Source of the DNA: Oscillibacter ruminantium GH1
Lineage (GTDB): Bacteria > Bacillota > Clostridia > Oscillospirales > Oscillospiraceae
Assembly: GCF_000307265.1 (NCBI RefSeq)
Contig: NZ_DF158898.1
Location: 167,138-231,137 of the forward strand
Length of the DNA stretch: 64,000 nucleotides
Direction: 5' to 3'
This document shows, one piece after another, positions 1 through 64,000 of this stretch. Within the stretch, counting starts at the first letter, position 1, and each line of letters starts with the position of its first letter. Under the pieces are notes generated by a model. It saw only the letters and a program-made list of their open reading frames with translations, was not told where the DNA came from and did no database searches. The translations under genes and the position numbers were made by a program.

Positions 1-19
1 ACGCGGAAGAAAATAGAGT

Positions 20-25
20 TATAAT
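20..25 (+). promoter_or_regulatory. Probable -10 box upstream of trxA
   Basis: A perfect TATAAT lies 52 bases before the trxA start. A matching -35 box would fall across or beyond the left edge of the window, so the promoter cannot be completed. It is the only promoter-like signal ahead of the trx-rhodanese-reductase genes. Confidence 0.4.
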
Positions 26-77
26 TGCTTCAAAGTAATTAAGAAGATATTTGCCGCAGTGCAAAGGAGGAAATAAA

Positions 78-392
78 ATGGCTACCATGACGATTACAAA
101 AGAGAACTTCCAGAGAGAAGTCACGGAAAGTAAACAGCCGGTTCTTCTGGACTTCTGGGCCAGCTGGTGCGGCCCCTGCCGGATGGTGTCTCCCATCCTT
201 AATGAGATTGCCGCCGAAACCACGGATGTGAAGGTGGGCAAAATCAATGTGGATGAACAGCGCGAGCTGGCCGCCGCGTTCAATATCATGAGCATCCCCA
301 CGCTTGTCGTCATAAAGGATGGAAAAATCGCTAATCAGGCCGCGGGTGTACGGCCCAAGGCGCAGATATTAAAAATGCTGGAGAGCAGGTGA
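78..392 (+). CDS. trxA: Thioredoxin
   Basis: Small cytoplasmic dithiol-disulfide oxidoreductase that reduces protein disulfides. The 104-residue product is a complete single thioredoxin domain with the active site W30-C-G-P-C34 and the conserved cis-proline segment SIPTL near residue 75. The ATG at 78 was chosen because AAAGGAGG ends a few bases upstream; an earlier in-frame start at 51 has no ribosome site. It is followed after 4 bases by a rhodanese gene and then a rhodanese-fused disulfide reductase. This suggests a role in reducing persulfides formed by its neighbours; that role is inference, the family call is firm. Confidence 0.95.
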   Translation: MATMTITKENFQREVTESKQPVLLDFWASWCGPCRMVSPILNEIAAETTDVKVGKINVDEQRELAAAFNIMSIPTLVVIKDGKIANQAAGVRPKAQILKMLESR

Positions 393-396
393 CGGG

Positions 397-717
397 ATGG
401 GCCTTTTTGATTTTTTGAATACGCCGGACATCAACGACGGCGTTGCCCGGTTTGATTCGACCGCAAATGCGGTGCTGCTGGACGTGCGGACGCCTGAGGA
501 ATACGTGCAGGGACACATTCCCCACAGCCGGAATATTCCCCTTCAGGAGCTGAACAGGGTCGAAACGGAAGTTCCGGACAAGGCAGCGCCCCTGTTTGTC
601 TATTGCCTGAGCGGGGCGAGAAGCCGTCAGGCAGTGTCCGAACTGAAACGTATGGGGTATGTAAACGTAGAGAATATCGGCGGGATTAACGGATACCGAG
701 GAAAGGCGGAGAAGTAA
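397..717 (+). CDS. Single-domain rhodanese-like sulfurtransferase
   Basis: Rhodanese-domain protein of 106 residues that would carry sulfane sulfur on a catalytic cysteine as a persulfide. The DVRTPEEY signature lies near residues 29-36. The active-site loop begins at C70 (C-L-S-G-A-R-S), a six-residue loop typical of sulfur rather than phosphate or arsenate substrates. There is no signal peptide, so it is cytoplasmic. It begins 4 bases after trxA and ends one base before the next start, so the three genes are almost certainly co-transcribed. The exact donor and acceptor cannot be read from sequence. Confidence 0.9.
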   Translation: MGLFDFLNTPDINDGVARFDSTANAVLLDVRTPEEYVQGHIPHSRNIPLQELNRVETEVPDKAAPLFVYCLSGARSRQAVSELKRMGYVNVENIGGINGYRGKAEK

Positions 718-718
718 C

Positions 719-2413
719 ATGAAGGTTGTAATCATCGGCGGCGTGGCGGGCGGCGCCACTGCGGCGGCTCGCATCCGAAGACTGGATGAAACGGCAGAGG
801 TGGTGGTCTTTGAGCGCTCTGGATTTGTCTCTTATGCAAACTGCGGTCTGCCTTACTATGTGGGCGGAGTCATCACGGACCCGGAGGAGTTGACGCTTCA
901 GACTCCGGAGAGCTTTTGGCGGCGCTTCCGCGTCAAAATGCGGGTGCGCCACGAGGTGACAGCGATCCATCCGGAACGGAAAGCTGTCACGGTCCGCAAT
1001 CTGGACAGCGGTGAGGTGTTTGAGGAGGTCTATGACAAGCTGCTTCTGTCTCCCGGCGCAAAGCCCACCATGCCGGAGCTTCCGGGAGCCAAGCTGGACA
1101 AGCTCTTTACCTTGCGCACAGTGGAGGATACCCTGCGTATCCGGACGTTTGTGGAGCGGGAAGGTCCCAAATCAGCGGTTCTCGCAGGCGGCGGCTACAT
1201 TGGCCTGGAGCTGGCGGAAAATCTGCGGGAGCTGGGGCTTGCGGTTACCATCGTCCAGCGGCCAAAGCAGTTGTTGAATCCGCTGGACGCGGAGATGGCG
1301 GCTTTTGTCCACGCGAAGCTGCGGAAGCATGGCGTTCGGCTGATGCTGGGCCATAGTGTGGAGGGCTTTGAACAGGATGGAAGCGCCGTGAAGGTCCTGC
1401 TGAAGGGCGAGGAACCACTCAAAGCAGATATGGTGGTTCTGGCAATCGGCGTGACTCCCGACACACAGCTGGCCAAAGAGGCGGGCTTAGAGCTTGGAGT
1501 CAAGGGGAGCATCGCGGTTAATGACCGCATGGAGACTTCCGCGCCGGATATTTATGCGGTGGGCGATGCGGTGGCGGCGCGGCATTTTATCACCGGAGAA
1601 AAAGCGCTGATTTCCCTGGCAGGCCCCGCCAACAAGCAGGGACGCATCGCGGCGGATAATATCTGCGGCGGAGACAGCGTCTATCGCGGCTCTCAGGGAT
1701 CTTCGGTTATCAAGGTGTTTGACATGACGGTGGCGACCACGGGTATCAATGAGCAAACCGCTAAAAAGGCGGGGATCGACTGCGATAAGGTGTATCTCTC
1801 TCCGGCAGCCCACGCCGCCTATTATCCGGGCGGCAGGGTGATGACTATGAAGGTGCTCTATGAAAAGGGCACGTTCCGTCTGCTGGGTGCGCAAATTGTG
1901 GGCTATGAAGGTGTGGATAAGCGAATCGACGTACTTGCCACCGCCATGCACGCGGGACTGACCGGCCCGCAACTGAAGGACTTGGACCTTGCTTACGCGC
2001 CCCCATATTCCTCCGCGAAGGACCCTGTGAACATGGCGGGCTTCATGATGGAAAACCTTGCGAACGGAACCGTAAAGCAGTTTCACTGGGAGGATGTTGC
2101 AAACCTGCCCCGGGATGGCAGCGTGACGCTGCTGGATACCCGTACAGTAAGGGAATATGCCGCGGGGCATATTGACGGCTTTTTGAACATCCCTGTAGAT
2201 GAGCTGCGGGAGCGTCTCCCGGAGCTGGAAGCGGGCAGGCCGGTCTATGTGATCTGCCAGAGCGGCCTGCGCAGCTACATTGCCTGCCGCATCCTTGCCC
2301 AGAATGGATTTGTATGCTACAACTTCTCCGGCGGGTACCGCCTGTACGAAACCATCGATAAGGATCGCTGCGCGGCGGAGCAAGCGTTTCCCTGCGGAAT
2401 GGAAAAACGTTGA
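719..2413 (+). CDS. CoA-disulfide reductase / NADH oxidase-like flavoprotein with C-terminal rhodanese
   Basis: Pyridine-nucleotide-disulfide oxidoreductase of 564 residues in the CoADR-Rhd class. An FAD-binding GGVAGG motif starts the protein, the single redox cysteine is C42 in YANCGLPYY, an NAD(P)H-binding GGGYIGLE motif follows near residue 160, and the dimerisation domain follows that. The last ~100 residues form a rhodanese domain (LLDTRTVREY, catalytic C513 in CQSGLRS). Family members reduce CoA disulfide, CoA persulfide or polysulfide. Position behind trxA and a free rhodanese supports a persulfide or polysulfide reductase over a plain NADH oxidase; the physiological substrate is not proven. 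Confidence 0.9.
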   Translation: MKVVIIGGVAGGATAAARIRRLDETAEVVVFERSGFVSYANCGLPYYVGGVITDPEELTLQTPESFWRRFRVKMRVRHEVTAIHPERKAVTVRNLDSGEVFEEVYDKLLLSPGAKPTMPELPGAKLDKLFTLRTVEDTLRIRTFVEREGPKSAVLAGGGYIGLELAENLRELGLAVTIVQRPKQLLNPLDAEMAAFVHAKLRKHGVRLMLGHSVEGFEQDGSAVKVLLKGEEPLKADMVVLAIGVTPDTQLAKEAGLELGVKGSIAVNDRMETSAPDIYAVGDAVAARHFITGEKALISLAGPANKQGRIAADNICGGDSVYRGSQGSSVIKVFDMTVATTGINEQTAKKAGIDCDKVYLSPAAHAAYYPGGRVMTMKVLYEKGTFRLLGAQIVGYEGVDKRIDVLATAMHAGLTGPQLKDLDLAYAPPYSSAKDPVNMAGFMMENLANGTVKQFHWEDVANLPRDGSVTLLDTRTVREYAAGHIDGFLNIPVDELRERLPELEAGRPVYVICQSGLRSYIACRILAQNGFVCYNFSGGYRLYETIDKDRCAAEQAFPCGMEKR

Positions 2414-2422
2414 AAACAAAAC

Positions 2423-2460
2423 AAAGCCCCCGTCGCAGGCTTGCCTGCGACGGGGGCTTT
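2423..2460. terminator. Bidirectional terminator between convergent genes
   Basis: Near-perfect GC-rich hairpin (arms 2423-2440 and 2443-2460, 2-base loop) just after the reductase stop. On the minus strand it is followed by a T-rich run, so it can also end transcripts of the convergent Crp-family gene. Confidence 0.8.
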
Positions 2461-2579
2461 GTCAGGCGAACATCGAAAATTACGGCATCGGCGTCTTGCG
2501 CAAATTCTGTGACATCCATGTGCTGCAGCTCTTTGAGATTTGTCGGAATTCCGTCCGAATTATGTCTTTTTCTGCCCAA
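2461..2579 (-). pseudogene. Possible remnant of a third rhodanese N-terminus
   Basis: The open minus-strand reading frame entering the terminator encodes MDVTEFAQDADAVIFDVR (ATG at 2519), which resembles the start of rhodanese domains (xVTEFAxxxDAVxxDVRxPEEY). The similarity stops where the terminator hairpin begins, so no catalytic loop remains. The rest of the 2461-2623 gap shows no other gene. This may be decay of a duplicated rhodanese or chance; confidence is low. Confidence 0.25.
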
Positions 2580-2623
2580 AAAATTTTCCGCGGCCCGTTT
2601 GCGCCAAGTTGTGCGGCGCTGTT

Positions 2624-3283
2624 TTAGGATTTTTGCAGCGACTCCAGCCTTTTGGGATCGGTAATCTCAACCGTTCCCCGGGCAAGAGATACCATCCCTT
2701 CGGACTGGAAGTAGCGCAGCATCCGGGTGACGACCTCCCGGGCTGTGCCCAGATGGGCGGCAATTTTGTCATGCGTAATCTTTAGGACGCTGCCGCCCTC
2801 CAAATTCGCTTCTTCCAGCAGAAAGCCTGCCAGACGTTTGTCAACGCTCTTCCACATGACCTGCTCCACCAGCCACATGACCTCGGAAAAACGGGAGGCC
2901 ATGATCTGGTTCGTGTAGTTTGCCACGGCAAGGGAACGGTCCATCAAATTTTTGTAAACGTCCGTCGGAATGATCCACAGTTCGGAATCCTTCTCGGCTT
3001 CAATCGTAATATCAAACTGGACACTGCTCATAATGCAGGAGGCGGAGAACAGGCAGACGTCCCGCTCAAAAAGACGGTAGATCGTGACCTCCTTGCCCTC
3101 GTCGGACAGGATGAACGCCCGAAGTTGACCGGAGCAGATCACAAACAGCCCCACGCAATCCGCGGAGCCGTTGTGGAGCCGCGTTCCTTTTGGTGCAAGC
3201 CGCTTGACTGCGGCTTGGTTGAGAACCGCCTGTTCGTCGGCGGTCAATTGATCCCAGATCAAAAAATATTGTTCCAGACTCAT
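2624..3283 (-). CDS. Crp/Fnr-family transcriptional regulator
   Basis: One-component regulator of 219 residues: an N-terminal cyclic-nucleotide-binding-like beta-barrel (about 10-120), a long dimerisation helix (about 125-150) and a C-terminal Crp-type helix-turn-helix with IAAHLGTAREVVTRMLR near 172-188. There is no N-terminal four-cysteine cluster of the Fnr type, although C43, C50, C76 and C82 lie in the sensor domain. The start at 3283 has AGGGGG upstream. It faces the sulfur operon and has a strong promoter with an embedded palindrome, consistent with autoregulation. A role in redox or sulfur sensing is inferred from position only. Confidence 0.9.
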   Translation of the reverse strand: MSLEQYFLIWDQLTADEQAVLNQAAVKRLAPKGTRLHNGSADCVGLFVICSGQLRAFILSDEGKEVTIYRLFERDVCLFSASCIMSSVQFDITIEAEKDSELWIIPTDVYKNLMDRSLAVANYTNQIMASRFSEVMWLVEQVMWKSVDKRLAGFLLEEANLEGGSVLKITHDKIAAHLGTAREVVTRMLRYFQSEGMVSLARGTVEITDPKRLESLQKS

Positions 3284-3309
3284 GCCGCATCCCCCTTTTT
3301 TATAAAGCT

Positions 3310-3337
3310 ATTATACTTGATCCAAGTGATAAGTCAA
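3310..3337 (-). promoter_or_regulatory. Promoter of the Crp-family gene with embedded palindromic operator
   Basis: On the minus strand TTGACT (3337-3332), a 16-base spacer and TATAAT (3315-3310) form a near-consensus sigma-A promoter. A perfect inverted repeat ACTTG-N3-CAAGT (3315-3327) fills most of the spacer and touches the -10 box, the expected place for a repressor or autoregulator. Confidence 0.65.
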
Positions 3338-3444
3338 TTTGAGATCGCCGCGTCCAACCGCGAAGATCGGAGAGGCTTGTTTTTGTGTCAGGCCAAACCA
3401 CTTCCGCATAATCTGAGTGTGAAACCGGAATTGGAGGAGACGAC

Positions 3445-4524
3445 ATGGCAAGTGTAACCAATTTCTTCTTAGGCGCCAACAGCGGGAGCGGATTTCACAG
3501 TCTGTTCGATGGGCTGGCTGGAGAGCATACATACGATCTGATGATTTTAAAGGGCGGACCCGGCGTGGGGAAGTCTACATTTCTTCGCACTTTGGGCGAA
3601 ACCATGGAGGAAGCGGGAGAACGGGTAGAATATCTGCGGTGCAGCGGCGACCCGGATTCTCTGGATGGAGTGGTGCTGCCGGATATGAACTGCGCGGCGG
3701 TGGACGGCACGCCGCCCCATGTGATGGAGCCGCGCTATCCGGCGGCGGTGGATCGAATCGTGGATTTGGGCCGATTTTATGATTTGACGGCGGCAAAGTC
3801 GTCCCGAAGCGAAATTTTCGGCCTGACAAAGCTGGGACAGGAGGCTGGCGCGCGGGCATACCGCTGTTTGAAAGCGGCGCGGCAGGTGGAGCTGGAGCTG
3901 ATGACCGATGGAAAGAAATCCTTTGACTTCGAGCGGGCGGACAGGCGGCTGGATGGAATTATTGCGCGGGAACTACGCAAAAAGGGAACTGAGCAGGGAC
4001 GCACGGATTATCGTTTTCTGGGTGGGCTGACCTGCCGGGGAACGGTCTGGCGGTTTGACAGCGTGGACGTATTGTGCCCGAAAATCTATGAACTGGCGGA
4101 CCGCTGGGAGCTGGCGGGGCCGCTTTTGGAGCGGTTGCGGAAAACCGCAGTGAGCCGGGGGTGGAACGTGATTGCCTGCCCGGCACCAGAGGAGCCGGAG
4201 CGGCTGGAGCTTCTGCTGATCCCCGGCTTGGGCTTGGGCTTTGTCACGTCCCGGCCCGGCATGGAATATGGCAAAAAACCATTCCGCCGCATTCGGCTGG
4301 ATGCGCTGACCGACGGAGAAGACCGGGGAAGAGAGCGGTTCCTTCGCCGGATGACCGCAGAACTGCGGGAAGAGGCGGTGTCCGCCCTGCGGGACACAAA
4401 GAGCACCCACGATGCGTTGGAGGCGGTGTACAATCCCTATGTGGACTTTGACAGTGTCCGGGCAATCGCGGCCATCGAGACAGGACGGCTGCTGAGTTGG
4501 CGCGGGCGGCTGGAAACCCGTTGA
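3445..4524 (+). CDS. P-loop NTPase of the PRK06851 type (unknown function)
   Basis: ATP-binding protein of 359 residues with a Walker A motif GGPGVGKST at 37-45. Overall plan and length match an uncharacterised Firmicutes family (PRK06851) that is usually a tandem of two P-loop halves. In the second half here (about residue 190 on) the expected second Walker A is not visible; the segment LTCRGTVWRFDS lies in its place, so only one half seems able to bind nucleotide. GGAGGA precedes the ATG. The gene is transcribed away from the Crp regulator and is followed at once by the trmO promoter. Family assignment is from memory of the domain pattern and is moderately sure. Confidence 0.7.
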   Translation: MASVTNFFLGANSGSGFHSLFDGLAGEHTYDLMILKGGPGVGKSTFLRTLGETMEEAGERVEYLRCSGDPDSLDGVVLPDMNCAAVDGTPPHVMEPRYPAAVDRIVDLGRFYDLTAAKSSRSEIFGLTKLGQEAGARAYRCLKAARQVELELMTDGKKSFDFERADRRLDGIIARELRKKGTEQGRTDYRFLGGLTCRGTVWRFDSVDVLCPKIYELADRWELAGPLLERLRKTAVSRGWNVIACPAPEEPERLELLLIPGLGLGFVTSRPGMEYGKKPFRRIRLDALTDGEDRGRERFLRRMTAELREEAVSALRDTKSTHDALEAVYNPYVDFDSVRAIAAIETGRLLSWRGRLETR

Positions 4525-4549
4525 AAAGTGAGCCGGAGTCCGGTATACT
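4521..4549 (+). promoter_or_regulatory. Promoter of trmO
   Basis: TTGAAA (4521-4526), a 17-base spacer and TATACT (4544-4549). The -35 box overlaps the stop codon of the upstream gene, so trmO can be transcribed independently. Confidence 0.6.
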
Positions 4550-4591
4550 ATTCCTGAAAACAGAATTTACAAAGGAAAGGGAAGTGGTCCC

Positions 4592-5281
4592 ATGGCCGAC
4601 GGCTTTTCCGTCAATTTTATCGCCCATATTCGCAGCGACTTTCAGACAAAATTTGGCATCCCCAGACAGAGCGGCTTGGTGGAGGAGTTGGAATCCACCG
4701 TGGTCTTTACCCCGGAGTATCGGAATCCCGACGCTCTGCGGGGCATTGAGGGTTTTTCTCATCTGTGGCTGATCTGGCAGTTTTCCGGGGCCGTGCGGTC
4801 CTCGTGGTCGCCCACGGTGCGTCCGCCGCGCCTTGGCGGAAATGCCCGCATGGGCGTGTTCGCCACCCGGTCGCCCTTCCGGCCAAACCCCATCGGCCTT
4901 TCCTGTGTGCGGCTTTTGGGTGTGGAGGAGGATCGGGAGTTGGGGCCGGTCCTCCGCGTGGCGGGAGCCGATTTAATGGACGGCACGCCCATTTTGGATA
5001 TCAAGCCCTATCTCCCCTATGTGGATGCCCATCCGGAGGCGACGGGCGGCTTCGCCCCCGCCGCGCCGGAGCGGAGACTGACGGTGGACTGCTCTCCGGC
5101 GATGCTGGAGATTTTGCCGGTGGAGAGCCGAGCGGCGCTGCTGGGCGTTTTGGCGGAGGACCCGCGGCCCGCCTATCAGGACGATCCCGACAGGGTATAT
5201 GGGTTCGGCTTTGCCGGGGCGGAGGTGCGGTTTTCCGTAGACGGAGAACGGCTGACGGTTCTGTCCGTGAAAAAAAATTAA
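4592..5281 (+). CDS. trmO: tRNA (N6-threonylcarbamoyladenosine37-N6)-methyltransferase TrmO
   Basis: SAM-dependent enzyme that methylates t6A37 in tRNA-Thr and related tRNAs (formerly TsaA/YaeB/VirR family). The 229-residue product carries the family hallmarks: GIPRQSGL near residue 22, EYRNPDALRGIEGFSHLWLIW near 42-62, and the RPNPIGLS motif in the cofactor region near 97-104. The C-terminal extension (about 150-229) is normal for the longer TrmO form. It sits immediately upstream of the T-box and thrS, so two steps of threonine-tRNA biology are adjacent, though separated by the thrS promoter. Confidence 0.9.
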   Translation: MADGFSVNFIAHIRSDFQTKFGIPRQSGLVEELESTVVFTPEYRNPDALRGIEGFSHLWLIWQFSGAVRSSWSPTVRPPRLGGNARMGVFATRSPFRPNPIGLSCVRLLGVEEDRELGPVLRVAGADLMDGTPILDIKPYLPYVDAHPEATGGFAPAAPERRLTVDCSPAMLEILPVESRAALLGVLAEDPRPAYQDDPDRVYGFGFAGAEVRFSVDGERLTVLSVKKN

Positions 5282-5295
5282 CAGCGCAAGAACAC

Positions 5296-5324
5296 TTGAC
5301 AGCCTTGCTCTAAGGTGCTATATT
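5296..5324 (+). promoter_or_regulatory. Promoter of the T-box/thrS transcript
   Basis: Consensus TTGACA (5296-5301), a 17-base spacer and TATATT (5319-5324); transcription would start near 5331, giving a leader of about 325 bases. Confidence 0.75.
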
Positions 5325-5330
5325 TAGCAG

Positions 5331-5592
5331 TAATCATTCGAAAAGGCTTGGAAAAGGACACCGTTCGGGAAAGACGCCAGAGAGGGGCCGCGCTTGCTGG
5401 AAGCGACCCTTGCCGGAACCGAAATGGCACCACCTTGGAGCCGCCCACCGAAAGGGGAAACCTGAGTAGAGCGGGACGGGACCTCCCGTTACAGAGGACA
5501 CGAGCGGCGCTCCGAAAGGGACGCAAGCAGGGTGGAACCGTGGAATACGAATTCGTATCTCACCCCTGATTTTTCAGGGGTGAGATTTTTTT
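5331..5592 (+). promoter_or_regulatory. T-box riboswitch (threonine)
   Basis: Leader RNA that senses uncharged tRNA-Thr and antiterminates thrS. The invariant T-box core AGGGTGGAACCG is at 5529-5540. It is followed by an intrinsic terminator with 13-bp arms (5557-5569 and 5574-5586, TTTT loop) and a T-run to about 5592. An upstream segment near 5427-5437 contains ACC codons suitable as a threonine specifier. The arrangement promoter, specifier region, T-box, terminator, thrS is canonical; the specifier triplet itself is inferred. Confidence 0.9.
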
Positions 5593-5657
5593 ATCAAAAA
5601 TCACCGGGCGCGATACCGCGTCTGCTGTCTCACCCCCAATACAAGGAGGAAACAGAA

Positions 5658-7451
5658 ATGTCCGAAGAAAACCTGTACACGTTTGAAAACGAAGACTATC
5701 GCAAGACCTATTGGCATACCTGCTCCCATGTGTTGGCGCAGGCGATGAAGCGCCTGCACCCGGAAGTGAAGCTGGCCATCGGCCCCTCTATCGACGAGGG
5801 CTTCTACTACGACATGGATTCCCCCTTCCCCTTCACGCCGGAGGTGCTGACCGAGGTTGAGGGCGAGATGCGGAAAATCTGCAAGGAAAAGCTGAAGCTG
5901 GAGCGCTTTGAGCTGCCTCGGCCCGAGGCCATCAAGTTCATGGAGGACGCGGGCGAGCCTTATAAGGTGGAGCTGATTAACGACCTGCCGGAGGACGCGA
6001 TCATCTCCTTCTACAAGCAGGGTGAATTTACCGACCTGTGCGCCGGCCCCCATCTGGACTCCACCGGTCGCATCAAGGGCAACGGCATCAAGCTGACTGC
6101 CTGCAACGCCGCCTATTGGCGGGGTGACTCCACCCGCAAGCAATTACAGAGAATTTATGGCATTTCCTTCCCGAAGAAGGAAGAGTTGGACGCATATCTT
6201 CAGCAGCAGGAGGAAGCCCGCCGCCGCGACCACAACAAGATCGGCCGCGAGCTGGAATATTTCACCACGGTGGATGTCATCGGACAGGGGCTGCCCATTC
6301 TGCTGCCCAAGGGAGCGCGCACGGTTCAGCTGATGCAGCGCTGGATTGAAGACGAGGAGCAGAAGCGCGGCTATCTGCTGACCAAGACCCCCTTGATGGC
6401 CAAGCGCGATCTTTATAAGATTTCCGGCCACTGGGACCACTATCTGGATGGAATGTTCATTATGGGCGATCCCCACGACGAAACGAAGGAGTGCTTTGCG
6501 CTGCGTCCCATGACCTGCCCGTTCCAGTATCAGGTGTTCTTGAACCGGGCGCGCAGCTATCGCGATCTGCCTATGCGTTTGGGAGAGACGTCCACCCTGT
6601 TCCGCAACGAGGATTCCGGTGAGATGCACGGATTGATCCGCGTCCGCCAGTTCACCATCTCCGAGGGCCATTTGATTCTGCGCCCGGAGCAGCTGGAAGA
6701 GGAGTTCAAGGGCTGCCTCGATTTGGCAAAATATTGCCTGACCACTCTGGGACTGGAGGACAAGTGCTCCTACCGCTTCTCCCAGTGGGACCCCGCCAAT
6801 CCCGGCAACAAGTACGAGGGCACTGCCGAGCAGTGGGATGAGGCTCAGAGCGTCATGAAGACCATTCTGGACGATCTGAACGTGGACTATAAAATCGGCA
6901 TTGACGAGGCCGCGTTCTATGGCCCCAAGCTGGACATTCAGTATAAGAACGTGTTCGGCAAGGAGGATACCCTCATCACCATCCAGATCGACATGCTGCT
7001 GGCGGAGAAGTTCGGTATGGAGTATGTGGATGCCGACGGGCAGAAAAAGCGCCCCTATATCATCCACCGCACCTCCATGGGCTGCTATGAGCGGACGCTG
7101 GCCTATTTGCTGGAAGAGTATGCCGGTGCGCTGCCCACTTGGATGGCGCCGGAGCAGGTGCGCATCCTGACGATTACCAGCCGGGTGGACGACTATGCCT
7201 ATGATCTGAAGAAGAAGCTGTCGGCTATGGGCTTCCGCGCGGAAGTGGACGACCGCAACGAGAAAATCGGCAAGAAGATCCGCGAGGGGCAGCTGGAGAA
7301 GGTGCCCTATATGCTGGTCATTGGCGACAAGGAGGCCGAGGCCGGTCAGGTGGCTGTGCGTCACCGGGCGGACGGCGATCTTGGCGTCATGAGCGCGGAG
7401 GAATTTACCGCGGTTCTGAAGGAAGTCGTGGACAGCAAAGCAAAAAAATAA
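5658..7451 (+). CDS. thrS: Threonyl-tRNA synthetase lacking the N-terminal TGS domain
   Basis: Class II synthetase that charges tRNA-Thr. The start at 5658 is fixed by AAGGAGG and by the T-box terminator upstream. The 597-residue protein begins directly in the editing (SAD) domain: the HTCSH motif near residue 21 and CAGPH near 133 are the expected editing-site residues. The usual ~60-residue TGS domain is absent and nothing like it is encoded upstream. In the catalytic core the zinc ligands can be assigned as C287 (MTCPF), H338 (SEGH) and H470 (HRTS). The core reads MTCPFQYQ instead of the common MNCPGH, marking a divergent ThrRS branch. The anticodon-binding domain fills the last ~100 residues. 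Confidence 0.93.
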   Translation: MSEENLYTFENEDYRKTYWHTCSHVLAQAMKRLHPEVKLAIGPSIDEGFYYDMDSPFPFTPEVLTEVEGEMRKICKEKLKLERFELPRPEAIKFMEDAGEPYKVELINDLPEDAIISFYKQGEFTDLCAGPHLDSTGRIKGNGIKLTACNAAYWRGDSTRKQLQRIYGISFPKKEELDAYLQQQEEARRRDHNKIGRELEYFTTVDVIGQGLPILLPKGARTVQLMQRWIEDEEQKRGYLLTKTPLMAKRDLYKISGHWDHYLDGMFIMGDPHDETKECFALRPMTCPFQYQVFLNRARSYRDLPMRLGETSTLFRNEDSGEMHGLIRVRQFTISEGHLILRPEQLEEEFKGCLDLAKYCLTTLGLEDKCSYRFSQWDPANPGNKYEGTAEQWDEAQSVMKTILDDLNVDYKIGIDEAAFYGPKLDIQYKNVFGKEDTLITIQIDMLLAEKFGMEYVDADGQKKRPYIIHRTSMGCYERTLAYLLEEYAGALPTWMAPEQVRILTITSRVDDYAYDLKKKLSAMGFRAEVDDRNEKIGKKIREGQLEKVPYMLVIGDKEAEAGQVAVRHRADGDLGVMSAEEFTAVLKEVVDSKAKK

Positions 7452-7464
7452 CGCAGACACAGCC

Positions 7465-7490
7465 GCCGCGCCCGAGATTTCGGGCGCGGC
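7465..7490 (+). terminator. Stem-loop after thrS
   Basis: Perfect 10-bp GC hairpin (7465-7474 / 7481-7490, loop AGATTT) 13 bases after the stop. The following tail is only weakly T-rich, so termination may be partial. Confidence 0.5.
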
Positions 7491-7571
7491 GTTCTGAAAA
7501 ATACGGGAGTTTGCGCGCCTTTTGTAAAAATTGCCGGAAACAGACGGAAAGATTGCGTAAAAGCTGTGCCG

Positions 7572-7590
7572 TTTTCCGAAATGCGGAAAA
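7572..7590 (+). promoter_or_regulatory. Palindrome upstream of the pyc promoter
   Basis: Perfect inverted repeat TTTTCCG-N5-CGGAAAA, ending 14 bases before the proposed -35 box of pyc. Position suits an activator or repressor site; the factor is unknown. Confidence 0.35.
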
Positions 7591-7604
7591 TCGCGGAATT
7601 GCCG

Positions 7605-7634
7605 TTGCAGTCCGACTTTGCACAGGAGTATACT
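7605..7634 (+). promoter_or_regulatory. Candidate promoter of pyc
   Basis: TTGCAG (7605-7610), an 18-base spacer and TATACT (7629-7634), giving an untranslated leader of about 180 bases. Confidence 0.5.
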
Positions 7635-7724
7635 GGGAAAGGTAAAGGAAAGGTCAAAAACCGTGGTTCCGTGGCGGAATCTGCGGTATGTTCCAAGAGA
7701 AGAGACAGCTCTGCGGCGTTTTGC

Positions 7725-7802
7725 GCGGACTTGAGTTGCCGGCGGCAAAGTCCGCACCCCCGAGGCGCTGTTTCAAAAGCCGTCCCGCGCCCGGAGCGCG
7801 GG
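7725..7802 (+). promoter_or_regulatory. Structured 5' leader of pyc
   Basis: Two stem-loops lie between the promoter and the start codon. The first (7725-7755) pairs GCGGACT with AGTCCGC and, inside, TTGCC with GGCAA. The second (7784-7790 with 7796-7802, loop CCGGA) ends directly against the GGAAGG ribosome site, where it could affect initiation. No known riboswitch class is recognised. Confidence 0.35.
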
Positions 7803-7819
7803 GGAAGGAAGGAAAAACC

Positions 7820-10800
7820 ATGAGCGGAGAGTTCAAAAAGGTGCTGGTGGCTAACCGCGGCGAAATCGCCATGCGCGTGTTCCGCGCGTGCCACGATCTG
7901 GGTTTGCAGACCATCGCCATCTATTCCAATGAAGATATGTACGGCCTGTTCCGCACGGCGGCGGACGAATCCTATCTCATCGGCGAAAACGAAAGCCCCT
8001 TGGGGGCCTATCTGGATATCCCCCGCATCATCGAGCTGGCCAAAAAGCACGGCGCGGACGCAATCCACCCCGGCTACGGTTTCTTGAGTGAGAACGGTGA
8101 CTTGGCGCGGGCCTGCGAAGAGTCGGGTATCAAGTTTATTGGCCCCACCTCCAAGGTTTTGGACATGATGGGTGACAAGCTGTCCGCCAAGGCGCTTGCC
8201 ATCGAGTGCGGCGTTCCCACCACTCCCGGCACGAAGGACCCCATCCCCAGCCGTCAGGCGGCCCAGAAGCTGGCCATGGAGTTCGGCTTCCCGGTGATTT
8301 TGAAGGCTGCCGCAGGCGGCGGCGGGCGCGGAATGCGCCGCTGCGACACCGTGGAAGAGGTGGGAGTCAATTATGATCTCGTCAAGTCCGAGGCGAAAAA
8401 AGCCTTTGGCAACGACGATATCTTTATGGAGAAATTCCTCGTTCAGCCCAAGCATATCGAGGTGCAGGTGCTGGGCGACGAACATGGAAATGTGGTCCAT
8501 CTCTTCGAGCGGGACTGCTCTTTGCAGCGTCGTTACCAAAAGGTGGTGGAGTTCACCCCGGCATTTTCCGTATCTCAAAAGGTACGGGAGGAGCTGTATG
8601 AGGATGCGGTGAAGATCGCAAAGCACGTCGGCTACACCAATGCGGGCACGCTGGAGTTTTTGGTGGATAACGAAGGACACCACTACTTTATTGAGATGAA
8701 TCCCCGGATTCAGGTGGAGCATACCGTTACCGAAATGGTCACCGGCGTGGACTTGGTACGCTCCCAGATTTTGATTGCCGAGGGCTGCCCCCTCAGCGAT
8801 CCCCGGATCGGCATCAAAAAGCAGGCCGATGTACGCCTGAATGGCTACGCCATCCAGTGCCGTGTCACCACCGAGGACCCGGCCAACAGCTTTGCCCCCG
8901 ATACCGGAAAAATCACGGCCTACCGTTCCGGCGGCGGCTTTGGCGTCCGGTTGGACGGCAACGCTTATGCGGGCGCGGTGATCTCCCCCTATTATGATTC
9001 TCTTCTGGTGAAGGTCACCACTTGGGACTCCACCTTTGAGGGCGTGTGCCGCAAGGCCATCCGCGCTGTGCGGGAGGTTCATGTCCGGGGTGTGAAGACC
9101 AACCTTGCGTTTATCTTAAACATCCTCCACGACGAGGTGTTCCGGGCGGGCCACTGCCACACGAAGTACATTGATGAAACACCCAGCCTGTTTGAACTGG
9201 ATGAGGGACTGGACCGGGCCACCAAGATGCTCAAATACATCGGCAACATCGTGGTGAAGGAGCAGGGAACCCAGAAGCTCTATGACGACCCCCGTTTCCC
9301 GCCTGTCACCGGCGTTCGGCCCGACGGACTTAAGCAGATGCTGGACGCGAAAGGCCCTGAGGCGGTTGCCAAGTGGGTGCTGGATCAGAAAAAGCTATTG
9401 ATCTGCGACACTACCACCCGGGACGCGCATCAGTCTCTGCTGGCCACCCGCGTCCGCACACGGGACATTATCAAATGCATGGAGGCTACCTCCGAGATTG
9501 AGGCAGATGCGTTCTCACTGGAATGCTGGGGCGGGGCGACCTTCGACGTGGCCTATCGCTTCCTCCACGAATCTCCGTGGGAGCGGCTGGATATGATCCG
9601 GGAAAAGGCCCCCAATCTGCTGCTGCAAATGCTGATCCGCGGCGCAAACGCCGTGGGCTACACGAACTATCCCGATAATGTAATCCGGGAATTTGTGCGG
9701 CAAGCCGCTAAGAGCGGCATCGACGTGTTCCGCGTGTTTGACTCCCTGAACTGGATTCCCGGCATGGAAGTTGCCATGGACGAGGTCTTGAAGCAGGGGA
9801 AGATTTGTCAGGCCACCGTGTGCTACACCGGCGATATTCTGGACCCGGCCCGGGATAAGTACACGCTGAACTACTATGTCAACATGGCGAAAGAACTGGA
9901 GAAGCGGGGCGCGCACATGCTGGCCATCAAGGACATGGCTGGTTTGCTGAAGCCCTACGCCGCCAAAAAGCTGGTCACCGCCTTGAAACAGGAGATCGGC
10001 ATCCCCATCCAGCTCCATACCCACAACACCTCCGGCAATCAGGTGGCCGCGGTTCTGCTGGCGGCGGAGGCCGGGGTGGACGTGGCGGACCTCGCCATTT
10101 CCTCCATGAGCTCTTTGACCAGCCAGCCGTCTTTGAACGCGGTGGTGGCCGCGCTCCAAGGGACCGAGCGGGATACCGGCATGGATCTGGAGCGGCTCCA
10201 GACGCTGACGGATTACTGGGAGGATGTGCGCAAGCGGTACGACTCCTTCGAGGCGGGCATCAAATGCCCCGCTACCGATATCTACCGCTATGAGATTCCC
10301 GGCGGACAGTACACGAACCTGAAACCGCAGGTGGAATCTCTGGGTCTGGGCGATCGGTTCCAGGATGTGAAGGAGAACTACCGAAAGGTCAACGAAATGC
10401 TGGGCGACATTGTGAAGGTCACGCCCAGTTCTAAAATGGTGGGCGATTTGGCGATCTTCATGACCCAGAACAACCTGAATCCGGAGAACATCGTGGAAAA
10501 GGGCGGAAATCTGGCGTTCCCGGACAGCGCGGTCAGCTATTTCTCCGGCATGATGGGTCAGCCCGCTTGGGGCTTCCCCAAGGAGCTGCAAAAGGCGGTT
10601 CTGAAAGGGAAGAAGGCCATTGTCTGCCGCCCCGGCGAGTTGTTGGAGCCGGTGGATTTCGAGGCGGTGAAGAAGGAAATGCTGGAGTTCGACCCCGATC
10701 CATCCGACCGGGCTGTGATCTCCTACTGCCTGTATCCCAAGGTCTACCGGGAGTATAAGAGGGATCAGAAGGAGTATGGCTACGTCACCCGTCTGGGCAG

Positions 10801-11233
10801 CCACGTCTTTTTCCACGGCCTTGCCGTGGGAGAGACGAACAAGGTCAACATTGCCGACGGCAAGACGCTTGTTATCAAGTATTTGGGCCTTGGCGAAGTG
10901 GATGCAGAGGGAATGCGCACGGTCAGCTTTGAGCTCAACGGTATTCGCCGGGATGTTCAGGTTCCTGACGCGGAGGCGCAGAAGAGCATTGTCAAGGTGC
11001 CCATGGCCGACCCGGAGGACAAAAGTCAGGTGGGCGCGTCTATCCCCGGCGCGGTGAGCAAGGTCCAAGTGAAGGTGGGAGACGCTGTGGAAGTGAACCA
11101 AACGCTCATCACCATCGAGGCCATGAAGATGGAAACCGCCATCACCGCCCGCATGGCGGGCACGGTGGAGTCCATTCAGGTGGCCGAAGGCGACACGGTG
11201 AAGGGCGGTCAACTGCTGCTGACGATCCGGTAA
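7820..11233 (+). CDS. pyc: Pyruvate carboxylase
   Basis: Biotin enzyme that carboxylates pyruvate to oxaloacetate (anaplerosis). The 1137-residue product has the normal one-chain order: biotin carboxylase (about 1-460, glycine-rich AAAGGGGRGMRR ATP loop), carboxyltransferase TIM barrel (about 525-800, starting DTTTRDAHQSL), the allosteric/PYC-OADA linker, and a biotinyl domain at the C-terminus with the biotin lysine K1103 in EAMKMET. The ATG at 7820 was chosen over the longer in-frame ORF because it has GGAAGG upstream and matches the usual N-terminus (KKVLVANRGEIAMR). The gene stands alone between thrS and the TRAP operon. Confidence 0.96.
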   Translation: MSGEFKKVLVANRGEIAMRVFRACHDLGLQTIAIYSNEDMYGLFRTAADESYLIGENESPLGAYLDIPRIIELAKKHGADAIHPGYGFLSENGDLARACEESGIKFIGPTSKVLDMMGDKLSAKALAIECGVPTTPGTKDPIPSRQAAQKLAMEFGFPVILKAAAGGGGRGMRRCDTVEEVGVNYDLVKSEAKKAFGNDDIFMEKFLVQPKHIEVQVLGDEHGNVVHLFERDCSLQRRYQKVVEFTPAFSVSQKVREELYEDAVKIAKHVGYTNAGTLEFLVDNEGHHYFIEMNPRIQVEHTVTEMVTGVDLVRSQILIAEGCPLSDPRIGIKKQADVRLNGYAIQCRVTTEDPANSFAPDTGKITAYRSGGGFGVRLDGNAYAGAVISPYYDSLLVKVTTWDSTFEGVCRKAIRAVREVHVRGVKTNLAFILNILHDEVFRAGHCHTKYIDETPSLFELDEGLDRATKMLKYIGNIVVKEQGTQKLYDDPRFPPVTGVRPDGLKQMLDAKGPEAVAKWVLDQKKLLICDTTTRDAHQSLLATRVRTRDIIKCMEATSEIEADAFSLECWGGATFDVAYRFLHESPWERLDMIREKAPNLLLQMLIRGANAVGYTNYPDNVIREFVRQAAKSGIDVFRVFDSLNWIPGMEVAMDEVLKQGKICQATVCYTGDILDPARDKYTLNYYVNMAKELEKRGAHMLAIKDMAGLLKPYAAKKLVTALKQEIGIPIQLHTHNTSGNQVAAVLLAAEAGVDVADLAISSMSSLTSQPSLNAVVAALQGTERDTGMDLERLQTLTDYWEDVRKRYDSFEAGIKCPATDIYRYEIPGGQYTNLKPQVESLGLGDRFQDVKENYRKVNEMLGDIVKVTPSSKMVGDLAIFMTQNNLNPENIVEKGGNLAFPDSAVSYFSGMMGQPAWGFPKELQKAVLKGKKAIVCRPGELLEPVDFEAVKKEMLEFDPDPSDRAVISYCLYPKVYREYKRDQKEYGYVTRLGSHVFFHGLAVGETNKVNIADGKTLVIKYLGLGEVDAEGMRTVSFELNGIRRDVQVPDAEAQKSIVKVPMADPEDKSQVGASIPGAVSKVQVKVGDAVEVNQTLITIEAMKMETAITARMAGTVESIQVAEGDTVKGGQLLLTIR

Positions 11234-11286
11234 ACTGCCTTGGTTACAGAATTTCATAAATTTTGATTGCGTTTTCTTAAAATAAA

Positions 11287-11326
11287 CAGGACGGGTCGCG
11301 GAAAAATTTTTTCGCAGCCCGTCCTG
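11287..11326 (+). terminator. Stem-loop after pyc
   Basis: A 9-bp stem (CAGGACGGG 11287-11295 with CCCGTCCTG 11318-11326) extended inside by an A5/T6 pairing. It lies 54 bases after the stop and no perfect T-tail follows. The rest of the 11234-11571 gap is AT-rich and holds only the TRAP promoter. Confidence 0.5.
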
Positions 11327-11493
11327 CACTCTTAGAACTTTTTTTACAATTTGTCTTGAAAAATATGGTAGTTTATTCATATTGGATACTTTTTACTTGC
11401 AATTTTCTTCACAGTATGTTTACAGAAAATCGTCGTTTTGCAGGAAAAAATTCATGAGCTAGAAAAAAATTTGCATAAAACGCCCAAAACATA

Positions 11494-11522
11494 TTGAAAT
11501 TTCCTGACAAATACATTACAAT
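11494..11522 (+). promoter_or_regulatory. Promoter of the TRAP transporter operon
   Basis: TTGAAA (11494-11499), a 17-base spacer and TACAAT (11517-11522), in an AT-rich stretch 50 bases before the first gene. Confidence 0.6.
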
Positions 11523-11571
11523 GCGTGTATAGATCCATGCAAAATCCAAATGAAAGAAAAGGAGTATTGCG

Positions 11572-12606
11572 ATGAAAAAACTAATGTCTCTCCTCCTGGC
11601 CACACTGATGATGGCCTCTGTCCTGACCGGTTGCGGTGGTGGCGGTGCCACTTCTGCTCCGGCAGCCTCCAGCGGCGCGGCTGCTTCCTCCGGCGCGGCG
11701 GCGCCTTCTACCGGTGCGACCGACAGCCTGACCTTCTCCACCGGCGGTTCTCAGGGTACATATTATGCCTTCGGCGGCGTGCTGAGCCAGTATGTTACCA
11801 GCAATACCGGCCTGACCGTTACGGCCATCGAATCCGGCGGCTCTCAGAACAACATTGAGAACCTGCAGGACGGCGCGGCCCAGCTGGGCTTTGCGCAGTC
11901 CGACGTCATGAGCTATGCGTATCTGGGCACCAACCTGTTTGCCGAGAGCGGCGCTGTGACGGATATCTCCACGGTCGCCGACCTCTATATGGAGCAGGTC
12001 CAGATTGTTACGACCAACCCCGACATCAAGACGGTTGCTGATCTGAAGGGCAAGAACGTTTCCATCGGCGACGCCGGTTCCGGCGTGTATTACAATGCTA
12101 TCGACATTCTGGGTGCTTATGGCCTGACCGAGCAGGACATCAACCCCACCTATCAGGGTTTCGGCGACAGCGCTGACTCTCTGCAGGATGGCAAGCTGGA
12201 CGCGGCGTTCGTCGTGGCTGGCGCTCCCACCACCGCAATCACCTCTCTGGCTACCACCAAGAGCGTGTATCTGGTAAGCTTGGACGACGAGCACATTGAT
12301 ACCCTGATTGCCTCCTCTCCCTACTACACCAAGTATGTCATCCCCGCCGGCACTTATGAGGGCTTGGATGCTGATACCACCACCGTGGCTGTCGGCGCCG
12401 TGGTCGTCGCCCGGGACGATGTCAGCGAGGACGCGATCTACGAGTTCGTCTCCACCATCTTTGAGAATCTGGATGCCATTTCCGCCCAGCACGCCAAGGG
12501 CGCTGAGCTGAGCGTGGAGTTCGCGGCTTCCGTTACCTCCGTGCCTTATCATCCGGGTGCTGCCAAGTACTTTGCTGAGAAGGGCATCACTGTTCCCACG
12601 AAGTAA
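11572..12606 (+). CDS. TAXI-family TRAP transporter solute-binding lipoprotein
   Basis: Extracellular substrate-capturing subunit of a tripartite ATP-independent (ion-driven) transporter. The 344-residue product starts with a lipoprotein signal peptide ending L-T-G-C21, so it should be anchored to the outer face of the membrane. A short Ala/Ser/Gly linker follows, then the TAXI domain (FSTGGSQGTYYAFGGVLSQYV near 50-70). Its permease partner is next downstream. TAXI proteins are linked to dicarboxylates or glutamate in some species; the substrate here cannot be told from sequence. AAAGGAG precedes the ATG. Confidence 0.93.
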   Translation: MKKLMSLLLATLMMASVLTGCGGGGATSAPAASSGAAASSGAAAPSTGATDSLTFSTGGSQGTYYAFGGVLSQYVTSNTGLTVTAIESGGSQNNIENLQDGAAQLGFAQSDVMSYAYLGTNLFAESGAVTDISTVADLYMEQVQIVTTNPDIKTVADLKGKNVSIGDAGSGVYYNAIDILGAYGLTEQDINPTYQGFGDSADSLQDGKLDAAFVVAGAPTTAITSLATTKSVYLVSLDDEHIDTLIASSPYYTKYVIPAGTYEGLDADTTTVAVGAVVVARDDVSEDAIYEFVSTIFENLDAISAQHAKGAELSVEFAASVTSVPYHPGAAKYFAEKGITVPTK

Positions 12607-12636
12607 GAACCAACAACCGGCACCGTATGCAGATAG

Positions 12637-12664
12637 CTGCGGCGGGCATTCCCGCCCGCCGCAG
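12637..12664 (+). terminator. Intra-operon stem-loop between TRAP genes
   Basis: Ten-bp GC stem (12637-12646 / 12655-12664) followed by TTGTCTTCTTT. It lies between binding-protein and permease genes and could give partial termination or 3'-end protection that raises binding-protein mRNA over permease mRNA. Confidence 0.55.
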
Positions 12665-12708
12665 TTGTCTTCTTTATTTACCTCAAGAGCAAGAGTAAGG
12701 AGAAGCCT

Positions 12709-14724
12709 ATGAGTTCATTTAGAAATAAATCCGGGGACGACGAGCAGGAGCGTCCTTTGGAGCAGACTTCCACTGCGAGTGCTCCCGCAGATGTCGATGT
12801 CGGGACAGCAGCGGACGTCGAAGCCCTGATGAAAAAGTATGACCGGGAATCGAATGTCCGGGTCTGGGAGGGCACACCCAAGCTGGTGATCCGCTGGCTG
12901 ATGGTTGCGTTCTCCGTGTACAGCATTTGGGTGACCCTGTTCAGCAACGCAATGCCTCAGAAGCGTCTGACCGTGTTTGTTGGTCTGATCGCGATTATGG
13001 GATATCTGACTTATCCCGCCAAAAAAGGCAATGTAAAGGTCAACAGTCTGCCGTGGTATGACGTGATTTTAATGCTTTGCGGGTCCCTGCCGTTTTTCTA
13101 CTATGCCTATGATGCCGTTCGCATCATCAAACTCTCCGCTCGCATTGAGCCGTTTATGATTGTGCTGGGCTTGATTGCGATTCTTTCGCTGATGGAGCTG
13201 TGCCGCCGCAGCGTTGGCATGCCCATTTTGTGTGTGTTGAGCGTGCTTTTGATTTACACGTTCTACAACATGTTCCAAACGCCCAACGCGACGGCCTTCA
13301 TGGTTATCCGTCGGGTCATTTACACGCTGTTCTATACCACCTCCGGCATTATGGCCACGCCCATTAACGTCTGCGCCAAGTATATTGTGGTGTTCATCAT
13401 CTTCGGCGCATTTTTGGAGCGGACGGGCATTGCAAACTTCTTTATTCAACTGGCAAACTCCATTTGCGGCGCTGCCGCAGGCGGCCCCGCCAAGGTGGCG
13501 GTCATCTCCTCCGCGCTGTGCGGCATGGTGTCCGGCTCCTCTGTGGGCAACACGGTCACTACTGGTTCCGTTACCATTCCAATGATGAAAAAGACCGGCT
13601 ATCAGCCGGAATTTGCCGGCGCGGTGGAAGCTGCTTCTTCCACCGGTGGCCAGATTATGCCCCCGATCATGGGCGCAGCTGCGTTCCTGATGGCGGAGTA
13701 TATGGGCGTGACTTACGCAGAGGTGGCGTTAAAGGCGATTCTGCCTGCTCTGCTGTATTTCGCCGGCATTTATATCGCTGTTCATCTGGAAGCAAAGCGT
13801 CTTGGATTGAAGGGCATTCCCAAGAGCGAACTGCCCAAGTTCGGCGTATTGATTAAGAAAATCTATCTGCTGCTGCCCCTGATTATTCTGGTGGTGCTGG
13901 TGGCCAGCAACACCTATACCATGCAGTTCTCCGCGGCAATCGCCATCCTTGTCGCCATTTTGGTGGGCTTTATCAACAAGGATGAGCGGCTGAATCTGAC
14001 CAAGATCATTGATGCGCTGGAGGTCGGCGGCAAGAACGTGATTACCGTGGCGGTGGCGTGCTCTATGGCGGGTATGATCGCCGGCTGCATCACCGTAACC
14101 GGTCTTGCGTCCAAGCTGCTGGGCGGCATCATGACAGCGTCCATGGGCATCCCCCTGATCGCGCTGTTCCTGACGATGCTGTGCTGCATCGTGCTGGGCA
14201 TGGGCGTTCCCACCACGGCCAACTATTGCATCATGGCGTCTACCTGCGCCCCCATTCTGGTGCAGATGGGCTTCCCCATTGTGGTGGCGCACTTCTTCGT
14301 GTTCTACTTCGGTATCGTGGCGGATATCACGCCTCCTGTGGCTTTGGCGGCATATGCCGGCGCGGCTATCGCAAAGGGCAACCCCATGAAGACCGGCGTA
14401 AACGCTACCCGACTTGCCATCGCGGCTTTCATCGTGCCGTACATTTTCGCGTTTAGCCCGGTCATGCTGGGTATTGACGCGCAGTGGTACGACATGGTTT
14501 TGATCGTCATCACAGCTCTGTTAGGCATCTTCGGCGTAGCGGCGGGCCTTGGCGGGTTCCTCTACAAAAAGATCAACTGGCTGTTCCGCATTCTATTCAT
14601 TGTCGGCGGTTTGACGCTGTTGATCCCCGGAATGCTGACGGATGTCATCGGCCTTGTGATTTTGGCGGCACTTTGCATCTATCAGAAGCTCACTGCAAAA
14701 AAAGAGCAGATGGTTGCGCAGTAA
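12709..14724 (+). CDS. TRAP transporter fused permease (4TM + 12TM)
   Basis: Membrane permease of the TAXI-type TRAP system, 671 residues with the small (DctQ-like) and large (DctM-like) subunits fused in one chain. After a charged cytoplasmic N-terminus (about 1-60) there are roughly 16 hydrophobic segments. The large-subunit signatures GMVSGSSVGNTVTTGSVTIPMMKK (split here between about 268 and 292) and GMGVPTTANYC near 503-513 are present. It follows the binding-protein gene with a stem-loop between them. Function as the translocating subunit is secure; substrate is unknown. Confidence 0.93.
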   Translation: MSSFRNKSGDDEQERPLEQTSTASAPADVDVGTAADVEALMKKYDRESNVRVWEGTPKLVIRWLMVAFSVYSIWVTLFSNAMPQKRLTVFVGLIAIMGYLTYPAKKGNVKVNSLPWYDVILMLCGSLPFFYYAYDAVRIIKLSARIEPFMIVLGLIAILSLMELCRRSVGMPILCVLSVLLIYTFYNMFQTPNATAFMVIRRVIYTLFYTTSGIMATPINVCAKYIVVFIIFGAFLERTGIANFFIQLANSICGAAAGGPAKVAVISSALCGMVSGSSVGNTVTTGSVTIPMMKKTGYQPEFAGAVEAASSTGGQIMPPIMGAAAFLMAEYMGVTYAEVALKAILPALLYFAGIYIAVHLEAKRLGLKGIPKSELPKFGVLIKKIYLLLPLIILVVLVASNTYTMQFSAAIAILVAILVGFINKDERLNLTKIIDALEVGGKNVITVAVACSMAGMIAGCITVTGLASKLLGGIMTASMGIPLIALFLTMLCCIVLGMGVPTTANYCIMASTCAPILVQMGFPIVVAHFFVFYFGIVADITPPVALAAYAGAAIAKGNPMKTGVNATRLAIAAFIVPYIFAFSPVMLGIDAQWYDMVLIVITALLGIFGVAAGLGGFLYKKINWLFRILFIVGGLTLLIPGMLTDVIGLVILAALCIYQKLTAKKEQMVAQ

Positions 14725-14741
14725 TCGCGAAAGACTTTTTC

Positions 14742-14771
14742 AAAAGCCCTGCCGGAAACGGCGGGGCTTTT
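14742..14771 (+). terminator. Terminator of the TRAP operon
   Basis: Hairpin AAAAGCCCTGCCG / CGGCGGGGCTTTT with a GAAA loop, 17 bases after the permease stop. Confidence 0.75.
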
Positions 14772-14847
14772 GCATGTTAAAAGAGCGGCTATTCTATTTG
14801 GTCAAAATTCACAGATCGGGAAAAATCGAGCTTTTAAGGAAACTTTT

Positions 14848-14881
14848 TTGCTCATCCCTACGTCTCATTTATAATAATGAG
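14848..14881 (+). promoter_or_regulatory. Candidate upstream promoter of the exporter operon, inside an inverted repeat
   Basis: A TATAAT at 14870-14875 with TTGCTC 16 bases upstream (14848-14853). The -10 lies within CTCAT-N8-ATGAG (14864-14868 / 14877-14881), which could be an operator. Confidence 0.4.
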
Positions 14882-14950
14882 AAAAAACGGCCCAAAACAA
14901 ATCGATGTTGCAAAAAGTATGATAAAAAAACCAAAACTGTAACTATTTTG

Positions 14951-14995
14951 TTGTTGATTTGCATATCAAACTGTATTAGTCTGATTCATACAGTT
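14951..14995 (+). promoter_or_regulatory. Second candidate promoter and operator of the exporter operon
   Basis: TTGTTG (14951-14956), a 17-base spacer and TATTAG (14974-14979). A perfect 8-bp inverted repeat AACTGTAT-N11-ATACAGTT (14969-14976 / 14988-14995) covers the -10 box and start site, and TTGAT-N6-ATCAA overlaps the -35 side. The layout suggests repressor control of efflux. Confidence 0.5.
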
Positions 14996-15036
14996 CGAAT
15001 TTAGACACAGGGGGCCCTGTGAGAAAGGAACGGTAC

Positions 15037-16755
15037 ATGTCAGAAGTGAAAGACTCGGTCAAGAACGGGGAGAGCGCAGGGATGCCTGCCGCTGCTGCGG
15101 AGGAGATTACGCCCGCGATGGAGGAGGCCGCGGCCGCCGCGCTTGAAAAAACAGGAAAGTCCAAGCGCCCCCCTATGACGCCAAAGCAGAAAAAGAAGCT
15201 GATCCGCCGGTGCATCATTGGCGGCGTGGTGCTGATTGCTGTGATCGTGCTGGCAAAAGTGCTGGGCGGAAAAGCAGAGCCGGAGGCCCAAGTGGTGGAG
15301 GATACGGTGACGTACAATTCCATTACCTCTACCGTTCAGGGCAGCGGCATTACCAAGGCCAAGGAGAGCAAGACCATTACACTGACCACTTCCGGTACGG
15401 TGCAGGAGGTCTTTGTCACAGAGGGCCAGAAGGTCACCGCCGGAACGCCGCTGTTTGTCATCGACTCCGAAACGGCCCGCTCCGCCGTGGAAAAGGCACG
15501 GAAATCCGTGGACGGGTATCAAAAGCAGCTCAACGCCATGAACAAGGATATTGCGGGGCTGAATATGACGCCGCCGTTTGCCGGAAAGCTGATGAATACG
15601 CAAAAGCTGAACGTGGGCGAAGAGATTGGCAAGGAAACCAAGGTAGCTACCTTGGTAGACGATCGCACCATGAAACTCCAGCAATATTACAGCTATGCCT
15701 ATCAGGGCGACGTTCGAACGGGGCAGACCGCCAACGTCTCCATTCCCGCGCTGATGGGGAACGTGACCGGCACTGTCTCCGCAGTACATATGGTGGATCG
15801 CATTTCCCCGGAAGGGTCCCGGCTGTTTGAGGTGGAATTCTCCATCAAAAACCCCGGTACGCTGACGAAGGACATGGTAGCTTCCGCTGTAATTACGGTG
15901 AACGGCGAGAGCGTGTACCCCTATGAGTCCGGTAAGCTGGACTACAACCGCACGATTGATTTGAAGACCACCGTTGGCGGCACGATCCTTTCCACCAAAC
16001 TGCTGGACTTCATGGATGTGACGCCCGGTCAGGTGTTGGTGCAGATCGACGGCGAAAACAGCGAGAATGAGATGTTCTCTCTGGAACAGAATCTGGCGGA
16101 TGCCCAGAAGACACTGGATACCGCGCAGAAGAATCTGGATAACTGCAGCGCCGTGGCCCCCATTGACGGCACGGTCATGGGGCTTGCTCTTGTAGTGGGG
16201 AACGAGGTGGCAGCGAACACCACCGTGATCTCCATTGCGGATACCTCTACAATCCTGATCGACGCGACAGTGGATGAGCGGAATATCGGCTATGTGCAGG
16301 CCGGAATGACTGTGGATCTGGATCAGTGGGGTACTCCGTTTTCCGGCACAGTGCAGTCTGTCAGCCTGAACAGCAAGGTGGAAAACGGCGTGGCGGCATA
16401 TCCCATGGTGATCTCTGTGGACAATGCGGACGGATCGCTGATGAGCGGAAGCAATGTCACCTATAAGCTGGTTGCCAGCCAGAATGACAACTGCCTGACG
16501 CTGCCAATCCAGAGCGTGAAAAATGCCCAGTTCGCGGACGGAACCTCCGGCAACGTGGCCTTTATCAAGGCGGATAAGGCGCCGGAGAATGTGGTGGAGC
16601 TGGCCGTGCCGGTGGATGGCGTACCGGAGGGATATTATCCCGTTAAGGTGGAGATCGGCATTTCCGACAATTATAATGTGGAGATCAAATCCGGGCTGGA
16701 AGAGGGAACCACCGTGTTCACCACCACCCAGAGCCAGAACTCCTATGGATGGTAA
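15037..16755 (+). CDS. MacA/HlyD-type membrane-fusion (adaptor) protein
   Basis: Adaptor subunit of a MacAB-like ABC exporter, 572 residues. A cytoplasmic charged N-terminus (about 1-55, Lys/Ala/Glu-rich) precedes one membrane anchor (CIIGGVVLIAVIVLAKVL near 58-75). After it come two barrel-sandwich (lipoyl-like) segments: one beginning GIVQEVFVTEGQKVTAGTPL-like near 120-140 and one near 360-410 (CSAVAPIDGTVMGL) flanking a coiled-coil stretch (about 345-370). The ATG at 15037 was preferred over GTG 15019 because AAAGGAA precedes it. The ATPase and permease genes follow without gaps. The exported substrate (peptide, antibiotic or wall component) is unknown. Confidence 0.88.
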   Translation: MSEVKDSVKNGESAGMPAAAAEEITPAMEEAAAAALEKTGKSKRPPMTPKQKKKLIRRCIIGGVVLIAVIVLAKVLGGKAEPEAQVVEDTVTYNSITSTVQGSGITKAKESKTITLTTSGTVQEVFVTEGQKVTAGTPLFVIDSETARSAVEKARKSVDGYQKQLNAMNKDIAGLNMTPPFAGKLMNTQKLNVGEEIGKETKVATLVDDRTMKLQQYYSYAYQGDVRTGQTANVSIPALMGNVTGTVSAVHMVDRISPEGSRLFEVEFSIKNPGTLTKDMVASAVITVNGESVYPYESGKLDYNRTIDLKTTVGGTILSTKLLDFMDVTPGQVLVQIDGENSENEMFSLEQNLADAQKTLDTAQKNLDNCSAVAPIDGTVMGLALVVGNEVAANTTVISIADTSTILIDATVDERNIGYVQAGMTVDLDQWGTPFSGTVQSVSLNSKVENGVAAYPMVISVDNADGSLMSGSNVTYKLVASQNDNCLTLPIQSVKNAQFADGTSGNVAFIKADKAPENVVELAVPVDGVPEGYYPVKVEIGISDNYNVEIKSGLEEGTTVFTTTQSQNSYGW

Positions 16756-16760
16756 GGCAT

Positions 16761-17456
16761 ATGCTGATCGAATTGAAGGATATTTATAAAATTTACGCGG
16801 AGGGGTTGGAGAGCGAGGTCCGGGCTCTGGACGGCGTTTCTTTAGACATTGACCGGGGCGAATTTGTGGCCATCGTAGGCCAGTCCGGCTCCGGAAAATC
16901 CACCATGATGAATGTTCTGGGGTGTTTGGATATCCCCACCCGGGGGGAGTACCTTCTGGATGGGGTGGATGTGAAAGAGCTGAGCGACAAGGAGTTGAGC
17001 CACATCCGCAACAAACAGATCGGCTTCATCTTTCAGCAGTATAACTTGGTTCAGAATCTTAACGTGCTGGAAAATGTGGAGCTACCCCTTATTTATCAGG
17101 GCATCGGCATAGAAAAGCGCCGAGAAATGGCACTGGAGGCGCTGGAAAAGGTGGGCCTTGAAAACCGCGTGAAGCATAGGCCCACAGAGATGTCGGGCGG
17201 CCAGCAGCAGCGCGTGGCAATCGCAAGAGCCATCGCCACCCGGCCGCCCATCATCATGGCCGACGAACCCACCGGCGCATTGGATTCCCACACCGGCCAG
17301 GATGTGTTGAAATTCCTCCAGCAACTGAACAAGGACGGAAGCACCGTGATCCTCATCACCCACGACAACGGCATTGCCGCCACCGCCCGCCGGGTGGTGC
17401 GGTTGGCCGACGGGAAAAAGACCGAGGATTGCGAGCAGGAGGTGGATTGGCTATGA
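16761..17456 (+). CDS. MacB-type ABC transporter ATP-binding protein
   Basis: Cytoplasmic ATPase of 231 residues of the LolD/MacB group. Walker A GQSGSGKST is at 40-48, the Q-loop follows FIFQQYNLV, the signature MSGGQQQRVAIARA lies near 141-154, and Walker B IIMADEPTGALD near 163-174 is characteristic of the MacB/LolCDE class. An alternative ATG at 16749 overlaps the upstream stop codon; 16761 gives the family-typical start (LIELKDIYKIY). It is coupled to the permease by a 4-base overlap. Confidence 0.93.
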   Translation: MLIELKDIYKIYAEGLESEVRALDGVSLDIDRGEFVAIVGQSGSGKSTMMNVLGCLDIPTRGEYLLDGVDVKELSDKELSHIRNKQIGFIFQQYNLVQNLNVLENVELPLIYQGIGIEKRREMALEALEKVGLENRVKHRPTEMSGGQQQRVAIARAIATRPPIIMADEPTGALDSHTGQDVLKFLQQLNKDGSTVILITHDNGIAATARRVVRLADGKKTEDCEQEVDWL

Positions 17457-18727
17457 AAATCGGACAGGCGCTGAAGATGGCGCTGAAATCCATTCTGGGC
17501 AACAAGGGCCGCTCCGCCTTGACGATGCTGGGCATTATCATCGGCATCGCCTCCGTTATGACCATCGTGTCCACCATCAGCGGCATGAACAAGAAGAGCA
17601 TGGAAATGATGGCAGCCATGGGCACGAACAAGATCACTGTTTCCGCCAGCTACAATAATGGTCGGGATGCGTTTCAGGACCTGTATGACTACTGCCAGAA
17701 GCTGAGCGATTATGTGGACGGCGTGACTCCCAACAGCCAGTTTTCTGCCACCGTGGTATACGGGGCAAAAAACAGCGCTAAGATGGGCGGGAGCAGCGGC
17801 ATGGGTTATTATGGCGGCGGCATGATGGTGGCGAGCGAAGGTGGCAGCGGCAGTGAGAATACAGAGATGCCCCCTACCCTGTATTTTGGCAGTGACCAGT
17901 ATGCCATTTGCAATAATTTTAAGATTGCCAAGGGCCGGGATATTACGTTGCTGGACATACAGGACTATAAGCAGGTCTGCGTTCTGGGAGCGCGGGCGGC
18001 CCAAACCTTTTTCAACTATGTAGACCCGGTGGGCAAGACCATGCAGGTGAACGGCTTGCCCTATACAGTTATCGGCGTCTATAAGGAAAAGGACCCGGAC
18101 AGTAAGTGGTCTATGGACAATATTATCGTCTTCCCCTATACTGTTAAGCGGATGCTGGCTCCCAGCACGACTCTGACAGAATTCTCTGTCAAAGCAAAGA
18201 GCAGCGACGCGGCAGTGGAGGCCACCTCCCGCATCATCAGCTTTTTGACGGGGCTCATGGGACAGAACCGGGAAAAGGGTTACTTCTCCGCCCAGAGCGA
18301 GAATCAGTGGCAGCAGAGCAGCAATGACTATGCCACAATGATGAGTCTGGTCATGGGCGGCATTGCCGCGATTTCTCTGCTGGTGGGCGGTATCGGCATC
18401 ATGAACATCATGCTGGTGACAGTCACGGAGCGAACCCGAGAGATCGGCATCCGCCGGGCCATCGGCGCGGAACGCGGCTCCATTGTCACCCAGTTTTTGA
18501 TCGAGGCCGCCATGATCTGCGGCATTGGCGGCATCATCGGTATTGCCATCGGTACGCTGGGTACAAGAATTGCCGGACGGCTTTTGGTGCAGATGAATAT
18601 TTGGCCGTCGCTCGGCATTACGTTGGGCGCGTTTGCCCTGTCCGTGGCGCTGGGCATTTTGTTCGGTATTTATCCGGCGGCGAAAGCCTCCAAACTCCAG
18701 CCCGTGGAAGCGTTGCGGGCGGAATAA
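17453..18727 (+). CDS. MacB-like ABC transporter permease
   Basis: Membrane subunit of the exporter, 424 residues with the MacB plan: one N-terminal membrane helix (SALTMLGIIIGIASVMTIVST near 21-41), a large extracellular MacB_PCD domain (about 45-290) with a Gly/Ser/Met-rich insertion near 112-145, and three C-terminal helices (about 300-320, 350-375, 385-405). AGGAGG and the ATGA overlap with the ATPase gene fix the start. It works with the preceding ATPase and adaptor. The mechanism is probably mechanotransmission rather than classical membrane transport, as for MacB; that is family knowledge. Confidence 0.92.
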   Translation: MKIGQALKMALKSILGNKGRSALTMLGIIIGIASVMTIVSTISGMNKKSMEMMAAMGTNKITVSASYNNGRDAFQDLYDYCQKLSDYVDGVTPNSQFSATVVYGAKNSAKMGGSSGMGYYGGGMMVASEGGSGSENTEMPPTLYFGSDQYAICNNFKIAKGRDITLLDIQDYKQVCVLGARAAQTFFNYVDPVGKTMQVNGLPYTVIGVYKEKDPDSKWSMDNIIVFPYTVKRMLAPSTTLTEFSVKAKSSDAAVEATSRIISFLTGLMGQNREKGYFSAQSENQWQQSSNDYATMMSLVMGGIAAISLLVGGIGIMNIMLVTVTERTREIGIRRAIGAERGSIVTQFLIEAAMICGIGGIIGIAIGTLGTRIAGRLLVQMNIWPSLGITLGAFALSVALGILFGIYPAAKASKLQPVEALRAE

Positions 18728-18744
18728 AAAGAGGGAGAAGCAGA

Positions 18745-21003
18745 ATGAAGAAACGAATCTTATCCTTATTGATGGCGGTGTGCATGACCGCGACGCTGCT
18801 GACGCTGCCTGCGGGTGCGGCGGCAACGGCGACGGGCTTCACCGACATCAGCGACCATTCCACTGCTGTGGCGGCGGAGTGCCTCCGCCTGCTGGGGGCG
18901 ATGGACGGCTATGCAGGCGGATCTTTCCAGCCGGAAGGGCAGGTGACTCGCGCCCAGTTTTGTAAAATGGCAACCTTTGTCATTAAGGACGGCGAGAGTC
19001 AGCTGAGCCGCTATCGCACCGTCACTGTTTTCCCGGACGTGAAACCCTCTCACTGGGCCGCGCCCTATATTAATCTGGCCTCCGACTCCAACCGGGGTAC
19101 GGTGGGTGACGACAAGACAGATTACTCTATTATCAAAGGTTATGTGGACGGAAAGTTCCACCCGGAGCGGGTGGTCACGTTCGGTCAGGCGGTTACTATT
19201 CTGATGCGGCTTCTGGGCTATACGGACGCCGATATGGGCGGTATCTGGCCGGACGGCTATATGGCCGCGGCCTCTACCGTGGGCCTGACCGACGGATTGA
19301 ACACCGCCGCGTCCGCGCCCCTCACCCGTGGACTGGCCGCGCGGCTGTTTGTGAATTTACTGCGCAGCAACACAAAGGGCGGCGCGAATTACGGCAGCTC
19401 CATCGCCGCCAGCTCTGTGGAGGGAATGCTGACCACGTCCACCGCCACTGGGCCGGACGGCAGCGATACCGCCATGCAGCTGGGCACCACAACGGCTTAT
19501 GCCATGGCGGGCAACAAGACTTCCACCGGTGCCATGAACGGCATGAAGGGAACCCTTCTGCTGAATAAGGCTGGAAAGGTCATGACCTTTGTCCCGGAAA
19601 TCACCGGAACCAACCGCACCGTCACCTTTGCCTCCGGTACCACGACGAAGCTCACCACTACCACCGGCGAGAGCTTTACCATCAAGAGCGACACAGCTAT
19701 GGTGGTAAACGGTGAGCAGAAGACTTGGGCCACTGGCTATACTTGGCTGAATCCCGGTGTGTCTCTGACGCTGTATATCGGCGGAAGCGGCACGGTGGAA
19801 TACATCTTCGCTGGGGCCAGCACCACATCCTCCGCAGCCGTGGTGGTTTACACCAAGGGGTCTACCGCGGGCTTCAGCGACCTTGCCGGTGGCAACTCCC
19901 GCTATACCATTTATAAAAACGGCAGTGCGGCCACGGCCAGCGACATGCGGCCTTACGATGTGGCGATTTACAGCCCTGCCACCAACTCCATCCGGGTGAG
20001 CGATACCCGCCTTACCGGTGTGTATGAGAATGCGTCCCCCAGCTTAGCAAATCCCAACAAGATCACTGTGATGGGAACGGAATTTACGGTCCTGTCCACT
20101 GCAGCGGACACCATGAGCAAACTCAAGCTGGGCAGCACCATTACATTGCTGCTCACAGAAGACAATCAGGTGGCAGGCGCTGTGGAGGCCGGAACCAGCG
20201 GTGCATTGGGCAACGCTGTGGGTACCATCAGCGGCAGCAGCGTGCGTTTGTTGTCGGGCCTTGAGATCAAGGGTGCCTTGACTGTTACCGGAGACGCGCT
20301 GAATAAGTTGAAGAATCAGCTGGTTTCCGTGGCTTCTGATCAGAAGGGAAAAGTCTCTGTCGCCCGGATGGTGGGCAGTGTTCCCGGAGATTTGGATGTG
20401 GCTGCCCGCAAGGTTGGAAACAAGATGATGGCGGATAACGTGGCGATCTATCAGACGACCTCTACCGGCCTTCAGTCCATCGCGCTTAATAAAATCCCCA
20501 GCGCGAAGATCCTTGCGTCCGGCATTGTCTCCTGCCGGACGGACTGGGCCGGCAAGATCGACCTGATCCTGATATCCAGCGTCACGGGCGGCGAGTACCG
20601 CTTTGGCCGGCTCAATGGAATTATGAATGACAACGGTCAAATCACAACGGTTAAAATCCTGATGAACGGTGCTGATCTGGGGCCGTTCTCCGCTGGATTT
20701 GAGATTGAAGACGATGCGCAGGTTCATGACGGCGACTATGTGGGCGTAATCCTGAACAGGCAGGAGACTATGATTGAAAAGCTCGTGGTTTTGACCAAGT
20801 TTACCAACATTCCCAACAGTGCGTGGGCCAGCGTTTCCTCTGTTACCATCGGCGGACGAAGCTATACGGTGCCTTCCGATGTGCTGTGCTACAATAAGGC
20901 CAGCGGCAAATGGGTCACGTTGGACGAGGCACGCGCCTTCGCAACTTCCTCTACGGTCTATACGGATAAATCCGGCTATGTCCGCGTGGTGGAAGTTCAG
21001 TAA
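18745..21003 (+). CDS. Secreted S-layer homology (SLH) domain protein
   Basis: Cell-surface protein of 752 residues. A signal peptide (MKKRILSLLMAVCMTATLL...AGA, cleavage near 26) is followed by SLH repeats: GFTDIS...DGYAGGSFQPEGQVTRAQF (about 30-75), FPDVKPSHWAAPYI...IIKGYVDGKFHPERVVTFGQAV (about 93-150) and a third diverged repeat to about 205. These would bind pyruvylated secondary wall polymer. The remaining ~540 residues are Thr/Ser/Gly-rich and beta-like with no recognised domain. It begins 17 bases after the permease stop with GAGGGAG upstream, so it is probably co-transcribed with the exporter. The N-terminal SLH call is firm; the C-terminal function is unknown. Confidence 0.88.
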   Translation: MKKRILSLLMAVCMTATLLTLPAGAAATATGFTDISDHSTAVAAECLRLLGAMDGYAGGSFQPEGQVTRAQFCKMATFVIKDGESQLSRYRTVTVFPDVKPSHWAAPYINLASDSNRGTVGDDKTDYSIIKGYVDGKFHPERVVTFGQAVTILMRLLGYTDADMGGIWPDGYMAAASTVGLTDGLNTAASAPLTRGLAARLFVNLLRSNTKGGANYGSSIAASSVEGMLTTSTATGPDGSDTAMQLGTTTAYAMAGNKTSTGAMNGMKGTLLLNKAGKVMTFVPEITGTNRTVTFASGTTTKLTTTTGESFTIKSDTAMVVNGEQKTWATGYTWLNPGVSLTLYIGGSGTVEYIFAGASTTSSAAVVVYTKGSTAGFSDLAGGNSRYTIYKNGSAATASDMRPYDVAIYSPATNSIRVSDTRLTGVYENASPSLANPNKITVMGTEFTVLSTAADTMSKLKLGSTITLLLTEDNQVAGAVEAGTSGALGNAVGTISGSSVRLLSGLEIKGALTVTGDALNKLKNQLVSVASDQKGKVSVARMVGSVPGDLDVAARKVGNKMMADNVAIYQTTSTGLQSIALNKIPSAKILASGIVSCRTDWAGKIDLILISSVTGGEYRFGRLNGIMNDNGQITTVKILMNGADLGPFSAGFEIEDDAQVHDGDYVGVILNRQETMIEKLVVLTKFTNIPNSAWASVSSVTIGGRSYTVPSDVLCYNKASGKWVTLDEARAFATSSTVYTDKSGYVRVVEVQ

Positions 21004-21022
21004 TCAAAGCAAATGCATTCGT

Positions 21023-21053
21023 GAAAGGAGACCGCCTGCGGGCGGTCCCTTTC
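21023..21053 (+). terminator. Stem-loop after the SLH gene
   Basis: Hairpin GAAAGGAGACCGCC / GGCGGTCCCTTTC with TGCG loop and one mismatch, 20 bases after the stop; T-tail weak. Confidence 0.55.
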
Positions 21054-21099
21054 GCGTATTGCTGCTTGAAAACTGGGAGAGTTTACATAAATTTTGGGA

Positions 21100-21129
21100 T
21101 TGACCGCATGGGAGCATATTTGGTATAAT
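21100..21129 (+). promoter_or_regulatory. Promoter of the SLH-lysozyme gene
   Basis: TTGACC (21100-21105), an 18-base spacer and TATAAT (21124-21129); the start codon is about 230 bases away, leaving a long leader. Confidence 0.6.
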
Positions 21130-21135
21130 TAGCAT

Positions 21136-21318
21136 ATTACCCCAGATACGCTCCTGATCCATGTTCTTAGGCTGTGCACCGTATTTGTGTGCTTTTCGGA
21201 AAATCCGCAGAGAAGCTGTGGAACACGCGAAGAAATGCGTGAGCATTCCTTTCGATGCAGGAAGTAAAACGGGAAATGACTTTAGACCAAGAGAAATACC
21301 GGTCTGGAGTCTTTTTTT
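21136..21318 (+). promoter_or_regulatory. Leader RNA ending in an intrinsic terminator (orphan attenuator)
   Basis: The leader ends in a strong terminator: an 11-bp stem (21278-21288 with 21301-21311, two G-U pairs) followed by CTTTTTTT, 45 bases before the start codon. Upstream it contains a stem-loop near 21220-21256 with AATGC/GCATT and CGAAG/TTTCG arms, and a small CGGA/TCCG hairpin. I see no T-box core and no match to the c-di-GMP or c-di-AMP riboswitch consensus that I can recall. It looks like a conditional terminator of unknown trigger. Confidence 0.5.
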
Positions 21319-21362
21319 GAAGAATACCTCGACATTTTTCGACGATTTAGAAGGGAGAATCT

Positions 21363-23000
21363 ATGGCAAAATTTCGGATTTTCCGCGCTGCGGCCGCACT
21401 TACCCTGTCCGCGGCGCTGCTGACGCAACCGATTTCCGCCGCTGCATTTACGGACACCCTCGGCCATTGGGCAGAGAGCGCCATTGAAAAATGGAGCGAG
21501 AAATACGGCGTAATCAAAGGCTATGAAGACGCCACATTTCACCCGGACGACCCCATTACCCGGGGAGCGTTCGCGGGGATATTGAACCGCTTCTTGCAGT
21601 ATCAAAAAATTTCACCCAACAGTACCTTCAAAGATACCTCCGGCGCTTATTGGGAGGATGCAATTCTGCGGCTTCACGCTGCGGGCGTGTACTTAGGAAC
21701 GGACGGCGCGGCGCGGCTCACCGCCAATATCACGCGCCAGCAGGCGATTACCATGGTGGGTCGTGCGTTCAAGCTGCCGGAGTCTACGGCGGTCCCGGCC
21801 TATGCGGACGTGGCTCAGATTGAATCCTATGCTTCCGGATATCTGGGAACCATGGCTGAACGGGGCTACATCACGGACGTTGGAGCGGATAACCGCTTTC
21901 GACCCACGGAGCCAATCACACGGGCAGAACTGATTAATCTTCTGAATAATATGGTTGATACGCTGATCCAGCAGAGCGGCGACTATTCCACCAGTACGAA
22001 GGGAACGCTGATGATAAACGCCGCAGACGGCGCCACGCTGAACGGCATGAGCATCGGCGGCGACCTGATCATCGCTCCCGGCGTTACCGGCGGCGTGGTT
22101 TTGCAGGACGTGACTCTGAGCGGAACCATCCAGAACCTTGGCAGCGCAACCGTGGATCAGTATGCCACCACGCCGCCGGAGAATCCCGGCACCACCACGC
22201 CCCCTCCCGCAGAGAATGTTCCCTCCCTGAACTGGACATATATCACCGGGCCGGACGGCAAAAAGATTCCCTATTACGAGGGTGTGCCGGTGAATACCTT
22301 CGGTAACGGCAGTTTCTATTGGAACGACGCGGGCCGACTGGTTTACAGCGGTACAGACTTCACAACCCGTTTCGGAATCGACGTCTCCGCCTATCAGAAC
22401 CGATCTATCCCGAGCAAGACCATTGACTGGAATGCGGCAAAAAATGACGGGGTGGAGTTTGTCTTTGCTCGTATCGGTTTCCGGGGCACCGGCTCCGGTA
22501 CGCTGAATTCCGACGCATTTTATGCTCAGAATATCGACGGAGCTATGGCTGCGGGTCTTGACACCGGTGTGTACTTTTTCTCGCAGGCAATCACCGTGGC
22601 GGAGGCCGTGGAAGAGGCCAACTATGTGCTCTCCCTGCTGGGCGGGCGAAAGCTCACCGCCCCGATAGCCTACGACTGGGAAATGCACGACAGTACCTAC
22701 CGGGTATACGGCACCAGTTCCGCCATGGCCACCGCCTGTGCCAAGGCATTTTGCGAGACGATTGAGGCGGCGGGCTATCAGGCCATGGTCTACACCAGCA
22801 GCTATGTGGCCTATAACAAGTTCGACCTGTCCGTTTTGTCCAAATACCCCGTGTGGTATCCGGAGTATAAGTCCGCCTCGTCCACTGCGCTGTACCCGCA
22901 GCTTTACTACCGGCCAAACTATTGGCAGTTCACCAGCAAGGGCAGCGTTGCGGGACTGAGCGGAAATGTGGACTGCAATTTGCAGTTCATCCCGAATTAA
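21363..23000 (+). CDS. SLH-anchored GH25 lysozyme-like muramidase
   Basis: Secreted wall hydrolase of 545 residues. Signal peptide (cleavage near 29), three SLH repeats (about 29-75, 92-135 and 140-190, with GVIKGYEDATFHPDDPITRG and ITDVGADNRFRPTEPITRAEL), a short beta-helical linker, a Pro/Thr linker (about 265-290), then a GH25 domain from about 335 to the end. GH25 hallmarks are the catalytic-face FGIDVSAYQ near 338-346, DWNAAK, ARIGFRG and the acidic AYDWEMHD near 437-444. It would cleave the MurNAc-GlcNAc bond of peptidoglycan while attached to the wall. It has its own promoter and attenuator-like leader. Confidence 0.92.
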   Translation: MAKFRIFRAAAALTLSAALLTQPISAAAFTDTLGHWAESAIEKWSEKYGVIKGYEDATFHPDDPITRGAFAGILNRFLQYQKISPNSTFKDTSGAYWEDAILRLHAAGVYLGTDGAARLTANITRQQAITMVGRAFKLPESTAVPAYADVAQIESYASGYLGTMAERGYITDVGADNRFRPTEPITRAELINLLNNMVDTLIQQSGDYSTSTKGTLMINAADGATLNGMSIGGDLIIAPGVTGGVVLQDVTLSGTIQNLGSATVDQYATTPPENPGTTTPPPAENVPSLNWTYITGPDGKKIPYYEGVPVNTFGNGSFYWNDAGRLVYSGTDFTTRFGIDVSAYQNRSIPSKTIDWNAAKNDGVEFVFARIGFRGTGSGTLNSDAFYAQNIDGAMAAGLDTGVYFFSQAITVAEAVEEANYVLSLLGGRKLTAPIAYDWEMHDSTYRVYGTSSAMATACAKAFCETIEAAGYQAMVYTSSYVAYNKFDLSVLSKYPVWYPEYKSASSTALYPQLYYRPNYWQFTSKGSVAGLSGNVDCNLQFIPN

Positions 23001-23109
23001 TCTCCGCTGGATGGCGGGAAAATGCGGATTGAACTTGTCGGCGGGACAAGCCCTGTTTTCAAATTCTTTGAAGGATACAGGTAATTTTGCCTGAGAATTC
23101 TTCTGCTGC

Positions 23110-23146
23110 AAACGGAAGGGACGGCCTTAGGCCGTCCCTTCCGTTT
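23110..23146 (+). terminator. Terminator after the GH25 gene
   Basis: Perfect 17-bp stem (23110-23126 / 23130-23146, TTA loop) with a T-run, between convergent genes; it probably serves the plus-strand transcript. Confidence 0.8.
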
Positions 23147-23160
23147 TTAGAGGTTCAAAG

Positions 23161-24045
23161 CTAGGCAGGGGAGGAAACCTCCAGAAAGACATATTCCAGC
23201 GTTCCGGCTTCCACCGCTGCACGCAGACGGGGGCGAATACCCAACGCCAGGTCATCCAAATACCGGGTGGTTTGGCTGGCTTCAATGCCCAGAGCGGCGC
23301 AGAGAGACTTTGCGCCGGAACGCAGTGCCGCGTCAGACTCCGCATCGGTCAGGGCGGTGAACCGCGTCTCCAATCTGCGTCGCAGGGGAGTGGGAACGGA
23401 GAGGGAGCGGGGGTCCTCTCCCAGCAGGGCCAGACCCAGCGCATTGACCGCTACCGGCTCAAAGAGGTTGACGAGCAGTCTCCGATAGTCCGGGCAGCTT
23501 CGCGCCACAATGGCGCGAGCCAGCGCCGGATCAAATTGGCTCAAAAACTTCTGCTCCAGACACAGCCTGCGAAGCCACTCGTTCACATAGTCCACGCCTT
23601 GCAATTGTTCTGATACCGGATGGGAAAGCTGGTAATCAATATCACAGGGTACGTTCTGCGCGAAAAAGCGCGGGTCGTACCGCTTCCAAAATCCGCCGAT
23701 GCTCCGCAGGGTGTCGCTGAGGGAGCGGTTTTCCATTTCCGGCATGGTGAGGCACGCAGTCCGCCAGAGCTGGCGGCTCAACTCCACCTTTTGTTCCAGC
23801 CGCCGCCGTCCCAGACGGAACTGCTCCTCCAAATCGGGGGCAAGCAGGATCCGGGGATTTCGATCCGCGCCCAGCGTCAGGCGGATAGATTCCGCCAGCG
23901 CCGCCGCCGTTTCTGCTGGGAGGGAAGAGCTTTCCGGCGCATACAGCCGCGCCTGCTGCCTTAAAAGCCGCCAGAGCGCCTCTTGCGCCAGCAGGTCTTC
24001 TTCCATGGACAGCGGAGAGCGCTGCGGTAAAAGTTCAGTGTTCAT
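23161..24045 (-). CDS. Conserved protein of unknown function (DUF6179-like)
   Basis: Protein of 294 residues, mostly helical, rich in Leu and Arg, without signal peptide or membrane segment. I recognise the pairing with the gene upstream as a recurring Oscillospiraceae module annotated as DUF6179 plus DUF6323, but this is memory of context, not a motif match. AGGAGG precedes the ATG at 24045, which overlaps the upstream gene by 11 bases, so translation is coupled. Blocks such as EQFRLGRRRLEQKVELSRQ and GGFWKRYDPRFF may be family signatures. No catalytic motif is seen; do not assume an enzyme. Confidence 0.75.
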   Translation of the reverse strand: MNTELLPQRSPLSMEEDLLAQEALWRLLRQQARLYAPESSSLPAETAAALAESIRLTLGADRNPRILLAPDLEEQFRLGRRRLEQKVELSRQLWRTACLTMPEMENRSLSDTLRSIGGFWKRYDPRFFAQNVPCDIDYQLSHPVSEQLQGVDYVNEWLRRLCLEQKFLSQFDPALARAIVARSCPDYRRLLVNLFEPVAVNALGLALLGEDPRSLSVPTPLRRRLETRFTALTDAESDAALRSGAKSLCAALGIEASQTTRYLDDLALGIRPRLRAAVEAGTLEYVFLEVSSPA

Positions 24046-24484
24046 CCACAGCCTCCTGTCCGTATCCCGTCTCGGGATAGAGGGGCTGTTTCGGCGGTGT
24101 GGACTCCAGCGCGTCCAGAGAGCCGCCCGCCGCACCGTTGAACCGGGTCGCCATACGGGAGATCAGCGCATCGTCGCCAAGGCGGTCGGCCGTCTCGTTT
24201 TTCAGTTCATAGAAAATCGCTTGGAGCCGCGATAGCGTGTTCGCCCAGTCCGATTGCTGAATAAAGGGAGAATCGCAAAATGCCAGCGCCAGTTTTTTCA
24301 AAGTCCCACCGCCAAATTCAATTTGCCCCGTCTCGCGCAAGGCTTCCGCTCGGCTTTGCACCAGCATGGATGCCTCGGTGGGGGAGAGGGTCAGGCCGAA
24401 TTTTTGAGAAATGCGGTTGCTCTCCGCCAGCTCCTTCGCGGCGGCGGTCAACTGGGCGGGAGAGTCTGTCAGACTAAAGTTCAT
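24035..24484 (-). CDS. Conserved protein of unknown function (DUF6323-like)
   Basis: Soluble protein of 149 residues, first gene of a two-gene minus-strand operon. The N-terminal ~120 residues are helical (LTAAAKELAESNRISQKFG, TEASMLVQSRAEALRETG), with a recurring block FCDSPFIQQSDWANTL near 69-84; the tail is Pro/Gly-rich. GAGGTGAT precedes the start. It is divergent from mrnC and overlaps the following gene, which suggests the two products form a complex. Family name is tentative. Confidence 0.75.
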   Translation of the reverse strand: MNFSLTDSPAQLTAAAKELAESNRISQKFGLTLSPTEASMLVQSRAEALRETGQIEFGGGTLKKLALAFCDSPFIQQSDWANTLSRLQAIFYELKNETADRLGDDALISRMATRFNGAAGGSLDALESTPPKQPLYPETGYGQEAVDEH

Positions 24485-24501
24485 TTTATCACCTCGTATA
24501 T

Positions 24502-24530
24502 TCTATACACCTCCGGCGATTTTGGTACAA
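24502..24530 (-). promoter_or_regulatory. Promoter of the DUF6323/DUF6179 pair
   Basis: Minus-strand TTGTAC (24530-24525), a 17-base spacer and TATAGA (24507-24502). It lies back to back with the mrnC promoter. Confidence 0.5.
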
Positions 24531-24533
24531 GAC

Positions 24534-24562
24534 TTGAAATTTTTCCGGATTTGTGGTAATAT
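24534..24562 (+). promoter_or_regulatory. Promoter of mrnC-rqcH
   Basis: TTGAAA (24534-24539), a 17-base spacer and TAATAT (24557-24562); transcription would start near 24570. Confidence 0.55.
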
Positions 24563-24580
24563 CGGTATAAAATAAGGCGA

Positions 24581-24609
24581 AAGATTTGCACGATTGCAAA
24601 TCTTTTTTT
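24581..24609 (+). terminator. Leader terminator directly before mrnC
   Basis: Perfect 10-bp stem AAGATTTGCA / TGCAAATCTT with CGAT loop and an eight-T run, 15 bases before the mrnC ATG and only about 12 bases after the expected start of transcription. It looks like a minimal attenuator. Confidence 0.6.
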
Positions 24610-24624
24610 GCTTAAGGAGAGTCC

Positions 24625-25032
24625 ATGGAAACTTATTTCGATATCCATATGACGCCCGACCAGCTTCGGGCTGTCAGCAGCATCGGTCTTGCTCATGTGG
24701 GCGATGCCGTGTTTGAGCTGCTGGTCCGTTCCTATCTCTGTGCCGAGGGAAAGGCCACCGGAAAGGGGATGCACCGCGCCACGGTGGCTATCGTCTGCGC
24801 CGAATCTCAGGCGCAGCGGGCGGAAAAAATTCTGCCGCTTCTGACGGAGGAGGAGACTGGCGTATTCCGGCGGGGCCGCAACGCCAACGTCCACTCCGTC
24901 CCCAGCCACGCCAGCCGCGCACAGTACGCGGAGGCCACGGCGCTGGAAGCCCTGCTGGGTTGGCTGTATCTGTCCGGACGGAAGGAGCGCGTCAGCGAGT
25001 TGTTCGGCGTGATGATGGAAGGGGAGAACTGA
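24625..25032 (+). CDS. mrnC: Mini-ribonuclease III
   Basis: Dimeric RNase III-like nuclease without a dsRNA-binding domain that matures 23S rRNA ends in Firmicutes. The 135-residue length is typical. The RNase III signature appears as IGLAHVGDAVFELLVR (about 20-35, with the catalytic Asp), and ATALEALLGWLYLSG near 105-119 carries the second acidic site. AAGGAGAG precedes the ATG. It is followed after one base by rqcH; both products act on ribosomes or their RNA. Confidence 0.93.
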   Translation: METYFDIHMTPDQLRAVSSIGLAHVGDAVFELLVRSYLCAEGKATGKGMHRATVAIVCAESQAQRAEKILPLLTEEETGVFRRGRNANVHSVPSHASRAQYAEATALEALLGWLYLSGRKERVSELFGVMMEGEN

Positions 25033-25033
25033 T

Positions 25034-26779
25034 ATGGCGTTGGATGCCATCTGCTTGCAGGCGGTGACGCTGGAGCTGCGTCCGCAGCTTTTGGGCCTGC
25101 GCATCGACAAGGTGCAGCAGCCCGCCCGCGATCAGGTCATTTTGCTGCTGCGGGGCGGCCTGCGGCTATTGCTGAATGCCGGGGCCAACAATCCCCGCAT
25201 TCATCTCACTGCCCAGCTCCGAGACAATCCGGCGGAGCCGCCCATGTTCTGTATGCTGCTGCGCAAGCATCTGGTGGGAGCACGGGTGGCCGCGCTGAGC
25301 CAGCCGGGACTGGAGCGTTTGCTGGAGTTGGAGCTGGACGTTACCGACGATTTCGGTCAGCCCGGAAAGCGGACGCTGGTGCTGGAGGCCATGGGCCGTC
25401 ACTCCAACCTCATCCTGCTGGACGAGGATCGGCGGGTGATCGAATGTCTGCGCCGGGTGGACCCGGAGATGTCCGCCGAGCGGCCTGTCTTACCGGGACT
25501 TTTCTATCAATACCCGCCCGCTCACGGAAAGACGTACCTCTCCGATGCGACGGAGGATCACTTTTTTGACCAGTTGGCTGCCGCCAATCCGGAACGGCAG
25601 ATGGACGCGTTCTTGCTGGATTGCTTTTTCGGGGTTTCGCCGTTGATGGCACGGGAACTGACGTTTCGAACAACAGGGGAGACGGACAGTCGGATTTTTT
25701 CACTTGATGAAGCAGGAAAACGGCGCTTTTGGCAGGAAATTGCCGAATTGCAAGCGGCTGTAAAGGAGAATTCCTTTGCTCCGATTTCCCTCTGGCGGGA
25801 TGGAAAACCTATGGAATTTTCCTGCGTTCCCATCGTGCAATACGGCGAATTAGTGGAAAGCCGGACGTACCCCAGCTTCTCTGCGCTGATGGATGATTTC
25901 TATGAGTCCCGGGAGCGGCAGGAGCGCATCCGCCAGCGGGGAGCCGACCTGATCCGCACCGCCAGCGGTGCGCGGGACCGTCTGCGGCGGAAGCTGGCGA
26001 TGCAGGAGAAGGACTATGCCGCCACCCAGGATCGGGATGTTTTGCGCCTGAGCGGAGAATTAATTACCGCGAATCTTTACCGCATGGAGCGGGGACAGAG
26101 TAAGGTGACCTGCGAAAACTACTATGACGAAAACCGGGAACTGACGATTGTGCTGGATCCCCTGCTCACGCCCCAAGAAAACGCGGCGAAGTACTTCAAA
26201 CGGTACGCCAAGGCGAAGACCGCTGAAAAGTATCTAAAAGAGCAAATGGAGATCGCCCGGCGGGATGCGGCGTATCTGGAAAGCGTGCTGGAGGAGATCG
26301 CCGAGGCGGAGACGGAGCAGGACTTCAACGACATTCGCTCCGAGCTGAAGGATGCTGGATTTCTCCGTCAGAAGGGCCGAGAGAAAAAGGGGCTGCAGCG
26401 TCCGGCAAAGCCCCGGGAATTTTGTACCACGGCGGGCCTCAAGGTTCTGGTGGGGCGAAACAACCGGCAAAACGACAAGTTGACGAGGGACGCGGATCAC
26501 CGGGACGTCTGGTTCCACACCCAAAAGATCCACGGCTCCCATGTCATCCTCTGCACCGGCGGAAAAGAGCCAGACCGGGACAGTATCGTGGAGGCGGCGA
26601 AGTTGGCTGCATGGTACTCCCAAGCCCGGGAGAGCGGCAATGTGCCGGTGGATTTTACGCAGGTCAAAAATGTAAAAAAGCCCGCCGGAGCAAGGCCGGG
26701 GATGGTAATCTACTCCACCTGCGAGACGGTGAACGTCACGCCGGAGGAGGAAATGGTGAAGCGTTTGGCGGGAAAATGA
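25034..26779 (+). CDS. rqcH: RqcH (NFACT family) ribosome quality-control protein
   Basis: Binds stalled 50S subunits with peptidyl-tRNA and adds C-terminal alanine tails for degradation. The 581-residue protein has the NFACT order: NFACT-N domain (about 1-190, MALDAICLQAVTLELRPQLLG), helix-hairpin-helix and a long coiled coil (about 290-440), then the NFACT-R domain (about 455-545) with RDADHRDVWFHTQKIHGSHVIL. Older annotation calls this a fibronectin-binding protein. It lies one base after mrnC and is followed by a long terminator hairpin. Confidence 0.94.
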   Translation: MALDAICLQAVTLELRPQLLGLRIDKVQQPARDQVILLLRGGLRLLLNAGANNPRIHLTAQLRDNPAEPPMFCMLLRKHLVGARVAALSQPGLERLLELELDVTDDFGQPGKRTLVLEAMGRHSNLILLDEDRRVIECLRRVDPEMSAERPVLPGLFYQYPPAHGKTYLSDATEDHFFDQLAAANPERQMDAFLLDCFFGVSPLMARELTFRTTGETDSRIFSLDEAGKRRFWQEIAELQAAVKENSFAPISLWRDGKPMEFSCVPIVQYGELVESRTYPSFSALMDDFYESRERQERIRQRGADLIRTASGARDRLRRKLAMQEKDYAATQDRDVLRLSGELITANLYRMERGQSKVTCENYYDENRELTIVLDPLLTPQENAAKYFKRYAKAKTAEKYLKEQMEIARRDAAYLESVLEEIAEAETEQDFNDIRSELKDAGFLRQKGREKKGLQRPAKPREFCTTAGLKVLVGRNNRQNDKLTRDADHRDVWFHTQKIHGSHVILCTGGKEPDRDSIVEAAKLAAWYSQARESGNVPVDFTQVKNVKKPAGARPGMVIYSTCETVNVTPEEEMVKRLAGK

Positions 26780-26866
26780 CAACGCAGTCTGCGTCTGTTT
26801 TCCGGAGGCGCAATGACCACTTCGATCTCCCAATGCAACGCCTTTAAAATGCACGAACAAAAAACG

Positions 26867-26902
26867 AAGGTCCTCCAAATGCCATAGCATTTGGAGGGCC
26901 TT
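26867..26902 (+). terminator. Long terminator hairpin after rqcH
   Basis: A 16-bp stem with one G-U pair (26867-26882 / 26887-26902, CATA loop). The remaining gap to pcrA (26903-27060) shows no gene that I can recognise. Confidence 0.65.
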
Positions 26903-27060
26903 GGTATATTTATTACGAGTAGGACCGGTAAATTTCGGCGATTGGCCTCGTTGGTGCTCTTGCCGCGTGCCAGCCCAGACGTGTCATCCGTGTCACGGCG
27001 TATAAGGATTATTTCGGATGGATGCTGTGTTTCTATCAGAAATCAGCATTCCAAACTGTA

Positions 27061-29625
27061 TCATACTTTTTTCATATGTGCCCCAGCGGACTTCAACATC
27101 AGCTTTTTAGTCCCCTTTGTCTCAAAAGCCACTTCAATCAGTGCGTCGCCGCCCATGGGCTTCACGGACAGTACCGTGCCCTTGCCGAAGGCGGTGTGCT
27201 CCACCCCATCACCCTGTGCCACCTCCATCAGCGGCTGGGCCGTTGGGCTTGCCGCCGATGGCTTCGCCGCAGGCCGCGAGGCCGCGCCGCCGGGATAGGG
27301 ACGGAAATTTCCGCCGCTGCGGTTTACGCGCACTTCTCCACCGGAGGGATTCCCTCCATAGCCGCCGACCCCTAAGCCGCTGCGGTTCACGCGCATTCCT
27401 CCGCCAGAGGAGCTCCCAGCAGAGTCGCCGAACCGGCTGGAAAAGCTGTTTCCGCCAAAGCTGTCGGATGTGTCTCCAAAACTGTCCCAGTTGTCCTCCG
27501 CGCTGACGGATCGAACCTCCGGACGGCCTGCCCATTCGTAATTTTCCTCTGGCAGCTCGTCCAAAAACCGGGAGGGCCGGTTGGCGCTGGTGCGGCCGTA
27601 AAGCATACGCTGGCGAGCGTTGGTCAGTGTCAGATGTTCCTTGGCCCGGGTCATGGCCACGTAACACAGCCGCCGTTCCTCCTCTAACTCGTCCATGTCG
27701 AACATGGAATTCATGCCGGGGAAAATTCCATCTTCCATACCCACCACATAGACGCTGGGAAACTCCAGCCCCTTGGCGGAGTGGATGGTCATGAGCGTCA
27801 CGCAGTCGTCGCTGCCGTCCATGGAGTCCAGATCGGTGTACAGCGCAATCTCATTCAAAAAGCCGGACAGGGTTGCGTCCTCAGGGCCGCTTGCCAAGAA
27901 GCCCGCGATACTGGACTTCAATTCCTGTACGTTTTCCAGCCGGCCCCGGCTCTCCATGTCGTTTTTCTCCTCCAGCGCCCGGACATAACCCGTCTGGTCG
28001 CACACCGCGTCGTAAAACTCCGGCAGGGCCAGCGTACCGCCTAATTTTCGCAGTCCATCCACCAAATCTGCGAATTTCAACAGCTTTGCTGCCGGGGATT
28101 TCAGTTCTGGGAACAGGTCCGCATTGCGCATGACCTCGTAAAGTGAAATTCCTTGCTGGGATGCGACAGCGCTCACTTTTTCCATGCTGGTGTTGCCAAT
28201 GCCTCGAATCGGAACGTTGATGATGCGCCGCAGGCGCAAATCGTCCAGCGGGTTGTTCAGCACGCAGAGATAGGCCAGCATGTCCTTGACTTCCGCCCGG
28301 TCATAGAACTTGGTGCCGCCTACCACCTTGTAGGGCATTCCGTTGCGCCGCAGGGCATATTCCAGCGCGTTGGATTGGGCGTTCATGCGGTAGAGCACCG
28401 CGCAGTCCGAAAACTTTCGTCCCCGGTTCACCTGCATCATGATGTCGCCCACTACGAAGTTGGCCTCGTCCGCTTCACTGTAATTCGTGCGGATCGTCAC
28501 CTTGTCGCCGCTGCCGTTGTCGGTCCAAAGGGTCTTGCCCTTGCGGCCCTGATTGTTTTGAATGACGGCGTTGGCCGCGTCCAGAATGTTCTGGGTAGAG
28601 CGGTAATTTTGCTCCAGCCGGATAGTGCGAGCGTTTTTGTACTGCTTTTCAAAGTTCAGGATGTTCTCAATATTCGCGCCACGGAAACGGTAGATGGATT
28701 GGTCGTCGTCGCCCACCACGCAGAGATTTTTCCGCCCGCCTGCAAGCAAAGAGGTGAGCAGATACTGCAAATGGTTTGTGTCCTGATATTCGTCCACCAG
28801 CACATAACGGAATTTTTTCTGATAATATTCCCGCACCTCGGCGTCCTTTTGCAGCAGTTCCACGGTGTGGAAAATAATGTCGTCAAAGTCCAGCGCGTTG
28901 GCGGCTCGGAGTTTTTCCGCATACCGCGCGTAGATTTTGGCGATGCGGGACATTTTCCAGTCTCCCGCGTCCTGATACTGCTTGGCAAAGTCCTGCGGCG
29001 TCTCATAGCGATCCCGGGACTTGCTGATAATCCCCAGCAGCTCCTTGGGCGGAAAGGCCTTCTCGTCGTAGTTCAGTTCCTTGACGATGTCCTTCAGCAC
29101 TCGTTTGGAGTCATCGGTGTCGTAGATGGTAAAGTCCTTTTGAAAGCCGATCCGCTCAATGTCCCGCCGCAGGATGCGCACGCAGGCGGAGTGGAAGGTG
29201 GAGGCCCAGATGTCGTTCGCCACCGGCCCCAAACTGGCCGCCAAGCGGTCTTTCAGTTCTCCCGCCGCCTTGTTGGTGAAGGTGATGGCGATGATCTCCC
29301 AAGGACGGGGCACGTCCAATGCGCACAGGCGGACGGCCCGCCGCCGGTCCTCCGGCTCTGGATTCTCCGGCAGGTGTTCAAGGAAAGCCAGATCATCCTC
29401 CGTGGCGTTCACCACCTCGTCGGAGTCGCTGCCCCGGCCGTATGTTAAAAGGTTGTAGACCCGCTGGATGAGGACGGTGGTCTTGCCGCTGCCTGCTCCC
29501 GCCAGCAGCAGGAGAGGACCCTCTGTGGTCATGGCGGCTTGCCGCTGCATGGGGTTGAGCCGCTGAAAGTCCCGGGAGATCACGGCCTTCCGGGCGGCGG
29601 CATAGCGTGTTTCAAAGTCTGTCAT
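27061..29625 (-). CDS. pcrA: UvrD/PcrA-family ATP-dependent DNA helicase
   Basis: Superfamily 1A 3'-5' helicase used in repair and in removing RecA or stalled polymerases. The 854-residue protein has motif I LLLAGAGSGKTT near residue 38, motif II VLVDEYQDTNHLQY near 272, and the later motifs QNYRSTQNIL, TIHSAKGLEFP and VAMTRAKEHLTL. A Gly/Ser/Arg-rich low-complexity linker (about 715-795) leads to a C-terminal module (GDGVEHTAFGKGTVLSV) that in PcrA binds RNA polymerase. An odd point is an Asp/Glu-rich insertion near 65-95 (GRGSDSDEVVNATEDDLAFLEHLPENPEPEDRR, interrupted here for length: about 60-92), between motifs I and Ia. Confidence 0.95.
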   Translation of the reverse strand: MTDFETRYAAARKAVISRDFQRLNPMQRQAAMTTEGPLLLLAGAGSGKTTVLIQRVYNLLTYGRGSDSDEVVNATEDDLAFLEHLPENPEPEDRRRAVRLCALDVPRPWEIIAITFTNKAAGELKDRLAASLGPVANDIWASTFHSACVRILRRDIERIGFQKDFTIYDTDDSKRVLKDIVKELNYDEKAFPPKELLGIISKSRDRYETPQDFAKQYQDAGDWKMSRIAKIYARYAEKLRAANALDFDDIIFHTVELLQKDAEVREYYQKKFRYVLVDEYQDTNHLQYLLTSLLAGGRKNLCVVGDDDQSIYRFRGANIENILNFEKQYKNARTIRLEQNYRSTQNILDAANAVIQNNQGRKGKTLWTDNGSGDKVTIRTNYSEADEANFVVGDIMMQVNRGRKFSDCAVLYRMNAQSNALEYALRRNGMPYKVVGGTKFYDRAEVKDMLAYLCVLNNPLDDLRLRRIINVPIRGIGNTSMEKVSAVASQQGISLYEVMRNADLFPELKSPAAKLLKFADLVDGLRKLGGTLALPEFYDAVCDQTGYVRALEEKNDMESRGRLENVQELKSSIAGFLASGPEDATLSGFLNEIALYTDLDSMDGSDDCVTLMTIHSAKGLEFPSVYVVGMEDGIFPGMNSMFDMDELEEERRLCYVAMTRAKEHLTLTNARQRMLYGRTSANRPSRFLDELPEENYEWAGRPEVRSVSAEDNWDSFGDTSDSFGGNSFSSRFGDSAGSSSGGGMRVNRSGLGVGGYGGNPSGGEVRVNRSGGNFRPYPGGAASRPAAKPSAASPTAQPLMEVAQGDGVEHTAFGKGTVLSVKPMGGDALIEVAFETKGTKKLMLKSAGAHMKKV

Positions 29626-29694
29626 ATGTTCACCAGTTTTCTATAATCTCAAAGACCATTTTAGGACAAAAGCCCAGCCGGGTCAACCGTTGGA

Positions 29695-30333
29695 TCACTT
29701 TTTCAGGGGGTAGAGCAGGTCCTCAAAGCTCTTGATGTACACGTCGCAAAAGCCGCGCATCTCCGGCTCATCGGCGGCAAAAAAATTGTCGTATACACCC
29801 ACTGCCCGCATTTTTGCGGCGCGTGCGCCCTTGCAGGCGGCAATGCTGTCGTCAAAAATGGTGCAGTCCTCCGGCCGGACGCCGCACTCCTTGGCGGCGT
29901 GCAGCCAGATGTCGGGATTTTGCTTTTCAAGGCCCAGATCGTGGGCAAACACGATACGCTCAAAATACTTTTCCAGATCAAGATGGCTCAGCGCGGTGCG
30001 GCAGTGGGCGGGTACGCTGCTGGTGACCACCGCCATCCGCCGCCCTTCCGCCTTGCACTGGCGCAGATATGCCCGCACGCCGGGCTTGATGGGCACATGC
30101 TCATAGAGATTTCCCGCCAAGGCCATCCACTCTGCCACGATCTCCTCCGGAGACTCGCTGAGGTGGCAGAACTCCTTGGTAAACACCGCCGCCTTGGGCA
30201 TGATGGTGTGGGCCACGCCCTCATAGTAGGCATGGGTATAGGGAAGGCCCCGCCTGGCCAGAAATTCCCGATCCACATCCTTCCAGATGCGGTTGGAATC
30301 GGTCAGTGTGCCGTCCATATCAAATAAAAACAT
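29695..30333 (-). CDS. HAD-family hydrolase (beta-phosphoglucomutase/phosphatase-like)
   Basis: Haloacid dehalogenase-superfamily phosphohydrolase of 212 residues. Motif I DMDGTLTDS starts at residue 5, the cap domain occupies about 17-80, motif II is VVTSS near 106-110, the motif III lysine lies in the GLEKQNPDIW region near 142-151, and motif IV is IFDDS near 166. The ATG at 30333 was chosen because GGAGG lies 7 bases upstream; ATG 30339, overlapping the upstream stop, is too close to it. It is co-transcribed behind the glycosylase gene. The substrate is not predictable. Confidence 0.87.
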   Translation of the reverse strand: MFLFDMDGTLTDSNRIWKDVDREFLARRGLPYTHAYYEGVAHTIMPKAAVFTKEFCHLSESPEEIVAEWMALAGNLYEHVPIKPGVRAYLRQCKAEGRRMAVVTSSVPAHCRTALSHLDLEKYFERIVFAHDLGLEKQNPDIWLHAAKECGVRPEDCTIFDDSIAACKGARAAKMRAVGVYDNFFAADEPEMRGFCDVYIKSFEDLLYPLKK

Positions 30334-30335
30334 TG

Positions 30336-30962
30336 TCATTCCTCCGTTTCCAGCCAAAACCGCCAAGGGAAATCCTTCGCTTCCTCTGCGTAATCCACGC
30401 CCACGCGCGGCCCCGCGCACATGTGTTCCCGTTTTGCGAGAAGGCGGGGAAGACCCACGTCTTCAGGACTTTCGCAGAGAAACAGCGTGTCTCCCGTCAG
30501 GTCCAGGCCATTATCTGCGGTGGTAAGTGATAATGCTTTACAGAGCTTGCCCGGCCCGTTTAAAAAGTTTTTTCGCTGATAGGCAGTGAGCTTGTCCCCG
30601 CACGATGGCCCAAACCGCAGGCGGCGAATGGTATCCGTCCCTGATATTGCCTCCAGTCCCCGAATCAAAACGGCGGAAGGCTCGCCGTCCGGCTCCGTCA
30701 CGAGATTCAGGCAGTGGTGCATACCATAGATCAAGTAGAGGTAGGCGTGGCCCGGCGGGCCGAACATCACGGCGTTCCGGGCGGTGCGATGATAACCGTA
30801 GGCATGGCAGGCCTTGTCGCAGCGGCCTACGTAGCCTTCCGTTTCTGTGATGCGGCAGACCAGCGTCTCGCCGTCTAAGACCCGCACCAGCAGTTTGCCA
30901 AGCAGATCTTGGGCGATTTTGACCGTGTCGCCCAGATAATATTCGCGGGGAAGCCTTGCCAT
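30336..30962 (-). CDS. DNA-3-methyladenine glycosylase (AAG/MPG family)
   Basis: Base-excision repair enzyme that removes alkylated purines such as 3-methyladenine and hypoxanthine. The 208-residue protein matches the MPG fold: LPREYYLGDTVKIAQDLLGKLL at the start, the catalytic-region ITETEGYVGRCDKACHAY (about 38-55), MFGPPGHAYLYLIYGMHHCLNLV near 66-88 and a GPGKLCKAL segment near 139-147. GAGGTGAG precedes the start. First gene of a short operon with the HAD hydrolase; divergent from an EamA transporter. Confidence 0.93.
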   Translation of the reverse strand: MARLPREYYLGDTVKIAQDLLGKLLVRVLDGETLVCRITETEGYVGRCDKACHAYGYHRTARNAVMFGPPGHAYLYLIYGMHHCLNLVTEPDGEPSAVLIRGLEAISGTDTIRRLRFGPSCGDKLTAYQRKNFLNGPGKLCKALSLTTADNGLDLTGDTLFLCESPEDVGLPRLLAKREHMCAGPRVGVDYAEEAKDFPWRFWLETEE

Positions 30963-31006
30963 TTTCTCACCTCAGTGTTAAAATAATAGAATTTCACGGC
31001 ACTTTT

Positions 31007-31025
31007 GGCAGCTAATTAATCTGCC
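31007..31025 (+). promoter_or_regulatory. Inverted repeat in the divergent mpg/EamA region
   Basis: GGCAG-N9-CTGCC between the two start codons, a possible operator. No convincing -35/-10 pair for the EamA gene was found; the rest of the 115-base gap is AT-rich. Confidence 0.25.
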
Positions 31026-31078
31026 GCGCCGACGGTGTAAAAGCATTCTATCATTTTTAGAGAGTGGGAGCAAGAGTC

Positions 31079-32038
31079 ATGCAGAAAACCAGTTTTGTCC
31101 GCCAGAACATCCTGCCGGTGCTGGCGGCGTTCATTTGGGGTACGTCTTTCGTGGCCCAGAGCGTGGGCGCGGACTATGTGGAGCCGTTTACCTTCAACGC
31201 CGCCCGGTCAGCCATTGCGTTCATCTTTTTGCTGGCTTTGTGCGCGGTGTTCCGCTTCAGGAGGAAAAAAGACTTTGAGGCGCAGGCAAAGCCCCGGCCC
31301 CATTACCGCCGGGATCTGGTCATCGGCGGCCTTTGCTGCGGCGCGGCCCTGACGTTGGGGGCCAATCTTCAGCAAAAGGGCATTGAGACGACCACCTCCG
31401 GTAAAGCGGGATTTATCACCGCACTGTACATCGTGATTGTCCCCATTCTTGGCATTTTCCTGAAAAAGAAGGTGGGGAAAATGGTCTGGGGCAGCGTGGC
31501 GCTGGCGGTCGGGGGATTGTATTGCCTGTGCATCCAGCAGGGTTCCTCCATCGCGGCCGGAGATTTTTATATCTTTCTGTGCTCCCTCTGCTTTTCCGCC
31601 CACATTTTAATTATTGACCATTTCACGCAGAAGGTGGATGGCATGGAACTGTCCTGCGCTCAGTTTTTTGTGGCGGCGGTCCTCTCCGCTGTTGGTATGC
31701 TGGCCACGGAACAGCCGACGTGGGAGGCACTGCGCCTGTGCGTCGGGCCGCTGCTATTTGTGGGCATTTTCTCCAGCGGCGTTGCGTACACACTGCAAAT
31801 TCTGGCCCAAAGAGACTCCAACCCCACCGTGGTGTCGCTCCTTTTGAGTTTGGAGTCTGTGTTCGCCACTGTGGCGGGGGCGGTGGTGCTTGGGGACCGG
31901 ATGAGCGGCAGGGAGTATTTTGGCTGCTTTTTGATGCTGACCGCAGTGGTTCTGGCGCAGATCCCCGTGAAGGAGAAGCAAGTGGCTGTGGTCGAGGTGG
32001 AAGAAGCGGAAGAAGAACCACTTCCGCCGGAAACCTGA
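31079..32038 (+). CDS. EamA-family (DMT superfamily) transporter
   Basis: Inner-membrane transporter of 319 residues with ten predicted membrane segments in two EamA repeats (about 8-150 and 160-295). Typical family landmarks are PVLAAFIWGTSFVAQ near the start, TTSGKAGFITALYIVIVPILG near 108-128 and SNPTVVSLLLSLESVFATVAGAVVLGDR near 247-274. The C-terminal tail is acidic and Val/Glu-rich. The ATG at 31079 has GTGGGAG upstream. Such proteins export amino acids or other small metabolites; the substrate is unknown. Confidence 0.9.
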   Translation: MQKTSFVRQNILPVLAAFIWGTSFVAQSVGADYVEPFTFNAARSAIAFIFLLALCAVFRFRRKKDFEAQAKPRPHYRRDLVIGGLCCGAALTLGANLQQKGIETTTSGKAGFITALYIVIVPILGIFLKKKVGKMVWGSVALAVGGLYCLCIQQGSSIAAGDFYIFLCSLCFSAHILIIDHFTQKVDGMELSCAQFFVAAVLSAVGMLATEQPTWEALRLCVGPLLFVGIFSSGVAYTLQILAQRDSNPTVVSLLLSLESVFATVAGAVVLGDRMSGREYFGCFLMLTAVVLAQIPVKEKQVAVVEVEEAEEEPLPPET

Positions 32039-32165
32039 GCGCATTTCCCGGCGCGGACACCTGCGACTTGAAAAGGCTGAATGAGCAGACCGACAGGGGG
32101 CATACGCCCCCTGTTTCTCTTCGCGGACGGGTGAACCAAGCGGGAAGCCGCGCTGGATTTTTGAA

Positions 32166-32194
32166 TGGACAAAATAAGAGCGATATGCTATAAT
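32166..32194 (+). promoter_or_regulatory. Promoter of the glycosyltransferase-tmk operon
   Basis: TGGACA (32166-32171), a 17-base spacer and TATAAT (32189-32194); start of transcription near 32201. Confidence 0.6.
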
Positions 32195-32234
32195 GCAAAA
32201 CTGTATGAGTATGCGAAAGATACGAGGTGTTTCC

Positions 32235-32957
32235 ATGCGGATCAATGTGCTGGGCGTTGGCTTTGACAATCTGACTATGGCGGAAGCTGTGGCGGAGGGA
32301 CAACGTCTTTTGAATACGGCGGGCGCCCACTATGTGGCGACCCCCAATCCGGAGATCGTGGAGGTCTGTCGGGAGTCGGAGGAGGCGAGAGCCGCCGTCA
32401 ATGGTGCGGATTTGGTGCTGCCGGACGGAATCGGCGTGATTAAAGGCGCGGCGATGCTGGGGACTCCCTTGAAAGAAAAAACGCCGGGAATTGAATTTGC
32501 CGGGCATTTAGTGGAGAAAATGGCAGAGGAGGGAAAATCCCTCTATCTGCTGGGGGCAAAGCCCGGCGTGGCAGAGGAAGCGGGAGAGCGGCTGCGCGCG
32601 AAGTATCCCGGACTGAAGATCGCCGGCGCGCATGACGGATACTTTCAGGAAGACGCCCCCGTGGTGGAAGCCATCCGCCAAAGCGGGGCGGACTGTGTAT
32701 TCGTGTGCCTTGGCGCACCGAAGCAGGAGCTGTGGATGGCGAAAAACGGCGAAGCCACCGGAGCCCATCTGCTCTGCGGTCTGGGCGGAAGTTTGGACGT
32801 GTTTGCAGGCCGGGTGGAGCGGGCGCCGGAATTCTGGTCCCGCCACGGACTGGAGTGGTTTTACCGCCTGTGCAAAGAGCCCAGCCGCATTGGGCGGATG
32901 ATGAAGCTGCCGCTGTTTCTGGTACATGTCAAGCAGGAGAAGGGACGGCGGAAATGA
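32235..32957 (+). CDS. WecG/TagA/CpsF-family glycosyltransferase
   Basis: GT26-family enzyme of 240 residues. In Gram-positives TagA adds ManNAc to the lipid-linked GlcNAc of wall teichoic acid or related polymers. Family blocks seen are YVATPNPEIVEVCR near 36-49, NGADLVLPDGIGVIKGAAMLG near 56-76, LYLLGAKPGVAEEAGERL near 101-118 and VFVCLGAPKQELWM near 156-169. The ATG at 32235 (ACGAGGTG upstream) gives the conserved MRINVLG start. The downstream tmk overlaps by 4 bases. Possibly linked to making the wall polymer that SLH proteins bind; that is inference. Confidence 0.9.
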   Translation: MRINVLGVGFDNLTMAEAVAEGQRLLNTAGAHYVATPNPEIVEVCRESEEARAAVNGADLVLPDGIGVIKGAAMLGTPLKEKTPGIEFAGHLVEKMAEEGKSLYLLGAKPGVAEEAGERLRAKYPGLKIAGAHDGYFQEDAPVVEAIRQSGADCVFVCLGAPKQELWMAKNGEATGAHLLCGLGGSLDVFAGRVERAPEFWSRHGLEWFYRLCKEPSRIGRMMKLPLFLVHVKQEKGRRK

Positions 32958-33619
32958 GCGGAAAATTAATCGTGTTCGAGGGGACCGACGGTTCCGGCAA
33001 GGCCACACAGGCCGGATTGCTGGGAGCAACGATGAAAGAGCGGGGTGTTTCCTTTCAGGAGATTGACTTTCCCCGGTATGGCAACCCCTTTGCAGAACCG
33101 GCCAAGCTGTATCTGGACGGAGAACTGGGAAAAAAACCCGGCGATGTCAGTGCCTACGCCGCTTCCACACTGTATGCTGTGGATCGGTACGCCTCCTATA
33201 AGCAGGACTGGGGGGCGGCCTATGAGGCCGGAACGCTGATTTTAGCAAACCGTTATACCACGTCCAACGCGGTGCATCAGGCCAGCAAGCTGCAGCCCGC
33301 CGAGCGAAGGGAATTTCTGGACTGGCTGTTTGATTTGGAGTATCACCGTCTGGGCCTTCCAAAGCCGGATCTGGTGCTGTATCTGGACCTGCCGACGGAA
33401 CTTTCCGAGCAGATGCTCCGTCAAAGAGAGCATAATACCGGCGTGAAGGCGGACATTCATGAGCAGGACGACGCTTATCTGCGCAACTGCCGGATGAATG
33501 CCCGGCAGATCGCACGGGATCTGGGCTGGACCATGATTCACTGCGCACGGGACGGCAAAGTCCGCTCTGTGGAGGACATTCACACGGAGGTCTGGCAGAA
33601 GGTGAAAAAATACCTGTAA
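32954..33619 (+). CDS. tmk: Thymidylate kinase (dTMP kinase family)
   Basis: Phosphorylates dTMP to dTDP. The 221-residue protein starts FEGTDGSGKATQ, a P-loop near 8-19. The DRYASYKQDW segment near 79-88 and ANRYTTSNAVHQASKL near 99-114 correspond to the substrate-binding region (the DR(Y/F) equivalent is NRY). A LID-like REHNTGVKADIHEQDD follows near 158-173. The start ATGA overlaps the glycosyltransferase stop. The sequence is somewhat different from the short housekeeping Tmk (KFIxFEGxDGAGKTT), so it might serve another deoxynucleotide, but dTMP kinase is the best call. Confidence 0.85.
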   Translation: MSGKLIVFEGTDGSGKATQAGLLGATMKERGVSFQEIDFPRYGNPFAEPAKLYLDGELGKKPGDVSAYAASTLYAVDRYASYKQDWGAAYEAGTLILANRYTTSNAVHQASKLQPAERREFLDWLFDLEYHRLGLPKPDLVLYLDLPTELSEQMLRQREHNTGVKADIHEQDDAYLRNCRMNARQIARDLGWTMIHCARDGKVRSVEDIHTEVWQKVKKYL

Positions 33620-33647
33620 AGCCTGTCCGGTTTTTCATCCGGCAAAA

Positions 33648-33666
33648 CGGGACGCATCGCGTCCCG
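33648..33666 (-). terminator. Hairpin between tmk and the Cys-rich gene
   Basis: Perfect 8-bp stem CGGGACGC / GCGTCCCG with a 3-base loop. On the minus strand it is followed by TTTTGCC, so it best serves the minus-strand small gene. Confidence 0.5.
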
Positions 33667-33684
33667 CCTGCCCATGAAGTTGGA

Positions 33685-33858
33685 TTAGCAGCAGCCGTCA
33701 TTGCAGCCACAGCCGCCGTTGCAGCCGCAACCGCCGTTGTTTCCGCAGCCGCTGTTGCTCCCGCAGAAGCCGTTTCCGCCGCAGCAGCACAGAATCAGAA
33801 CGACAATGATGATGAGCCACAGACAGGAGCAATTGTTATTCCCCGAGTTAAAGCACAT
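33685..33858 (-). CDS. 57-residue Cys/Gly-rich membrane peptide
   Basis: Small gene read on the minus strand from ATG 33858 to TAA 33685, preceded by GTGAGGTGAC. The product has 14 cysteines in 57 residues. A short N-terminus (MCFNSGNNNCSC) leads to one hydrophobic helix (LWLIIIVVLIL, 13-23), then a CCC triplet and a Gly/Asn/Cys-repeat tail (GCGNNGGCGCNGGCGC-like, 37-57). Related short proteins in Clostridia carry the odd database name 'chorion class high-cysteine protein'. Function is unknown; metal binding or spore/envelope structure is conceivable. Too short for ordinary ORF cut-offs, but composition, ribosome site and terminator support it. Confidence 0.75.
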   Translation of the reverse strand: MCFNSGNNNCSCLWLIIIVVLILCCCGGNGFCGSNSGCGNNGGCGCNGGCGCNDGCC

Positions 33859-33973
33859 GTATTTGTCACCTCACTTCAAGTCTTTGCAACAGTCTATGCG
33901 GCGAGGTGCCAAAGGGAAACTTGGCCATCAAAATTTTTTACACACCGCGAGATCACAGGAGGTATGACAGAGT

Positions 33974-35140
33974 ATGTCTGAATTCAACAATCAGGAAACC
34001 GCCAGCTGGGATACGAACCGGGTGCGCCGCGGCGAGGAAATGTCCCGGCGCGGAAGCAGAGAACCGGAAAGACCTCACCGCCGCCGCCGTCACAAGCGCT
34101 TTCTCAGCGGGTGGAAGTACGCGCTGTTTGTGGGGCTGACCTCCGTGCTGTTGGCGGGCGTGGGCTGGCTGCTCGTGAACGACTTCTGCGCGTTCAGCAA
34201 GGAAGACATCACAGCCACCGTTCAGGTCACTGCGGACGACGATCTGAAAAGCGTTGCCAACAAGCTCCACGACGCTGGGCTGATTCAGTATAAGTGGTTC
34301 TTCAAATTTTTTGGGGGTCTTGCCAACGCCAACGACAAGATCGGTATTGGCAGCTATAAGCTCAGCACCGAGATGGACTACATGGCGCTGATCAACGCCA
34401 TGCACAACTCCTCCGGCGGCATGAACACAGACACTGTCCGCATCACAATCCCGGAGGGATATACTGTTCAGCAGATTATCGCGCTCTTGGCGAAAAACGG
34501 CGTTAATACGGAGGAGAGTCTGACCGAAGCTGCCCAGACCGCCACGTTTAACTATGACTTCATTGACAACACCTCGCAGGATATCTCCCGTCTGGAGGGC
34601 TATCTCTTCCCGGACACCTATGATTTCTATGTAAACGAAAAACCCGAAAGCGCTCTGCGCCGGCTGATCGCCAACTTTACCACAAAGATGGACGAGGATC
34701 TCATGAGCGAAGTGGAGGCCTCGGGCCATAGTCTGAAGGAAATCGTCACCGTGGCGTCTCTGATCGAAAAGGAGACGGCGGGCAACGACCAGAAGACCAT
34801 TGCCTCTGTTATTTACAACCGTCTGGCGGATACCGGAAGCCACGGCACCTATGGAATGCTTCAGGTGGACGCATCGCTGCTGTATGCACTGCCGGGCCAC
34901 GAGGGCGCCATTACCAACGACGACAAAAAGGTGGATTCCAAGTACAACCTCTATAAGTACGCTGGTTTGTCGCCCACGCCCATCGCCAACCCGGGCCTTG
35001 CCTCTTTGAAAGCGGCGCTGGAGCCGGAGTCCACCGGATACTATTTCTACGCGCTGGGGAAGGACGGAACCCACCACTTCTCCGCCACCCTTCAGGAGCA
35101 CAACAGCTTTATCAACAGTGATCAGTATGTGGGAAGCTAA
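33974..35140 (+). CDS. mltG: Endolytic murein transglycosylase MltG
   Basis: Membrane-anchored lytic transglycosylase that cleaves nascent glycan strands and sets their length. The 388-residue protein has an Arg/Lys-rich cytoplasmic head (about 1-50), one membrane helix (YALFVGLTSVLLAGVGWLLV, about 50-69) and the YceG domain. The family motif LEGYLFPDTYDFY lies near 209-221 and the catalytic glutamate is in VASLIEKET near 260-268. AGGAGG precedes the ATG at 33974. It overlaps the following U32 gene by 14 bases, as mltG and U32 genes are also neighbours in Bacillus (yrrL region). Confidence 0.95.
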   Translation: MSEFNNQETASWDTNRVRRGEEMSRRGSREPERPHRRRRHKRFLSGWKYALFVGLTSVLLAGVGWLLVNDFCAFSKEDITATVQVTADDDLKSVANKLHDAGLIQYKWFFKFFGGLANANDKIGIGSYKLSTEMDYMALINAMHNSSGGMNTDTVRITIPEGYTVQQIIALLAKNGVNTEESLTEAAQTATFNYDFIDNTSQDISRLEGYLFPDTYDFYVNEKPESALRRLIANFTTKMDEDLMSEVEASGHSLKEIVTVASLIEKETAGNDQKTIASVIYNRLADTGSHGTYGMLQVDASLLYALPGHEGAITNDDKKVDSKYNLYKYAGLSPTPIANPGLASLKAALEPESTGYYFYALGKDGTHHFSATLQEHNSFINSDQYVGS

Positions 35141-36359
35141 ACGACCGGAACTACTGTGTCCGGCAGGGGACATCGAGCGGCTGAAAATGGCGGTAGCTTA
35201 TGGCGCGGACGCAGTTTATCTGGCGGGGACTAGTTTTGGAATGCGCTCCTTTGCCGGAAACTTTAAGGATGAGGAACTGCCCACGGCGGTGGCGTACGCC
35301 CACAGCCGCGGCGTTAAAGTCCACTGCACGGTGAATACCATGCCCCGCAACGACGAGGCGGCCCGCCTTCCGGCGCATCTGGAAAAACTCCAGAGCGCCG
35401 GGGTAGACGCGCTGATCGTGGCGGATATGGGGGTCTTCACACTGGCGGGCAAATACGCGCCTAACTGCCAGCGTCACATTTCCACGCAGGCCAGCATCGC
35501 CAACTACGAATGCGCCCGGGCGTGGCACGATCTGGGCGCGCAGCGCGTCATTCTGGCGCGGGAAGTGAGTTTGGACGAGATACGGGAGATTCGGGCGAAG
35601 ACGCCGCCGTCTCTGGAGATTGAGTGCTTTGTCCACGGGGCCATGTGCGTCAGCTATTCGGGCCGATGCCTGCTCAGCAGCTATATGACCGGTCGGGATT
35701 CCAACCGGGGCGCGTGTGCCCAGCCCTGCCGGTACCAGTACGCGCTGATGGAGGAAAAGCGTCCCGGCGAGTATTTTCCGGTGTACGAGGATGAAAAGGG
35801 TACGTATATCATGAACTCCCGGGACATGTGCATGATCGACCATCTGGACGACCTGTGCGATGCCGGAGTCAGCAGTCTGAAGATTGAGGGGCGCGCAAAG
35901 TCCGCGTATTACGCGGCGATTGTCACCGGTGCATACCGCCACTGTCTGGACGACGTACTGGCCGGAAAGCCCATCGACCCCGTGTGGCGGGATGAGGTGG
36001 AGCATGTCAGCCATCGCCGCTATTCCACCGGCTTTTTCTATGGCCAGCCGGGGCAGTATATTAAGAATTCACGTTACATCAGAGAATGGCAAGTGGAAGC
36101 ACTTGTCTTAGACTGCGATGAAAACGGAAACGCCACGCTCTCATTACGGAACAAAATGGTTACCGGGGAGGAAGTGGAAGTCGTCGGACCGGACTGCCGC
36201 CCCTTCTCCATGACCATACCGGAGATGCGGGGAGCGGACGGCGAAGCGGTTCGGGAGATCAAAACGCCCCAGACCGTATTTCAGATGAAACTACCCCGTC
36301 CGGTGCCGCCGCTGTCATTGGTGCGGCACGCCGTAGAGCTGTCGCCGGATAAGGAATGA
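35127..36359 (+). CDS. U32-family protein (peptidase U32 / TrhP-like tRNA hydroxylation factor)
   Basis: Protein of 410 residues of the U32 family. The N-terminus PELLCPAGDIERLKMAV and YGADAVYLAG are typical, and the family signature ECFVHGAMCVSYSGRCLLSS with cysteines sits near 169-188, followed by RGACAQPCRYQY near 197-208. Some members (TrhP/YrrN-YrrO) are needed for 5-hydroxyuridine at tRNA wobble U34, so 'peptidase' may be a misnomer. The position after mltG matches the Bacillus yrrL-yrrO region and favours a TrhP role. The ATG at 35127 lies inside the end of mltG. Confidence 0.9.
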   Translation: MWEAKRPELLCPAGDIERLKMAVAYGADAVYLAGTSFGMRSFAGNFKDEELPTAVAYAHSRGVKVHCTVNTMPRNDEAARLPAHLEKLQSAGVDALIVADMGVFTLAGKYAPNCQRHISTQASIANYECARAWHDLGAQRVILAREVSLDEIREIRAKTPPSLEIECFVHGAMCVSYSGRCLLSSYMTGRDSNRGACAQPCRYQYALMEEKRPGEYFPVYEDEKGTYIMNSRDMCMIDHLDDLCDAGVSSLKIEGRAKSAYYAAIVTGAYRHCLDDVLAGKPIDPVWRDEVEHVSHRRYSTGFFYGQPGQYIKNSRYIREWQVEALVLDCDENGNATLSLRNKMVTGEEVEVVGPDCRPFSMTIPEMRGADGEAVREIKTPQTVFQMKLPRPVPPLSLVRHAVELSPDKE

Positions 36360-36380
36360 CCTCAACAGATAAGGAGAAAG

Positions 36381-37781
36381 ATGATGAACGCAGACGTTGT
36401 GATTATTGGCGCGGGACCCGCCGGCATTTTTACTGCTCTGGAGATGCTGAAAAAGGGCAGTAAGCAGAAGATCGTGATGGTGGAAAAGGGCCAGAGCGTG
36501 GAAAAGCGCCACTGTCCCAAGGATAAGACCGGGTACTGCATGAACTGCAAGCCCTATTGCCACATTACCACCGGTTTTTCCGGCGCAGGAGCATTTTCGG
36601 ATGGAAAGCTGTCCCTTTCCTACGAGGTGGGCGGCGACCTGCCGACCCTGATCGGGGAGAATCTGGCGCAGGAGACGATCAACTATGCCGACCGCATCTA
36701 TCTGGATTTCGGTGCGGATGACCACATCGAGGGACTGGGCAATGACATCGAGCGCAAGGAAATCCGCAAGCATGCCATTCAGGCGGGCTTGAAGCTGGTG
36801 GATTGCCCCATTCGCCATCTGGGCACGGAAAAGGCCCAGAGTTTGTACCTCGCCATCGAAAAATATTTGCAGGAGCATGGCGTAGAGATTTTGTTCGGCT
36901 ATGAGTGTTCCAACATCATTTTGGAGGACGATGTGTGCAAGGGCGTCTCCATCTCCGACGGGAAGAACGACCGGGAGGTCTATGCCAAGCACACTGTGGT
37001 AGCCACAGGCCGCCGCGGCGCGGATTGGCTGGAAAAGCTCTGCGCGGAGCACAACATTGCCCATGCCCCCGGAACGGTGGACATTGGCGTGCGGGTAGAG
37101 GTGCGCAACGAGGTCATGGAGATGGTCAACCGGGTGCTGTATGAGTCCAAGCTGGTGGGCTATCCCCGGCCATTCAAAAACAAGGTTCGGACTTTCTGCC
37201 AGAACCCCGGCGGCTTTGTCTCTCAGGAGAATTACGACAACAATCTGGCGGTGGTCAACGGCCACAGCTACAAGGATTTGAAGACCGACAACACGAATCT
37301 GGCTATTTTGTGCTCCCACAATTTCAGCGTTCCCTTCAACCAGCCTATTGCCTATGCCCAGAAGGTGGGCGAGTTGACCAACATGCTGGGCGACGGACAC
37401 ATCATGGTTCAGCGCTTTGGCGACATTCTGGACGGCAAGCGGACATGGCAGAAGGAACTGGCGCAGTCTAACATCCATCCCACTCTGCCGGACGCCGTGG
37501 CGGGTGACATCACCGCCGCCATGCCTTACCGCTCCATGGTAAACATCATCGGCTTCATTCAGGCCATGGACCATGTGGTTCCCGGCTTTGCCTCCACGGA
37601 GACGCTGCTGTATTCCCCCGAACTGAAATTCTATTCCAACCGGGTGAAGATGGATACCGACTTCAACACCAGCCTGAAGGGACTCCACTGCTTGGGCGAT
37701 TCCTCCGGCTGGACCCGGGGGCTGATGATGGCCTCCGTCATGGGAACATTGATGGGCCGGAAAATCGCGGAAGAGGGCTGA
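36381..37781 (+). CDS. FAD-dependent oxidoreductase (COG2509-like)
   Basis: Flavoprotein of 466 residues. A Rossmann GAGPAGIFTALEML motif (about 10-23) starts the chain. A Cys-containing block HCPKDKTGYCMNCKPYCHITTGFSGAGAFSDGKL (about 49-83, split here as several cysteines C50, C58, C61, C65 before GFSGAGAFSDGK) is characteristic of this uncharacterised dehydrogenase family. A C-terminal GDSSGWTRGLMMASVMG near 438-454 closes the FAD site. AAGGAG precedes the start. The cysteine cluster could bind a metal or cluster. The reaction is not known; the call is at family level only. Confidence 0.85.
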   Translation: MMNADVVIIGAGPAGIFTALEMLKKGSKQKIVMVEKGQSVEKRHCPKDKTGYCMNCKPYCHITTGFSGAGAFSDGKLSLSYEVGGDLPTLIGENLAQETINYADRIYLDFGADDHIEGLGNDIERKEIRKHAIQAGLKLVDCPIRHLGTEKAQSLYLAIEKYLQEHGVEILFGYECSNIILEDDVCKGVSISDGKNDREVYAKHTVVATGRRGADWLEKLCAEHNIAHAPGTVDIGVRVEVRNEVMEMVNRVLYESKLVGYPRPFKNKVRTFCQNPGGFVSQENYDNNLAVVNGHSYKDLKTDNTNLAILCSHNFSVPFNQPIAYAQKVGELTNMLGDGHIMVQRFGDILDGKRTWQKELAQSNIHPTLPDAVAGDITAAMPYRSMVNIIGFIQAMDHVVPGFASTETLLYSPELKFYSNRVKMDTDFNTSLKGLHCLGDSSGWTRGLMMASVMGTLMGRKIAEEG

Positions 37782-37842
37782 ACCGGATTGGGTCAAACGG
37801 AAGACCGTATAGCTCGGGCCTGAAATTTTGGCGTTTGGGCAC

Positions 37843-37871
37843 TTGCGCGGGGATGCAAACCGTGCTACAGT
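37843..37871 (+). promoter_or_regulatory. Candidate promoter of the 83-residue gene
   Basis: TTGCGC (37843-37848), a 17-base spacer and TACAGT (37866-37871), 39 bases before the start codon. Confidence 0.45.
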
Positions 37872-37910
37872 CAGAGCACACAAAAAGTCATAGAAAGAAG
37901 GCTGACCATT

Positions 37911-38162
37911 ATGAAATTGACAAACATCAAGGACGTTAAAAAATTTATCAGCGTGTTGGACACCTGCAAACGCGACGTATATCTCAAATCTCCTGAGGGG
38001 GATGTGTTCAATCTGAAATCATCTTTGTCCCAGTATATTGCCATCGGGCGCCTGCTGGAGGAAAACGGCGACAATTTGGAGCTGTTTGCCGACGATCCCG
38101 TGGACGAGGCGAAGCTGATCGGTTTTCTGGGAGAGCTGGAGAATGAAGAAGCGGGGCAGTAA
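37911..38162 (+). CDS. Small conserved-looking protein of unknown function
   Basis: Acidic soluble protein of 83 residues beginning MKLTNIKDVKKFISVLDTCKRDVYLKSP; I cannot assign a family. The pattern (short alpha helix, beta pair around YLKSPEGDVFNLKS, helix SQYIAIGRLLEE) suggests a compact alpha/beta domain. AGAAAGAAGG lies upstream, a promoter precedes it and a perfect 17-bp terminator follows, so it is probably a real single-gene unit. Confidence 0.7.
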   Translation: MKLTNIKDVKKFISVLDTCKRDVYLKSPEGDVFNLKSSLSQYIAIGRLLEENGDNLELFADDPVDEAKLIGFLGELENEEAGQ

Positions 38163-38205
38163 AGTGTTTTGCCGGGTGGAGCCTATCCAGCGAAAAATAG
38201 AATTG

Positions 38206-38249
38206 AAACAGGGACACGGAGCAATTCGGCTCCGTGTCCCTGTTTTTGA
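38206..38249 (+). terminator. Strong intrinsic terminator
   Basis: Perfect 17-bp stem (38206-38222 / 38229-38245, loop AATTCG) running into a T-run, after the 83-residue gene. Confidence 0.88.
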
Positions 38250-38409
38250 TTGAGAAGCAGATTGAACCCATAACCCTTTCAAAGCTTCCGTCAAGGCCTT
38301 CTGGCTCGGTTCGGTGCGCATGATAATCGGGAATTAAGTCAGGTCCATGCCTTTTTCAGGTAGGGGCAGCATTAACTGAATTGTAATCATGCTGCATTGT
38401 AAATAAAAA

Positions 38410-38452
38410 TTCTCTCAGCAATTGAAAACACGTGCTTTAATGGGGGAGAGAA
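38410..38452 (-). terminator. Possible terminator of the SUV3-like gene
   Basis: Seven-bp stem TTCTCTC/GAGAGAA (38410-38416 / 38446-38452) with a long loop, followed on the minus strand by TTTTTATTT. The rest of 38250-38456 shows nothing recognisable. Confidence 0.4.
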
Positions 38453-38456
38453 GACC

Positions 38457-40220
38457 CTAGTCCCGTTCCATCAGCGTTTGGATGCGCTTGCTGACCTGAG
38501 CCCGGGTTTGGGCCACCCACTGCTCGTCCATCGGCGTATCAAAATTTTTGCTAAAGGAGTAATACAGGCTGATCTGCTGATAGTAAATCTCGTAATCCCC
38601 CCGGCTGGGGCCGGGCGGCAAGGGGCGGGACAGTTCTGGCTGATGCGCCACAAAGTATTCGTTCACATAGCTTTCAAACTGGGCCAGCAAGATTTCATTT
38701 TCAACATCAAAGGGGAGGAGCATCAATTTCCATTCCACCGATTCGCCGAGGTGATAACTTTTGAGCAAATCCAAAATTATCAACTGGTTGCGCATGTCCT
38801 TTTTTCGATAGCGATCCATAACCTCGGGCTGCGTACTCCAAAGCGCCACCTTCTGCTGTAAGGGAAGCAGATCTATTTGCAAAATGGCCTCACTGGGTCC
38901 AACAACCGCCTGCTGCACAGGTGGGTCCTCGTCGTGCAGACGATCCTCAATCAGTTCCAGTGCGTCCCGATCCAGCGCACCAACATAGCCCACATCAAAA
39001 ATGCCGATTCGACCGGCGCGACCCGCAATTTGTTTGACTTCCTGCGTGGTCAGTGTGCGCAGAGTCTCACCGTCAAATTTCTCCACGGCAGTAAAAATAA
39101 TGCGGCGTATTGGTAAATTTACGCCCATACCAATGGCGTCCGTGGCCACTAGCACAGGGTTTTCTCCACTGATAAATTTGTCATATTGCACCCGTCGCAC
39201 TTCTGGAGGCAGATCGCCATATATTACACTGGCCGACACGCCCCGCTGCCGAAAATCGCGAGCCAACGCAATCACCCGACGTTTGGAAAAGGCCACGAAA
39301 GCATCGCCCGCTTCAGGTGCGGATAATCTTACCGGCGCGGAGAGCATCCTCAGCGGAACAAGGCGGCAGTATTCGTTTAGTATAAAGGAGTCGCCGCAGC
39401 TGTCAATCATGGCGGACAGCTGGTCTTTTACCAGCGCTGCGCCACAAAGGTGGATTTCCGGACAGCACAGGCCCAGAATGGCGCGGGTCCAGGCATCACC
39501 GCGCTGAGAATCTGCCACCAGCTGCGCTTCATCAATCACAGCCACGTCGTAGTGCGCGCGTAAATCAGCCTTTTCTACCGTGCAGCACAAGTGTTGTGCG
39601 CCGGGTATCTGAATATCCTCTTCTCCGGTAAGCAGATCACAAGGCACCCCTTCCCGGTTTAATCGCTCATAGTTTTCCAGTGCCAGAATTCGCAGCGGTG
39701 CTAAATAAATACCGTTCCCACTTGTCTTAAGCCGCTGAAGCGCCTGATAGGTCTTGCCGGTGTTGGTATCACCCAGATGAAGGAAAAACTGTCGGTGCAT
39801 TCGGCGGGCCTTGGGAAATTCCCGGCAGGGGTCATCGGGTAGTAGGCGGGCGAACTCCGCTGAAACCATTTGGGGAATGTGGATGGTCAGCAATACGGAC
39901 ACAATTCCGGACTTGAGATAGCTCTCCCGGCGGCCGTCAATTACCAATGCAAAAGAATAGTCCGTTCTGTGCTTTTGGTTATATCGCTCCAATATTCTGA
40001 GGGAGATCTCGTCCAGCAGGGAAACGTAGCTGTCAAAGAGAGATTTCCAATCTGGAGAGATTTGTGGCGAAAGCGTTTGCAGCTTGCGAAGCTGGTTGCG
40101 AATCACGGTGTCATGGTGCAGCAGACTGCGAGCGCCGGCATGCATTGCCCCATGGCGTACCTGTTCAAAATTTTTTTGAATGGATTTAAAGATTATTCTC
40201 TGCTTCTGCTCTTTTTTCAC
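38457..40220 (-). CDS. SUV3-like DExH RNA helicase
   Basis: Superfamily 2 helicase resembling eukaryotic/mitochondrial SUV3, 587 residues from GTG 40220. Motif I is LGDTNTGKTYQAL (about 149-161, K156), close to the SUV3 form GPTNSGKTYHAL; motif II is VIDEAQ near 232-237; motif V DAIGMGVNLPIRRIIF and motif VI QIAGRAGRIG lie near 390-435. An N-terminal helical extension (about 1-135) and a C-terminal ~130-residue helical region complete it. GTG 40220 was chosen because GAGGTG precedes it; the longer TTG 40253 has no ribosome site. SUV3 proteins unwind RNA for exonucleases; a role in RNA turnover is inferred. Confidence 0.82.
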   Translation of the reverse strand: MKKEQKQRIIFKSIQKNFEQVRHGAMHAGARSLLHHDTVIRNQLRKLQTLSPQISPDWKSLFDSYVSLLDEISLRILERYNQKHRTDYSFALVIDGRRESYLKSGIVSVLLTIHIPQMVSAEFARLLPDDPCREFPKARRMHRQFFLHLGDTNTGKTYQALQRLKTSGNGIYLAPLRILALENYERLNREGVPCDLLTGEEDIQIPGAQHLCCTVEKADLRAHYDVAVIDEAQLVADSQRGDAWTRAILGLCCPEIHLCGAALVKDQLSAMIDSCGDSFILNEYCRLVPLRMLSAPVRLSAPEAGDAFVAFSKRRVIALARDFRQRGVSASVIYGDLPPEVRRVQYDKFISGENPVLVATDAIGMGVNLPIRRIIFTAVEKFDGETLRTLTTQEVKQIAGRAGRIGIFDVGYVGALDRDALELIEDRLHDEDPPVQQAVVGPSEAILQIDLLPLQQKVALWSTQPEVMDRYRKKDMRNQLIILDLLKSYHLGESVEWKLMLLPFDVENEILLAQFESYVNEYFVAHQPELSRPLPPGPSRGDYEIYYQQISLYYSFSKNFDTPMDEQWVAQTRAQVSKRIQTLMERD

Positions 40221-40516
40221 GGCGTAATTCACCTCGTTGGTAGTGTTGATCAAACAAGAAAAAATACTCGCTTTACAACGCTGAATCCTTAGCCGCCCAT
40301 ATATACTTCAGACACTCAAAGAGAATTGAGCGTGAAAATAAGAGCCAGAGACCTTACGGCTGCTGGCTTTTCAGATAATGACGCAAAAGCGTACTACATA
40401 TGTGCCATATAACTAGTGCGTATTGGCTGTAAACGCAATGTATTTTCGACATTTTGTGTATATTGTACGTATAGAAAAAGATCCCTCAAAGTGTTGCGGC
40501 TCTAAAAAATCTTGGC

Positions 40517-40540
40517 GGTCGGAGTGCAATTATAGGACTT
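40517..40540. repeat. Direct repeat, copy 1 (24 bases)
   Basis: GGTCGGAGTGCAATTATAGG-ACTT, identical to 40877-40900 except C/T at one position. On the minus strand it reads like a tRNA T-loop (TTCAAGTCC) plus an acceptor end (CACTCCGACC), but the spacing is not that of a functional tRNA. Confidence 0.75.
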
Positions 40541-40846
40541 GAAACCGTTGGCAGCAAAAGCTCCAACGGTTCCAAGCTACTGCAATTCAGCCGCACAACA
40601 TACTTTCAATCCACAGATTTCTCTGACAGATTTCATGATACCAAACAAAACTTGCATAATTTGGCGAATTATCTGCCACAAAAATGAAATTCTATGTTGT
40701 GTGTCTGAAATGCTTTTATTTTATGCAAAGGCATACTTCTAAATGATAGACTCTCAACATACGTTTTCTTGAGGTGTTTGTCATGTGTTTAATCAGAGGG
40801 CCGCCACCGAAAAACTTTTGCGAACCGGTCTGTTGCTAAAAAGAAA

Positions 40847-40876
40847 AAATCCTTCATGTTTTCACATGAAGGATTT
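40847..40876 (-). terminator. Orphan tRNA-type terminator at the island left end
   Basis: Perfect 12-bp stem AAATCCTTCATG / CATGAAGGATTT followed on the minus strand by TTTTTCTTTTT. It comes directly after an ACACTCCGACCA end, the same arrangement as a tRNA 3' end and its terminator, yet no tRNA body lies in front of it. Confidence 0.7.
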
Positions 40877-40887
40877 GGTCGGAGTGT
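40876..40887. repeat. Candidate attachment repeat, left (copy of the tRNA-Pro 3' end)
   Basis: Twelve bases TGGTCGGAGTGT identical to the tRNA-Pro 3' end at 51851-51862, in the same orientation. Together they bracket the accessory region. Confidence 0.5.
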
Positions 40888-40900
40888 AATTATAGGACTT
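40877..40900. repeat. Direct repeat, copy 2 (24 bases)
   Basis: Second copy of the repeat at 40517-40540, one mismatch, 360 bases further on; here it is joined to an intact CCA-type end and a terminator. Confidence 0.75.
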
Positions 40901-41073
40901 GGAAAAACTCAGTTATATCAATGGTTTACAGGTGATCAACAAGAGGCTTTTATCCTAAAATATTAAATACAGAAAACATAATATACAAAAAAGGATATGC
41001 GCTGGCACCCAAGCCCGTCGCTTTGGTGCTTTTGCAAATGCGTCGGAATACGCGAGAAAAGTGACTGTCAATT

Positions 41074-42969
41074 TTACTTTTCTTCTGGCTCTGGGTTTTT
41101 ATAATTTAATGGTATGAGTGCATTATTTATCCCATCAAATGTCTCAACAAGATTTATGTGGTTGCAATTGCTCCATGCATTTTTTGAAACATGTTCGAGC
41201 ATAATCACTTGAAAGTGCCATCCTTTTGAAGTAGTTATGGAAAAAAAGTTATCCCATAGTTTAAATATATCCTTTACTTTGCTCCAATCGTCCTTTATAC
41301 TAATAGCTTTTTCACTTTCTTCATAATTATAATCCGACGTATTAAAATAGGGTCTACTTGGCTGATCAATTATTAAATAACTTGGAACATATGATGTATT
41401 CTCTGAGAGCATCATGTGATGAAGTCCTGCAAAAAGACATAGATGCATAAACAAATGGTCGGAACTACTAGAAATATTTGCAACGGTTGCTGACATATTC
41501 TTTTTTAGGGTAAGCATAGCCTTTTTATAGTCAAACCATGCATGGTATTTTCCATATTCGTCTAGTGCGTTTTCTGATATACCTATGTAAATTTGAATAA
41601 ATTCATTTAGAGTATTAATTACGAGCCCTCTGGCTTCTTCAATTTCACTATATTGGCCTTCAAGAGCTGCAAGACTGCTGCTCTTTTCTTTTATTTGGGC
41701 ATCAATGGTGTCTGTGCCTTCCACATTAGGATCAAGTCGGTTATACTCGGCCCTTATTTCACCAAGAGAAATTAACTTTTCTGCCGTTGAAATTGGACTA
41801 TATTCTACATGAGCGGTTCTGGAAAGATTCCCGTCTAACATTTTCAATTGTTTATTCAGTGCTTGAATGCTACGCTCAACATCATATTCAAACGGACGTT
41901 TTTCCTTAATTGCGGCTTTTACCCTTGTAAGTTCATTTGCCAAGTTGTTAATAAATTGGCGGTACTCTCCTTGTGTTTTATCGCCAAACTCTTGCTGGAT
42001 GTATGATATTGGCCGTAATGCGTCAGCTTCGTCCCGAAGGCTTTCTCTATAATTATTATAACTCTTTTCAAAACGCTTTAATTTTGTAAGTTGTAATGCA
42101 ACACCTTCACGTTCCAATTGCAACTTTTCATATTCTTGCTGCACAGAGAAGTTGGTAGAATAATTTGTAATACCATTCTTAACCATTACCTCTAATGCTT
42201 TAAACGCCTCATCGGCGCCTAACTTTTCATCTACCAGTCCCTTTTCTTTAGCCTTCTTCACTAGCATTTGAATATCGTTATTGTGTAGCTCAATTTTCCT
42301 AGAATACTTCTTTTTTTCTAATTCTAGTGTACTAATTTCTTGTTCAAGATCATTTATCTTCTTTTGCAGTTTTATAGTCTCGCAGCTTATTACTCCGAGG
42401 GAAAGGTCAAAGATTTGAGGCCAAACATCTCGATAACGGTCTATGTGCATTTTATCAAAAAAGCTTTTTCCATTATCAATAATGTCTTTTGAAAGTGTAT
42501 TGAAAATTAAAAAATAGCGAAATGAAAGGCGAGTGTTTTTTCTGATGCTTTTCCCACCGTAAGCTAACGTAATCTCATCATTTATTGAAAACTCCGGCTC
42601 AAGAATTGCTTTAATTCCAGACTCGTCCATTTTTGTGCATGGCTCATCAGGGATTTCTCCCGTTTGAGAGAAATAGTAATCATCTGAGAACTTACCCTTT
42701 TCTGTTATTTCACCGCGTGCTACGGTATAAGTTTTATTGTTAATTACGAAACGAATGCCGTACCAAGCTACGTTCTCACCAATATGTTCATACGAAATTA
42801 CGACAGTATCCTTACTGCCACATAAACAATAATCAACGATTTCCAATACTGCAGTTTTTCCGGTTTTGCTATTTCCCGTTATTACATTGACTTTGTCATT
42901 CGAGAACTTTAAAGTTCGCAAACTGCCGTCTTTAAGCCATAAAAGAAGTTTATCAATATAGAAGTTCAT
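41074..42969 (-). CDS. DUF3732 SMC/Rad50-like ATPase (ABC-three-component system)
   Basis: Large ABC-class ATPase of 631 residues. Walker A GNSKTGKT at 32-39 follows the Rad50-like start NVITGNSKTGKT; two coiled-coil stretches (about 205-260 and 285-460) separate it from the C-terminal half, where YLIIDQPSRPYF (about 531-542, D535) is the Walker B/D-loop signature of DUF3732 proteins. This family is the motor of ABC-3C conflict systems. The start forms an ATGA overlap with the middle-component gene. Low GC and AT-rich codons contrast with the host. Expected role: sense a DNA or replication intermediate and license the nuclease partner. The role is inferred from family studies. Confidence 0.88.
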   Translation of the reverse strand: MNFYIDKLLLWLKDGSLRTLKFSNDKVNVITGNSKTGKTAVLEIVDYCLCGSKDTVVISYEHIGENVAWYGIRFVINNKTYTVARGEITEKGKFSDDYYFSQTGEIPDEPCTKMDESGIKAILEPEFSINDEITLAYGGKSIRKNTRLSFRYFLIFNTLSKDIIDNGKSFFDKMHIDRYRDVWPQIFDLSLGVISCETIKLQKKINDLEQEISTLELEKKKYSRKIELHNNDIQMLVKKAKEKGLVDEKLGADEAFKALEVMVKNGITNYSTNFSVQQEYEKLQLEREGVALQLTKLKRFEKSYNNYRESLRDEADALRPISYIQQEFGDKTQGEYRQFINNLANELTRVKAAIKEKRPFEYDVERSIQALNKQLKMLDGNLSRTAHVEYSPISTAEKLISLGEIRAEYNRLDPNVEGTDTIDAQIKEKSSSLAALEGQYSEIEEARGLVINTLNEFIQIYIGISENALDEYGKYHAWFDYKKAMLTLKKNMSATVANISSSSDHLFMHLCLFAGLHHMMLSENTSYVPSYLIIDQPSRPYFNTSDYNYEESEKAISIKDDWSKVKDIFKLWDNFFSITTSKGWHFQVIMLEHVSKNAWSNCNHINLVETFDGINNALIPLNYKNPEPEEK

Positions 42970-43421
42970 ATCTCTATACGCAAGCTCAAATAGAAATCAC
43001 TTGCGTCTCCCTTCACCAAAATCTCTGCAAGTTTCTGTGAAGCAGCTATCCTTGTTTTTGCTTTTTCACCTAATGATGGATTAAAAAAATCAAAGTTACC
43101 ACCGGAAAACCTTACTCCGTCATTTGAAAGTTTAAGGAGGCCTAACTTTTCAAATAAAAGTATTGAATTCATAGATAGCAATGCTCTTTCATGGAACCGT
43201 TCGCTAAAGTTCGCGAAAACAATGCTCTCTTTTAGTATTAAATCCTCTATGCTTTTGACGCTTGAGTTGGATCGCTTTAATGCGCTTACTACTCTTGAAT
43301 AACTTAGTAGCGGCTCAACAAGCATACACTTTGATAATTCCATGCAATTAACATATCTTAGTACGGCTAAAATAGATATGCCAGAAAGTATTTCATTGTC
43401 GTGAAAAGTATCAATTTCCAT
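42966..43421 (-). CDS. ABC-three-component system middle component
   Basis: Small helical protein of 151 residues between the nuclease and ATPase genes. ATG 43421 (GGGAG 8 bases upstream) gives MEIDTFHDNEILSG and an 11-base overlap with the end of the nuclease gene; its stop overlaps the ATPase start. The second half (LSMNSILLFEKLGLLKLSNDGVRFSGG) resembles a winged-helix, a pattern typical of middle components that bridge the ATPase and the effector, like kleisin/MukE-type partners. Assignment rests mainly on the locus order and size. Confidence 0.75.
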   Translation of the reverse strand: MEIDTFHDNEILSGISILAVLRYVNCMELSKCMLVEPLLSYSRVVSALKRSNSSVKSIEDLILKESIVFANFSERFHERALLSMNSILLFEKLGLLKLSNDGVRFSGGNFDFFNPSLGEKAKTRIAASQKLAEILVKGDASDFYLSLRIEI

Positions 43422-44649
43422 GTCGTATACTCCCACTGGCCCATATATATTTCCATCCGATCTGTGCTTCGTTGGCAAGCTTTATGAATTCTCCATTAGA
43501 TAGGGAGGCCCCTATTTCCGTAGAGATAAGTTTTAACTTCTCTTTCATGACTTCATAAAAACAATCTAAGGCATTCTCATAATCTAAGCGATGATTGTTC
43601 TTTGTTGCCCTGTGACAAGACTGATGTATGCGTTTCCATGTTAACGCTGCATCTTTGTGAAAGCTATTTAGGATTGGCAAAGTGATTCGTCCCTCTTGAT
43701 ACCAATCCTTCAATTGTAGTTCCACCGATAAATAGCACTCTGTTAACTGGGAAATTTCTGCTAGACCATTATCAGCGAGGTCTATCGCTCCAATCTCTAT
43801 TAACTCCCGAACAAAGGTCTGCTGTTCCAGATGTTCAGGGAGTAGCGGACTATATTGTCTAAACGGCAATAGTGTAGTGCGATACGTATTAAACGCAGCA
43901 CGATAATGCGTCGTCCATTCAGAAAATGTAATGATTTGGTGCTTGCCATTTTGCACCTTGCTAAAGAAATCCTCTTTGAGCTGCAAATATAGCGTGCTAA
44001 GGACATCGTTAACATACGCATCGTCAGTCATTTTGCTACGAATCCCATCTCGTATTTCATCAAACAAAGAATCCTCTGAATTGCAAAATTCTGTCTTTTT
44101 CAAAAACAATGACAAAACCGATACCGACAAATGAGCAACATCATAAATTAATGATTTCGTGCTTTCATCTTTGGTATTTTGACTCAGATTTTCAAAGTAT
44201 GTATGTATATCAGCGTCAGTAATTAAGCCATCTTTTAACTGCTGTATTTTACTAAGAACTTCATTGCTGTCAATTTTACGGTTTATTACTAAAACAAAGC
44301 GCGATTGCGAAATGAAAAGTTTTTGAGCACTTTGTTTGCTTCTTGCTTCCGCTGGATCAGATATTAATTTGCTCCAATTGGATAAGGTTTTCCATAAATC
44401 CTCAGATAATCTCGCCAGATTAACCTGTTCCTCATTTGCTGCTTTTCCTATTGTGTGTTTTACCTGAATATATAAAGTTTCTTTTTTTGTCGCAGTAACA
44501 ACATGAACATCGTCTAAAGCTTCATATCCAACTTCTTCTCCGGGAAGCAACTGTAACAGTCTTACGATGAAATAAAGGTATTGATATTCAAAGCCAAGTT
44601 GCTGTTTGTCAGCTGAAGTAATTTCTGTGCGTTTATTCGACTCAGCCAT
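43411..44649 (-). CDS. Predicted effector with N-terminal DUF4297/Cap4-like nuclease domain (ABC-3C)
   Basis: First gene of the operon, 412 residues. The N-terminal ~100 residues fit a PD-(D/E)XK nuclease of the DUF4297/Cap4 type: GFEYQYLYFIVRLL with E21, then ALDDVHVV with D46/D47, then the catalytic strand YIQVKHT with Q62 and K64. The remaining ~300 residues are helical with no known motif and probably dock to the ATPase complex (ABC-3C C-terminal region). AAGGGGGAG precedes the ATG. It would degrade DNA, of phage or cell, when the ATPase complex is triggered. The nuclease call is motif-based; activity is unproven. Confidence 0.8.
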   Translation of the reverse strand: MAESNKRTEITSADKQQLGFEYQYLYFIVRLLQLLPGEEVGYEALDDVHVVTATKKETLYIQVKHTIGKAANEEQVNLARLSEDLWKTLSNWSKLISDPAEARSKQSAQKLFISQSRFVLVINRKIDSNEVLSKIQQLKDGLITDADIHTYFENLSQNTKDESTKSLIYDVAHLSVSVLSLFLKKTEFCNSEDSLFDEIRDGIRSKMTDDAYVNDVLSTLYLQLKEDFFSKVQNGKHQIITFSEWTTHYRAAFNTYRTTLLPFRQYSPLLPEHLEQQTFVRELIEIGAIDLADNGLAEISQLTECYLSVELQLKDWYQEGRITLPILNSFHKDAALTWKRIHQSCHRATKNNHRLDYENALDCFYEVMKEKLKLISTEIGASLSNGEFIKLANEAQIGWKYIWASGSIRHGN

Positions 44650-44668
44650 TAGTTCTCCCCCTTCCGAT

Positions 44669-44698
44669 AATATACCAAACTAAATGAAGATTTGTCTA
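44669..44698 (-). promoter_or_regulatory. Promoter of the ABC-3C operon
   Basis: Minus-strand TAGACA (44698-44693), an 18-base spacer and TATATT (44674-44669), about 20 bases before the effector start codon. Confidence 0.55.
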
Positions 44699-44770
44699 AA
44701 CACATCCACACCAGTATATATTCTCAAATTGTTTTACTACATATTAACATATTTTTTGTGAGGACTCAAC

Positions 44771-44824
44771 ACAATATTGATGATATTGTCCAAATTAGAC
44801 CATGGGCAATATTTATATATAAAT
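44771..44824. promoter_or_regulatory. Palindromes and plus-strand promoter in the divergent region
   Basis: A perfect inverted repeat ACAATAT-N5-ATATTGT (44771-44789) and a perfect 14-bp palindrome ATTTATATATAAAT (44811-44824) lie between the conflict operon and parB. A plus-strand promoter TTGTCC (44786-44791), 18-base spacer, TATTTA (44810-44815) overlaps both, so a regulator bound here could control either operon. Confidence 0.45.
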
Positions 44825-44851
44825 ACTCATTGAGGGGAGGTTTTCTCTCGC

Positions 44852-44881
44852 AGGCCAGCTTTAAATAGGTGGCCTTTTTTT
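44852..44881 (+). terminator. Leader terminator before the ParB-like gene
   Basis: Stem AGGCCA/TGGCCT with a seven-T run, 26 bases before the parB start and downstream of its promoter: either the end of a small upstream transcript or an attenuator. Confidence 0.6.
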
Positions 44882-44906
44882 ATTTCACGAAAAAGGAGAT
44901 TTGCAA

Positions 44907-46313
44907 ATGGCAGACGAAAAATTGAACACAGCCACGCAGGAAACCGTCATACCCGAGGCTCCTGCCACGGATGCGCCGGAAGAAATTCCTGCCCCCAATC
45001 TGACGCACGCAGAAGCCATCACGCTGGAAAAAGAGGGCGAGGCGCTGCCCGATCCCGGCGAGGCCGTTATCCCTCCCCCTGTGGAGGAGATGGACTTTGT
45101 CGGGGTGGGTGGTACGGAAAAGGGCGATCCCGCCGCCGAGGACGCACGGCAGGAGTGGGAAAAGCCGATTGCGGATATTGAGGCCGAGCAGAAAAAGCCG
45201 AAACGGGGCCGCGTAGAAAAGGCGGAAAAGGAGACGCCCGACGAGGAAAAAGCGGCCAAGCCCCGCAAGAACCGCCCGGCCAAGGCTGCCAAGGCGGCTC
45301 TTGGTGACGCCCAGCCGCAGGTTCGAGACAAAGTGTCCCGAAGTAAAAAGGCCGCCCCGGTCAAGAATACGCCTGCTCCAAAAGAGGACATCCCCACCCC
45401 GGAGGAGCCTGTCATTCCCCCTCGCCCGGTTGAGGATGGACAGCTTGTCTATCTGAAATTGTCCGAGCTTCATGCGTTTCACACATTTCGGGAGCATCCC
45501 TACAAGGTGACGGACGATGAAAAAATGACGGAGCTTGTGGGGACAATCAAGGAACGCGGGGTCATGACGCCCGCCACCGTCCGCCCGGAAAAGGACGGCA
45601 ACGGCTACGAAATCATTGCGGGTCACAGGCGGCATCATGGCAGCGGTCTTGCGGGGCTGGAGGAAATGCCCTGTATTGTCCGTAATATGACGGACATTGA
45701 ATCCGTGCAGGAAATGAAGATCAGCAACAAGCAGCGCGGCGATCCTCTCCCCAGCGAATTGGCGCGGCTGCTGGATTTGGAAGTGGAGGCTATCAAGCAC
45801 CAAGGCGGGCGTCTGGACGGCGTGGCCGAGGGCGATGTGGGGAAACGCTCTGTGGAGATCGTGGGCGAAAATAACGGCATGAACTACAAAAAGGTCATGC
45901 GGTATATCCGGATCAATTCCCTTGTGCCGGAGCTGGCAGATATGGCCGACGCAAAAAAGCTGGGCTTCATGCCCGCCGTGGAACTATCCTATCTGAAACC
46001 GAAAAATCAGCGGCTTGTGGCGGTGTCCATTGAGGGCGAACAGTCCTCTCCGTCCCTTTCCCAAGCGCAGGAGATGCGAAAATTGGATAAGGAGGGGCGG
46101 CTTAACGGGGATGCGATTGACGGCATTTTGAGCAAACAGAAAAAGGAGGTAGACAAAGTGATTATTTCTACTGCAGAACTCAACAATTATTTCGGCAAGG
46201 ACAAAACGCCGAGAGAAATGAAAGATCAGATTCTCGCGCTCTTGGATGATTGGAAATCCAAGCAGGCGCCCGAACTGGGCAAGCCCGAGAAAAAGGCGGA
46301 TTTGGAAAAGTGA
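44907..46313 (+). CDS. ParB/RepB/Spo0J-family partition-like protein of the element
   Basis: Protein of 468 residues. The first ~175 residues are Glu/Lys/Pro/Ala-rich and probably disordered. A ParB N-terminal (CTPase-type) domain follows (about 178-270) with LSELHAFHTFREHPYKV and IIAGHRRHHGSGLAGLEEMPCIV. The helix-turn-helix half includes SVEIVGENNGMNYKKVMRYIRINSLVPEL near 312-340. AAAAGGAGAT precedes ATG 44907. ParB-like proteins are common first genes of Clostridial conjugative elements, where they aid maintenance. The usual second box (ENLQR-type) is replaced by ISNKQRGDP. Confidence 0.88.
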   Translation: MADEKLNTATQETVIPEAPATDAPEEIPAPNLTHAEAITLEKEGEALPDPGEAVIPPPVEEMDFVGVGGTEKGDPAAEDARQEWEKPIADIEAEQKKPKRGRVEKAEKETPDEEKAAKPRKNRPAKAAKAALGDAQPQVRDKVSRSKKAAPVKNTPAPKEDIPTPEEPVIPPRPVEDGQLVYLKLSELHAFHTFREHPYKVTDDEKMTELVGTIKERGVMTPATVRPEKDGNGYEIIAGHRRHHGSGLAGLEEMPCIVRNMTDIESVQEMKISNKQRGDPLPSELARLLDLEVEAIKHQGGRLDGVAEGDVGKRSVEIVGENNGMNYKKVMRYIRINSLVPELADMADAKKLGFMPAVELSYLKPKNQRLVAVSIEGEQSSPSLSQAQEMRKLDKEGRLNGDAIDGILSKQKKEVDKVIISTAELNNYFGKDKTPREMKDQILALLDDWKSKQAPELGKPEKKADLEK

Positions 46314-46383
46314 GCTGGCCTGCTTCGAGACACTTTCTCCCGAAGCGCCCGCCTCTCGTTTACATGGTGCTGGGGTGATATAT

Positions 46384-46511
46384 CCCCCGTCGCCGCTCAT
46401 GTCTTGGCACAGCCGGGAGCTACCCGTCAAGGGTGCAACGCACCGCCGTTTTCGGCGGCCTGCCCTTGACGGTCTGCCCCGGCTGTGCTATTTCCGGCGG
46501 AGCGACGGGGG
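46384..46511. ncRNA. Candidate structured RNA/DNA element: four nested helices
   Basis: In the 293-base gap after parB, four perfect helices nest inside one another: 46384-46392 with 46503-46511 (9 bp), 46407-46417 with 46478-46488 (11 bp), 46424-46433 with 46463-46472 (10 bp) and 46443-46448 with 46453-46458 (6 bp, TTTT loop). A further hairpin (46533-46540 / 46549-46556) follows. The strand of function is unknown. It is not a terminator array, lacks a T-tail, and matches no riboswitch that I know. Confidence 0.6.
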
Positions 46512-46606
46512 TATTTATCCTCCAGAGCCGCCCCCTTTTTCAATCTTGAAAAAGGGCGGGGGAAAAAAGTTGAACGCTACATTATATTAAAACGGAGGTT
46601 TTCACA

Positions 46607-46939
46607 ATGAAACGACCCCTCGCCTATATCACCGCCGCATGGTACGGCGAAAGTGAAGAACAGGCGGCGCAGTATTGCCGTGCTGTCTATGACGCTGGAT
46701 TTTCGCCGATCTGCCCCACGCTTTATCTGCCCCTGTTCCTTAATGACGCCATTCCCGAGGAACACAAAAGCGGCATCGATATGAGCCGTGACCTGCTCCG
46801 ACGCTCTCATGTGCTGGTGGTGTGCGGCCATACCGTCACCGAAGCCATGAAAAATGACATTGCCACCGCCGAGCGCCTGCGGATCACCGCTACCACCTTG
46901 GAGGGCATTTTGACCGTCAAGGGACAGGGCCGCCACTGA
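46607..46939 (+). CDS. Nucleoside 2-deoxyribosyltransferase-like protein (DUF4406/DUF7768-like)
   Basis: Protein of 110 residues with a compact Rossmann-like fold: PLAYITAAWYGESEEQAAQYCRAVYDAGFSPICP (start, about 4-37), an acidic helix near residue 59 (DMSRDLLRRSHVLVVCG) and a C-terminal helix. This pattern matches small deoxyribosyltransferase-like proteins frequent on Clostridial mobile elements. They may degrade or sense nucleotide-type signals; no activity is established. Its stop overlaps the ardA start (TGATG), so the two are coupled. Confidence 0.75.
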   Translation: MKRPLAYITAAWYGESEEQAAQYCRAVYDAGFSPICPTLYLPLFLNDAIPEEHKSGIDMSRDLLRRSHVLVVCGHTVTEAMKNDIATAERLRITATTLEGILTVKGQGRH

Positions 46940-47652
46940 TGGGTTCCATATTTGAAGCCTATATTACCAACGCCGGGAAGTATGCCGAGGGGCAGCTTGC
47001 GGGCGAAACGCTGGCGTTTCCAACCAACGCCGAAGCCGTGGAGCCTCTCTTAAAGCGAATCGGCGTGGACGGTGTGCGGTATGAGGAAATCTTTATTACA
47101 TCGTTTGACGGCGATGTGCTGGGGCTGTATGACCATTTGAACGAATACGCCAATCTTGACGAGCTGAACCATCTGGCCTGCCTGCTCTCGGAGCTTGACC
47201 GGGACGAGCTGGACACATTCGAGGCCGTCATCGACAAGGGCGACCACACAGCCAGCGTTGCCGACATCATCAATCTCGTCCATAATCTTGACTGCTATGA
47301 ATTGTACTCCGGCGTTTCCGACGATGAAACGCTGGGGCGAATTTATGTAGAGGACATGGACGCACTGGAGGTGCCGGAGAATATCTTACCGTACTTCGAT
47401 TTTGAAGCATACGGACGGGATGTGCGGCTGAACGATAACGGTCATTATGCCCCTGGCGGCTATGTGATAAAAACAAGCACAGATTTTGTAGAGTTGTATC
47501 ACAGCGTCGAGGACATTCCCCCGGAGCAAAAGGTATTCCGCTTTCCCAAGCTGTCCATCCGGGAGCAAATGACGGCCTACAAGGAAGTGATTGACCGTTC
47601 CTCTCTGGAGGGTGATAAGCTGCGGCCAAGGCATGACCGGGAGGACAGATAG
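46939..47652 (+). CDS. ardA: Antirestriction protein ArdA
   Basis: DNA-mimic protein that inhibits type I restriction enzymes and protects an incoming element. The 237-residue product is strongly acidic, with DE-rich blocks (LDELNHLACLLSELDRDELDTFEAVI near 73-98, VSDDETLGRIYVEDMDALEVPENILPYFDFEAYGRD near 125-160). The C-terminal domain with YFDFEAYGRDV and GGYV is the family hallmark. The start overlaps the preceding stop. Its place in the transfer operon fits expression on entry. Confidence 0.88.
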   Translation: MGSIFEAYITNAGKYAEGQLAGETLAFPTNAEAVEPLLKRIGVDGVRYEEIFITSFDGDVLGLYDHLNEYANLDELNHLACLLSELDRDELDTFEAVIDKGDHTASVADIINLVHNLDCYELYSGVSDDETLGRIYVEDMDALEVPENILPYFDFEAYGRDVRLNDNGHYAPGGYVIKTSTDFVELYHSVEDIPPEQKVFRFPKLSIREQMTAYKEVIDRSSLEGDKLRPRHDREDR

Positions 47653-47718
47653 CACTTTGGGACACTTTGTCCCGAAGGTAGCAGAGTGAGGTTTGTGGCG
47701 ATGAAGGAGGTGGTATAG

Positions 47719-48198
47719 CTGATTGATGAAGATGTGTCTCGGCGTACAATAGCCGTTTCCATGAAAGCCGGAAAGCTGACTGCACGGAGTCTTGCCTATG
47801 TTATCCGTGCGGTGGGCCGTAAAATTGCAAAGGAATACCGGGCATCCAAAACGCCCCACGGCAAACAGACAGTAAAAAAGCTCATGGCGCACAGTGGCGA
47901 AAAGAACAGCATTGAATTGTCTGGGGACACCAAGCAATTTGACCGTGTTGCCCGAAAATGGAATGTGGACTATGCCTTTTACCAAACCGGGCCGGACAAA
48001 TATCTGCTGTTTTTCAAATCCCAGCAGGCCGACGCCATCACCGCCTGCTTTTCCGAGTATTCCAAAAAGGTGTTGGACAAGACAAAATCCCAACGCATCC
48101 CCATTCGGGAGCAGCTCAAGCGGGCCGCCGATGCGCTGACCCGCCAGCCGTCGCACAAGCGGGAACGGGCAAAGGAGGCGGCGCATGAGGACAGATAA
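47719..48198 (+). CDS. pcfB: PcfB-family (DUF3801) conjugation protein, probable CTG start
   Basis: Protein of about 159 residues of the PcfB family, an accessory factor for the VirD4-type coupling protein. The body VSRRTIAVSMKAGKLTARSLAYVIR and KNSIELSGDTKQFDRVARKWNVDYAFYQ are typical. The N-terminus in homologues begins (M)IDE-V; here the matching codons are CTG ATT GAT GAA GAT GTG, with AGGAGG ending 8 bases before CTG 47719. I therefore propose CTG (or ATT 47722) as start; a GTG at 47734 is in frame but lies 23 bases from the Shine-Dalgarno. It overlaps the coupling-protein gene by 14 bases. Confidence 0.8.
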   Translation: MIDEDVSRRTIAVSMKAGKLTARSLAYVIRAVGRKIAKEYRASKTPHGKQTVKKLMAHSGEKNSIELSGDTKQFDRVARKWNVDYAFYQTGPDKYLLFFKSQQADAITACFSEYSKKVLDKTKSQRIPIREQLKRAADALTRQPSHKRERAKEAAHEDR

Positions 48199-50026
48199 AA
48201 TCCGCAAATATATTTTGCCAAATATCCCGTATCTGTTCATCGGGTGGGCGTTTCTCAAAGCGGGGACGGCCTATCGGCTGGCGGCTGGCGCTGATTTTTC
48301 GCATAAGCTCATGGGGCTGGGGCAGACCATCGCCCCAGCGTTTGCTGACTTTGCACCGGGCTTTCATGCGTCTGACTGGCTAATCGGCCTTGCGGGAGCC
48401 GTGGCGTTCCGGCTGCTGATCTATTTCAAAAGCAAAAACGCACAAAAGTTTCGGCGGGATGCGGAATACGGCTCTGCCCGGTGGGGCAATGACAAGGACA
48501 TCAAGCCTTTTGTCGATCCGAAGTTTGAAAACAATGTCATTCTCACCGGGACGGAATATCTCACCATGAACACCCGCCCGAAAAATCCTGCTAATGCCCG
48601 CAATCTGAATTGCTGTATCATCGGATCGTCCGGCAGCGGCAAAACCCGCTTTTGGCTGACCCCGCAGCTACTGCAAGCGCATTCGTCTTTCGTGGTGGTC
48701 GATCCCAAGGGCGGGGTCTTAAATCAAGTCGGCTCATTTTTGCAAAATAAGCCCCGCAATTACAAAATCAAGGTGTTCAACAGCATCGACTTTTCCAAGA
48801 GTATGCACTATAACCCGCTGGCTTACATCAAGACCGAGGCCGACATTTTGAAGTTCGTCAACACCTTGATTTGCAACACCAAGGGCGAGGGCAAGGAGGG
48901 CGATCCATTTTGGACGAAGGCGGAAACGCTTTTGTACTGCGCCCTCATTGCCTACATCATTTTTGAGGGGCCTGCGGAGGATCGAAACATGAACACGCTG
49001 GTGGATATGATTTCCAGCATGGAGGTCAAAGAGGATGACGATGACTTCAAAAATGCGGTGGATTATATGTTTGACGGCCTTGGAAAACGCAAGCCCAGTT
49101 GTTTTGCCGTGAAGCAATACCGCAAATATAAATTAAGCAGCGGCAAAACAGCAAAATCAATCTTAATTTCCTGCGGTGCAAGGCTTGCGCCTTTTGATAT
49201 TCCACAACTCCGGGAGATCATGAGCTATGACGAGCTGGAGCTTGACCGCATGGGCGACAGGCGCACGGCTACCTTTTTTGTCATTTCCGATACCGATAGC
49301 ACCTATAACTTTTTAGTGGCGCTGGCCTTTTCGCAGATGTTCAATCTGCTATGTGAACGGGCTGATACCGTCCACGGCGGGCGGCTGCCCCATCATGTGC
49401 GGGTGCTGTGGGACGAGGCGGCCAACACGGGCCAAGTGCCACAGCTCGAAAAGCTGGTGGCGGTCATCCGCTCACGCGAGGTGAGCCTGTGTCTGCTGTA
49501 TCAACAGTTGGCGCAATGCAAGGCCATCTATGACAAAAACGCCGAAACTATTCTCGGTAATATGGACAGCGTGGTATTTCTCGGCGGGCGCGAAAGCTAC
49601 ACCATCAAGGAAATATCGGAAAACTGGCTGGGCAAGGCCACAATTTCCATGCAGACCGACGGGCGCACGCGGGGACAGTCTGAAAGCTATAATCAAAACA
49701 CCCAGCGGCTGGGCCGGGAGTTAATGACCCCCGCCGAGCTTGCTACCATGCCTGGTGACAGGTGCATTTTGCAGCTTCGTGGCCTGCCGCCGTTCTATTC
49801 CCGCAAATACGATTTGAAGCAGCATCCCAATTACAAGTTTACGGTGGAGGCCGATAAACGCAACGCCTTTGACCTCGACAGGCTCATCAACCGCAACAGG
49901 CGGCCACGGCTGAGCGAGGAATGCACGGTGTACGAGGCGACCGTGCCGGACGATATACTTACGGCTGAGGACGAGGACATTCTCAACTATGACGATGTGG
50001 ACGACCCGGACGCCTTTGTAATATAG
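48185..50026 (+). CDS. VirD4/TraG-type IV coupling protein
   Basis: Membrane ATPase of 613 residues that docks the DNA-relaxase complex to a type IV secretion channel. Two N-terminal hydrophobic segments (about 12-32 and 63-80) anchor it. Walker A GSSGSGKT is at 147-154, followed by FVVVDPKGGVLNQVGSF near 170-186 (the family's PKGE-like block), Walker B VRVLWDEAANTG near 405-416, and the ILGNMDSVVFLGGRESYT block near 457-474. The start lies within the end of pcfB. No relaxase or VirB4 gene is nearby, so it cannot drive transfer alone. Confidence 0.92.
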   Translation: MRTDKIRKYILPNIPYLFIGWAFLKAGTAYRLAAGADFSHKLMGLGQTIAPAFADFAPGFHASDWLIGLAGAVAFRLLIYFKSKNAQKFRRDAEYGSARWGNDKDIKPFVDPKFENNVILTGTEYLTMNTRPKNPANARNLNCCIIGSSGSGKTRFWLTPQLLQAHSSFVVVDPKGGVLNQVGSFLQNKPRNYKIKVFNSIDFSKSMHYNPLAYIKTEADILKFVNTLICNTKGEGKEGDPFWTKAETLLYCALIAYIIFEGPAEDRNMNTLVDMISSMEVKEDDDDFKNAVDYMFDGLGKRKPSCFAVKQYRKYKLSSGKTAKSILISCGARLAPFDIPQLREIMSYDELELDRMGDRRTATFFVISDTDSTYNFLVALAFSQMFNLLCERADTVHGGRLPHHVRVLWDEAANTGQVPQLEKLVAVIRSREVSLCLLYQQLAQCKAIYDKNAETILGNMDSVVFLGGRESYTIKEISENWLGKATISMQTDGRTRGQSESYNQNTQRLGRELMTPAELATMPGDRCILQLRGLPPFYSRKYDLKQHPNYKFTVEADKRNAFDLDRLINRNRRPRLSEECTVYEATVPDDILTAEDEDILNYDDVDDPDAFVI

Positions 50027-50068
50027 GTAGAATAAACCTCTTGTTTGACTGCCGGAAAGGAGGATATT

Positions 50069-51781
50069 TTGAAACAGTCAAACAACAAAAATCGCGAGGA
50101 GGGTACTGCTGCCCTGTACTGCCGCTTGAGCCGTGACGATAATATGGACACGGAATCCAACAGCATTTCCAATCAGAAAAAGATACTCCAAAAGGCCGCC
50201 AAGGAAAAAGGTTATACGGACACCTTGTTTTTCGTGGATGACGGCATCACGGGTACGACCATGAAACGCCCCGGTTATCAGAAGATGATACAGGCAATTG
50301 AGGCGGGCTACATTTCGGCGGTGTTCGTGAAAGACCTTTCCCGGCTGGGGCGCAATTACATTGAGGTCGGCAGGCTGACCGAGGAATTTTTCCCGCAGTA
50401 CGATGTCCGCTTGATTGCCGTTTCGGACGGCGTGGATAGTGACGAGGGCGAAAATGATTTTACTCCGTTCAAAAACATCATGAACGAGTATTACGCCAAA
50501 GACATTTCCAAAAAGCGCCGCATTGTCAATAAGATGAAAGGCAACTCCGGCGTTCCACTCTCCCAGCCGCCTTATGGGTATCTTAAAAACCCGGACGATC
50601 CCCGATTTTGGATAGTAGACCCAGAGGCCGCCGAAAATGTGCGCCGCATCTATCACATGGCACTGGAGGGTTATGGCCTTGCGGAAACCGCTGCCGTGCT
50701 AGAACAGGACGGGATTTATAATCCCACCTACTACTGGCGCAGCAAGGGAACCAACCGCAGCGGCTCAAAAAGCACGCTGGAGCCTACCAAGTGGGGGCAT
50801 ACCACCGTCAAGAAAATTCTTGGCTTGCAGGAATACTGCGGTGATGTCATCAACTTCAAAAGCTACTCCAAGTCCTACAAGATGAAGCGCCGCATTGAAA
50901 ACCCGGAGGAAAACCGGGCGATCTTCCTCAATGTGCATGATGCCATCATTGACCGCCCCACATGGGAAAAGGTGCAAGCGCTCAAAAGCGGCACACGGCG
51001 TAAAAGGCCGTCCGTCTCGCAGGAGCCCAGCGTGTTCTCTGGTTTGCTGAAATGCCCCGAGTGCGGCGGCAATCTCAATTTCCATTTCAACCAGGGCAAT
51101 CACGACATCAAGTTTTTCAGTTGCCAAAACCACAATTCCGGGCTTCGTAAATGCTCCGCTACCCATTATATCCGGCTGGACTTTCTGGAGCAGGTGGTGC
51201 TGTATGAGGTCAACCGTCTGGCCTGCTTCGCCAATGAGTATGAGGGCGACTTTATCAAGGCCATGATGGGGCGCTCCGCAAACCTCGTTGAAAACGACCG
51301 AGCCAGGAAACAGCGGGAGCTGGATGGCCTGCTGGCCCGTGACAAAGAATTGGATGTTCTCTTTGAAAAGCTCTACGAGGATAACGTGTCCGGCAAAATT
51401 GACGATGCCCGCTTTTCCAAAATGTCCAAACGGTACGAACAGGAACAGGGCGAGAACGCCGCCAAGGTCAAGGCGCTCAAGCTGGAGCTGAAAAAGACCG
51501 AGGGCAAGCGGATGGATGTTGACCAATTTCTTGAAAGTGTCCAGCGGTACACCAACGCCGCAAAGGTCACAAAGCGCATGGTGACGGAGCTGATTGAACA
51601 CATTGAAGTGTACCATGCCGAAAAGGACGAGGACGGCGTTGCCACCCAGCGGGTCACAATTTTCTATAACTGCATCGGCGCGTTTGATGTGCCGGATCGT
51701 CGCAAAATCCCCGAGGCCGACATCCTTATGGAAACAAGGAAGGGCGTAGCTGTCAACTACGCCCCGGCACAAACCGCTTGA
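50069..51781 (+). CDS. Large serine recombinase (site-specific integrase/excisionase)
   Basis: Recombinase of 570 residues from TTG 50069, placed by AAAGGAGG five bases upstream. The resolvase catalytic domain begins ALYCRLSRDD with nucleophile S21, and continues with DGITGTTMKRPGY, VKDLSRLGRNYIEVG and MNEYYAKDISKKRRIV. The 'recombinase' DNA-binding domain (about 160-290), a zinc ribbon with CPECGGNLNF and a second cysteine pair (about 323-365), a coiled coil (about 400-480) and a DUF4368-like tail complete the Tn916-unrelated, TndX-like plan. It is the last gene of the element, 70 bases from the tRNA-Pro 3' end, as expected for an integrase next to its attachment site. Confidence 0.93.
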   Translation: MKQSNNKNREEGTAALYCRLSRDDNMDTESNSISNQKKILQKAAKEKGYTDTLFFVDDGITGTTMKRPGYQKMIQAIEAGYISAVFVKDLSRLGRNYIEVGRLTEEFFPQYDVRLIAVSDGVDSDEGENDFTPFKNIMNEYYAKDISKKRRIVNKMKGNSGVPLSQPPYGYLKNPDDPRFWIVDPEAAENVRRIYHMALEGYGLAETAAVLEQDGIYNPTYYWRSKGTNRSGSKSTLEPTKWGHTTVKKILGLQEYCGDVINFKSYSKSYKMKRRIENPEENRAIFLNVHDAIIDRPTWEKVQALKSGTRRKRPSVSQEPSVFSGLLKCPECGGNLNFHFNQGNHDIKFFSCQNHNSGLRKCSATHYIRLDFLEQVVLYEVNRLACFANEYEGDFIKAMMGRSANLVENDRARKQRELDGLLARDKELDVLFEKLYEDNVSGKIDDARFSKMSKRYEQEQGENAAKVKALKLELKKTEGKRMDVDQFLESVQRYTNAAKVTKRMVTELIEHIEVYHAEKDEDGVATQRVTIFYNCIGAFDVPDRRKIPEADILMETRKGVAVNYAPAQTA

Positions 51782-51796
51782 TTGAATTCTGTGTAT

Positions 51797-51849
51797 AAAA
51801 AAGCGGAGTGTCCTTAATAAGATCCTCAGATCCTATAAGGACACTCCGC
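51797..51849 (-). terminator. Terminator of tRNA-Pro (and possibly of the recombinase)
   Basis: Perfect 14-bp stem (51803-51816 / 51836-51849) followed on the minus strand by TTTTTT, directly after the tRNA CCA end. It may also stop the convergent recombinase transcript. Confidence 0.85.
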
Positions 51850-51850
51850 A

Positions 51851-51862
51851 TGGTCGGAGTGT
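51851..51862. repeat. Candidate attachment repeat, right (inside the tRNA-Pro 3' end)
   Basis: TGGTCGGAGTGT, the tRNA acceptor end, duplicated at 40876-40887. Confidence 0.5.
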
Positions 51863-51927
51863 CGGGATTCGAACCCGAGGCCTCTTGGTCCCGAACCAAG
51901 CGCGATACCAAGCTTCGCCACACCCCG
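51851..51927 (-). tRNA. tRNA-Pro (anticodon CGG)
   Basis: Complete 77-base tRNA with encoded CCA. The acceptor pairs CGGGGTG with CACTCCG (one G-U), the D stem is GCGA/TCGC, the anticodon stem CTTGG/CCAAG encloses TTCGGGA, giving anticodon CGG, and the T arm contains GGTTCGAATCC. Promoter upstream and terminator downstream are both visible. Confidence 0.95.
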
Positions 51928-51940
51928 ATATTGAATGGGA

Positions 51941-51968
51941 AAATTACACTTCAAGCGCCGCATAACAA
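51941..51968 (-). promoter_or_regulatory. Promoter of tRNA-Pro
   Basis: Minus-strand TTGTTA (51968-51963), a 16-base spacer and TAATTT (51946-51941), placing the start a few bases before the tRNA. Confidence 0.5.
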
Positions 51969-52139
51969 TTAGCAGCCAGAAAGATGAGCGGACGCCGCAT
52001 ATACTCCGCTTGCAAAAAACCAGATCAGCGGATTTCACATTATAAAGAAAAAGCCTTGTCTCCCCAATCAGCTGCGCCGCACCGCTATGCAACAGATTGT
52101 ATTATAGGAAAAAATCAGTCCTTTGTCAAGCAAAATTGT

Positions 52140-52168
52140 TCATACTTTTTGCAAAAGATACATAGAGT
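52140..52168 (+). promoter_or_regulatory. Candidate sigma-E sporulation promoter of spoIVFA/FB
   Basis: TCATACT (52140-52146), a 14-base spacer and CATAGAGT (52161-52168) resemble the sigma-E pattern (TCATATT, CATAnnnT). This fits the mother-cell role of the operon. A sigma-A-like reading (TTGTTC, 17, TACATA) is also possible. Confidence 0.4.
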
Positions 52169-52196
52169 GGAAAAAACGTGGGGGGAGGCGGGATGA

Positions 52197-53234
52197 ATGA
52201 CGTCGCGGCAGACCGGACAGAAAATCAGCCAGATGTACAGGAATCGGACAGGATATCGAAGGGGCAAGCGGAGAGCCACCGAGCCGCTGTCTGATGCGGA
52301 GAAACGGCGGCTGGCCCAATTTTTGGTCTGCGGCACGGTTTTCGTGCTGCTGGTAGCGGTAAAACTATTGCTGCCCGCCCGGGTTCAGTGGCTGACGCAA
52401 CATGTGGGGGGCGCGCTGGAACGGAGTATGGACGTAACAGAGGTGTTCTCCGCCGTGGGGCGTGTGTTTGCCGGGGAAGAGGACGGCGGCTGGGAGGACC
52501 TGTACCAGTCCGTGTTCCTGCCGGGGGACTCTGCGGCGGTTCCCACCGGAGCGGTTGTCGGTTTTGACGAACCAGATACCGGGAGCGCAGTCCTGCGCAG
52601 CTTGATGCGTGTCAGCGACGGCTGGCTGACGGCCGCACCAATGGAGGACACGGCAAAGACGGGGGCGGGGGACACCTCGCCGTCCGGTTCCACCGAAACC
52701 CAACCGGAATCAGTGGCGGATGCTGAAACGGATACGGGGACAAATTTGGGAACAGGGACCGGCAGCGCACAAAAGCTCTCCTATATTTTATATTCCAACC
52801 AGACTCTGCCGGAGCATGTCAGCCTTGAGCAAAAGGTATTGGGCTTTGATTACTGCACACCGGTAATGGGCACATTATCGTCTGACTTCGGCTATCGGGA
52901 GCATCCGTTGGAAGGTGAGGAAAAATTTCATTACGGATTGGATATTGCCGCCAACGAGGGGACAAATATCGTCTGTTTTGCTGATGGCACGGTGACGGCG
53001 GTGGGGGAGAGCAGCAGCTATGGGAAATATGCCATCGTTGCGCACGGCGGCGACTTTTCCACGCTGTATGCGCATTGCAGCAAAATCACCGTCTCCTCCG
53101 GAGCCGCAGTGAAAGAAGGACAAAAAATTGCAGAAGTGGGCCAGACCGGAGAGGCCACGGGACCGCATCTGCACTTTGAAATCCATGACGGAGAGACGTA
53201 TTTGGACCCTGTCTACTATGTCTCGCTGCCCTAA
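52197..53234 (+). CDS. M23 (LytM)-domain membrane protein, SpoIVFA-like
   Basis: Protein of 345 residues. A basic cytoplasmic head is followed by one membrane helix (FLVCGTVFVLLVAVKLLL, about 42-59), a long variable linker rich in Thr/Gly/Asp (about 140-195) and a C-terminal LytM domain (about 220-345). The zinc-site residues HYGLD, YAH and HLHFE are all present, so metal binding looks intact. The next gene is an M50 protease, matching the SpoIVFA-SpoIVFB order in which SpoIVFA holds and inhibits the pro-sigma-K protease during sporulation. Function is inferred from context. Confidence 0.8.
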   Translation: MTSRQTGQKISQMYRNRTGYRRGKRRATEPLSDAEKRRLAQFLVCGTVFVLLVAVKLLLPARVQWLTQHVGGALERSMDVTEVFSAVGRVFAGEEDGGWEDLYQSVFLPGDSAAVPTGAVVGFDEPDTGSAVLRSLMRVSDGWLTAAPMEDTAKTGAGDTSPSGSTETQPESVADAETDTGTNLGTGTGSAQKLSYILYSNQTLPEHVSLEQKVLGFDYCTPVMGTLSSDFGYREHPLEGEEKFHYGLDIAANEGTNIVCFADGTVTAVGESSSYGKYAIVAHGGDFSTLYAHCSKITVSSGAAVKEGQKIAEVGQTGEATGPHLHFEIHDGETYLDPVYYVSLP

Positions 53235-53847
53235 AAGATCGCTGCGGATCTCCGGTGGGTTTTTACTGCTGACCGCATGGTTTGCCATGGAAAACGGCTT
53301 GTGGCCGATGATACTGATCCTATTCGCGGCAGCGTTGCATGAATTGGGGCATTTTGCGGCTTTGCGGCTTTGTGGTGCGCCGGTACGGGGGGTGCAGATC
53401 GGTGCGCTGGGCGCGGTCATGATGGCGGAGCGGAGTGGACTGAGCTATGGGGAAGAGCTGCTGGCGTTGTTGGCGGGACCGCTGATAAATCTCCTGTGTG
53501 CCGCCGCACTGGTTCCTCCGGCTCGCGAGTTACCAGCGCTTTACGCCGCCGCGGGCGCGCATCTGGCGCTGGGGGCCTTCAACCTGCTGCCCATCCGCCC
53601 TCTGGACGGCGGGCAGGCGCTGGAACTTTTGGTTTCATGGCGTTTTGGCCCGTCAGTGGGAGAGCGGACGGCCCGGCTTGTCGGCGCGGTTTGCGCGGCA
53701 GTTCTCAGCTGCGGACTCGTTTGGCTGATGGCGAAAAGCGAGGGCAATCTCTGGCTGGCGCTGCCAGCCGCGGGGCTATTGGCGGTGTGCCTGCGGGAAC
53801 TTTGGGGTTCAGGTTTGAAGCGTGGTGTTTACAATTGCAGATGCTAA
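53218..53847 (+). CDS. spoIVFB: M50-family site-2 protease, SpoIVFB-like
   Basis: Intramembrane zinc metalloprotease of 209 residues with about six hydrophobic segments. The active-site HELGH lies at 41-45 in the second segment, and the distal ligand motif is NLLPIRPLDGG near 123-133. In spore formers SpoIVFB releases sigma-K from its precursor. The start ATG 53218 lies 17 bases inside the end of the SpoIVFA-like gene. No clear ribosome site is seen, so translation is probably coupled. Pro-sigma-K is not in this window. Confidence 0.85.
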   Translation: MSRCPKRSLRISGGFLLLTAWFAMENGLWPMILILFAAALHELGHFAALRLCGAPVRGVQIGALGAVMMAERSGLSYGEELLALLAGPLINLLCAAALVPPARELPALYAAAGAHLALGAFNLLPIRPLDGGQALELLVSWRFGPSVGERTARLVGAVCAAVLSCGLVWLMAKSEGNLWLALPAAGLLAVCLRELWGSGLKRGVYNCRC

Positions 53848-53934
53848 ACGCTTCTTTACTTGAAGAAATATTATCATGAAAACGCAGAAGGGTCGGTTTT
53901 TCGCGGCTTTCCATCGAAAACTGTGAAAAATTGC

Positions 53935-53963
53935 TTGCAATCGGGGGAGAAGTGTGGTATCCT
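53935..53963 (+). promoter_or_regulatory. Promoter of rplS
   Basis: TTGCAA (53935-53940), a 17-base spacer and TATCCT (53958-53963). Confidence 0.6.
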
Positions 53964-53969
53964 ATTCAG

Positions 53970-54055
53970 GCTACAAAGGGCGGTCCTCTGCCGCGCACGC
54001 GCGAACATGCGCCGGGTGCCATAGAAAAGCGGCATGAACACCTATAATTTAGGAG
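53970..54055 (+). promoter_or_regulatory. Candidate L19 ribosomal leader
   Basis: About 90 bases of GC-rich leader between the promoter and rplS with pairing potential around GGGCGG...CCGCGC and GGTGCC/GGCAT. Firmicutes rplS can have an autoregulatory L19 leader; position and size fit, but I could not match the consensus base by base. Confidence 0.3.
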
Positions 54056-54064
54056 GATAAATCC

Positions 54065-54406
54065 ATGGATCTCATTCAGGAACTGAACAAGGAAACACTG
54101 GGCCGCGAAATGCCCCAAGTGAAGGTGGGCGATACCGTTCGCGTGCACGTGAAGGTCAAGGAAGGCTCCCGCGAGCGTATCCAGATCTTCGAGGGCACTG
54201 TCATCGCCAAGAAGCACGGCGGTATTGAGGAGACTTTCACGGTTCGCCGCATTTCTTACGGCGTGGGCGTGGAGAAGGTGTTCCCCGTTCACTCTCCCTC
54301 TATCGACACGGTGGAGATCGTCCGCAACGGCAAGATCCGCCGCGCGAAGCTCTATTATCTGCGCGAGCGCGTGGGTAAGGGCGCCAAGGTCAAGGAAAAG
54401 CTTTGA
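54065..54406 (+). CDS. rplS: 50S ribosomal protein L19
   Basis: Ribosomal protein at the 30S-50S interface; 113 residues, normal length. Recognised from [26 protein letters not shown] near 19-44, [21 protein letters not shown] near 58-78 and the basic C-terminus [28 protein letters not shown] precedes the ATG. It is a single-gene unit with its own promoter and a strong terminator; no rimM-trmD cluster is attached. Confidence 0.98.
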
Positions 54407-54416
54407 TCCACAGAAA

Positions 54417-54442
54417 AGAGAGGCGAAAGCCTCTCTTTTTTT
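54417..54442 (+). terminator. Terminator of rplS
   Basis: Perfect 8-bp stem AGAGAGGC / GCCTCTCT with a GAAA tetraloop and a seven-T tail. Confidence 0.92.
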
Positions 54443-54575
54443 GTATTTACGCGCGTCTTGCCGCACCATCGGCCACCGCCTATGCAGCCGTCAAAACCGT
54501 CCCACAGGTCCCGCATGTGCGGTATTTTGCCAGAAGCGCAAGGAATTTCTCGGAAAAAATCATGCGTTGCCGCAC

Positions 54576-54604
54576 TTGTTCTTTCCTTTCGGGTTTGATA
54601 TACT
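54576..54604 (+). promoter_or_regulatory. Promoter of the lepB operon
   Basis: TTGTTC (54576-54581), a 17-base spacer and TATACT (54599-54604). Confidence 0.6.
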
Positions 54605-54708
54605 AATAAAGTTAAACAGCCGCCGAGCACAAAGAGGAAAATCTGCTCCGGTGCGCGGGCGAATCAGTGGCAGAAAATTTTACCGGCGCAATCCGGGCGA
54701 GGTATCAA

Positions 54709-55314
54709 ATGAGGAACAACAAGACAGAATTAGCCATGGCGCCTGACGAAACGGCGGTGGTCGGACAGGGCTTGTACGAATGGGTGCGGGCGTTGGTGAC
54801 CTCTGTGCTGACGGTGGTGCTGATTTTTACCTTCGCCGTCCGGCTGATCGGGGTGGACGGACACTCCATGGTACCCACGCTGCAAAATGGAGATCGCCTG
54901 CTGGTGACTGTGGGAGTTCTTGCGGGGGAGTATCGGGTGGGCGATATTGTGGTGCTGCGCAAACAGAGCTTTTTGGAAGAACCCATCGTCAAGCGAGTAA
55001 TTGCTCTGGAAGGGCAGACAGTGGATATTGATTTCACCACCGGCAGCGTGGAGGTGGATAGAAAGATTTTGAACGAGCCGTACATCAACGAACTGACGTT
55101 CCGCTCAGACGGAACGGAATTCCCGCTGACGGTGCCGGAGGGGTCCGTCTTTGTGATGGGTGATAACCGCAACCACTCCAACGACAGCCGGGATGTCCGG
55201 CTGGGGACCGTGGACACCGGATATATCCTTGGAAAGGCGGCGCTTGTGCTGTTTCCCGGCGGGGATTCCGAAACCGGGAAGCGGGATTATACCCGTATTG
55301 GCTTGATTCGATAA
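54709..55314 (+). CDS. lepB: Signal peptidase I
   Basis: Membrane serine/lysine protease that removes signal peptides from exported proteins. The 201-residue product has one N-terminal membrane anchor (VTSVLTVVLIFTFAVRLIGV, about 29-48), nucleophile S53 in GHSMVPTL, general base K95 in VKRVIAL and the box E motif VMGDNRNHSNDSRDVR near 156-171. ATG 54709 (GCGAGG upstream) was preferred over GTG 54667. It heads a lepB-rbgA-rnhB-yraN run and serves the many secreted SLH and lysozyme-type proteins of the genome. Confidence 0.95.
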   Translation: MRNNKTELAMAPDETAVVGQGLYEWVRALVTSVLTVVLIFTFAVRLIGVDGHSMVPTLQNGDRLLVTVGVLAGEYRVGDIVVLRKQSFLEEPIVKRVIALEGQTVDIDFTTGSVEVDRKILNEPYINELTFRSDGTEFPLTVPEGSVFVMGDNRNHSNDSRDVRLGTVDTGYILGKAALVLFPGGDSETGKRDYTRIGLIR

Positions 55315-55334
55315 AGCAAAAGGGAGGGCGACCT

Positions 55335-56216
55335 GTGGAAAACGGACAGGACCTGAAAATTCAATGGTATCCGGGTCACATGACCAAGACCCGGCGAATG
55401 ATTGTGGATCAGCTGAAAAATGTGGATGCGGTGTGCGAACTGCTGGATGCCCGCATCCCCGTTTCCAGCCGCAATCCGGACGTGGATGAGTTGACGGCGG
55501 GAAAGCCCCGTCTGGTGGTGTTGAACCGGGCGGATCAGGCGGACCCGGTGGTGACGAAGCAGTGGGCTGCGTATTTCCGGGACAAGGGCTACGCGGTGTT
55601 GGAGTGCAGCGCGAAGGATGGTGGCGGTGTGGATCGGTTTCCCGCCGCCGTGCGGACGCTGCTTGCGGACAAGCTGCGGGCTTATGCCGAAAAGGGACAG
55701 GTGGGCCGCACCGTGCGGGTGATGATTCTGGGAATCCCCAACGTGGGGAAGTCCACCTTTATCAACCGGGTGGCAAAGCGGAAGACCGCCAAGACCGAGG
55801 ATCGGCCCGGCGTTACCCGGGCAAAGCAGTGGGTTCCCATCGACCGGGGACTGGAGCTGCTGGATACGCCGGGTATTCTGTGGCCCAAGTTCGAGGATCA
55901 AAGCGTGGGGCTGAATCTGGCCTTTACCGGCGCGGTGCGGGACGAGGTAATGGATATCGAGGCGCTGGCATGTAATCTGATGCGTTATCTCGCGGAGCAT
56001 TATTGCGCGGCACTGGAGGAACGCTATAAGTTCCACCCGGAACCGGAGGACTCTGGATATGACCTGCTGCGAAAGGCGGGGCAGAAGCGGGGCTTTGTTA
56101 TGCGGGGCGGTGAAATCGACACGGAGCGGATGGCAAAAATCCTGCTGGACGAGTTTCGGGGGGGCAAGCTCGGACGCTTTACACTGGAGATGCCGGAGGA
56201 AACTAAGCATGTCTGA
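55335..56216 (+). CDS. rbgA: Ribosome biogenesis GTPase RbgA (YlqF)
   Basis: Circularly permuted GTPase needed for late 50S assembly. The 293-residue product starts at GTG 55335 behind GGGAGGG. It begins IQWYPGHMTKTRRM, then shows G4 LNRADQAD near 60, G1 GIPNVGKSTFINR near 132-144, G2/G3 PGVTRAKQW and LDTPGILWPK near 163-185. The order G4-G5-G1-G2-G3 is the permuted hallmark. The C-terminal RNA-binding domain covers about 200-290. Its end overlaps rnhB by 8 bases. Confidence 0.95.
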   Translation: MENGQDLKIQWYPGHMTKTRRMIVDQLKNVDAVCELLDARIPVSSRNPDVDELTAGKPRLVVLNRADQADPVVTKQWAAYFRDKGYAVLECSAKDGGGVDRFPAAVRTLLADKLRAYAEKGQVGRTVRVMILGIPNVGKSTFINRVAKRKTAKTEDRPGVTRAKQWVPIDRGLELLDTPGILWPKFEDQSVGLNLAFTGAVRDEVMDIEALACNLMRYLAEHYCAALEERYKFHPEPEDSGYDLLRKAGQKRGFVMRGGEIDTERMAKILLDEFRGGKLGRFTLEMPEETKHV

Positions 56217-56844
56217 ACTGGAGCATCCTTGGAGCATAGAGGAGCGGTGCTTTGCCGCCGGATATGAAACGGTCTGCGGCGCGGACGAAGCCGGGGCCGG
56301 GCCGCTGGCGGGGCCGGTATACGCCGCGGCGGTGATTTTGCCCCGGGGGCTTGTGATCGACGGGCTGAACGACTCTAAAAAATTGAGTCCAAAAAAGCGG
56401 GATGCGTTGTTTGAAATCATCTGTGCCGAGGCCGAAAGCTATTGCGTGGCGCGGGTGGAGGCGGAGGAAATTGACCGCATCGACATTTTGAACGCCCGGA
56501 TGAAGGCCATGCAGCTGGCGATTGACGGTTTGGCCGTCAAGGCGGATTTTGCGCTGATCGACGGAAACCGGGATCGGGGGAGCCTGTGCGCCATCACCGC
56601 GCCTCATGAAACGGTGGTCGGTGGAGACGGAAAGAGCGCGTCCATTGCGGCGGCCTCCATTCTGGCCAAGGTCAGCCGAGATCGGTTTGTGACGGAGGTT
56701 TTGGATACGCAATATCCCCAGTACCAATTTGCCAAGCACAAGGGGTATGGCACAAAACTCCACTACGAGATGCTGGATGCCTACGGCCCTTGTCCGGCGC
56801 ACCGAAGCAGCTTTTTGAAAAAATGGGAACGGGAACGCTTGTGA
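56209..56844 (+). CDS. rnhB: Ribonuclease HII
   Basis: Removes RNA from DNA-RNA hybrids and single ribonucleotides in DNA. The 211-residue product has the metal-site motifs GADEAGAGPLAGPV near 24-37 (Asp-Glu pair), the DSKKLSPKKRD block near 57-67 and ALIDGN near 119-124, and ends with the typical FAKHKGYGTKLHYEML...GPCPAHRSSF region. ATG 56209 has GGAGG upstream and overlaps rbgA, the same gene order as in Bacillus (rbgA-rnhB). Confidence 0.96.
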   Translation: MSELEHPWSIEERCFAAGYETVCGADEAGAGPLAGPVYAAAVILPRGLVIDGLNDSKKLSPKKRDALFEIICAEAESYCVARVEAEEIDRIDILNARMKAMQLAIDGLAVKADFALIDGNRDRGSLCAITAPHETVVGGDGKSASIAAASILAKVSRDRFVTEVLDTQYPQYQFAKHKGYGTKLHYEMLDAYGPCPAHRSSFLKKWERERL

Positions 56845-57194
56845 GTACGAGAAGCGCCGGGAACCGGGGCGAGGCGGCGGTGGCGGACTATCTGCGAAAG
56901 CGGGGATACCGGCTGCTTGCCGGCCAGTGGCGCTGTCGGTTCGGAGAAATTGATCTGATCGCCCGGGACGGACAGGGGCTTTTGTGCTTTGTGGAGGTCA
57001 AACTGCGGAGCAATCTGCAAATGGGCCTTCCTCGGGAGTACGTGGACGGGCGCAAGCAGGCGCGTCTGCGAACTGCCGCGGCACTGTACATGAGCGTCAA
57101 GGACTTGGACGAGCCTGCCCGGTTTGACGTGGCGGAGGTTTACGATGAAAACGGCGCGCTCCGGGTGGAGTATCTGGAAAATGCCTTTGAATGA
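56841..57194 (+). CDS. YraN-family (UPF0102) endonuclease-like protein
   Basis: Small protein of 117 residues from GTG 56841, which forms a 4-base GTGA overlap with the rnhB stop and gives the usual short lead (STRSAGNRGEAAVADYL) of the family. The Holliday-resolvase-like fold shows RFGEIDLIARDGQGLLCFVEVKLRS near 33-57, with E/D and EVK as the nuclease-type residues. Biological role is not established in any detail. It is commonly next to rnhB, as here. Confidence 0.88.
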   Translation: MSTRSAGNRGEAAVADYLRKRGYRLLAGQWRCRFGEIDLIARDGQGLLCFVEVKLRSNLQMGLPREYVDGRKQARLRTAAALYMSVKDLDEPARFDVAEVYDENGALRVEYLENAFE

Positions 57195-57212
57195 GGAGGG
57201 GTGATTACAGGC

Positions 57213-57878
57213 ATGAATTATTATTCTGAAAAATTAAACGCCCAGACATTGTTTCAGGTGTATGAAACCCAGATTCCACGAGTCAAGCAGTATTTACAGG
57301 CGGAAATAGAGTTTGTCAAGAGGAATTTATCAAAAGGACAGCGGGTTTTAGAGCTTGGCGCCGGGTATGGCCGGATTGTCAGAGAATTATCACCCTTTTG
57401 CGGTTCGATTGTCGGAATAGATATCTCGGAGGAAAACGTGGCGTTGGGCAGGGACTATCTCAAAGACTATCCCAACGCAGGCATGGTTGTAATGGATGTT
57501 TTCCAGATGAATTTTCCCCAAGCTTTTGATGTAATCCTTTGTTTACAAAACGGACTTTCCGCCATGCGGGCCGATTCCACGGTCATTCACAAAGTTTTAG
57601 AGACGCTGGCCCCGGGAGGGACGGCCTACTTTAGCAGTTACAGCGCTCAATTTTGGGATGTTCGCCTCAAATGGTTTGAAGAGCAAGCGTCAAAAGGGCT
57701 TTTGGGGGAAATTGACTATGGCAAGAGTCGAAACGGCGTGATTATCTGCAAGGACGGGTTTCAGTCGTCGACCCATTCGCCAGAGGATTTTCAGGAAATC
57801 GGTAAGCGGTCGGGCTATCCCTATCAGGTGCGGGAAGTGGATGAGTCCAGCGTGTTTTTAATCATCCATAAAAAATAG
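57213..57878 (+). CDS. Class I SAM-dependent methyltransferase
   Basis: Predicted methyltransferase of 221 residues. Motif I VLELGAGYGRIVREL (about 47-61), acidic motif II GIDISEENV (about 70-78) and a motif around FDVILCLQNGLSAM (about 107-120) define the Rossmann core. The substrate is unknown. ATG 57213 follows GGAGGGG by about 11 bases; GTG 57201 is the alternative. It is more AT-rich in codon choice than its neighbours and interrupts otherwise housekeeping genes, so it could be a later arrival. Confidence 0.85.
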   Translation: MNYYSEKLNAQTLFQVYETQIPRVKQYLQAEIEFVKRNLSKGQRVLELGAGYGRIVRELSPFCGSIVGIDISEENVALGRDYLKDYPNAGMVVMDVFQMNFPQAFDVILCLQNGLSAMRADSTVIHKVLETLAPGGTAYFSSYSAQFWDVRLKWFEEQASKGLLGEIDYGKSRNGVIICKDGFQSSTHSPEDFQEIGKRSGYPYQVREVDESSVFLIIHKK

Positions 57879-57956
57879 TCAGACCCACATAAAAATTTAT
57901 TTTTCGCTGAAGGACGGATCTGGTTGCGCCTTACAGCGTTGAGGAAAGGCATGGTC

Positions 57957-59450
57957 ATGATTATGAACTACACCAGCACACGGGACACCGGGGTGTCTCT
58001 GGAGGCGGCGCAGGCCGTGAAGCAGGGGCTGAGCCGGGATGGCGGATTGCTCACCCCCGTGGAATTCCCCAAACTCTCTCAGAACGATTTAAACGCTATG
58101 CTGCCCATGAGTTATCAGCAGCGGGCCACCTTTGTGATGGGCTTGTATCTGCCGGATTACAGCGCTAAAGAGCTGCTGGGTTTTGCTGAAAAGGCCTATG
58201 GCCCCGCCCGGTTTGATACGTCCGCCGTGGCCCCGGTGAAAACGCTGGATGCTGCCACCCACTGCCTGGAGTTGTGGCATGGGCCTACCTCCGCGTTCAA
58301 AGATCTGGCCCTCCAGATGCTGCCCCAGCTGCTGTCCGCCGCGCTGAAAAAGACCGGCGAGACGCGGACGGCCTGCATTTTGGCTGCCACCTCCGGCGAC
58401 ACCGGCAAGGCCGCCATGGAGGGTTTTGCCGACGTGGAGCAGACCAAGATTCTGGTGTTTTATCCCAAGGACGGCGTCTCCGCCGTACAGGAGGCCCAGA
58501 TGCTGACCCAGCGGGGAGGAAATGTGAACGTCTGCTCCGTGGTGGGCAACTTTGACGACGCGCAGAGCGGCGTGAAACGCATTTTCTCCGACGAGGCCCT
58601 GCGGGATGAGCTGGACAAGCGGAGCTATTTTCTCTCTTCCGCCAACTCGATTAACTGGGGCCGCATTTTGCCTCAGGTGGTGTATTACATCTCAGCCTAC
58701 TGCGATCTGGTACGGGACGAGAAACTAAAGCTGGGAGACAAGGTGAATTTCTGCGTTCCCACCGGAAACTTTGGAGACATTCTGGCAGGATACTACGCGC
58801 GGAAGATGGGCCTGCCCGTTGGAAAGCTGATCTGCGCGTCGAATAAAAACGACGTGCTGACGGAATTTTTGACCACCGGAACCTATGACCGCAACCGGAC
58901 GTTCTATAGTACCATGAGCCCCTCCATGGATATTTTGATTTCTTCCAATCTGGAGCGGCTGATCTTCGATCTGACCGGGGGAGACGGCGCACAGGTGAAA
59001 AAATACATGGATGCGCTGGCGATGTCCGGCAGCTATCGTGTGGACGACGGCGTGTTCGGGAAGATCAAGGAGCTGTTCTGGGCGGGTTCCTGCGGCGAGG
59101 AGGCCACCGCTGCCGCCATTGCGCGCCATTATAAGGAGTACGATTATCTCATCGATACCCATACCGCCGTGGCGGCGGATGTGCTGGAACAGTATCGCGC
59201 CGCGACCAAGGACGAGACGCCCGCCGTATTCGTCTCCACCGCGTCCCCTTTCAAATTCTGTGACAGCGTCCTCAAGGCCATCGGCCAGACCCCGGCAGGG
59301 GAGGGAATCGAACTGATCGACCAGCTGCAATACGCCACCGGACGGCCCGCTCCATGGCGGCTGGCGGCTCTGCGGGAAAAGGAGCGGCGGTTTGACCTGT
59401 GCCGGAAGAAAGAGGAAATGCCGGAGGTTGTGCGGACATTCCTTGATTGA
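57957..59450 (+). CDS. thrC: Threonine synthase
   Basis: PLP enzyme that converts O-phosphohomoserine to threonine. The 497-residue length fits the long (fungal/E. coli-type) class. The start YTSTRDTGVSLEAAQAVKQGLSRDGGLL is typical, the PLP lysine is K115 in HGPTSAFKDLAL, and ATSGDTGKAAMEGF near 142-155 with VPTGNFGDILAGYYA near 267-281 binds phosphate. ATG 57957 lies 7 bases after AGGAAAGG; ATG 57951 and 57963 are alternatives. No other threonine-pathway gene is adjacent. Confidence 0.95.
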   Translation: MIMNYTSTRDTGVSLEAAQAVKQGLSRDGGLLTPVEFPKLSQNDLNAMLPMSYQQRATFVMGLYLPDYSAKELLGFAEKAYGPARFDTSAVAPVKTLDAATHCLELWHGPTSAFKDLALQMLPQLLSAALKKTGETRTACILAATSGDTGKAAMEGFADVEQTKILVFYPKDGVSAVQEAQMLTQRGGNVNVCSVVGNFDDAQSGVKRIFSDEALRDELDKRSYFLSSANSINWGRILPQVVYYISAYCDLVRDEKLKLGDKVNFCVPTGNFGDILAGYYARKMGLPVGKLICASNKNDVLTEFLTTGTYDRNRTFYSTMSPSMDILISSNLERLIFDLTGGDGAQVKKYMDALAMSGSYRVDDGVFGKIKELFWAGSCGEEATAAAIARHYKEYDYLIDTHTAVAADVLEQYRAATKDETPAVFVSTASPFKFCDSVLKAIGQTPAGEGIELIDQLQYATGRPAPWRLAALREKERRFDLCRKKEEMPEVVRTFLD

Positions 59451-59532
59451 ACATAATGAATCTGCGGCGCGGGCCGCCGAATTGTGGCGGTTCGTCCGAG
59501 AAAAGATGAACAAGATGAAAAGGAGGGCTTGA

Positions 59533-60219
59533 ATGGCCCTTTATGCAATTGGAGATCTGCATCTGTCGCTGACGGCCAATAAGTCCATGGAGGTATTTGG
59601 CCCGGCATGGCATGACTACGTCAATCGTATTGCCGCGTCTCTCGCCGCTTTAAAGGCGGAGGACACGCTGGTGCTGGCGGGGGATACCTCTTGGGGCATT
59701 GATATGGCGGAGGCGGAGGCGGATTTTCGTTTTCTGGACCAGTTTCCCGGAAAAAAGCTGTTGGTGAAGGGAAACCACGACTACTGGTGGTCCACTGTGA
59801 ACAAAATGAGCGGCTTTTTTGCGGAAAAGGGGCTGAACTCCTTTGAATTTCTTCATAATAACTGCCATTTTTACGGAGACTATGCCCTGTGCGGCACCCG
59901 GGGGTGGTTTCAGGAAGAAAATCAGAAAGCCCCGGACGCCAAGGTGCTGAACCGGGAGGTCATGCGTCTGGAAACCTCATTCAAGGCGGCGGGAGACAAG
60001 CCGATTCTGTGCTTTCTCCACTATCCGCCGCTATATCAGGGCTACCAGTGCCCGGAGATTTTGGCGCTTTTGGAGAAGTACGGCGTAAAAGCGTGCTATT
60101 ACGGACATTTGCACGGACCGGTGATCCGCCGCCGGTTTGAGGAGGAGCGGGCCGGAACGACCTTTTCTCTGATCTCTGCGGACCATTTGGGGTTCGTTCC
60201 AAAAAAAATCTGCGATTAG
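59533..60219 (+). CDS. Metallophosphoesterase
   Basis: Calcineurin-like phosphohydrolase of 228 residues. All five metal-site motifs can be seen: AIGDLHLS near 5 (DxH), AGDTSWG near 49 (GD), GNHDYWW near 79 (GNHD), FLHYPP near 161 (H) and YGHLHG near 194 (GHxH). AAGGAGGG precedes the ATG. No membrane segment is present. Substrate is unknown: nucleotide, phosphoprotein or other diester. It is followed by the tig promoter. Confidence 0.92.
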   Translation: MALYAIGDLHLSLTANKSMEVFGPAWHDYVNRIAASLAALKAEDTLVLAGDTSWGIDMAEAEADFRFLDQFPGKKLLVKGNHDYWWSTVNKMSGFFAEKGLNSFEFLHNNCHFYGDYALCGTRGWFQEENQKAPDAKVLNREVMRLETSFKAAGDKPILCFLHYPPLYQGYQCPEILALLEKYGVKACYYGHLHGPVIRRRFEEERAGTTFSLISADHLGFVPKKICD

Positions 60220-60263
60220 CGGAAATAAGTGTGGATTTTTCGATATTTATCTGATATTATAGG

Positions 60264-60269
60264 GAAATG
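60264..60269 (+). promoter_or_regulatory. Candidate extended -10 of tig (approximate position)
   Basis: The stretch CTGATATTATAGGG around 60250-60265 contains TG-N-TATTAT, an extended -10, about 50 bases before the tig start; no good -35 is seen. Coordinates are approximate. Confidence 0.3.
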
Positions 60270-60308
60270 TACCGGCCTATACCGGTCATGAACGGAGGAG
60301 TAAACAAT

Positions 60309-61766
60309 ATGAACGTAAAAAACTGCGAGAATCAGGAAAAAAGTACCGTCGCTCTGACCGTGGAGGTTAGTGGTGCGGAATTTGAAGCCGCCATCGTAAA
60401 GGCATATCAGAAGATGCGCAAAAAGATCAATGTGCCGGGCTTCCGTCCGGGCAAGGCTCCCCAGAAGATCATCGAGGGGATGTACGGCGCAGAGGTGTTT
60501 TACGAGGAAGCGGTCAATATCGCTATGCCCGACGCCTATGAGGCCGCCGTTGCGGAGAAGAAGCTGGAAGTCGTCGGCTATCCTCAGGTGGAGCTGGAAG
60601 GCGAACTGACCAAGGACGGCTTCACCTTTAAGGCAATCGTTCCCGTTTATCCCGAGGTCAAGCTGGGCGAATACAAGGGCCTGAAGGCCCCCAAGACCCC
60701 CGCAAAGGTTTCCGCCGCAGACGTGGATGACCGGCTGAAGGAAATGGCCGAGCGCAACACCCGTCTGGTGTCCGCTGACCGCGAGGCGAAGAACGGCGAC
60801 GTGGCCGTCATCGACTTTGAGGGCTTTTTGGACGGTACGCCTTTTGACGGCGGCAAGGGCGAGAATCATAATCTGGAGCTGGGCACCGGCAGCTTTGTCC
60901 CCGGCTTTGAAGAGCAGGTGGTCGGCATGAAGGCCGGCGACGAGAAGGACGTTAACATCACCTTCCCGGCGGACTACACCCCGGAGCTTGCCGGCAAGGA
61001 CGTGGTCTTCAAGGTGAAGCTCCACGAGGTCAAGGAGAAGGACGTTCCCGCCATGGACGACGAGTTCGCCAAGGACGTGTCTGAGTTTGACACGCTGAAG
61101 GAACTGAAGGCCGACATTAAGAAGAAGATCACCGAAGAGCGCGAGAACGCTGCGCAGCAGACCTTTGAGGACAATCTGATGCAGCAGGTGGCAGAGAATA
61201 TCACTGCCGATGTGCCCGACGCCATGGTGGACGCACAGGCCCGCCGTTTCTTGGACAACTTCAAGAATCAGATTCAGCAGCAGGGCATCCCCTATGACCA
61301 GTATCTGAAGATGACCGGCATGGACGAGAGCAAGCTGCTGGAAGACGCCAAGGAGCCTGCTCTGCGTCAGGTTCGGCTGGATCTGGCTCTGGCTGCCATC
61401 ATCAAGGAAGAGAAGATCGAGATCTCCGACGAGGATGTGGAGAACGAGTATAAGACCATGGCCGAGAAGTACAGCATCGAGCTGGAGAACGTGAAGAAGT
61501 ATCTGCCCGCCGAGCAGATCAAGGATCAGCTCAGCACCCGCAAGGCGATTGATCTTGTGACGGAGAGCGCCACCGCCACTGCCCCCAAGGCAGAAGACGA
61601 CGAGGAGAAGCCCGCCAAGAAGAGTGCTAAGAAGTCCGCTGAGGACGATGAAGAGAAGCCTGCTAAGAAGACCGCTGCCAAGAAGACCGCTAAGGCAGAG
61701 GACGGCGAGGAGAAGCCCGCTAAGAAGCCCGCCGCCAAGAAGACTGCCAAGAAAACGGAAGAATAA
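60309..61766 (+). CDS. tig: Trigger factor with Lys/Glu-rich repetitive C-terminal tail
   Basis: Ribosome-bound chaperone and peptidyl-prolyl isomerase. The 485-residue protein has the ribosome-binding domain with FRPGKAP signature VPGFRPGKAPQKIIEGMYG near 40-58, an FKBP domain (about 155-240, VIDFEGFLDGTPFDGG) and the C-terminal chaperone arms (to about 425). Unusually it continues for ~60 residues in a repeat of (A/G)ED(D/G)EEKPAKK and AAKKTAKK units, like histone H1 tails. ATG 60309 has GGAGGAG upstream. It is first in tig-clpP-clpX-lon. The core is certain; the tail's role is unknown. Confidence 0.96.
   Translation: MNVKNCENQEKSTVALTVEVSGAEFEAAIVKAYQKMRKKINVPGFRPGKAPQKIIEGMYGAEVFYEEAVNIAMPDAYEAAVAEKKLEVVGYPQVELEGELTKDGFTFKAIVPVYPEVKLGEYKGLKAPKTPAKVSAADVDDRLKEMAERNTRLVSADREAKNGDVAVIDFEGFLDGTPFDGGKGENHNLELGTGSFVPGFEEQVVGMKAGDEKDVNITFPADYTPELAGKDVVFKVKLHEVKEKDVPAMDDEFAKDVSEFDTLKELKADIKKKITEERENAAQQTFEDNLMQQVAENITADVPDAMVDAQARRFLDNFKNQIQQQGIPYDQYLKMTGMDESKLLEDAKEPALRQVRLDLALAAIIKEEKIEISDEDVENEYKTMAEKYSIELENVKKYLPAEQIKDQLSTRKAIDLVTESATATAPKAEDDEEKPAKKSAKKSAEDDEEKPAKKTAAKKTAKAEDGEEKPAKKPAAKKTAKKTEE
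61594..61764 (+). repeat. Degenerate coding repeats in the tig tail
   Basis: Three diverged copies of a unit encoding EDDEEKPAKK (last copy EDGEEKPAKK) separated by Ala/Lys/Thr-rich spacers. Confidence 0.8.
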
Positions 61767-61800
61767 TCTGGGAAGACGGTTACATTTTACAGATTCGACA

Positions 61801-61837
61801 CATTCTCTCATGGTGCCTGTGGTATCATGGGAGAATG
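61801..61837 (+). terminator. Stem-loop between tig and clpP
   Basis: Twelve-bp stem with one G-U pair (61801-61812 / 61826-61837, 13-base loop). The following TTTCT is a weak tail, so it may be a partial terminator or an mRNA processing or protection site. Confidence 0.5.
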
Positions 61838-61909
61838 TTTCTAGGCGGACCTTCTCCGGCAATCAGGCCGAAAACTCCGCAAACCAGTATCTAAGTGGAG
61901 GTTTTACCA

Positions 61910-62491
61910 ATGAGTTTAGTACCTTATGTAGTGGAACAGACCAATCGGGGCGAACGGTCCTATGACATTTTCTCCCGGTTACTGAATGACCGCATCGTCT
62001 TTTTGGGTGAGGAGGTCAACGCCACCACCGCCAGTCTTGTCGTGGCCCAGCTCTTGTATCTGGAGGCACAGGACCCCGACAAGGATATCCAGCTGTATAT
62101 CAACAGCCCCGGCGGTTCCGTCACCGACGGCATGGCCATTTATGACACCATGCAGTATGTCAAGTGCGATGTGTCCACCGTGTGCGTGGGTATGTGCGCG
62201 TCTATGGGCGCGTTCCTTCTCAGCTCCGGCGCAAAGGGCAAGCGCATCGCCCTGCCCAATGCTGAGATCATGATCCACCAGCCCTCCGCCGGGACGCAGG
62301 GTCAGATTACCGATATGGCAATCCACCTGAAGCGGTTGGAGATCATTAAAAAGCGTATGAACCATATTCTTGCCGAAAACACCGGAAAGTCCATTGAAGA
62401 GGTTACTGCCGCCTGTGAGCGGGACAACTTTATGTCCGCCGAGGAGGCCAAGGACTTTGGCCTGATCGACAAGATTATCACCAATCATTGA
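61910..62491 (+). CDS. clpP: ATP-dependent Clp protease proteolytic subunit
   Basis: Serine protease that forms the two-ring ClpP barrel and works with ClpX. The 193-residue product has the catalytic S98 in GMCASMGAF and H123 in MIHQPSAG, with the catalytic Asp about 50 residues later, all at textbook numbering. It starts [20 protein letters not shown], the normal N-terminus; GGAGG precedes ATG 61910. It lies between tig and clpX as in most Firmicutes. Confidence 0.98.
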
Positions 62492-62538
62492 TCGTTCTTT
62501 TGAGAAAGACAACGGAAAGACAGAACTGAGGTAATAGC

Positions 62539-63858
62539 ATGAATGACGACGCCAAGAGAACCCTTCGCTGTTCCTTCTGCGGCAAGCACGAGCAGCAGGT
62601 CCACCGGATGATCCAAGGGCCCGGCGTGCGCATCTGTGACGAGTGCGTCCAGTTGTGCATGAGCATTCTGAACGATGGGTTTGAGGACAACGGCCCCTCC
62701 GGTCTGGAGGAGATTCCGGATAAACTGCCCACGCCCCAAGAAATTAAGGGCGTTCTGGACCAGTATGTGATCGGGCAGGACGAGGCGAAGGTCGCCCTCT
62801 CTGTGGCGGTCTATAACCACTATAAGCGCATTTATTTCGGCGGCGACGAGGATGTGGAGCTGCAAAAGAGCAACATCCTTATGCTGGGACCCACCGGCTC
62901 CGGCAAGACGCTGTTTGCCCAGACGCTGGCCCGCATTCTGAAGGTCCCCTTTGCCATTGCCGACGCCACCACGCTGACTGAGGCCGGCTATGTGGGCGAC
63001 GACGTGGAGAACATCCTTCTGCGGCTTTTGCAGGCGGCAGACTTCGACGTGGAGCGGGCCGAGCGGGGAATTATCTATGTGGATGAGATCGACAAGATTG
63101 CCCGCAAGAGTGAAAATGTCTCCATCACGCGGGATGTCTCCGGCGAGGGCGTGCAGCAGGCGCTGCTGAAGATTGTGGAGGGGACTGTGGCAAACGTTCC
63201 GCCGCAGGGCGGACGCAAGCATCCCCATCAGGAGTTCATTCAGGTGAACACGAAAAACATCCTGTTCATCTGCGGCGGTGCGTTCGACGGGCTGGATAAG
63301 ATCATCGAGCAGCGTATGGATCAGAAGAGCATCGGGTTTGGCGCAAAGATCGAGGGCAAAAAGGACCGGGACATGAGCCGTATTCTCGCCAGCGTTCAGC
63401 CCCACGATATTTTGAAATACGGCCTGATTCCGGAGTTGGTTGGCCGTCTGCCGGTGATCGCCACGCTGAACGCTTTGAACCGGGCCGATCTGGTGCGTAT
63501 CCTGACAGAACCGAAAAACGCGCTGGTCAAGCAGTATGAAAAGCTGCTGGGCTACGATGATGTGGAGCTGGTCTTTGAAAAAGAGGCTCTGGAAGCCATT
63601 GCCGACAAGGCCATTGAGCGCAATATCGGCGCCCGGGGACTCCGAGCAGTGATGGAGTCCATGCTGACGCAGATCATGTACGACGTACCCTCCGACCCTA
63701 CCATCGAAAAGGTGAACATCACCAAGGGCTGCGTGGAGGGAACGGAAAAGCCCGCGCTGACCTATGACAAGCGGCGCGTGAATCACTCGGTGAAGCTGAA
63801 CAACGGCAAAACCGAAAAGCCGGAGCTGTCCGGTAGTACGCCGGCCTCCGCGTCCTGA
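62539..63858 (+). CDS. clpX: ClpX ATPase, unfoldase of ClpXP
   Basis: AAA+ unfoldase of 439 residues that feeds substrates to ClpP. The N-terminal zinc domain has [14 protein letters not shown] and ICDECV (about 10-36). Walker A is GPTGSGKT near 114-121, Walker [12 protein letters not shown] near 177-187, the ClpP-binding IGF loop is KSIGFGAK near 258-265, and sensor 2 is [12 protein letters not shown] near 362-373. The start follows CTGAGG closely. It ends before a strong terminator, so lon has a separate transcript or depends on read-through. Confidence 0.98.
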
Positions 63859-63877
63859 GCAGATGCAAGCCTGACAT

Positions 63878-63911
63878 AAAAGGGGGGACGTAAATTGCGT
63901 CCCCCCTTTTT
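63878..63911 (+). terminator. Terminator after clpX
   Basis: Perfect 13-bp stem AAAAGGGGGGACG / CGTCCCCCCTTTT with a 7-base loop and a T-run, 20 bases after the stop and 24 bases before the lon start. Confidence 0.88.
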
Positions 63912-63934
63912 CAGTAAAAGAAAGGAACCCGACC

Positions 63935-64000
63935 ATGGAGCTGACAACTTGGAATATTCCCGTTCTGGCCCTGCGGGGCTTGACGGTTTTCCCACATATG
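63935..64000 (+). CDS. lon: Lon protease, N-terminal fragment (cut by the window end)
   Basis: The first 22 codons (MELTTWNIPVLALRGLTVFP...) match the start of the Lon substrate-binding domain (xPxLPLRGLVVFPxM). AAAGGAAC precedes the ATG, and the place after clpX is the usual one. The rest lies outside the window. Confidence 0.85.
   Translation, partial: MELTTWNIPVLALRGLTVFPHM

Follow-up and report, generated by a model that had tools for sequence, protein, structure and literature searches.

The gap between a parB-like gene and a DUF7768 gene in a conjugative element of Oscillibacter ruminantium GH1 contains extensive self-complementarity, which raises the question of what function a folded structure could serve at this site. 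We analyzed 64,000 nucleotides of contig NZ_DF158898.1 (the window, i.e. the whole stretch of DNA). An earlier note on the same window had described a 128-nt element of four nested helices and had listed a regulatory or antisense RNA, a ParB binding site, an origin of transfer (oriT) and a single-strand origin (sso) among its possible roles. From that list, the single-strand origin agreed best with our results, whereas oriT and a ParB site are disfavoured.

Structure and genetic context of the hairpin

The main hairpin is real: it is conserved, and at 46366-46529 it is longer than the 128 nt first described. The upstream gene had been correctly recognised as parB-like, as it encodes a ParB_N domain. 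The features of the region are as follows.

44901-46313, + strand: parB-like gene (ParB_N, PF02195), upstream of the hairpin
45324-45342 and 47656-47676, no strand assigned: two other copies of the GRGACANNNTGTCCC-type palindrome in the window's element
46324-46344, no strand assigned: GRGACANNNTGTCCC-type palindrome, the copy (of three in the window's element) that immediately precedes the hairpin
46366-46529, + strand: whole hairpin, inner module plus base helix
46531-46562 (about), + strand: second hairpin, GCCCCC...GGGGG, placed by eye, with no T-run after it
46607-46939, + strand: DUF7768 gene (PF24963), downstream of the hairpin
46939-47652, + strand: ardA anti-restriction gene (PF07275)

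The second hairpin was kept in locus L052, where the main hairpin is lost. All four nested helices were present in the main hairpin, with the correction that the outer one comprises 10 bp instead of 9 bp, and the 128 nt form part of a true unit of about 46366-46529. Pairing partners were read from the letters, and the inner module was divided into the following parts.

46384-46393, + strand: 5' side of helix H2, CCCCCGTCGC, conserved on the 5' arm; pairs with 46502-46511 (10 bp)
46394-46406, + strand: 5' side of the internal loop, unpaired, 13 nt; 13 nt in 54 and 14 nt in 1 of 55 aligned relatives, with varying letters
46407-46417, + strand: 5' side of helix H3; covarying pairs with 46478-46488 (11 bp)
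46424-46433, + strand: 5' side of helix H4; pairs with 46463-46472 (10 bp), including four UCAA/UUGA pairs that are invariant in the 12 rows of alignment A2
46434-46458, + strand: apex, with a side hairpin TGC/GCA (46434-46442) and a GC-rich apical stem (46443-46458), in which 46443-46448 pairs with 46453-46458 (6 bp)
46466-46471, + strand: -35-like TTGACG, within H4; TTGAC in 48 of 55 relatives
46472-46488, + strand: 17-nt spacer, its last letters TGC at the place of an extended -10; 17 nt in 50 and 18 nt in 5 of 55
46489-46501, + strand: 3' side of the internal loop, unpaired, opening with a -10-like TATTTC; 12, 13 and 14 nt in 5, 36 and 14 of 55
46502-46511, + strand: 3' side of H2, recognised by pairing and covariation

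When 46370-46525 was folded as RNA, the minimum free energy was -101.4 kcal/mol for the + strand (z -9.7) and -96.2 kcal/mol for the - strand (z -8.7), and none of 200 shuffles was as low for either strand. In the complete relative A, of which 30 kb were scanned, the hairpin was an extreme outlier, with -98.3 kcal/mol versus -72.8 kcal/mol for the next-best 160-nt window. A further helix at the base extended the hairpin to 46366-46529 in the match to a covariance model, which scored 169.3 bits on the + strand and 80.2 bits on the - strand, the window being one row of the model's own alignment.

In the window, ardA is followed by a DUF3801 gene and by a gene for a VirD4-type coupling protein. 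The conjugative element is truncated, with a serine recombinase gene directly after VirD4, and no relaxase was recognised among the listed ORFs of 40000-53000. Complete relatives have the gene order parB, hairpin, DUF7768, ardA, DUF3801, VirD4, T4SS genes, mobC and relaxase; the T4SS gene names are presumptive, as we assigned them from gene order. Comparison of 45300-48000 with plasmids and phages yielded one matching plasmid record and no phage match. Adjoining the element, the - strand at 41074-44649 contains three genes that may form an ABC-three-component-type defence system, with a DUF3732 match, a CTD7 match below the cut-off, and no Pfam match for the middle gene.

The proposal that the hairpin is a ParB or KorB site is disfavoured by the finding of one copy each in relatives A and B with the family model R1; a second model, R2, found one further, weaker hairpin in B. 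The dispersed 15-bp palindrome fits such a role better. Allowing up to two mismatches, the GRGACANNNTGTCCC palindrome occurred at 15 places in 55 kb of A and at 14 places in 57 kb of B (L134-L139), some of them possibly by chance, and it looks like a KorB/ParB-type operator. Several copies in A and B are intergenic. The palindrome adjoins the hairpin also in the orphan loci L007 and L009.

Conservation and covariation

Genome contigs were scanned with the DUF7768 protein, and the best 80 of 179 relatives were kept, which together with the window gave 81 upstream regions. A strict pattern matched 65 of these 81 regions, 44 of them distinct, and reading of the other 16 by eye added four hairpins, i.e. 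L042 (with masked bases), L070, L074 (with an altered outer helix) and L099. In total, the hairpin was found between parB and DUF7768-ardA at 69 of the 81 loci. Three of the 81 were deletion variants (L052, L065 and L086), and the hairpin was absent from nine (L027, L037, L048, L049, L050, L055, L072, L076 and L102). A scan of 47 kb of one hairpin-less element gave no R2 match at an E-value of 0.01, and none of its R1 matches exceeded 14.5 bits.

When 295 genomes of the order were searched at the DNA level, 16 had a match. Ten of the 16 matches, including that in the own genome, were in the usual context (G035/L012 without the 5' arm), and four were only 22-31 nt long and had no element genes nearby (G003, G055, G139 and G236). 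The remaining two, L007 and L009, were outside the usual context, and both had kept the palindrome and the hairpin; L007 is apparently a remnant, and in L009 the hairpin lies upstream of a merR-like gene. The hairpin region had no Rfam match at the gathering score, and a search with 46200-46700 at an E-value of 10 gave no credible family. A weak alignment of the - strand with RT-1 RNA (RF03114) was rejected, as its 17.6 bits fall far below the gathering score of 106.4.

For folding, 59 distinct elements were taken, with L042 excluded because of its masked bases, and 55 of them were aligned after removal of the truncated or chimeric L008, L012, L065 and L086. In the 16-row alignment A1, 97.2% of the cells paired in the stated structure and 10 of 45 pairs changed on both sides; neither any of 500 shuffles nor any slid control reached the pairing or the both-sides figure. 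All three pairs of the apical side stem TGC/GCA changed on both sides in A1. In alignment A2, which consisted of 12 diverse members, 12 of 21 pairs changed on both sides, a value that was reached by none of 500 shuffles, and the four UCAA/UUGA pairs showed no variation. These compensatory changes support the hairpin. The earlier note had named a lack of compensatory changes and of a transcript, or pairing found nowhere else, as observations that would speak against a functional element; what was found instead was covariation in A1 and A2 and the presence of the hairpin at 69 of 81 loci (the best 80 of 179 relatives plus the window).

The sequences were sorted by eye into F-apex and R-apex types. 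In 9 of the 55 relatives (L059, L071, L074, L080, L087, L091, L011, L013 and L020), the apex is inverted relative to the rest, as though it had been flipped between the arms. These elements form a second group, so that the apex was probably flipped during evolution.

Promoter-like letters on the 3' arm

On the + strand, the 3' arm contains, in this order, TTGAC, a 17-nt spacer, TG and usually TA, an arrangement that looks like a sigmaA -35 region with an extended -10. The -35-like letters and the spacer are paired, the -10-like letters open the unpaired loop of about 13 nt, and a conserved helix, which holds the conserved CCCCGTCGC, lies beyond it. TG was found at the place of the extended -10 in 55 of 55 relatives (TGC in 53, TGT in 2), and the next two letters were TA in 34, CA in 14, TT in 6 and GA in 1. 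Across the same relatives the loop had a near-constant length and a variable sequence. Judged by its letters, this layout is as would be expected of a strand that is folded into a promoter with the melting region already open.

The -10 hexamer is weak, as its sixth base was T in only 1 and C in 50 of the 55 relatives, and 12 had CACCCC. Both arms carry TTGAC, and in 18 of 55 relatives TA was present on the opposite arm too. A rule that TGCTA always tracks the orientation of the apex was abandoned, because it failed by eye in L143, L162 and L166.

A wider family of hairpins

Model R1 gave strong matches in the known context and weak matches elsewhere, with hits in 9 of 391 genomes of the class and 29 of 300 genomes of the family. 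In several of the weak matches the stems differ and the promoter signature is the same. The core model R2 was built from the 12 diverse members of A2. It matched 50 of 295 genomes of the order at an E-value of 0.001, 11 of them at window-type places, and 22 of 398 genomes of the phylum at 1e-4, at least four of them with the window type; the E-values of both models stem from shortened calibrations, and real genomes are richer in hairpins than random sequence.

Thirty loci were fetched from the order search, 19 of which were of other types, and 16 of these were read after three copies of L237 had been dropped. TTGAY-17/18-TGY-TA closed the 3' arm in 14 of the 16 other-type loci, and TA was seen on the 3' arm of 15 loci and on the opposite arm of 3, counts that are partly circular because R2 rewards those letters and the strand was picked by score. 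The full signature was present in 9 of 17 newly fetched phylum loci (two window type, three copies of one element) and in none of the six weakest phylum loci (L267-L272).

The genetic contexts were diverse. In L187 and its near copy L234, the hairpin lies between a MOBP relaxase gene and an oriT-like repeat, on the same strand. Eleven loci, some of which are copies, are near a small gene with weak similarity, below the Pfam cut-off, to sigma-70 region 4 (L233, L241, L244, L246, L252, L258, L260, L262 and L264-L266), and its distance from the hairpin is the same or nearly the same in L233, L241, L258, L260 and L262. A relaxase or sigma-like gene was present within 1.5 kb at 13 of the 31 loci examined. 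A set of 30 relaxase loci contained no model match inside their 3 kb. At several other-type loci both flanking genes run opposite to the hairpin strand, and this mixed orientation in the wider family disfavours a plain gene promoter.

Some family hairpins adjoin transposase genes, the families of which were assigned by eye from the ORFs, and some border aminoglycoside genes, at times as inverted pairs. An aadE-type gene in L198 lies between inverted hairpins at 3891-3974 (-) and 5023-5111 (+), and an aadE gene recognised by eye in L249 lies between inverted hairpins at 369-452 (-) and 1501-1590 (+). Both stretches (L198 3891-5111 and L249 369-1590) resemble a cassette with hairpin borders.

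It is conceivable, and we put it forward tentatively, that these hairpins constitute a phylum-wide family in the Firmicutes, i.e. sigmaA promoters (TTGAC-17-TGCTA) that would fold in single strands and, on the transferred strand, prime second-strand synthesis upon its arrival. This reading would cover integrative and mobilizable elements, with the loop at the -10 ready-melted.

Strand preference and polarity of transfer

The + strand was the more stable one in 48 of 59 elements when folded as RNA and in 51 of 59 when folded as DNA. The four helices of the 46 F-apex elements contained 79 G-U versus 7 A-C cells on the + strand, 37 of the G-U cells coming from one column and the cells being interdependent; counted by columns, the ratio was 13 to 6 (p about 0.17). 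The 3' partner of a U in H2 was G in 37 and A in 9 of the 46 F-type relatives. In the nine R-apex elements, the ratio of G-U to A-C was 3:6. RNAalifold yielded -68.1 for the + strand and -33.5 for the - strand of the F-apex group, and -82.9 and -93.6, respectively, for the R-apex group, in which the - strand is thus favoured.

The polarity of transfer was derived from the seven elements with an own relaxase (A, B, G214, G298, G299, G301 and G306). All seven carry, on the gene strand immediately behind the relaxase gene, an inverted repeat followed by a nic motif, GCTTG|C or GCTTG|T. This site is distant from the hairpin, which makes it unlikely that the hairpin itself is the oriT, one of the roles that had been suggested. 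By the usual rule for MOBP systems, the nic-carrying gene strand is the transferred strand and the relaxase gene enters last. The location of nic on the gene strand, taken with this rule, implies that the gene strand is transferred in 7 of 7 relatives. For the window's element, which has no relaxase of its own, the transferred strand is deduced from these relatives. The + hairpin was clearly more stable in five of the seven elements with a placed oriT; both strands were level in G214 (L005), and in G306 (L059) the - strand was better as RNA and level as DNA.

For G301, a loosened nic search also gave a candidate on the - strand, 55 nt away, and the repeat that matches the other elements was taken. 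Further nic candidates elsewhere were set aside because they were not beside the element's own relaxase gene. The polarity count excludes the deep-clade elements G184, G259, G293, G384 and G008 as well as G227, for all of which the own relaxase lies outside the fetched stretches. Inside G259, G293 and G384 (L204-L206, L221-L223) lies another mobile unit that has its own relaxase and encodes a 639-aa protein, which by eye resembles a ribosomal-protection tetracycline resistance protein. The nic motif of the relatives matches the Tn1549 consensus RYGCTTG|C (PMC7755788).

A proposed function in priming

We propose that the hairpin is a folded single-strand promoter or sso that primes second-strand synthesis from the transferred strand, an explanation that we regard as plausible although it falls somewhat short of probable. 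In the recipient, when the DNA arrives as a single strand, or in the donor, when it is displaced, the hairpin would fold and would offer RNA polymerase a double-stranded -35 region and a ready-melted -10 region, with H2 as the downstream duplex. Transcription would begin at the loop and proceed through the 5' arm into the sequence 5' of it. The transferred strand also codes for parB, DUF7768 and ardA, so that a transcript made from it would run antisense to parB. Such an RNA could not serve as the ardA mRNA, and its likely use would thus be as a primer for second-strand synthesis. Once the DNA is double-stranded, the signature would face DUF7768-ardA and, more speculatively, might aid the expression of these genes. 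As far as can be judged from the sequences, a folded priming promoter is the best reading, as it would account for the pairing, the invariant letters, the constant loop and the strand favoured in most relatives. Several observations count against it: the weak -10, the TA on the opposite arm in 18 of 55 relatives, the modest strand bias once G-U and A-C are counted by columns, the reversed preference of the inverted-apex group, the lack of a clear + preference in G214 and G306, the nine relatives without the hairpin, the 30 relaxase loci without a match, the six weakest phylum loci without the full signature, the mixed orientation in the wider family, and the presence of a relaxase or sigma-like gene within 1.5 kb at only 13 of 31 loci.

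It is unlikely that the hairpin is instead a structured RNA within a + strand transcript between parB and DUF7768-ardA, where it would act as a leader, a processing site or an insulator. The compensatory changes and the fixed position between parB and DUF7768 at 69 of 81 loci (the best 80 of 179 relatives plus the window) would suit such an RNA. So would the folding preference for the + strand; however, the mRNA strand is also the transferred strand, so that this preference cannot tell a structured RNA from a single-strand promoter. The invariant letters fall on promoter positions, and in the large loop the length and not the sequence is kept near constant, both of which count against a structured RNA. 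Hairpins of the same design also occur in other contexts, several of them with both neighbours on the opposite strand, the inverted-apex group favours the - strand, and nine relatives do without the hairpin.

We also doubt the reading as a mobile palindrome, a small MITE-like or cassette-border hairpin, mobile or prone to recombination, that has inserted here and elsewhere in mobile DNA. On that view a transposase or recombinase would recognise the promoter-like letters, in line with the inverted hairpin pairs around aadE (L198, L249) and with the hairpins beside transposase genes. However, the window type is fixed at one site and shows compensatory changes, and the sigma-like gene is equidistant or nearly so in L233, L241, L258, L260 and L262.

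It is improbable that the site drives DUF7768-ardA as a conventional double-strand promoter or operator with an inverted repeat (or a cruciform) upstream: TTGACG-17-TATTTC does face these genes and TTGAC is present on both arms, but the -10 is poor, the sigma-70-like sites found by a simple scan omit TTGACG-17-TATTTC, a covarying upstream pairing arm would be unnecessary, and several other-type relatives have an opposite-running gene on that side. Two further ideas were dropped, early expression of ardA in the style of Frpo, because the polarity of oriT makes the transferred strand the coding strand, and an anti-Shine-Dalgarno riboregulator (CCTCC at the base versus GGAGG, by eye), because CCTCC is altered in L013 and L010.

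Comparison with known systems

The kind of element proposed here is known already, namely folded single-stranded DNA that is recognised by RNA polymerase, and the hairpin family is absent from Rfam at the gathering score. In titles and abstracts on single-strand promoters, Frpo, Tn1549, oriT, sso and DUF7768, no description of the family was found. Tn1549 is a vancomycin resistance transposon; we found no literature that combines it with the term 'single strand origin', and no account of how the incoming strand is converted to double-stranded DNA in Tn1549-type Clostridial conjugative elements. The Tn1549-type oriT belongs to the same kind of element and is a separate inverted repeat with nic just after the relaxase gene. 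Masai and Arai, by the title of their 1997 article, reportedly ascribed primer RNA also to a promoter of the Frpo/ssi type.

In layout the hairpin resembles the Frpo/ssi promoters of F and ColIb-P9 (PMC9849209 and PMC11541004), which are long stem-loops of the transferred strand with -35 and -10 in the stem and adjoin anti-restriction or establishment genes; here the -35-like letters, TG and the 17- or 18-nt spacer are present in most or all of the 55 relatives, and the full -10 hexamer is poor. As in promoters of the Frpo/ssi type, the stem-loop is stable in one strand. The leading-region genes, in contrast, are not templated by the transferred strand, as the coding strand is transferred in 7 of 7 relatives. 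In F-type plasmids, leading genes are read from the transferred strand (PMC9849209 and PMC11541004). Unlike with the F-type Frpo (PMC11541004), ardA would be unreadable from the transferred strand here, this being the coding strand, and the predicted transcription of single-stranded DNA would run away from ardA. Frpo-like candidates have been found by BLAST and also by promoter motifs combined with structure (PMC11541004). When we folded two upstream regions of F, the -10 and -35 boxes were not placed.

Both ICEBs1 sso1 and the F Frpo are folded single-stranded DNA read as a promoter (PMC4595007 and PMC9849209). The proposed design of the hairpin resembles that of rolling-circle sso and of ICEBs1 sso1, which are orientation-specific folded single-stranded DNA, and sso1, too, belongs to an integrative conjugative element; some sso are recognised as a promoter by RNA polymerase, yielding a primer (PMC4595007). 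The same source describes sso1 as three stem-loops, as in pBAA1, at a position directly behind the relaxase gene nicK. The window hairpin differs from it in being one long hairpin after parB; the family hairpin of L187/L234 lies between relaxase and oriT-like repeat.

If the proposed function is correct, gut elements related to Tn1549 would possess a compact start signal with which a newly arrived single strand could begin being copied in its new host, and the family models R1 and R2 would provide a route to finding the hairpin in metagenomes. With coding and transferred strand being one and the same here, priming by such hairpins would be separated from the leading-gene expression known for F-type plasmids.
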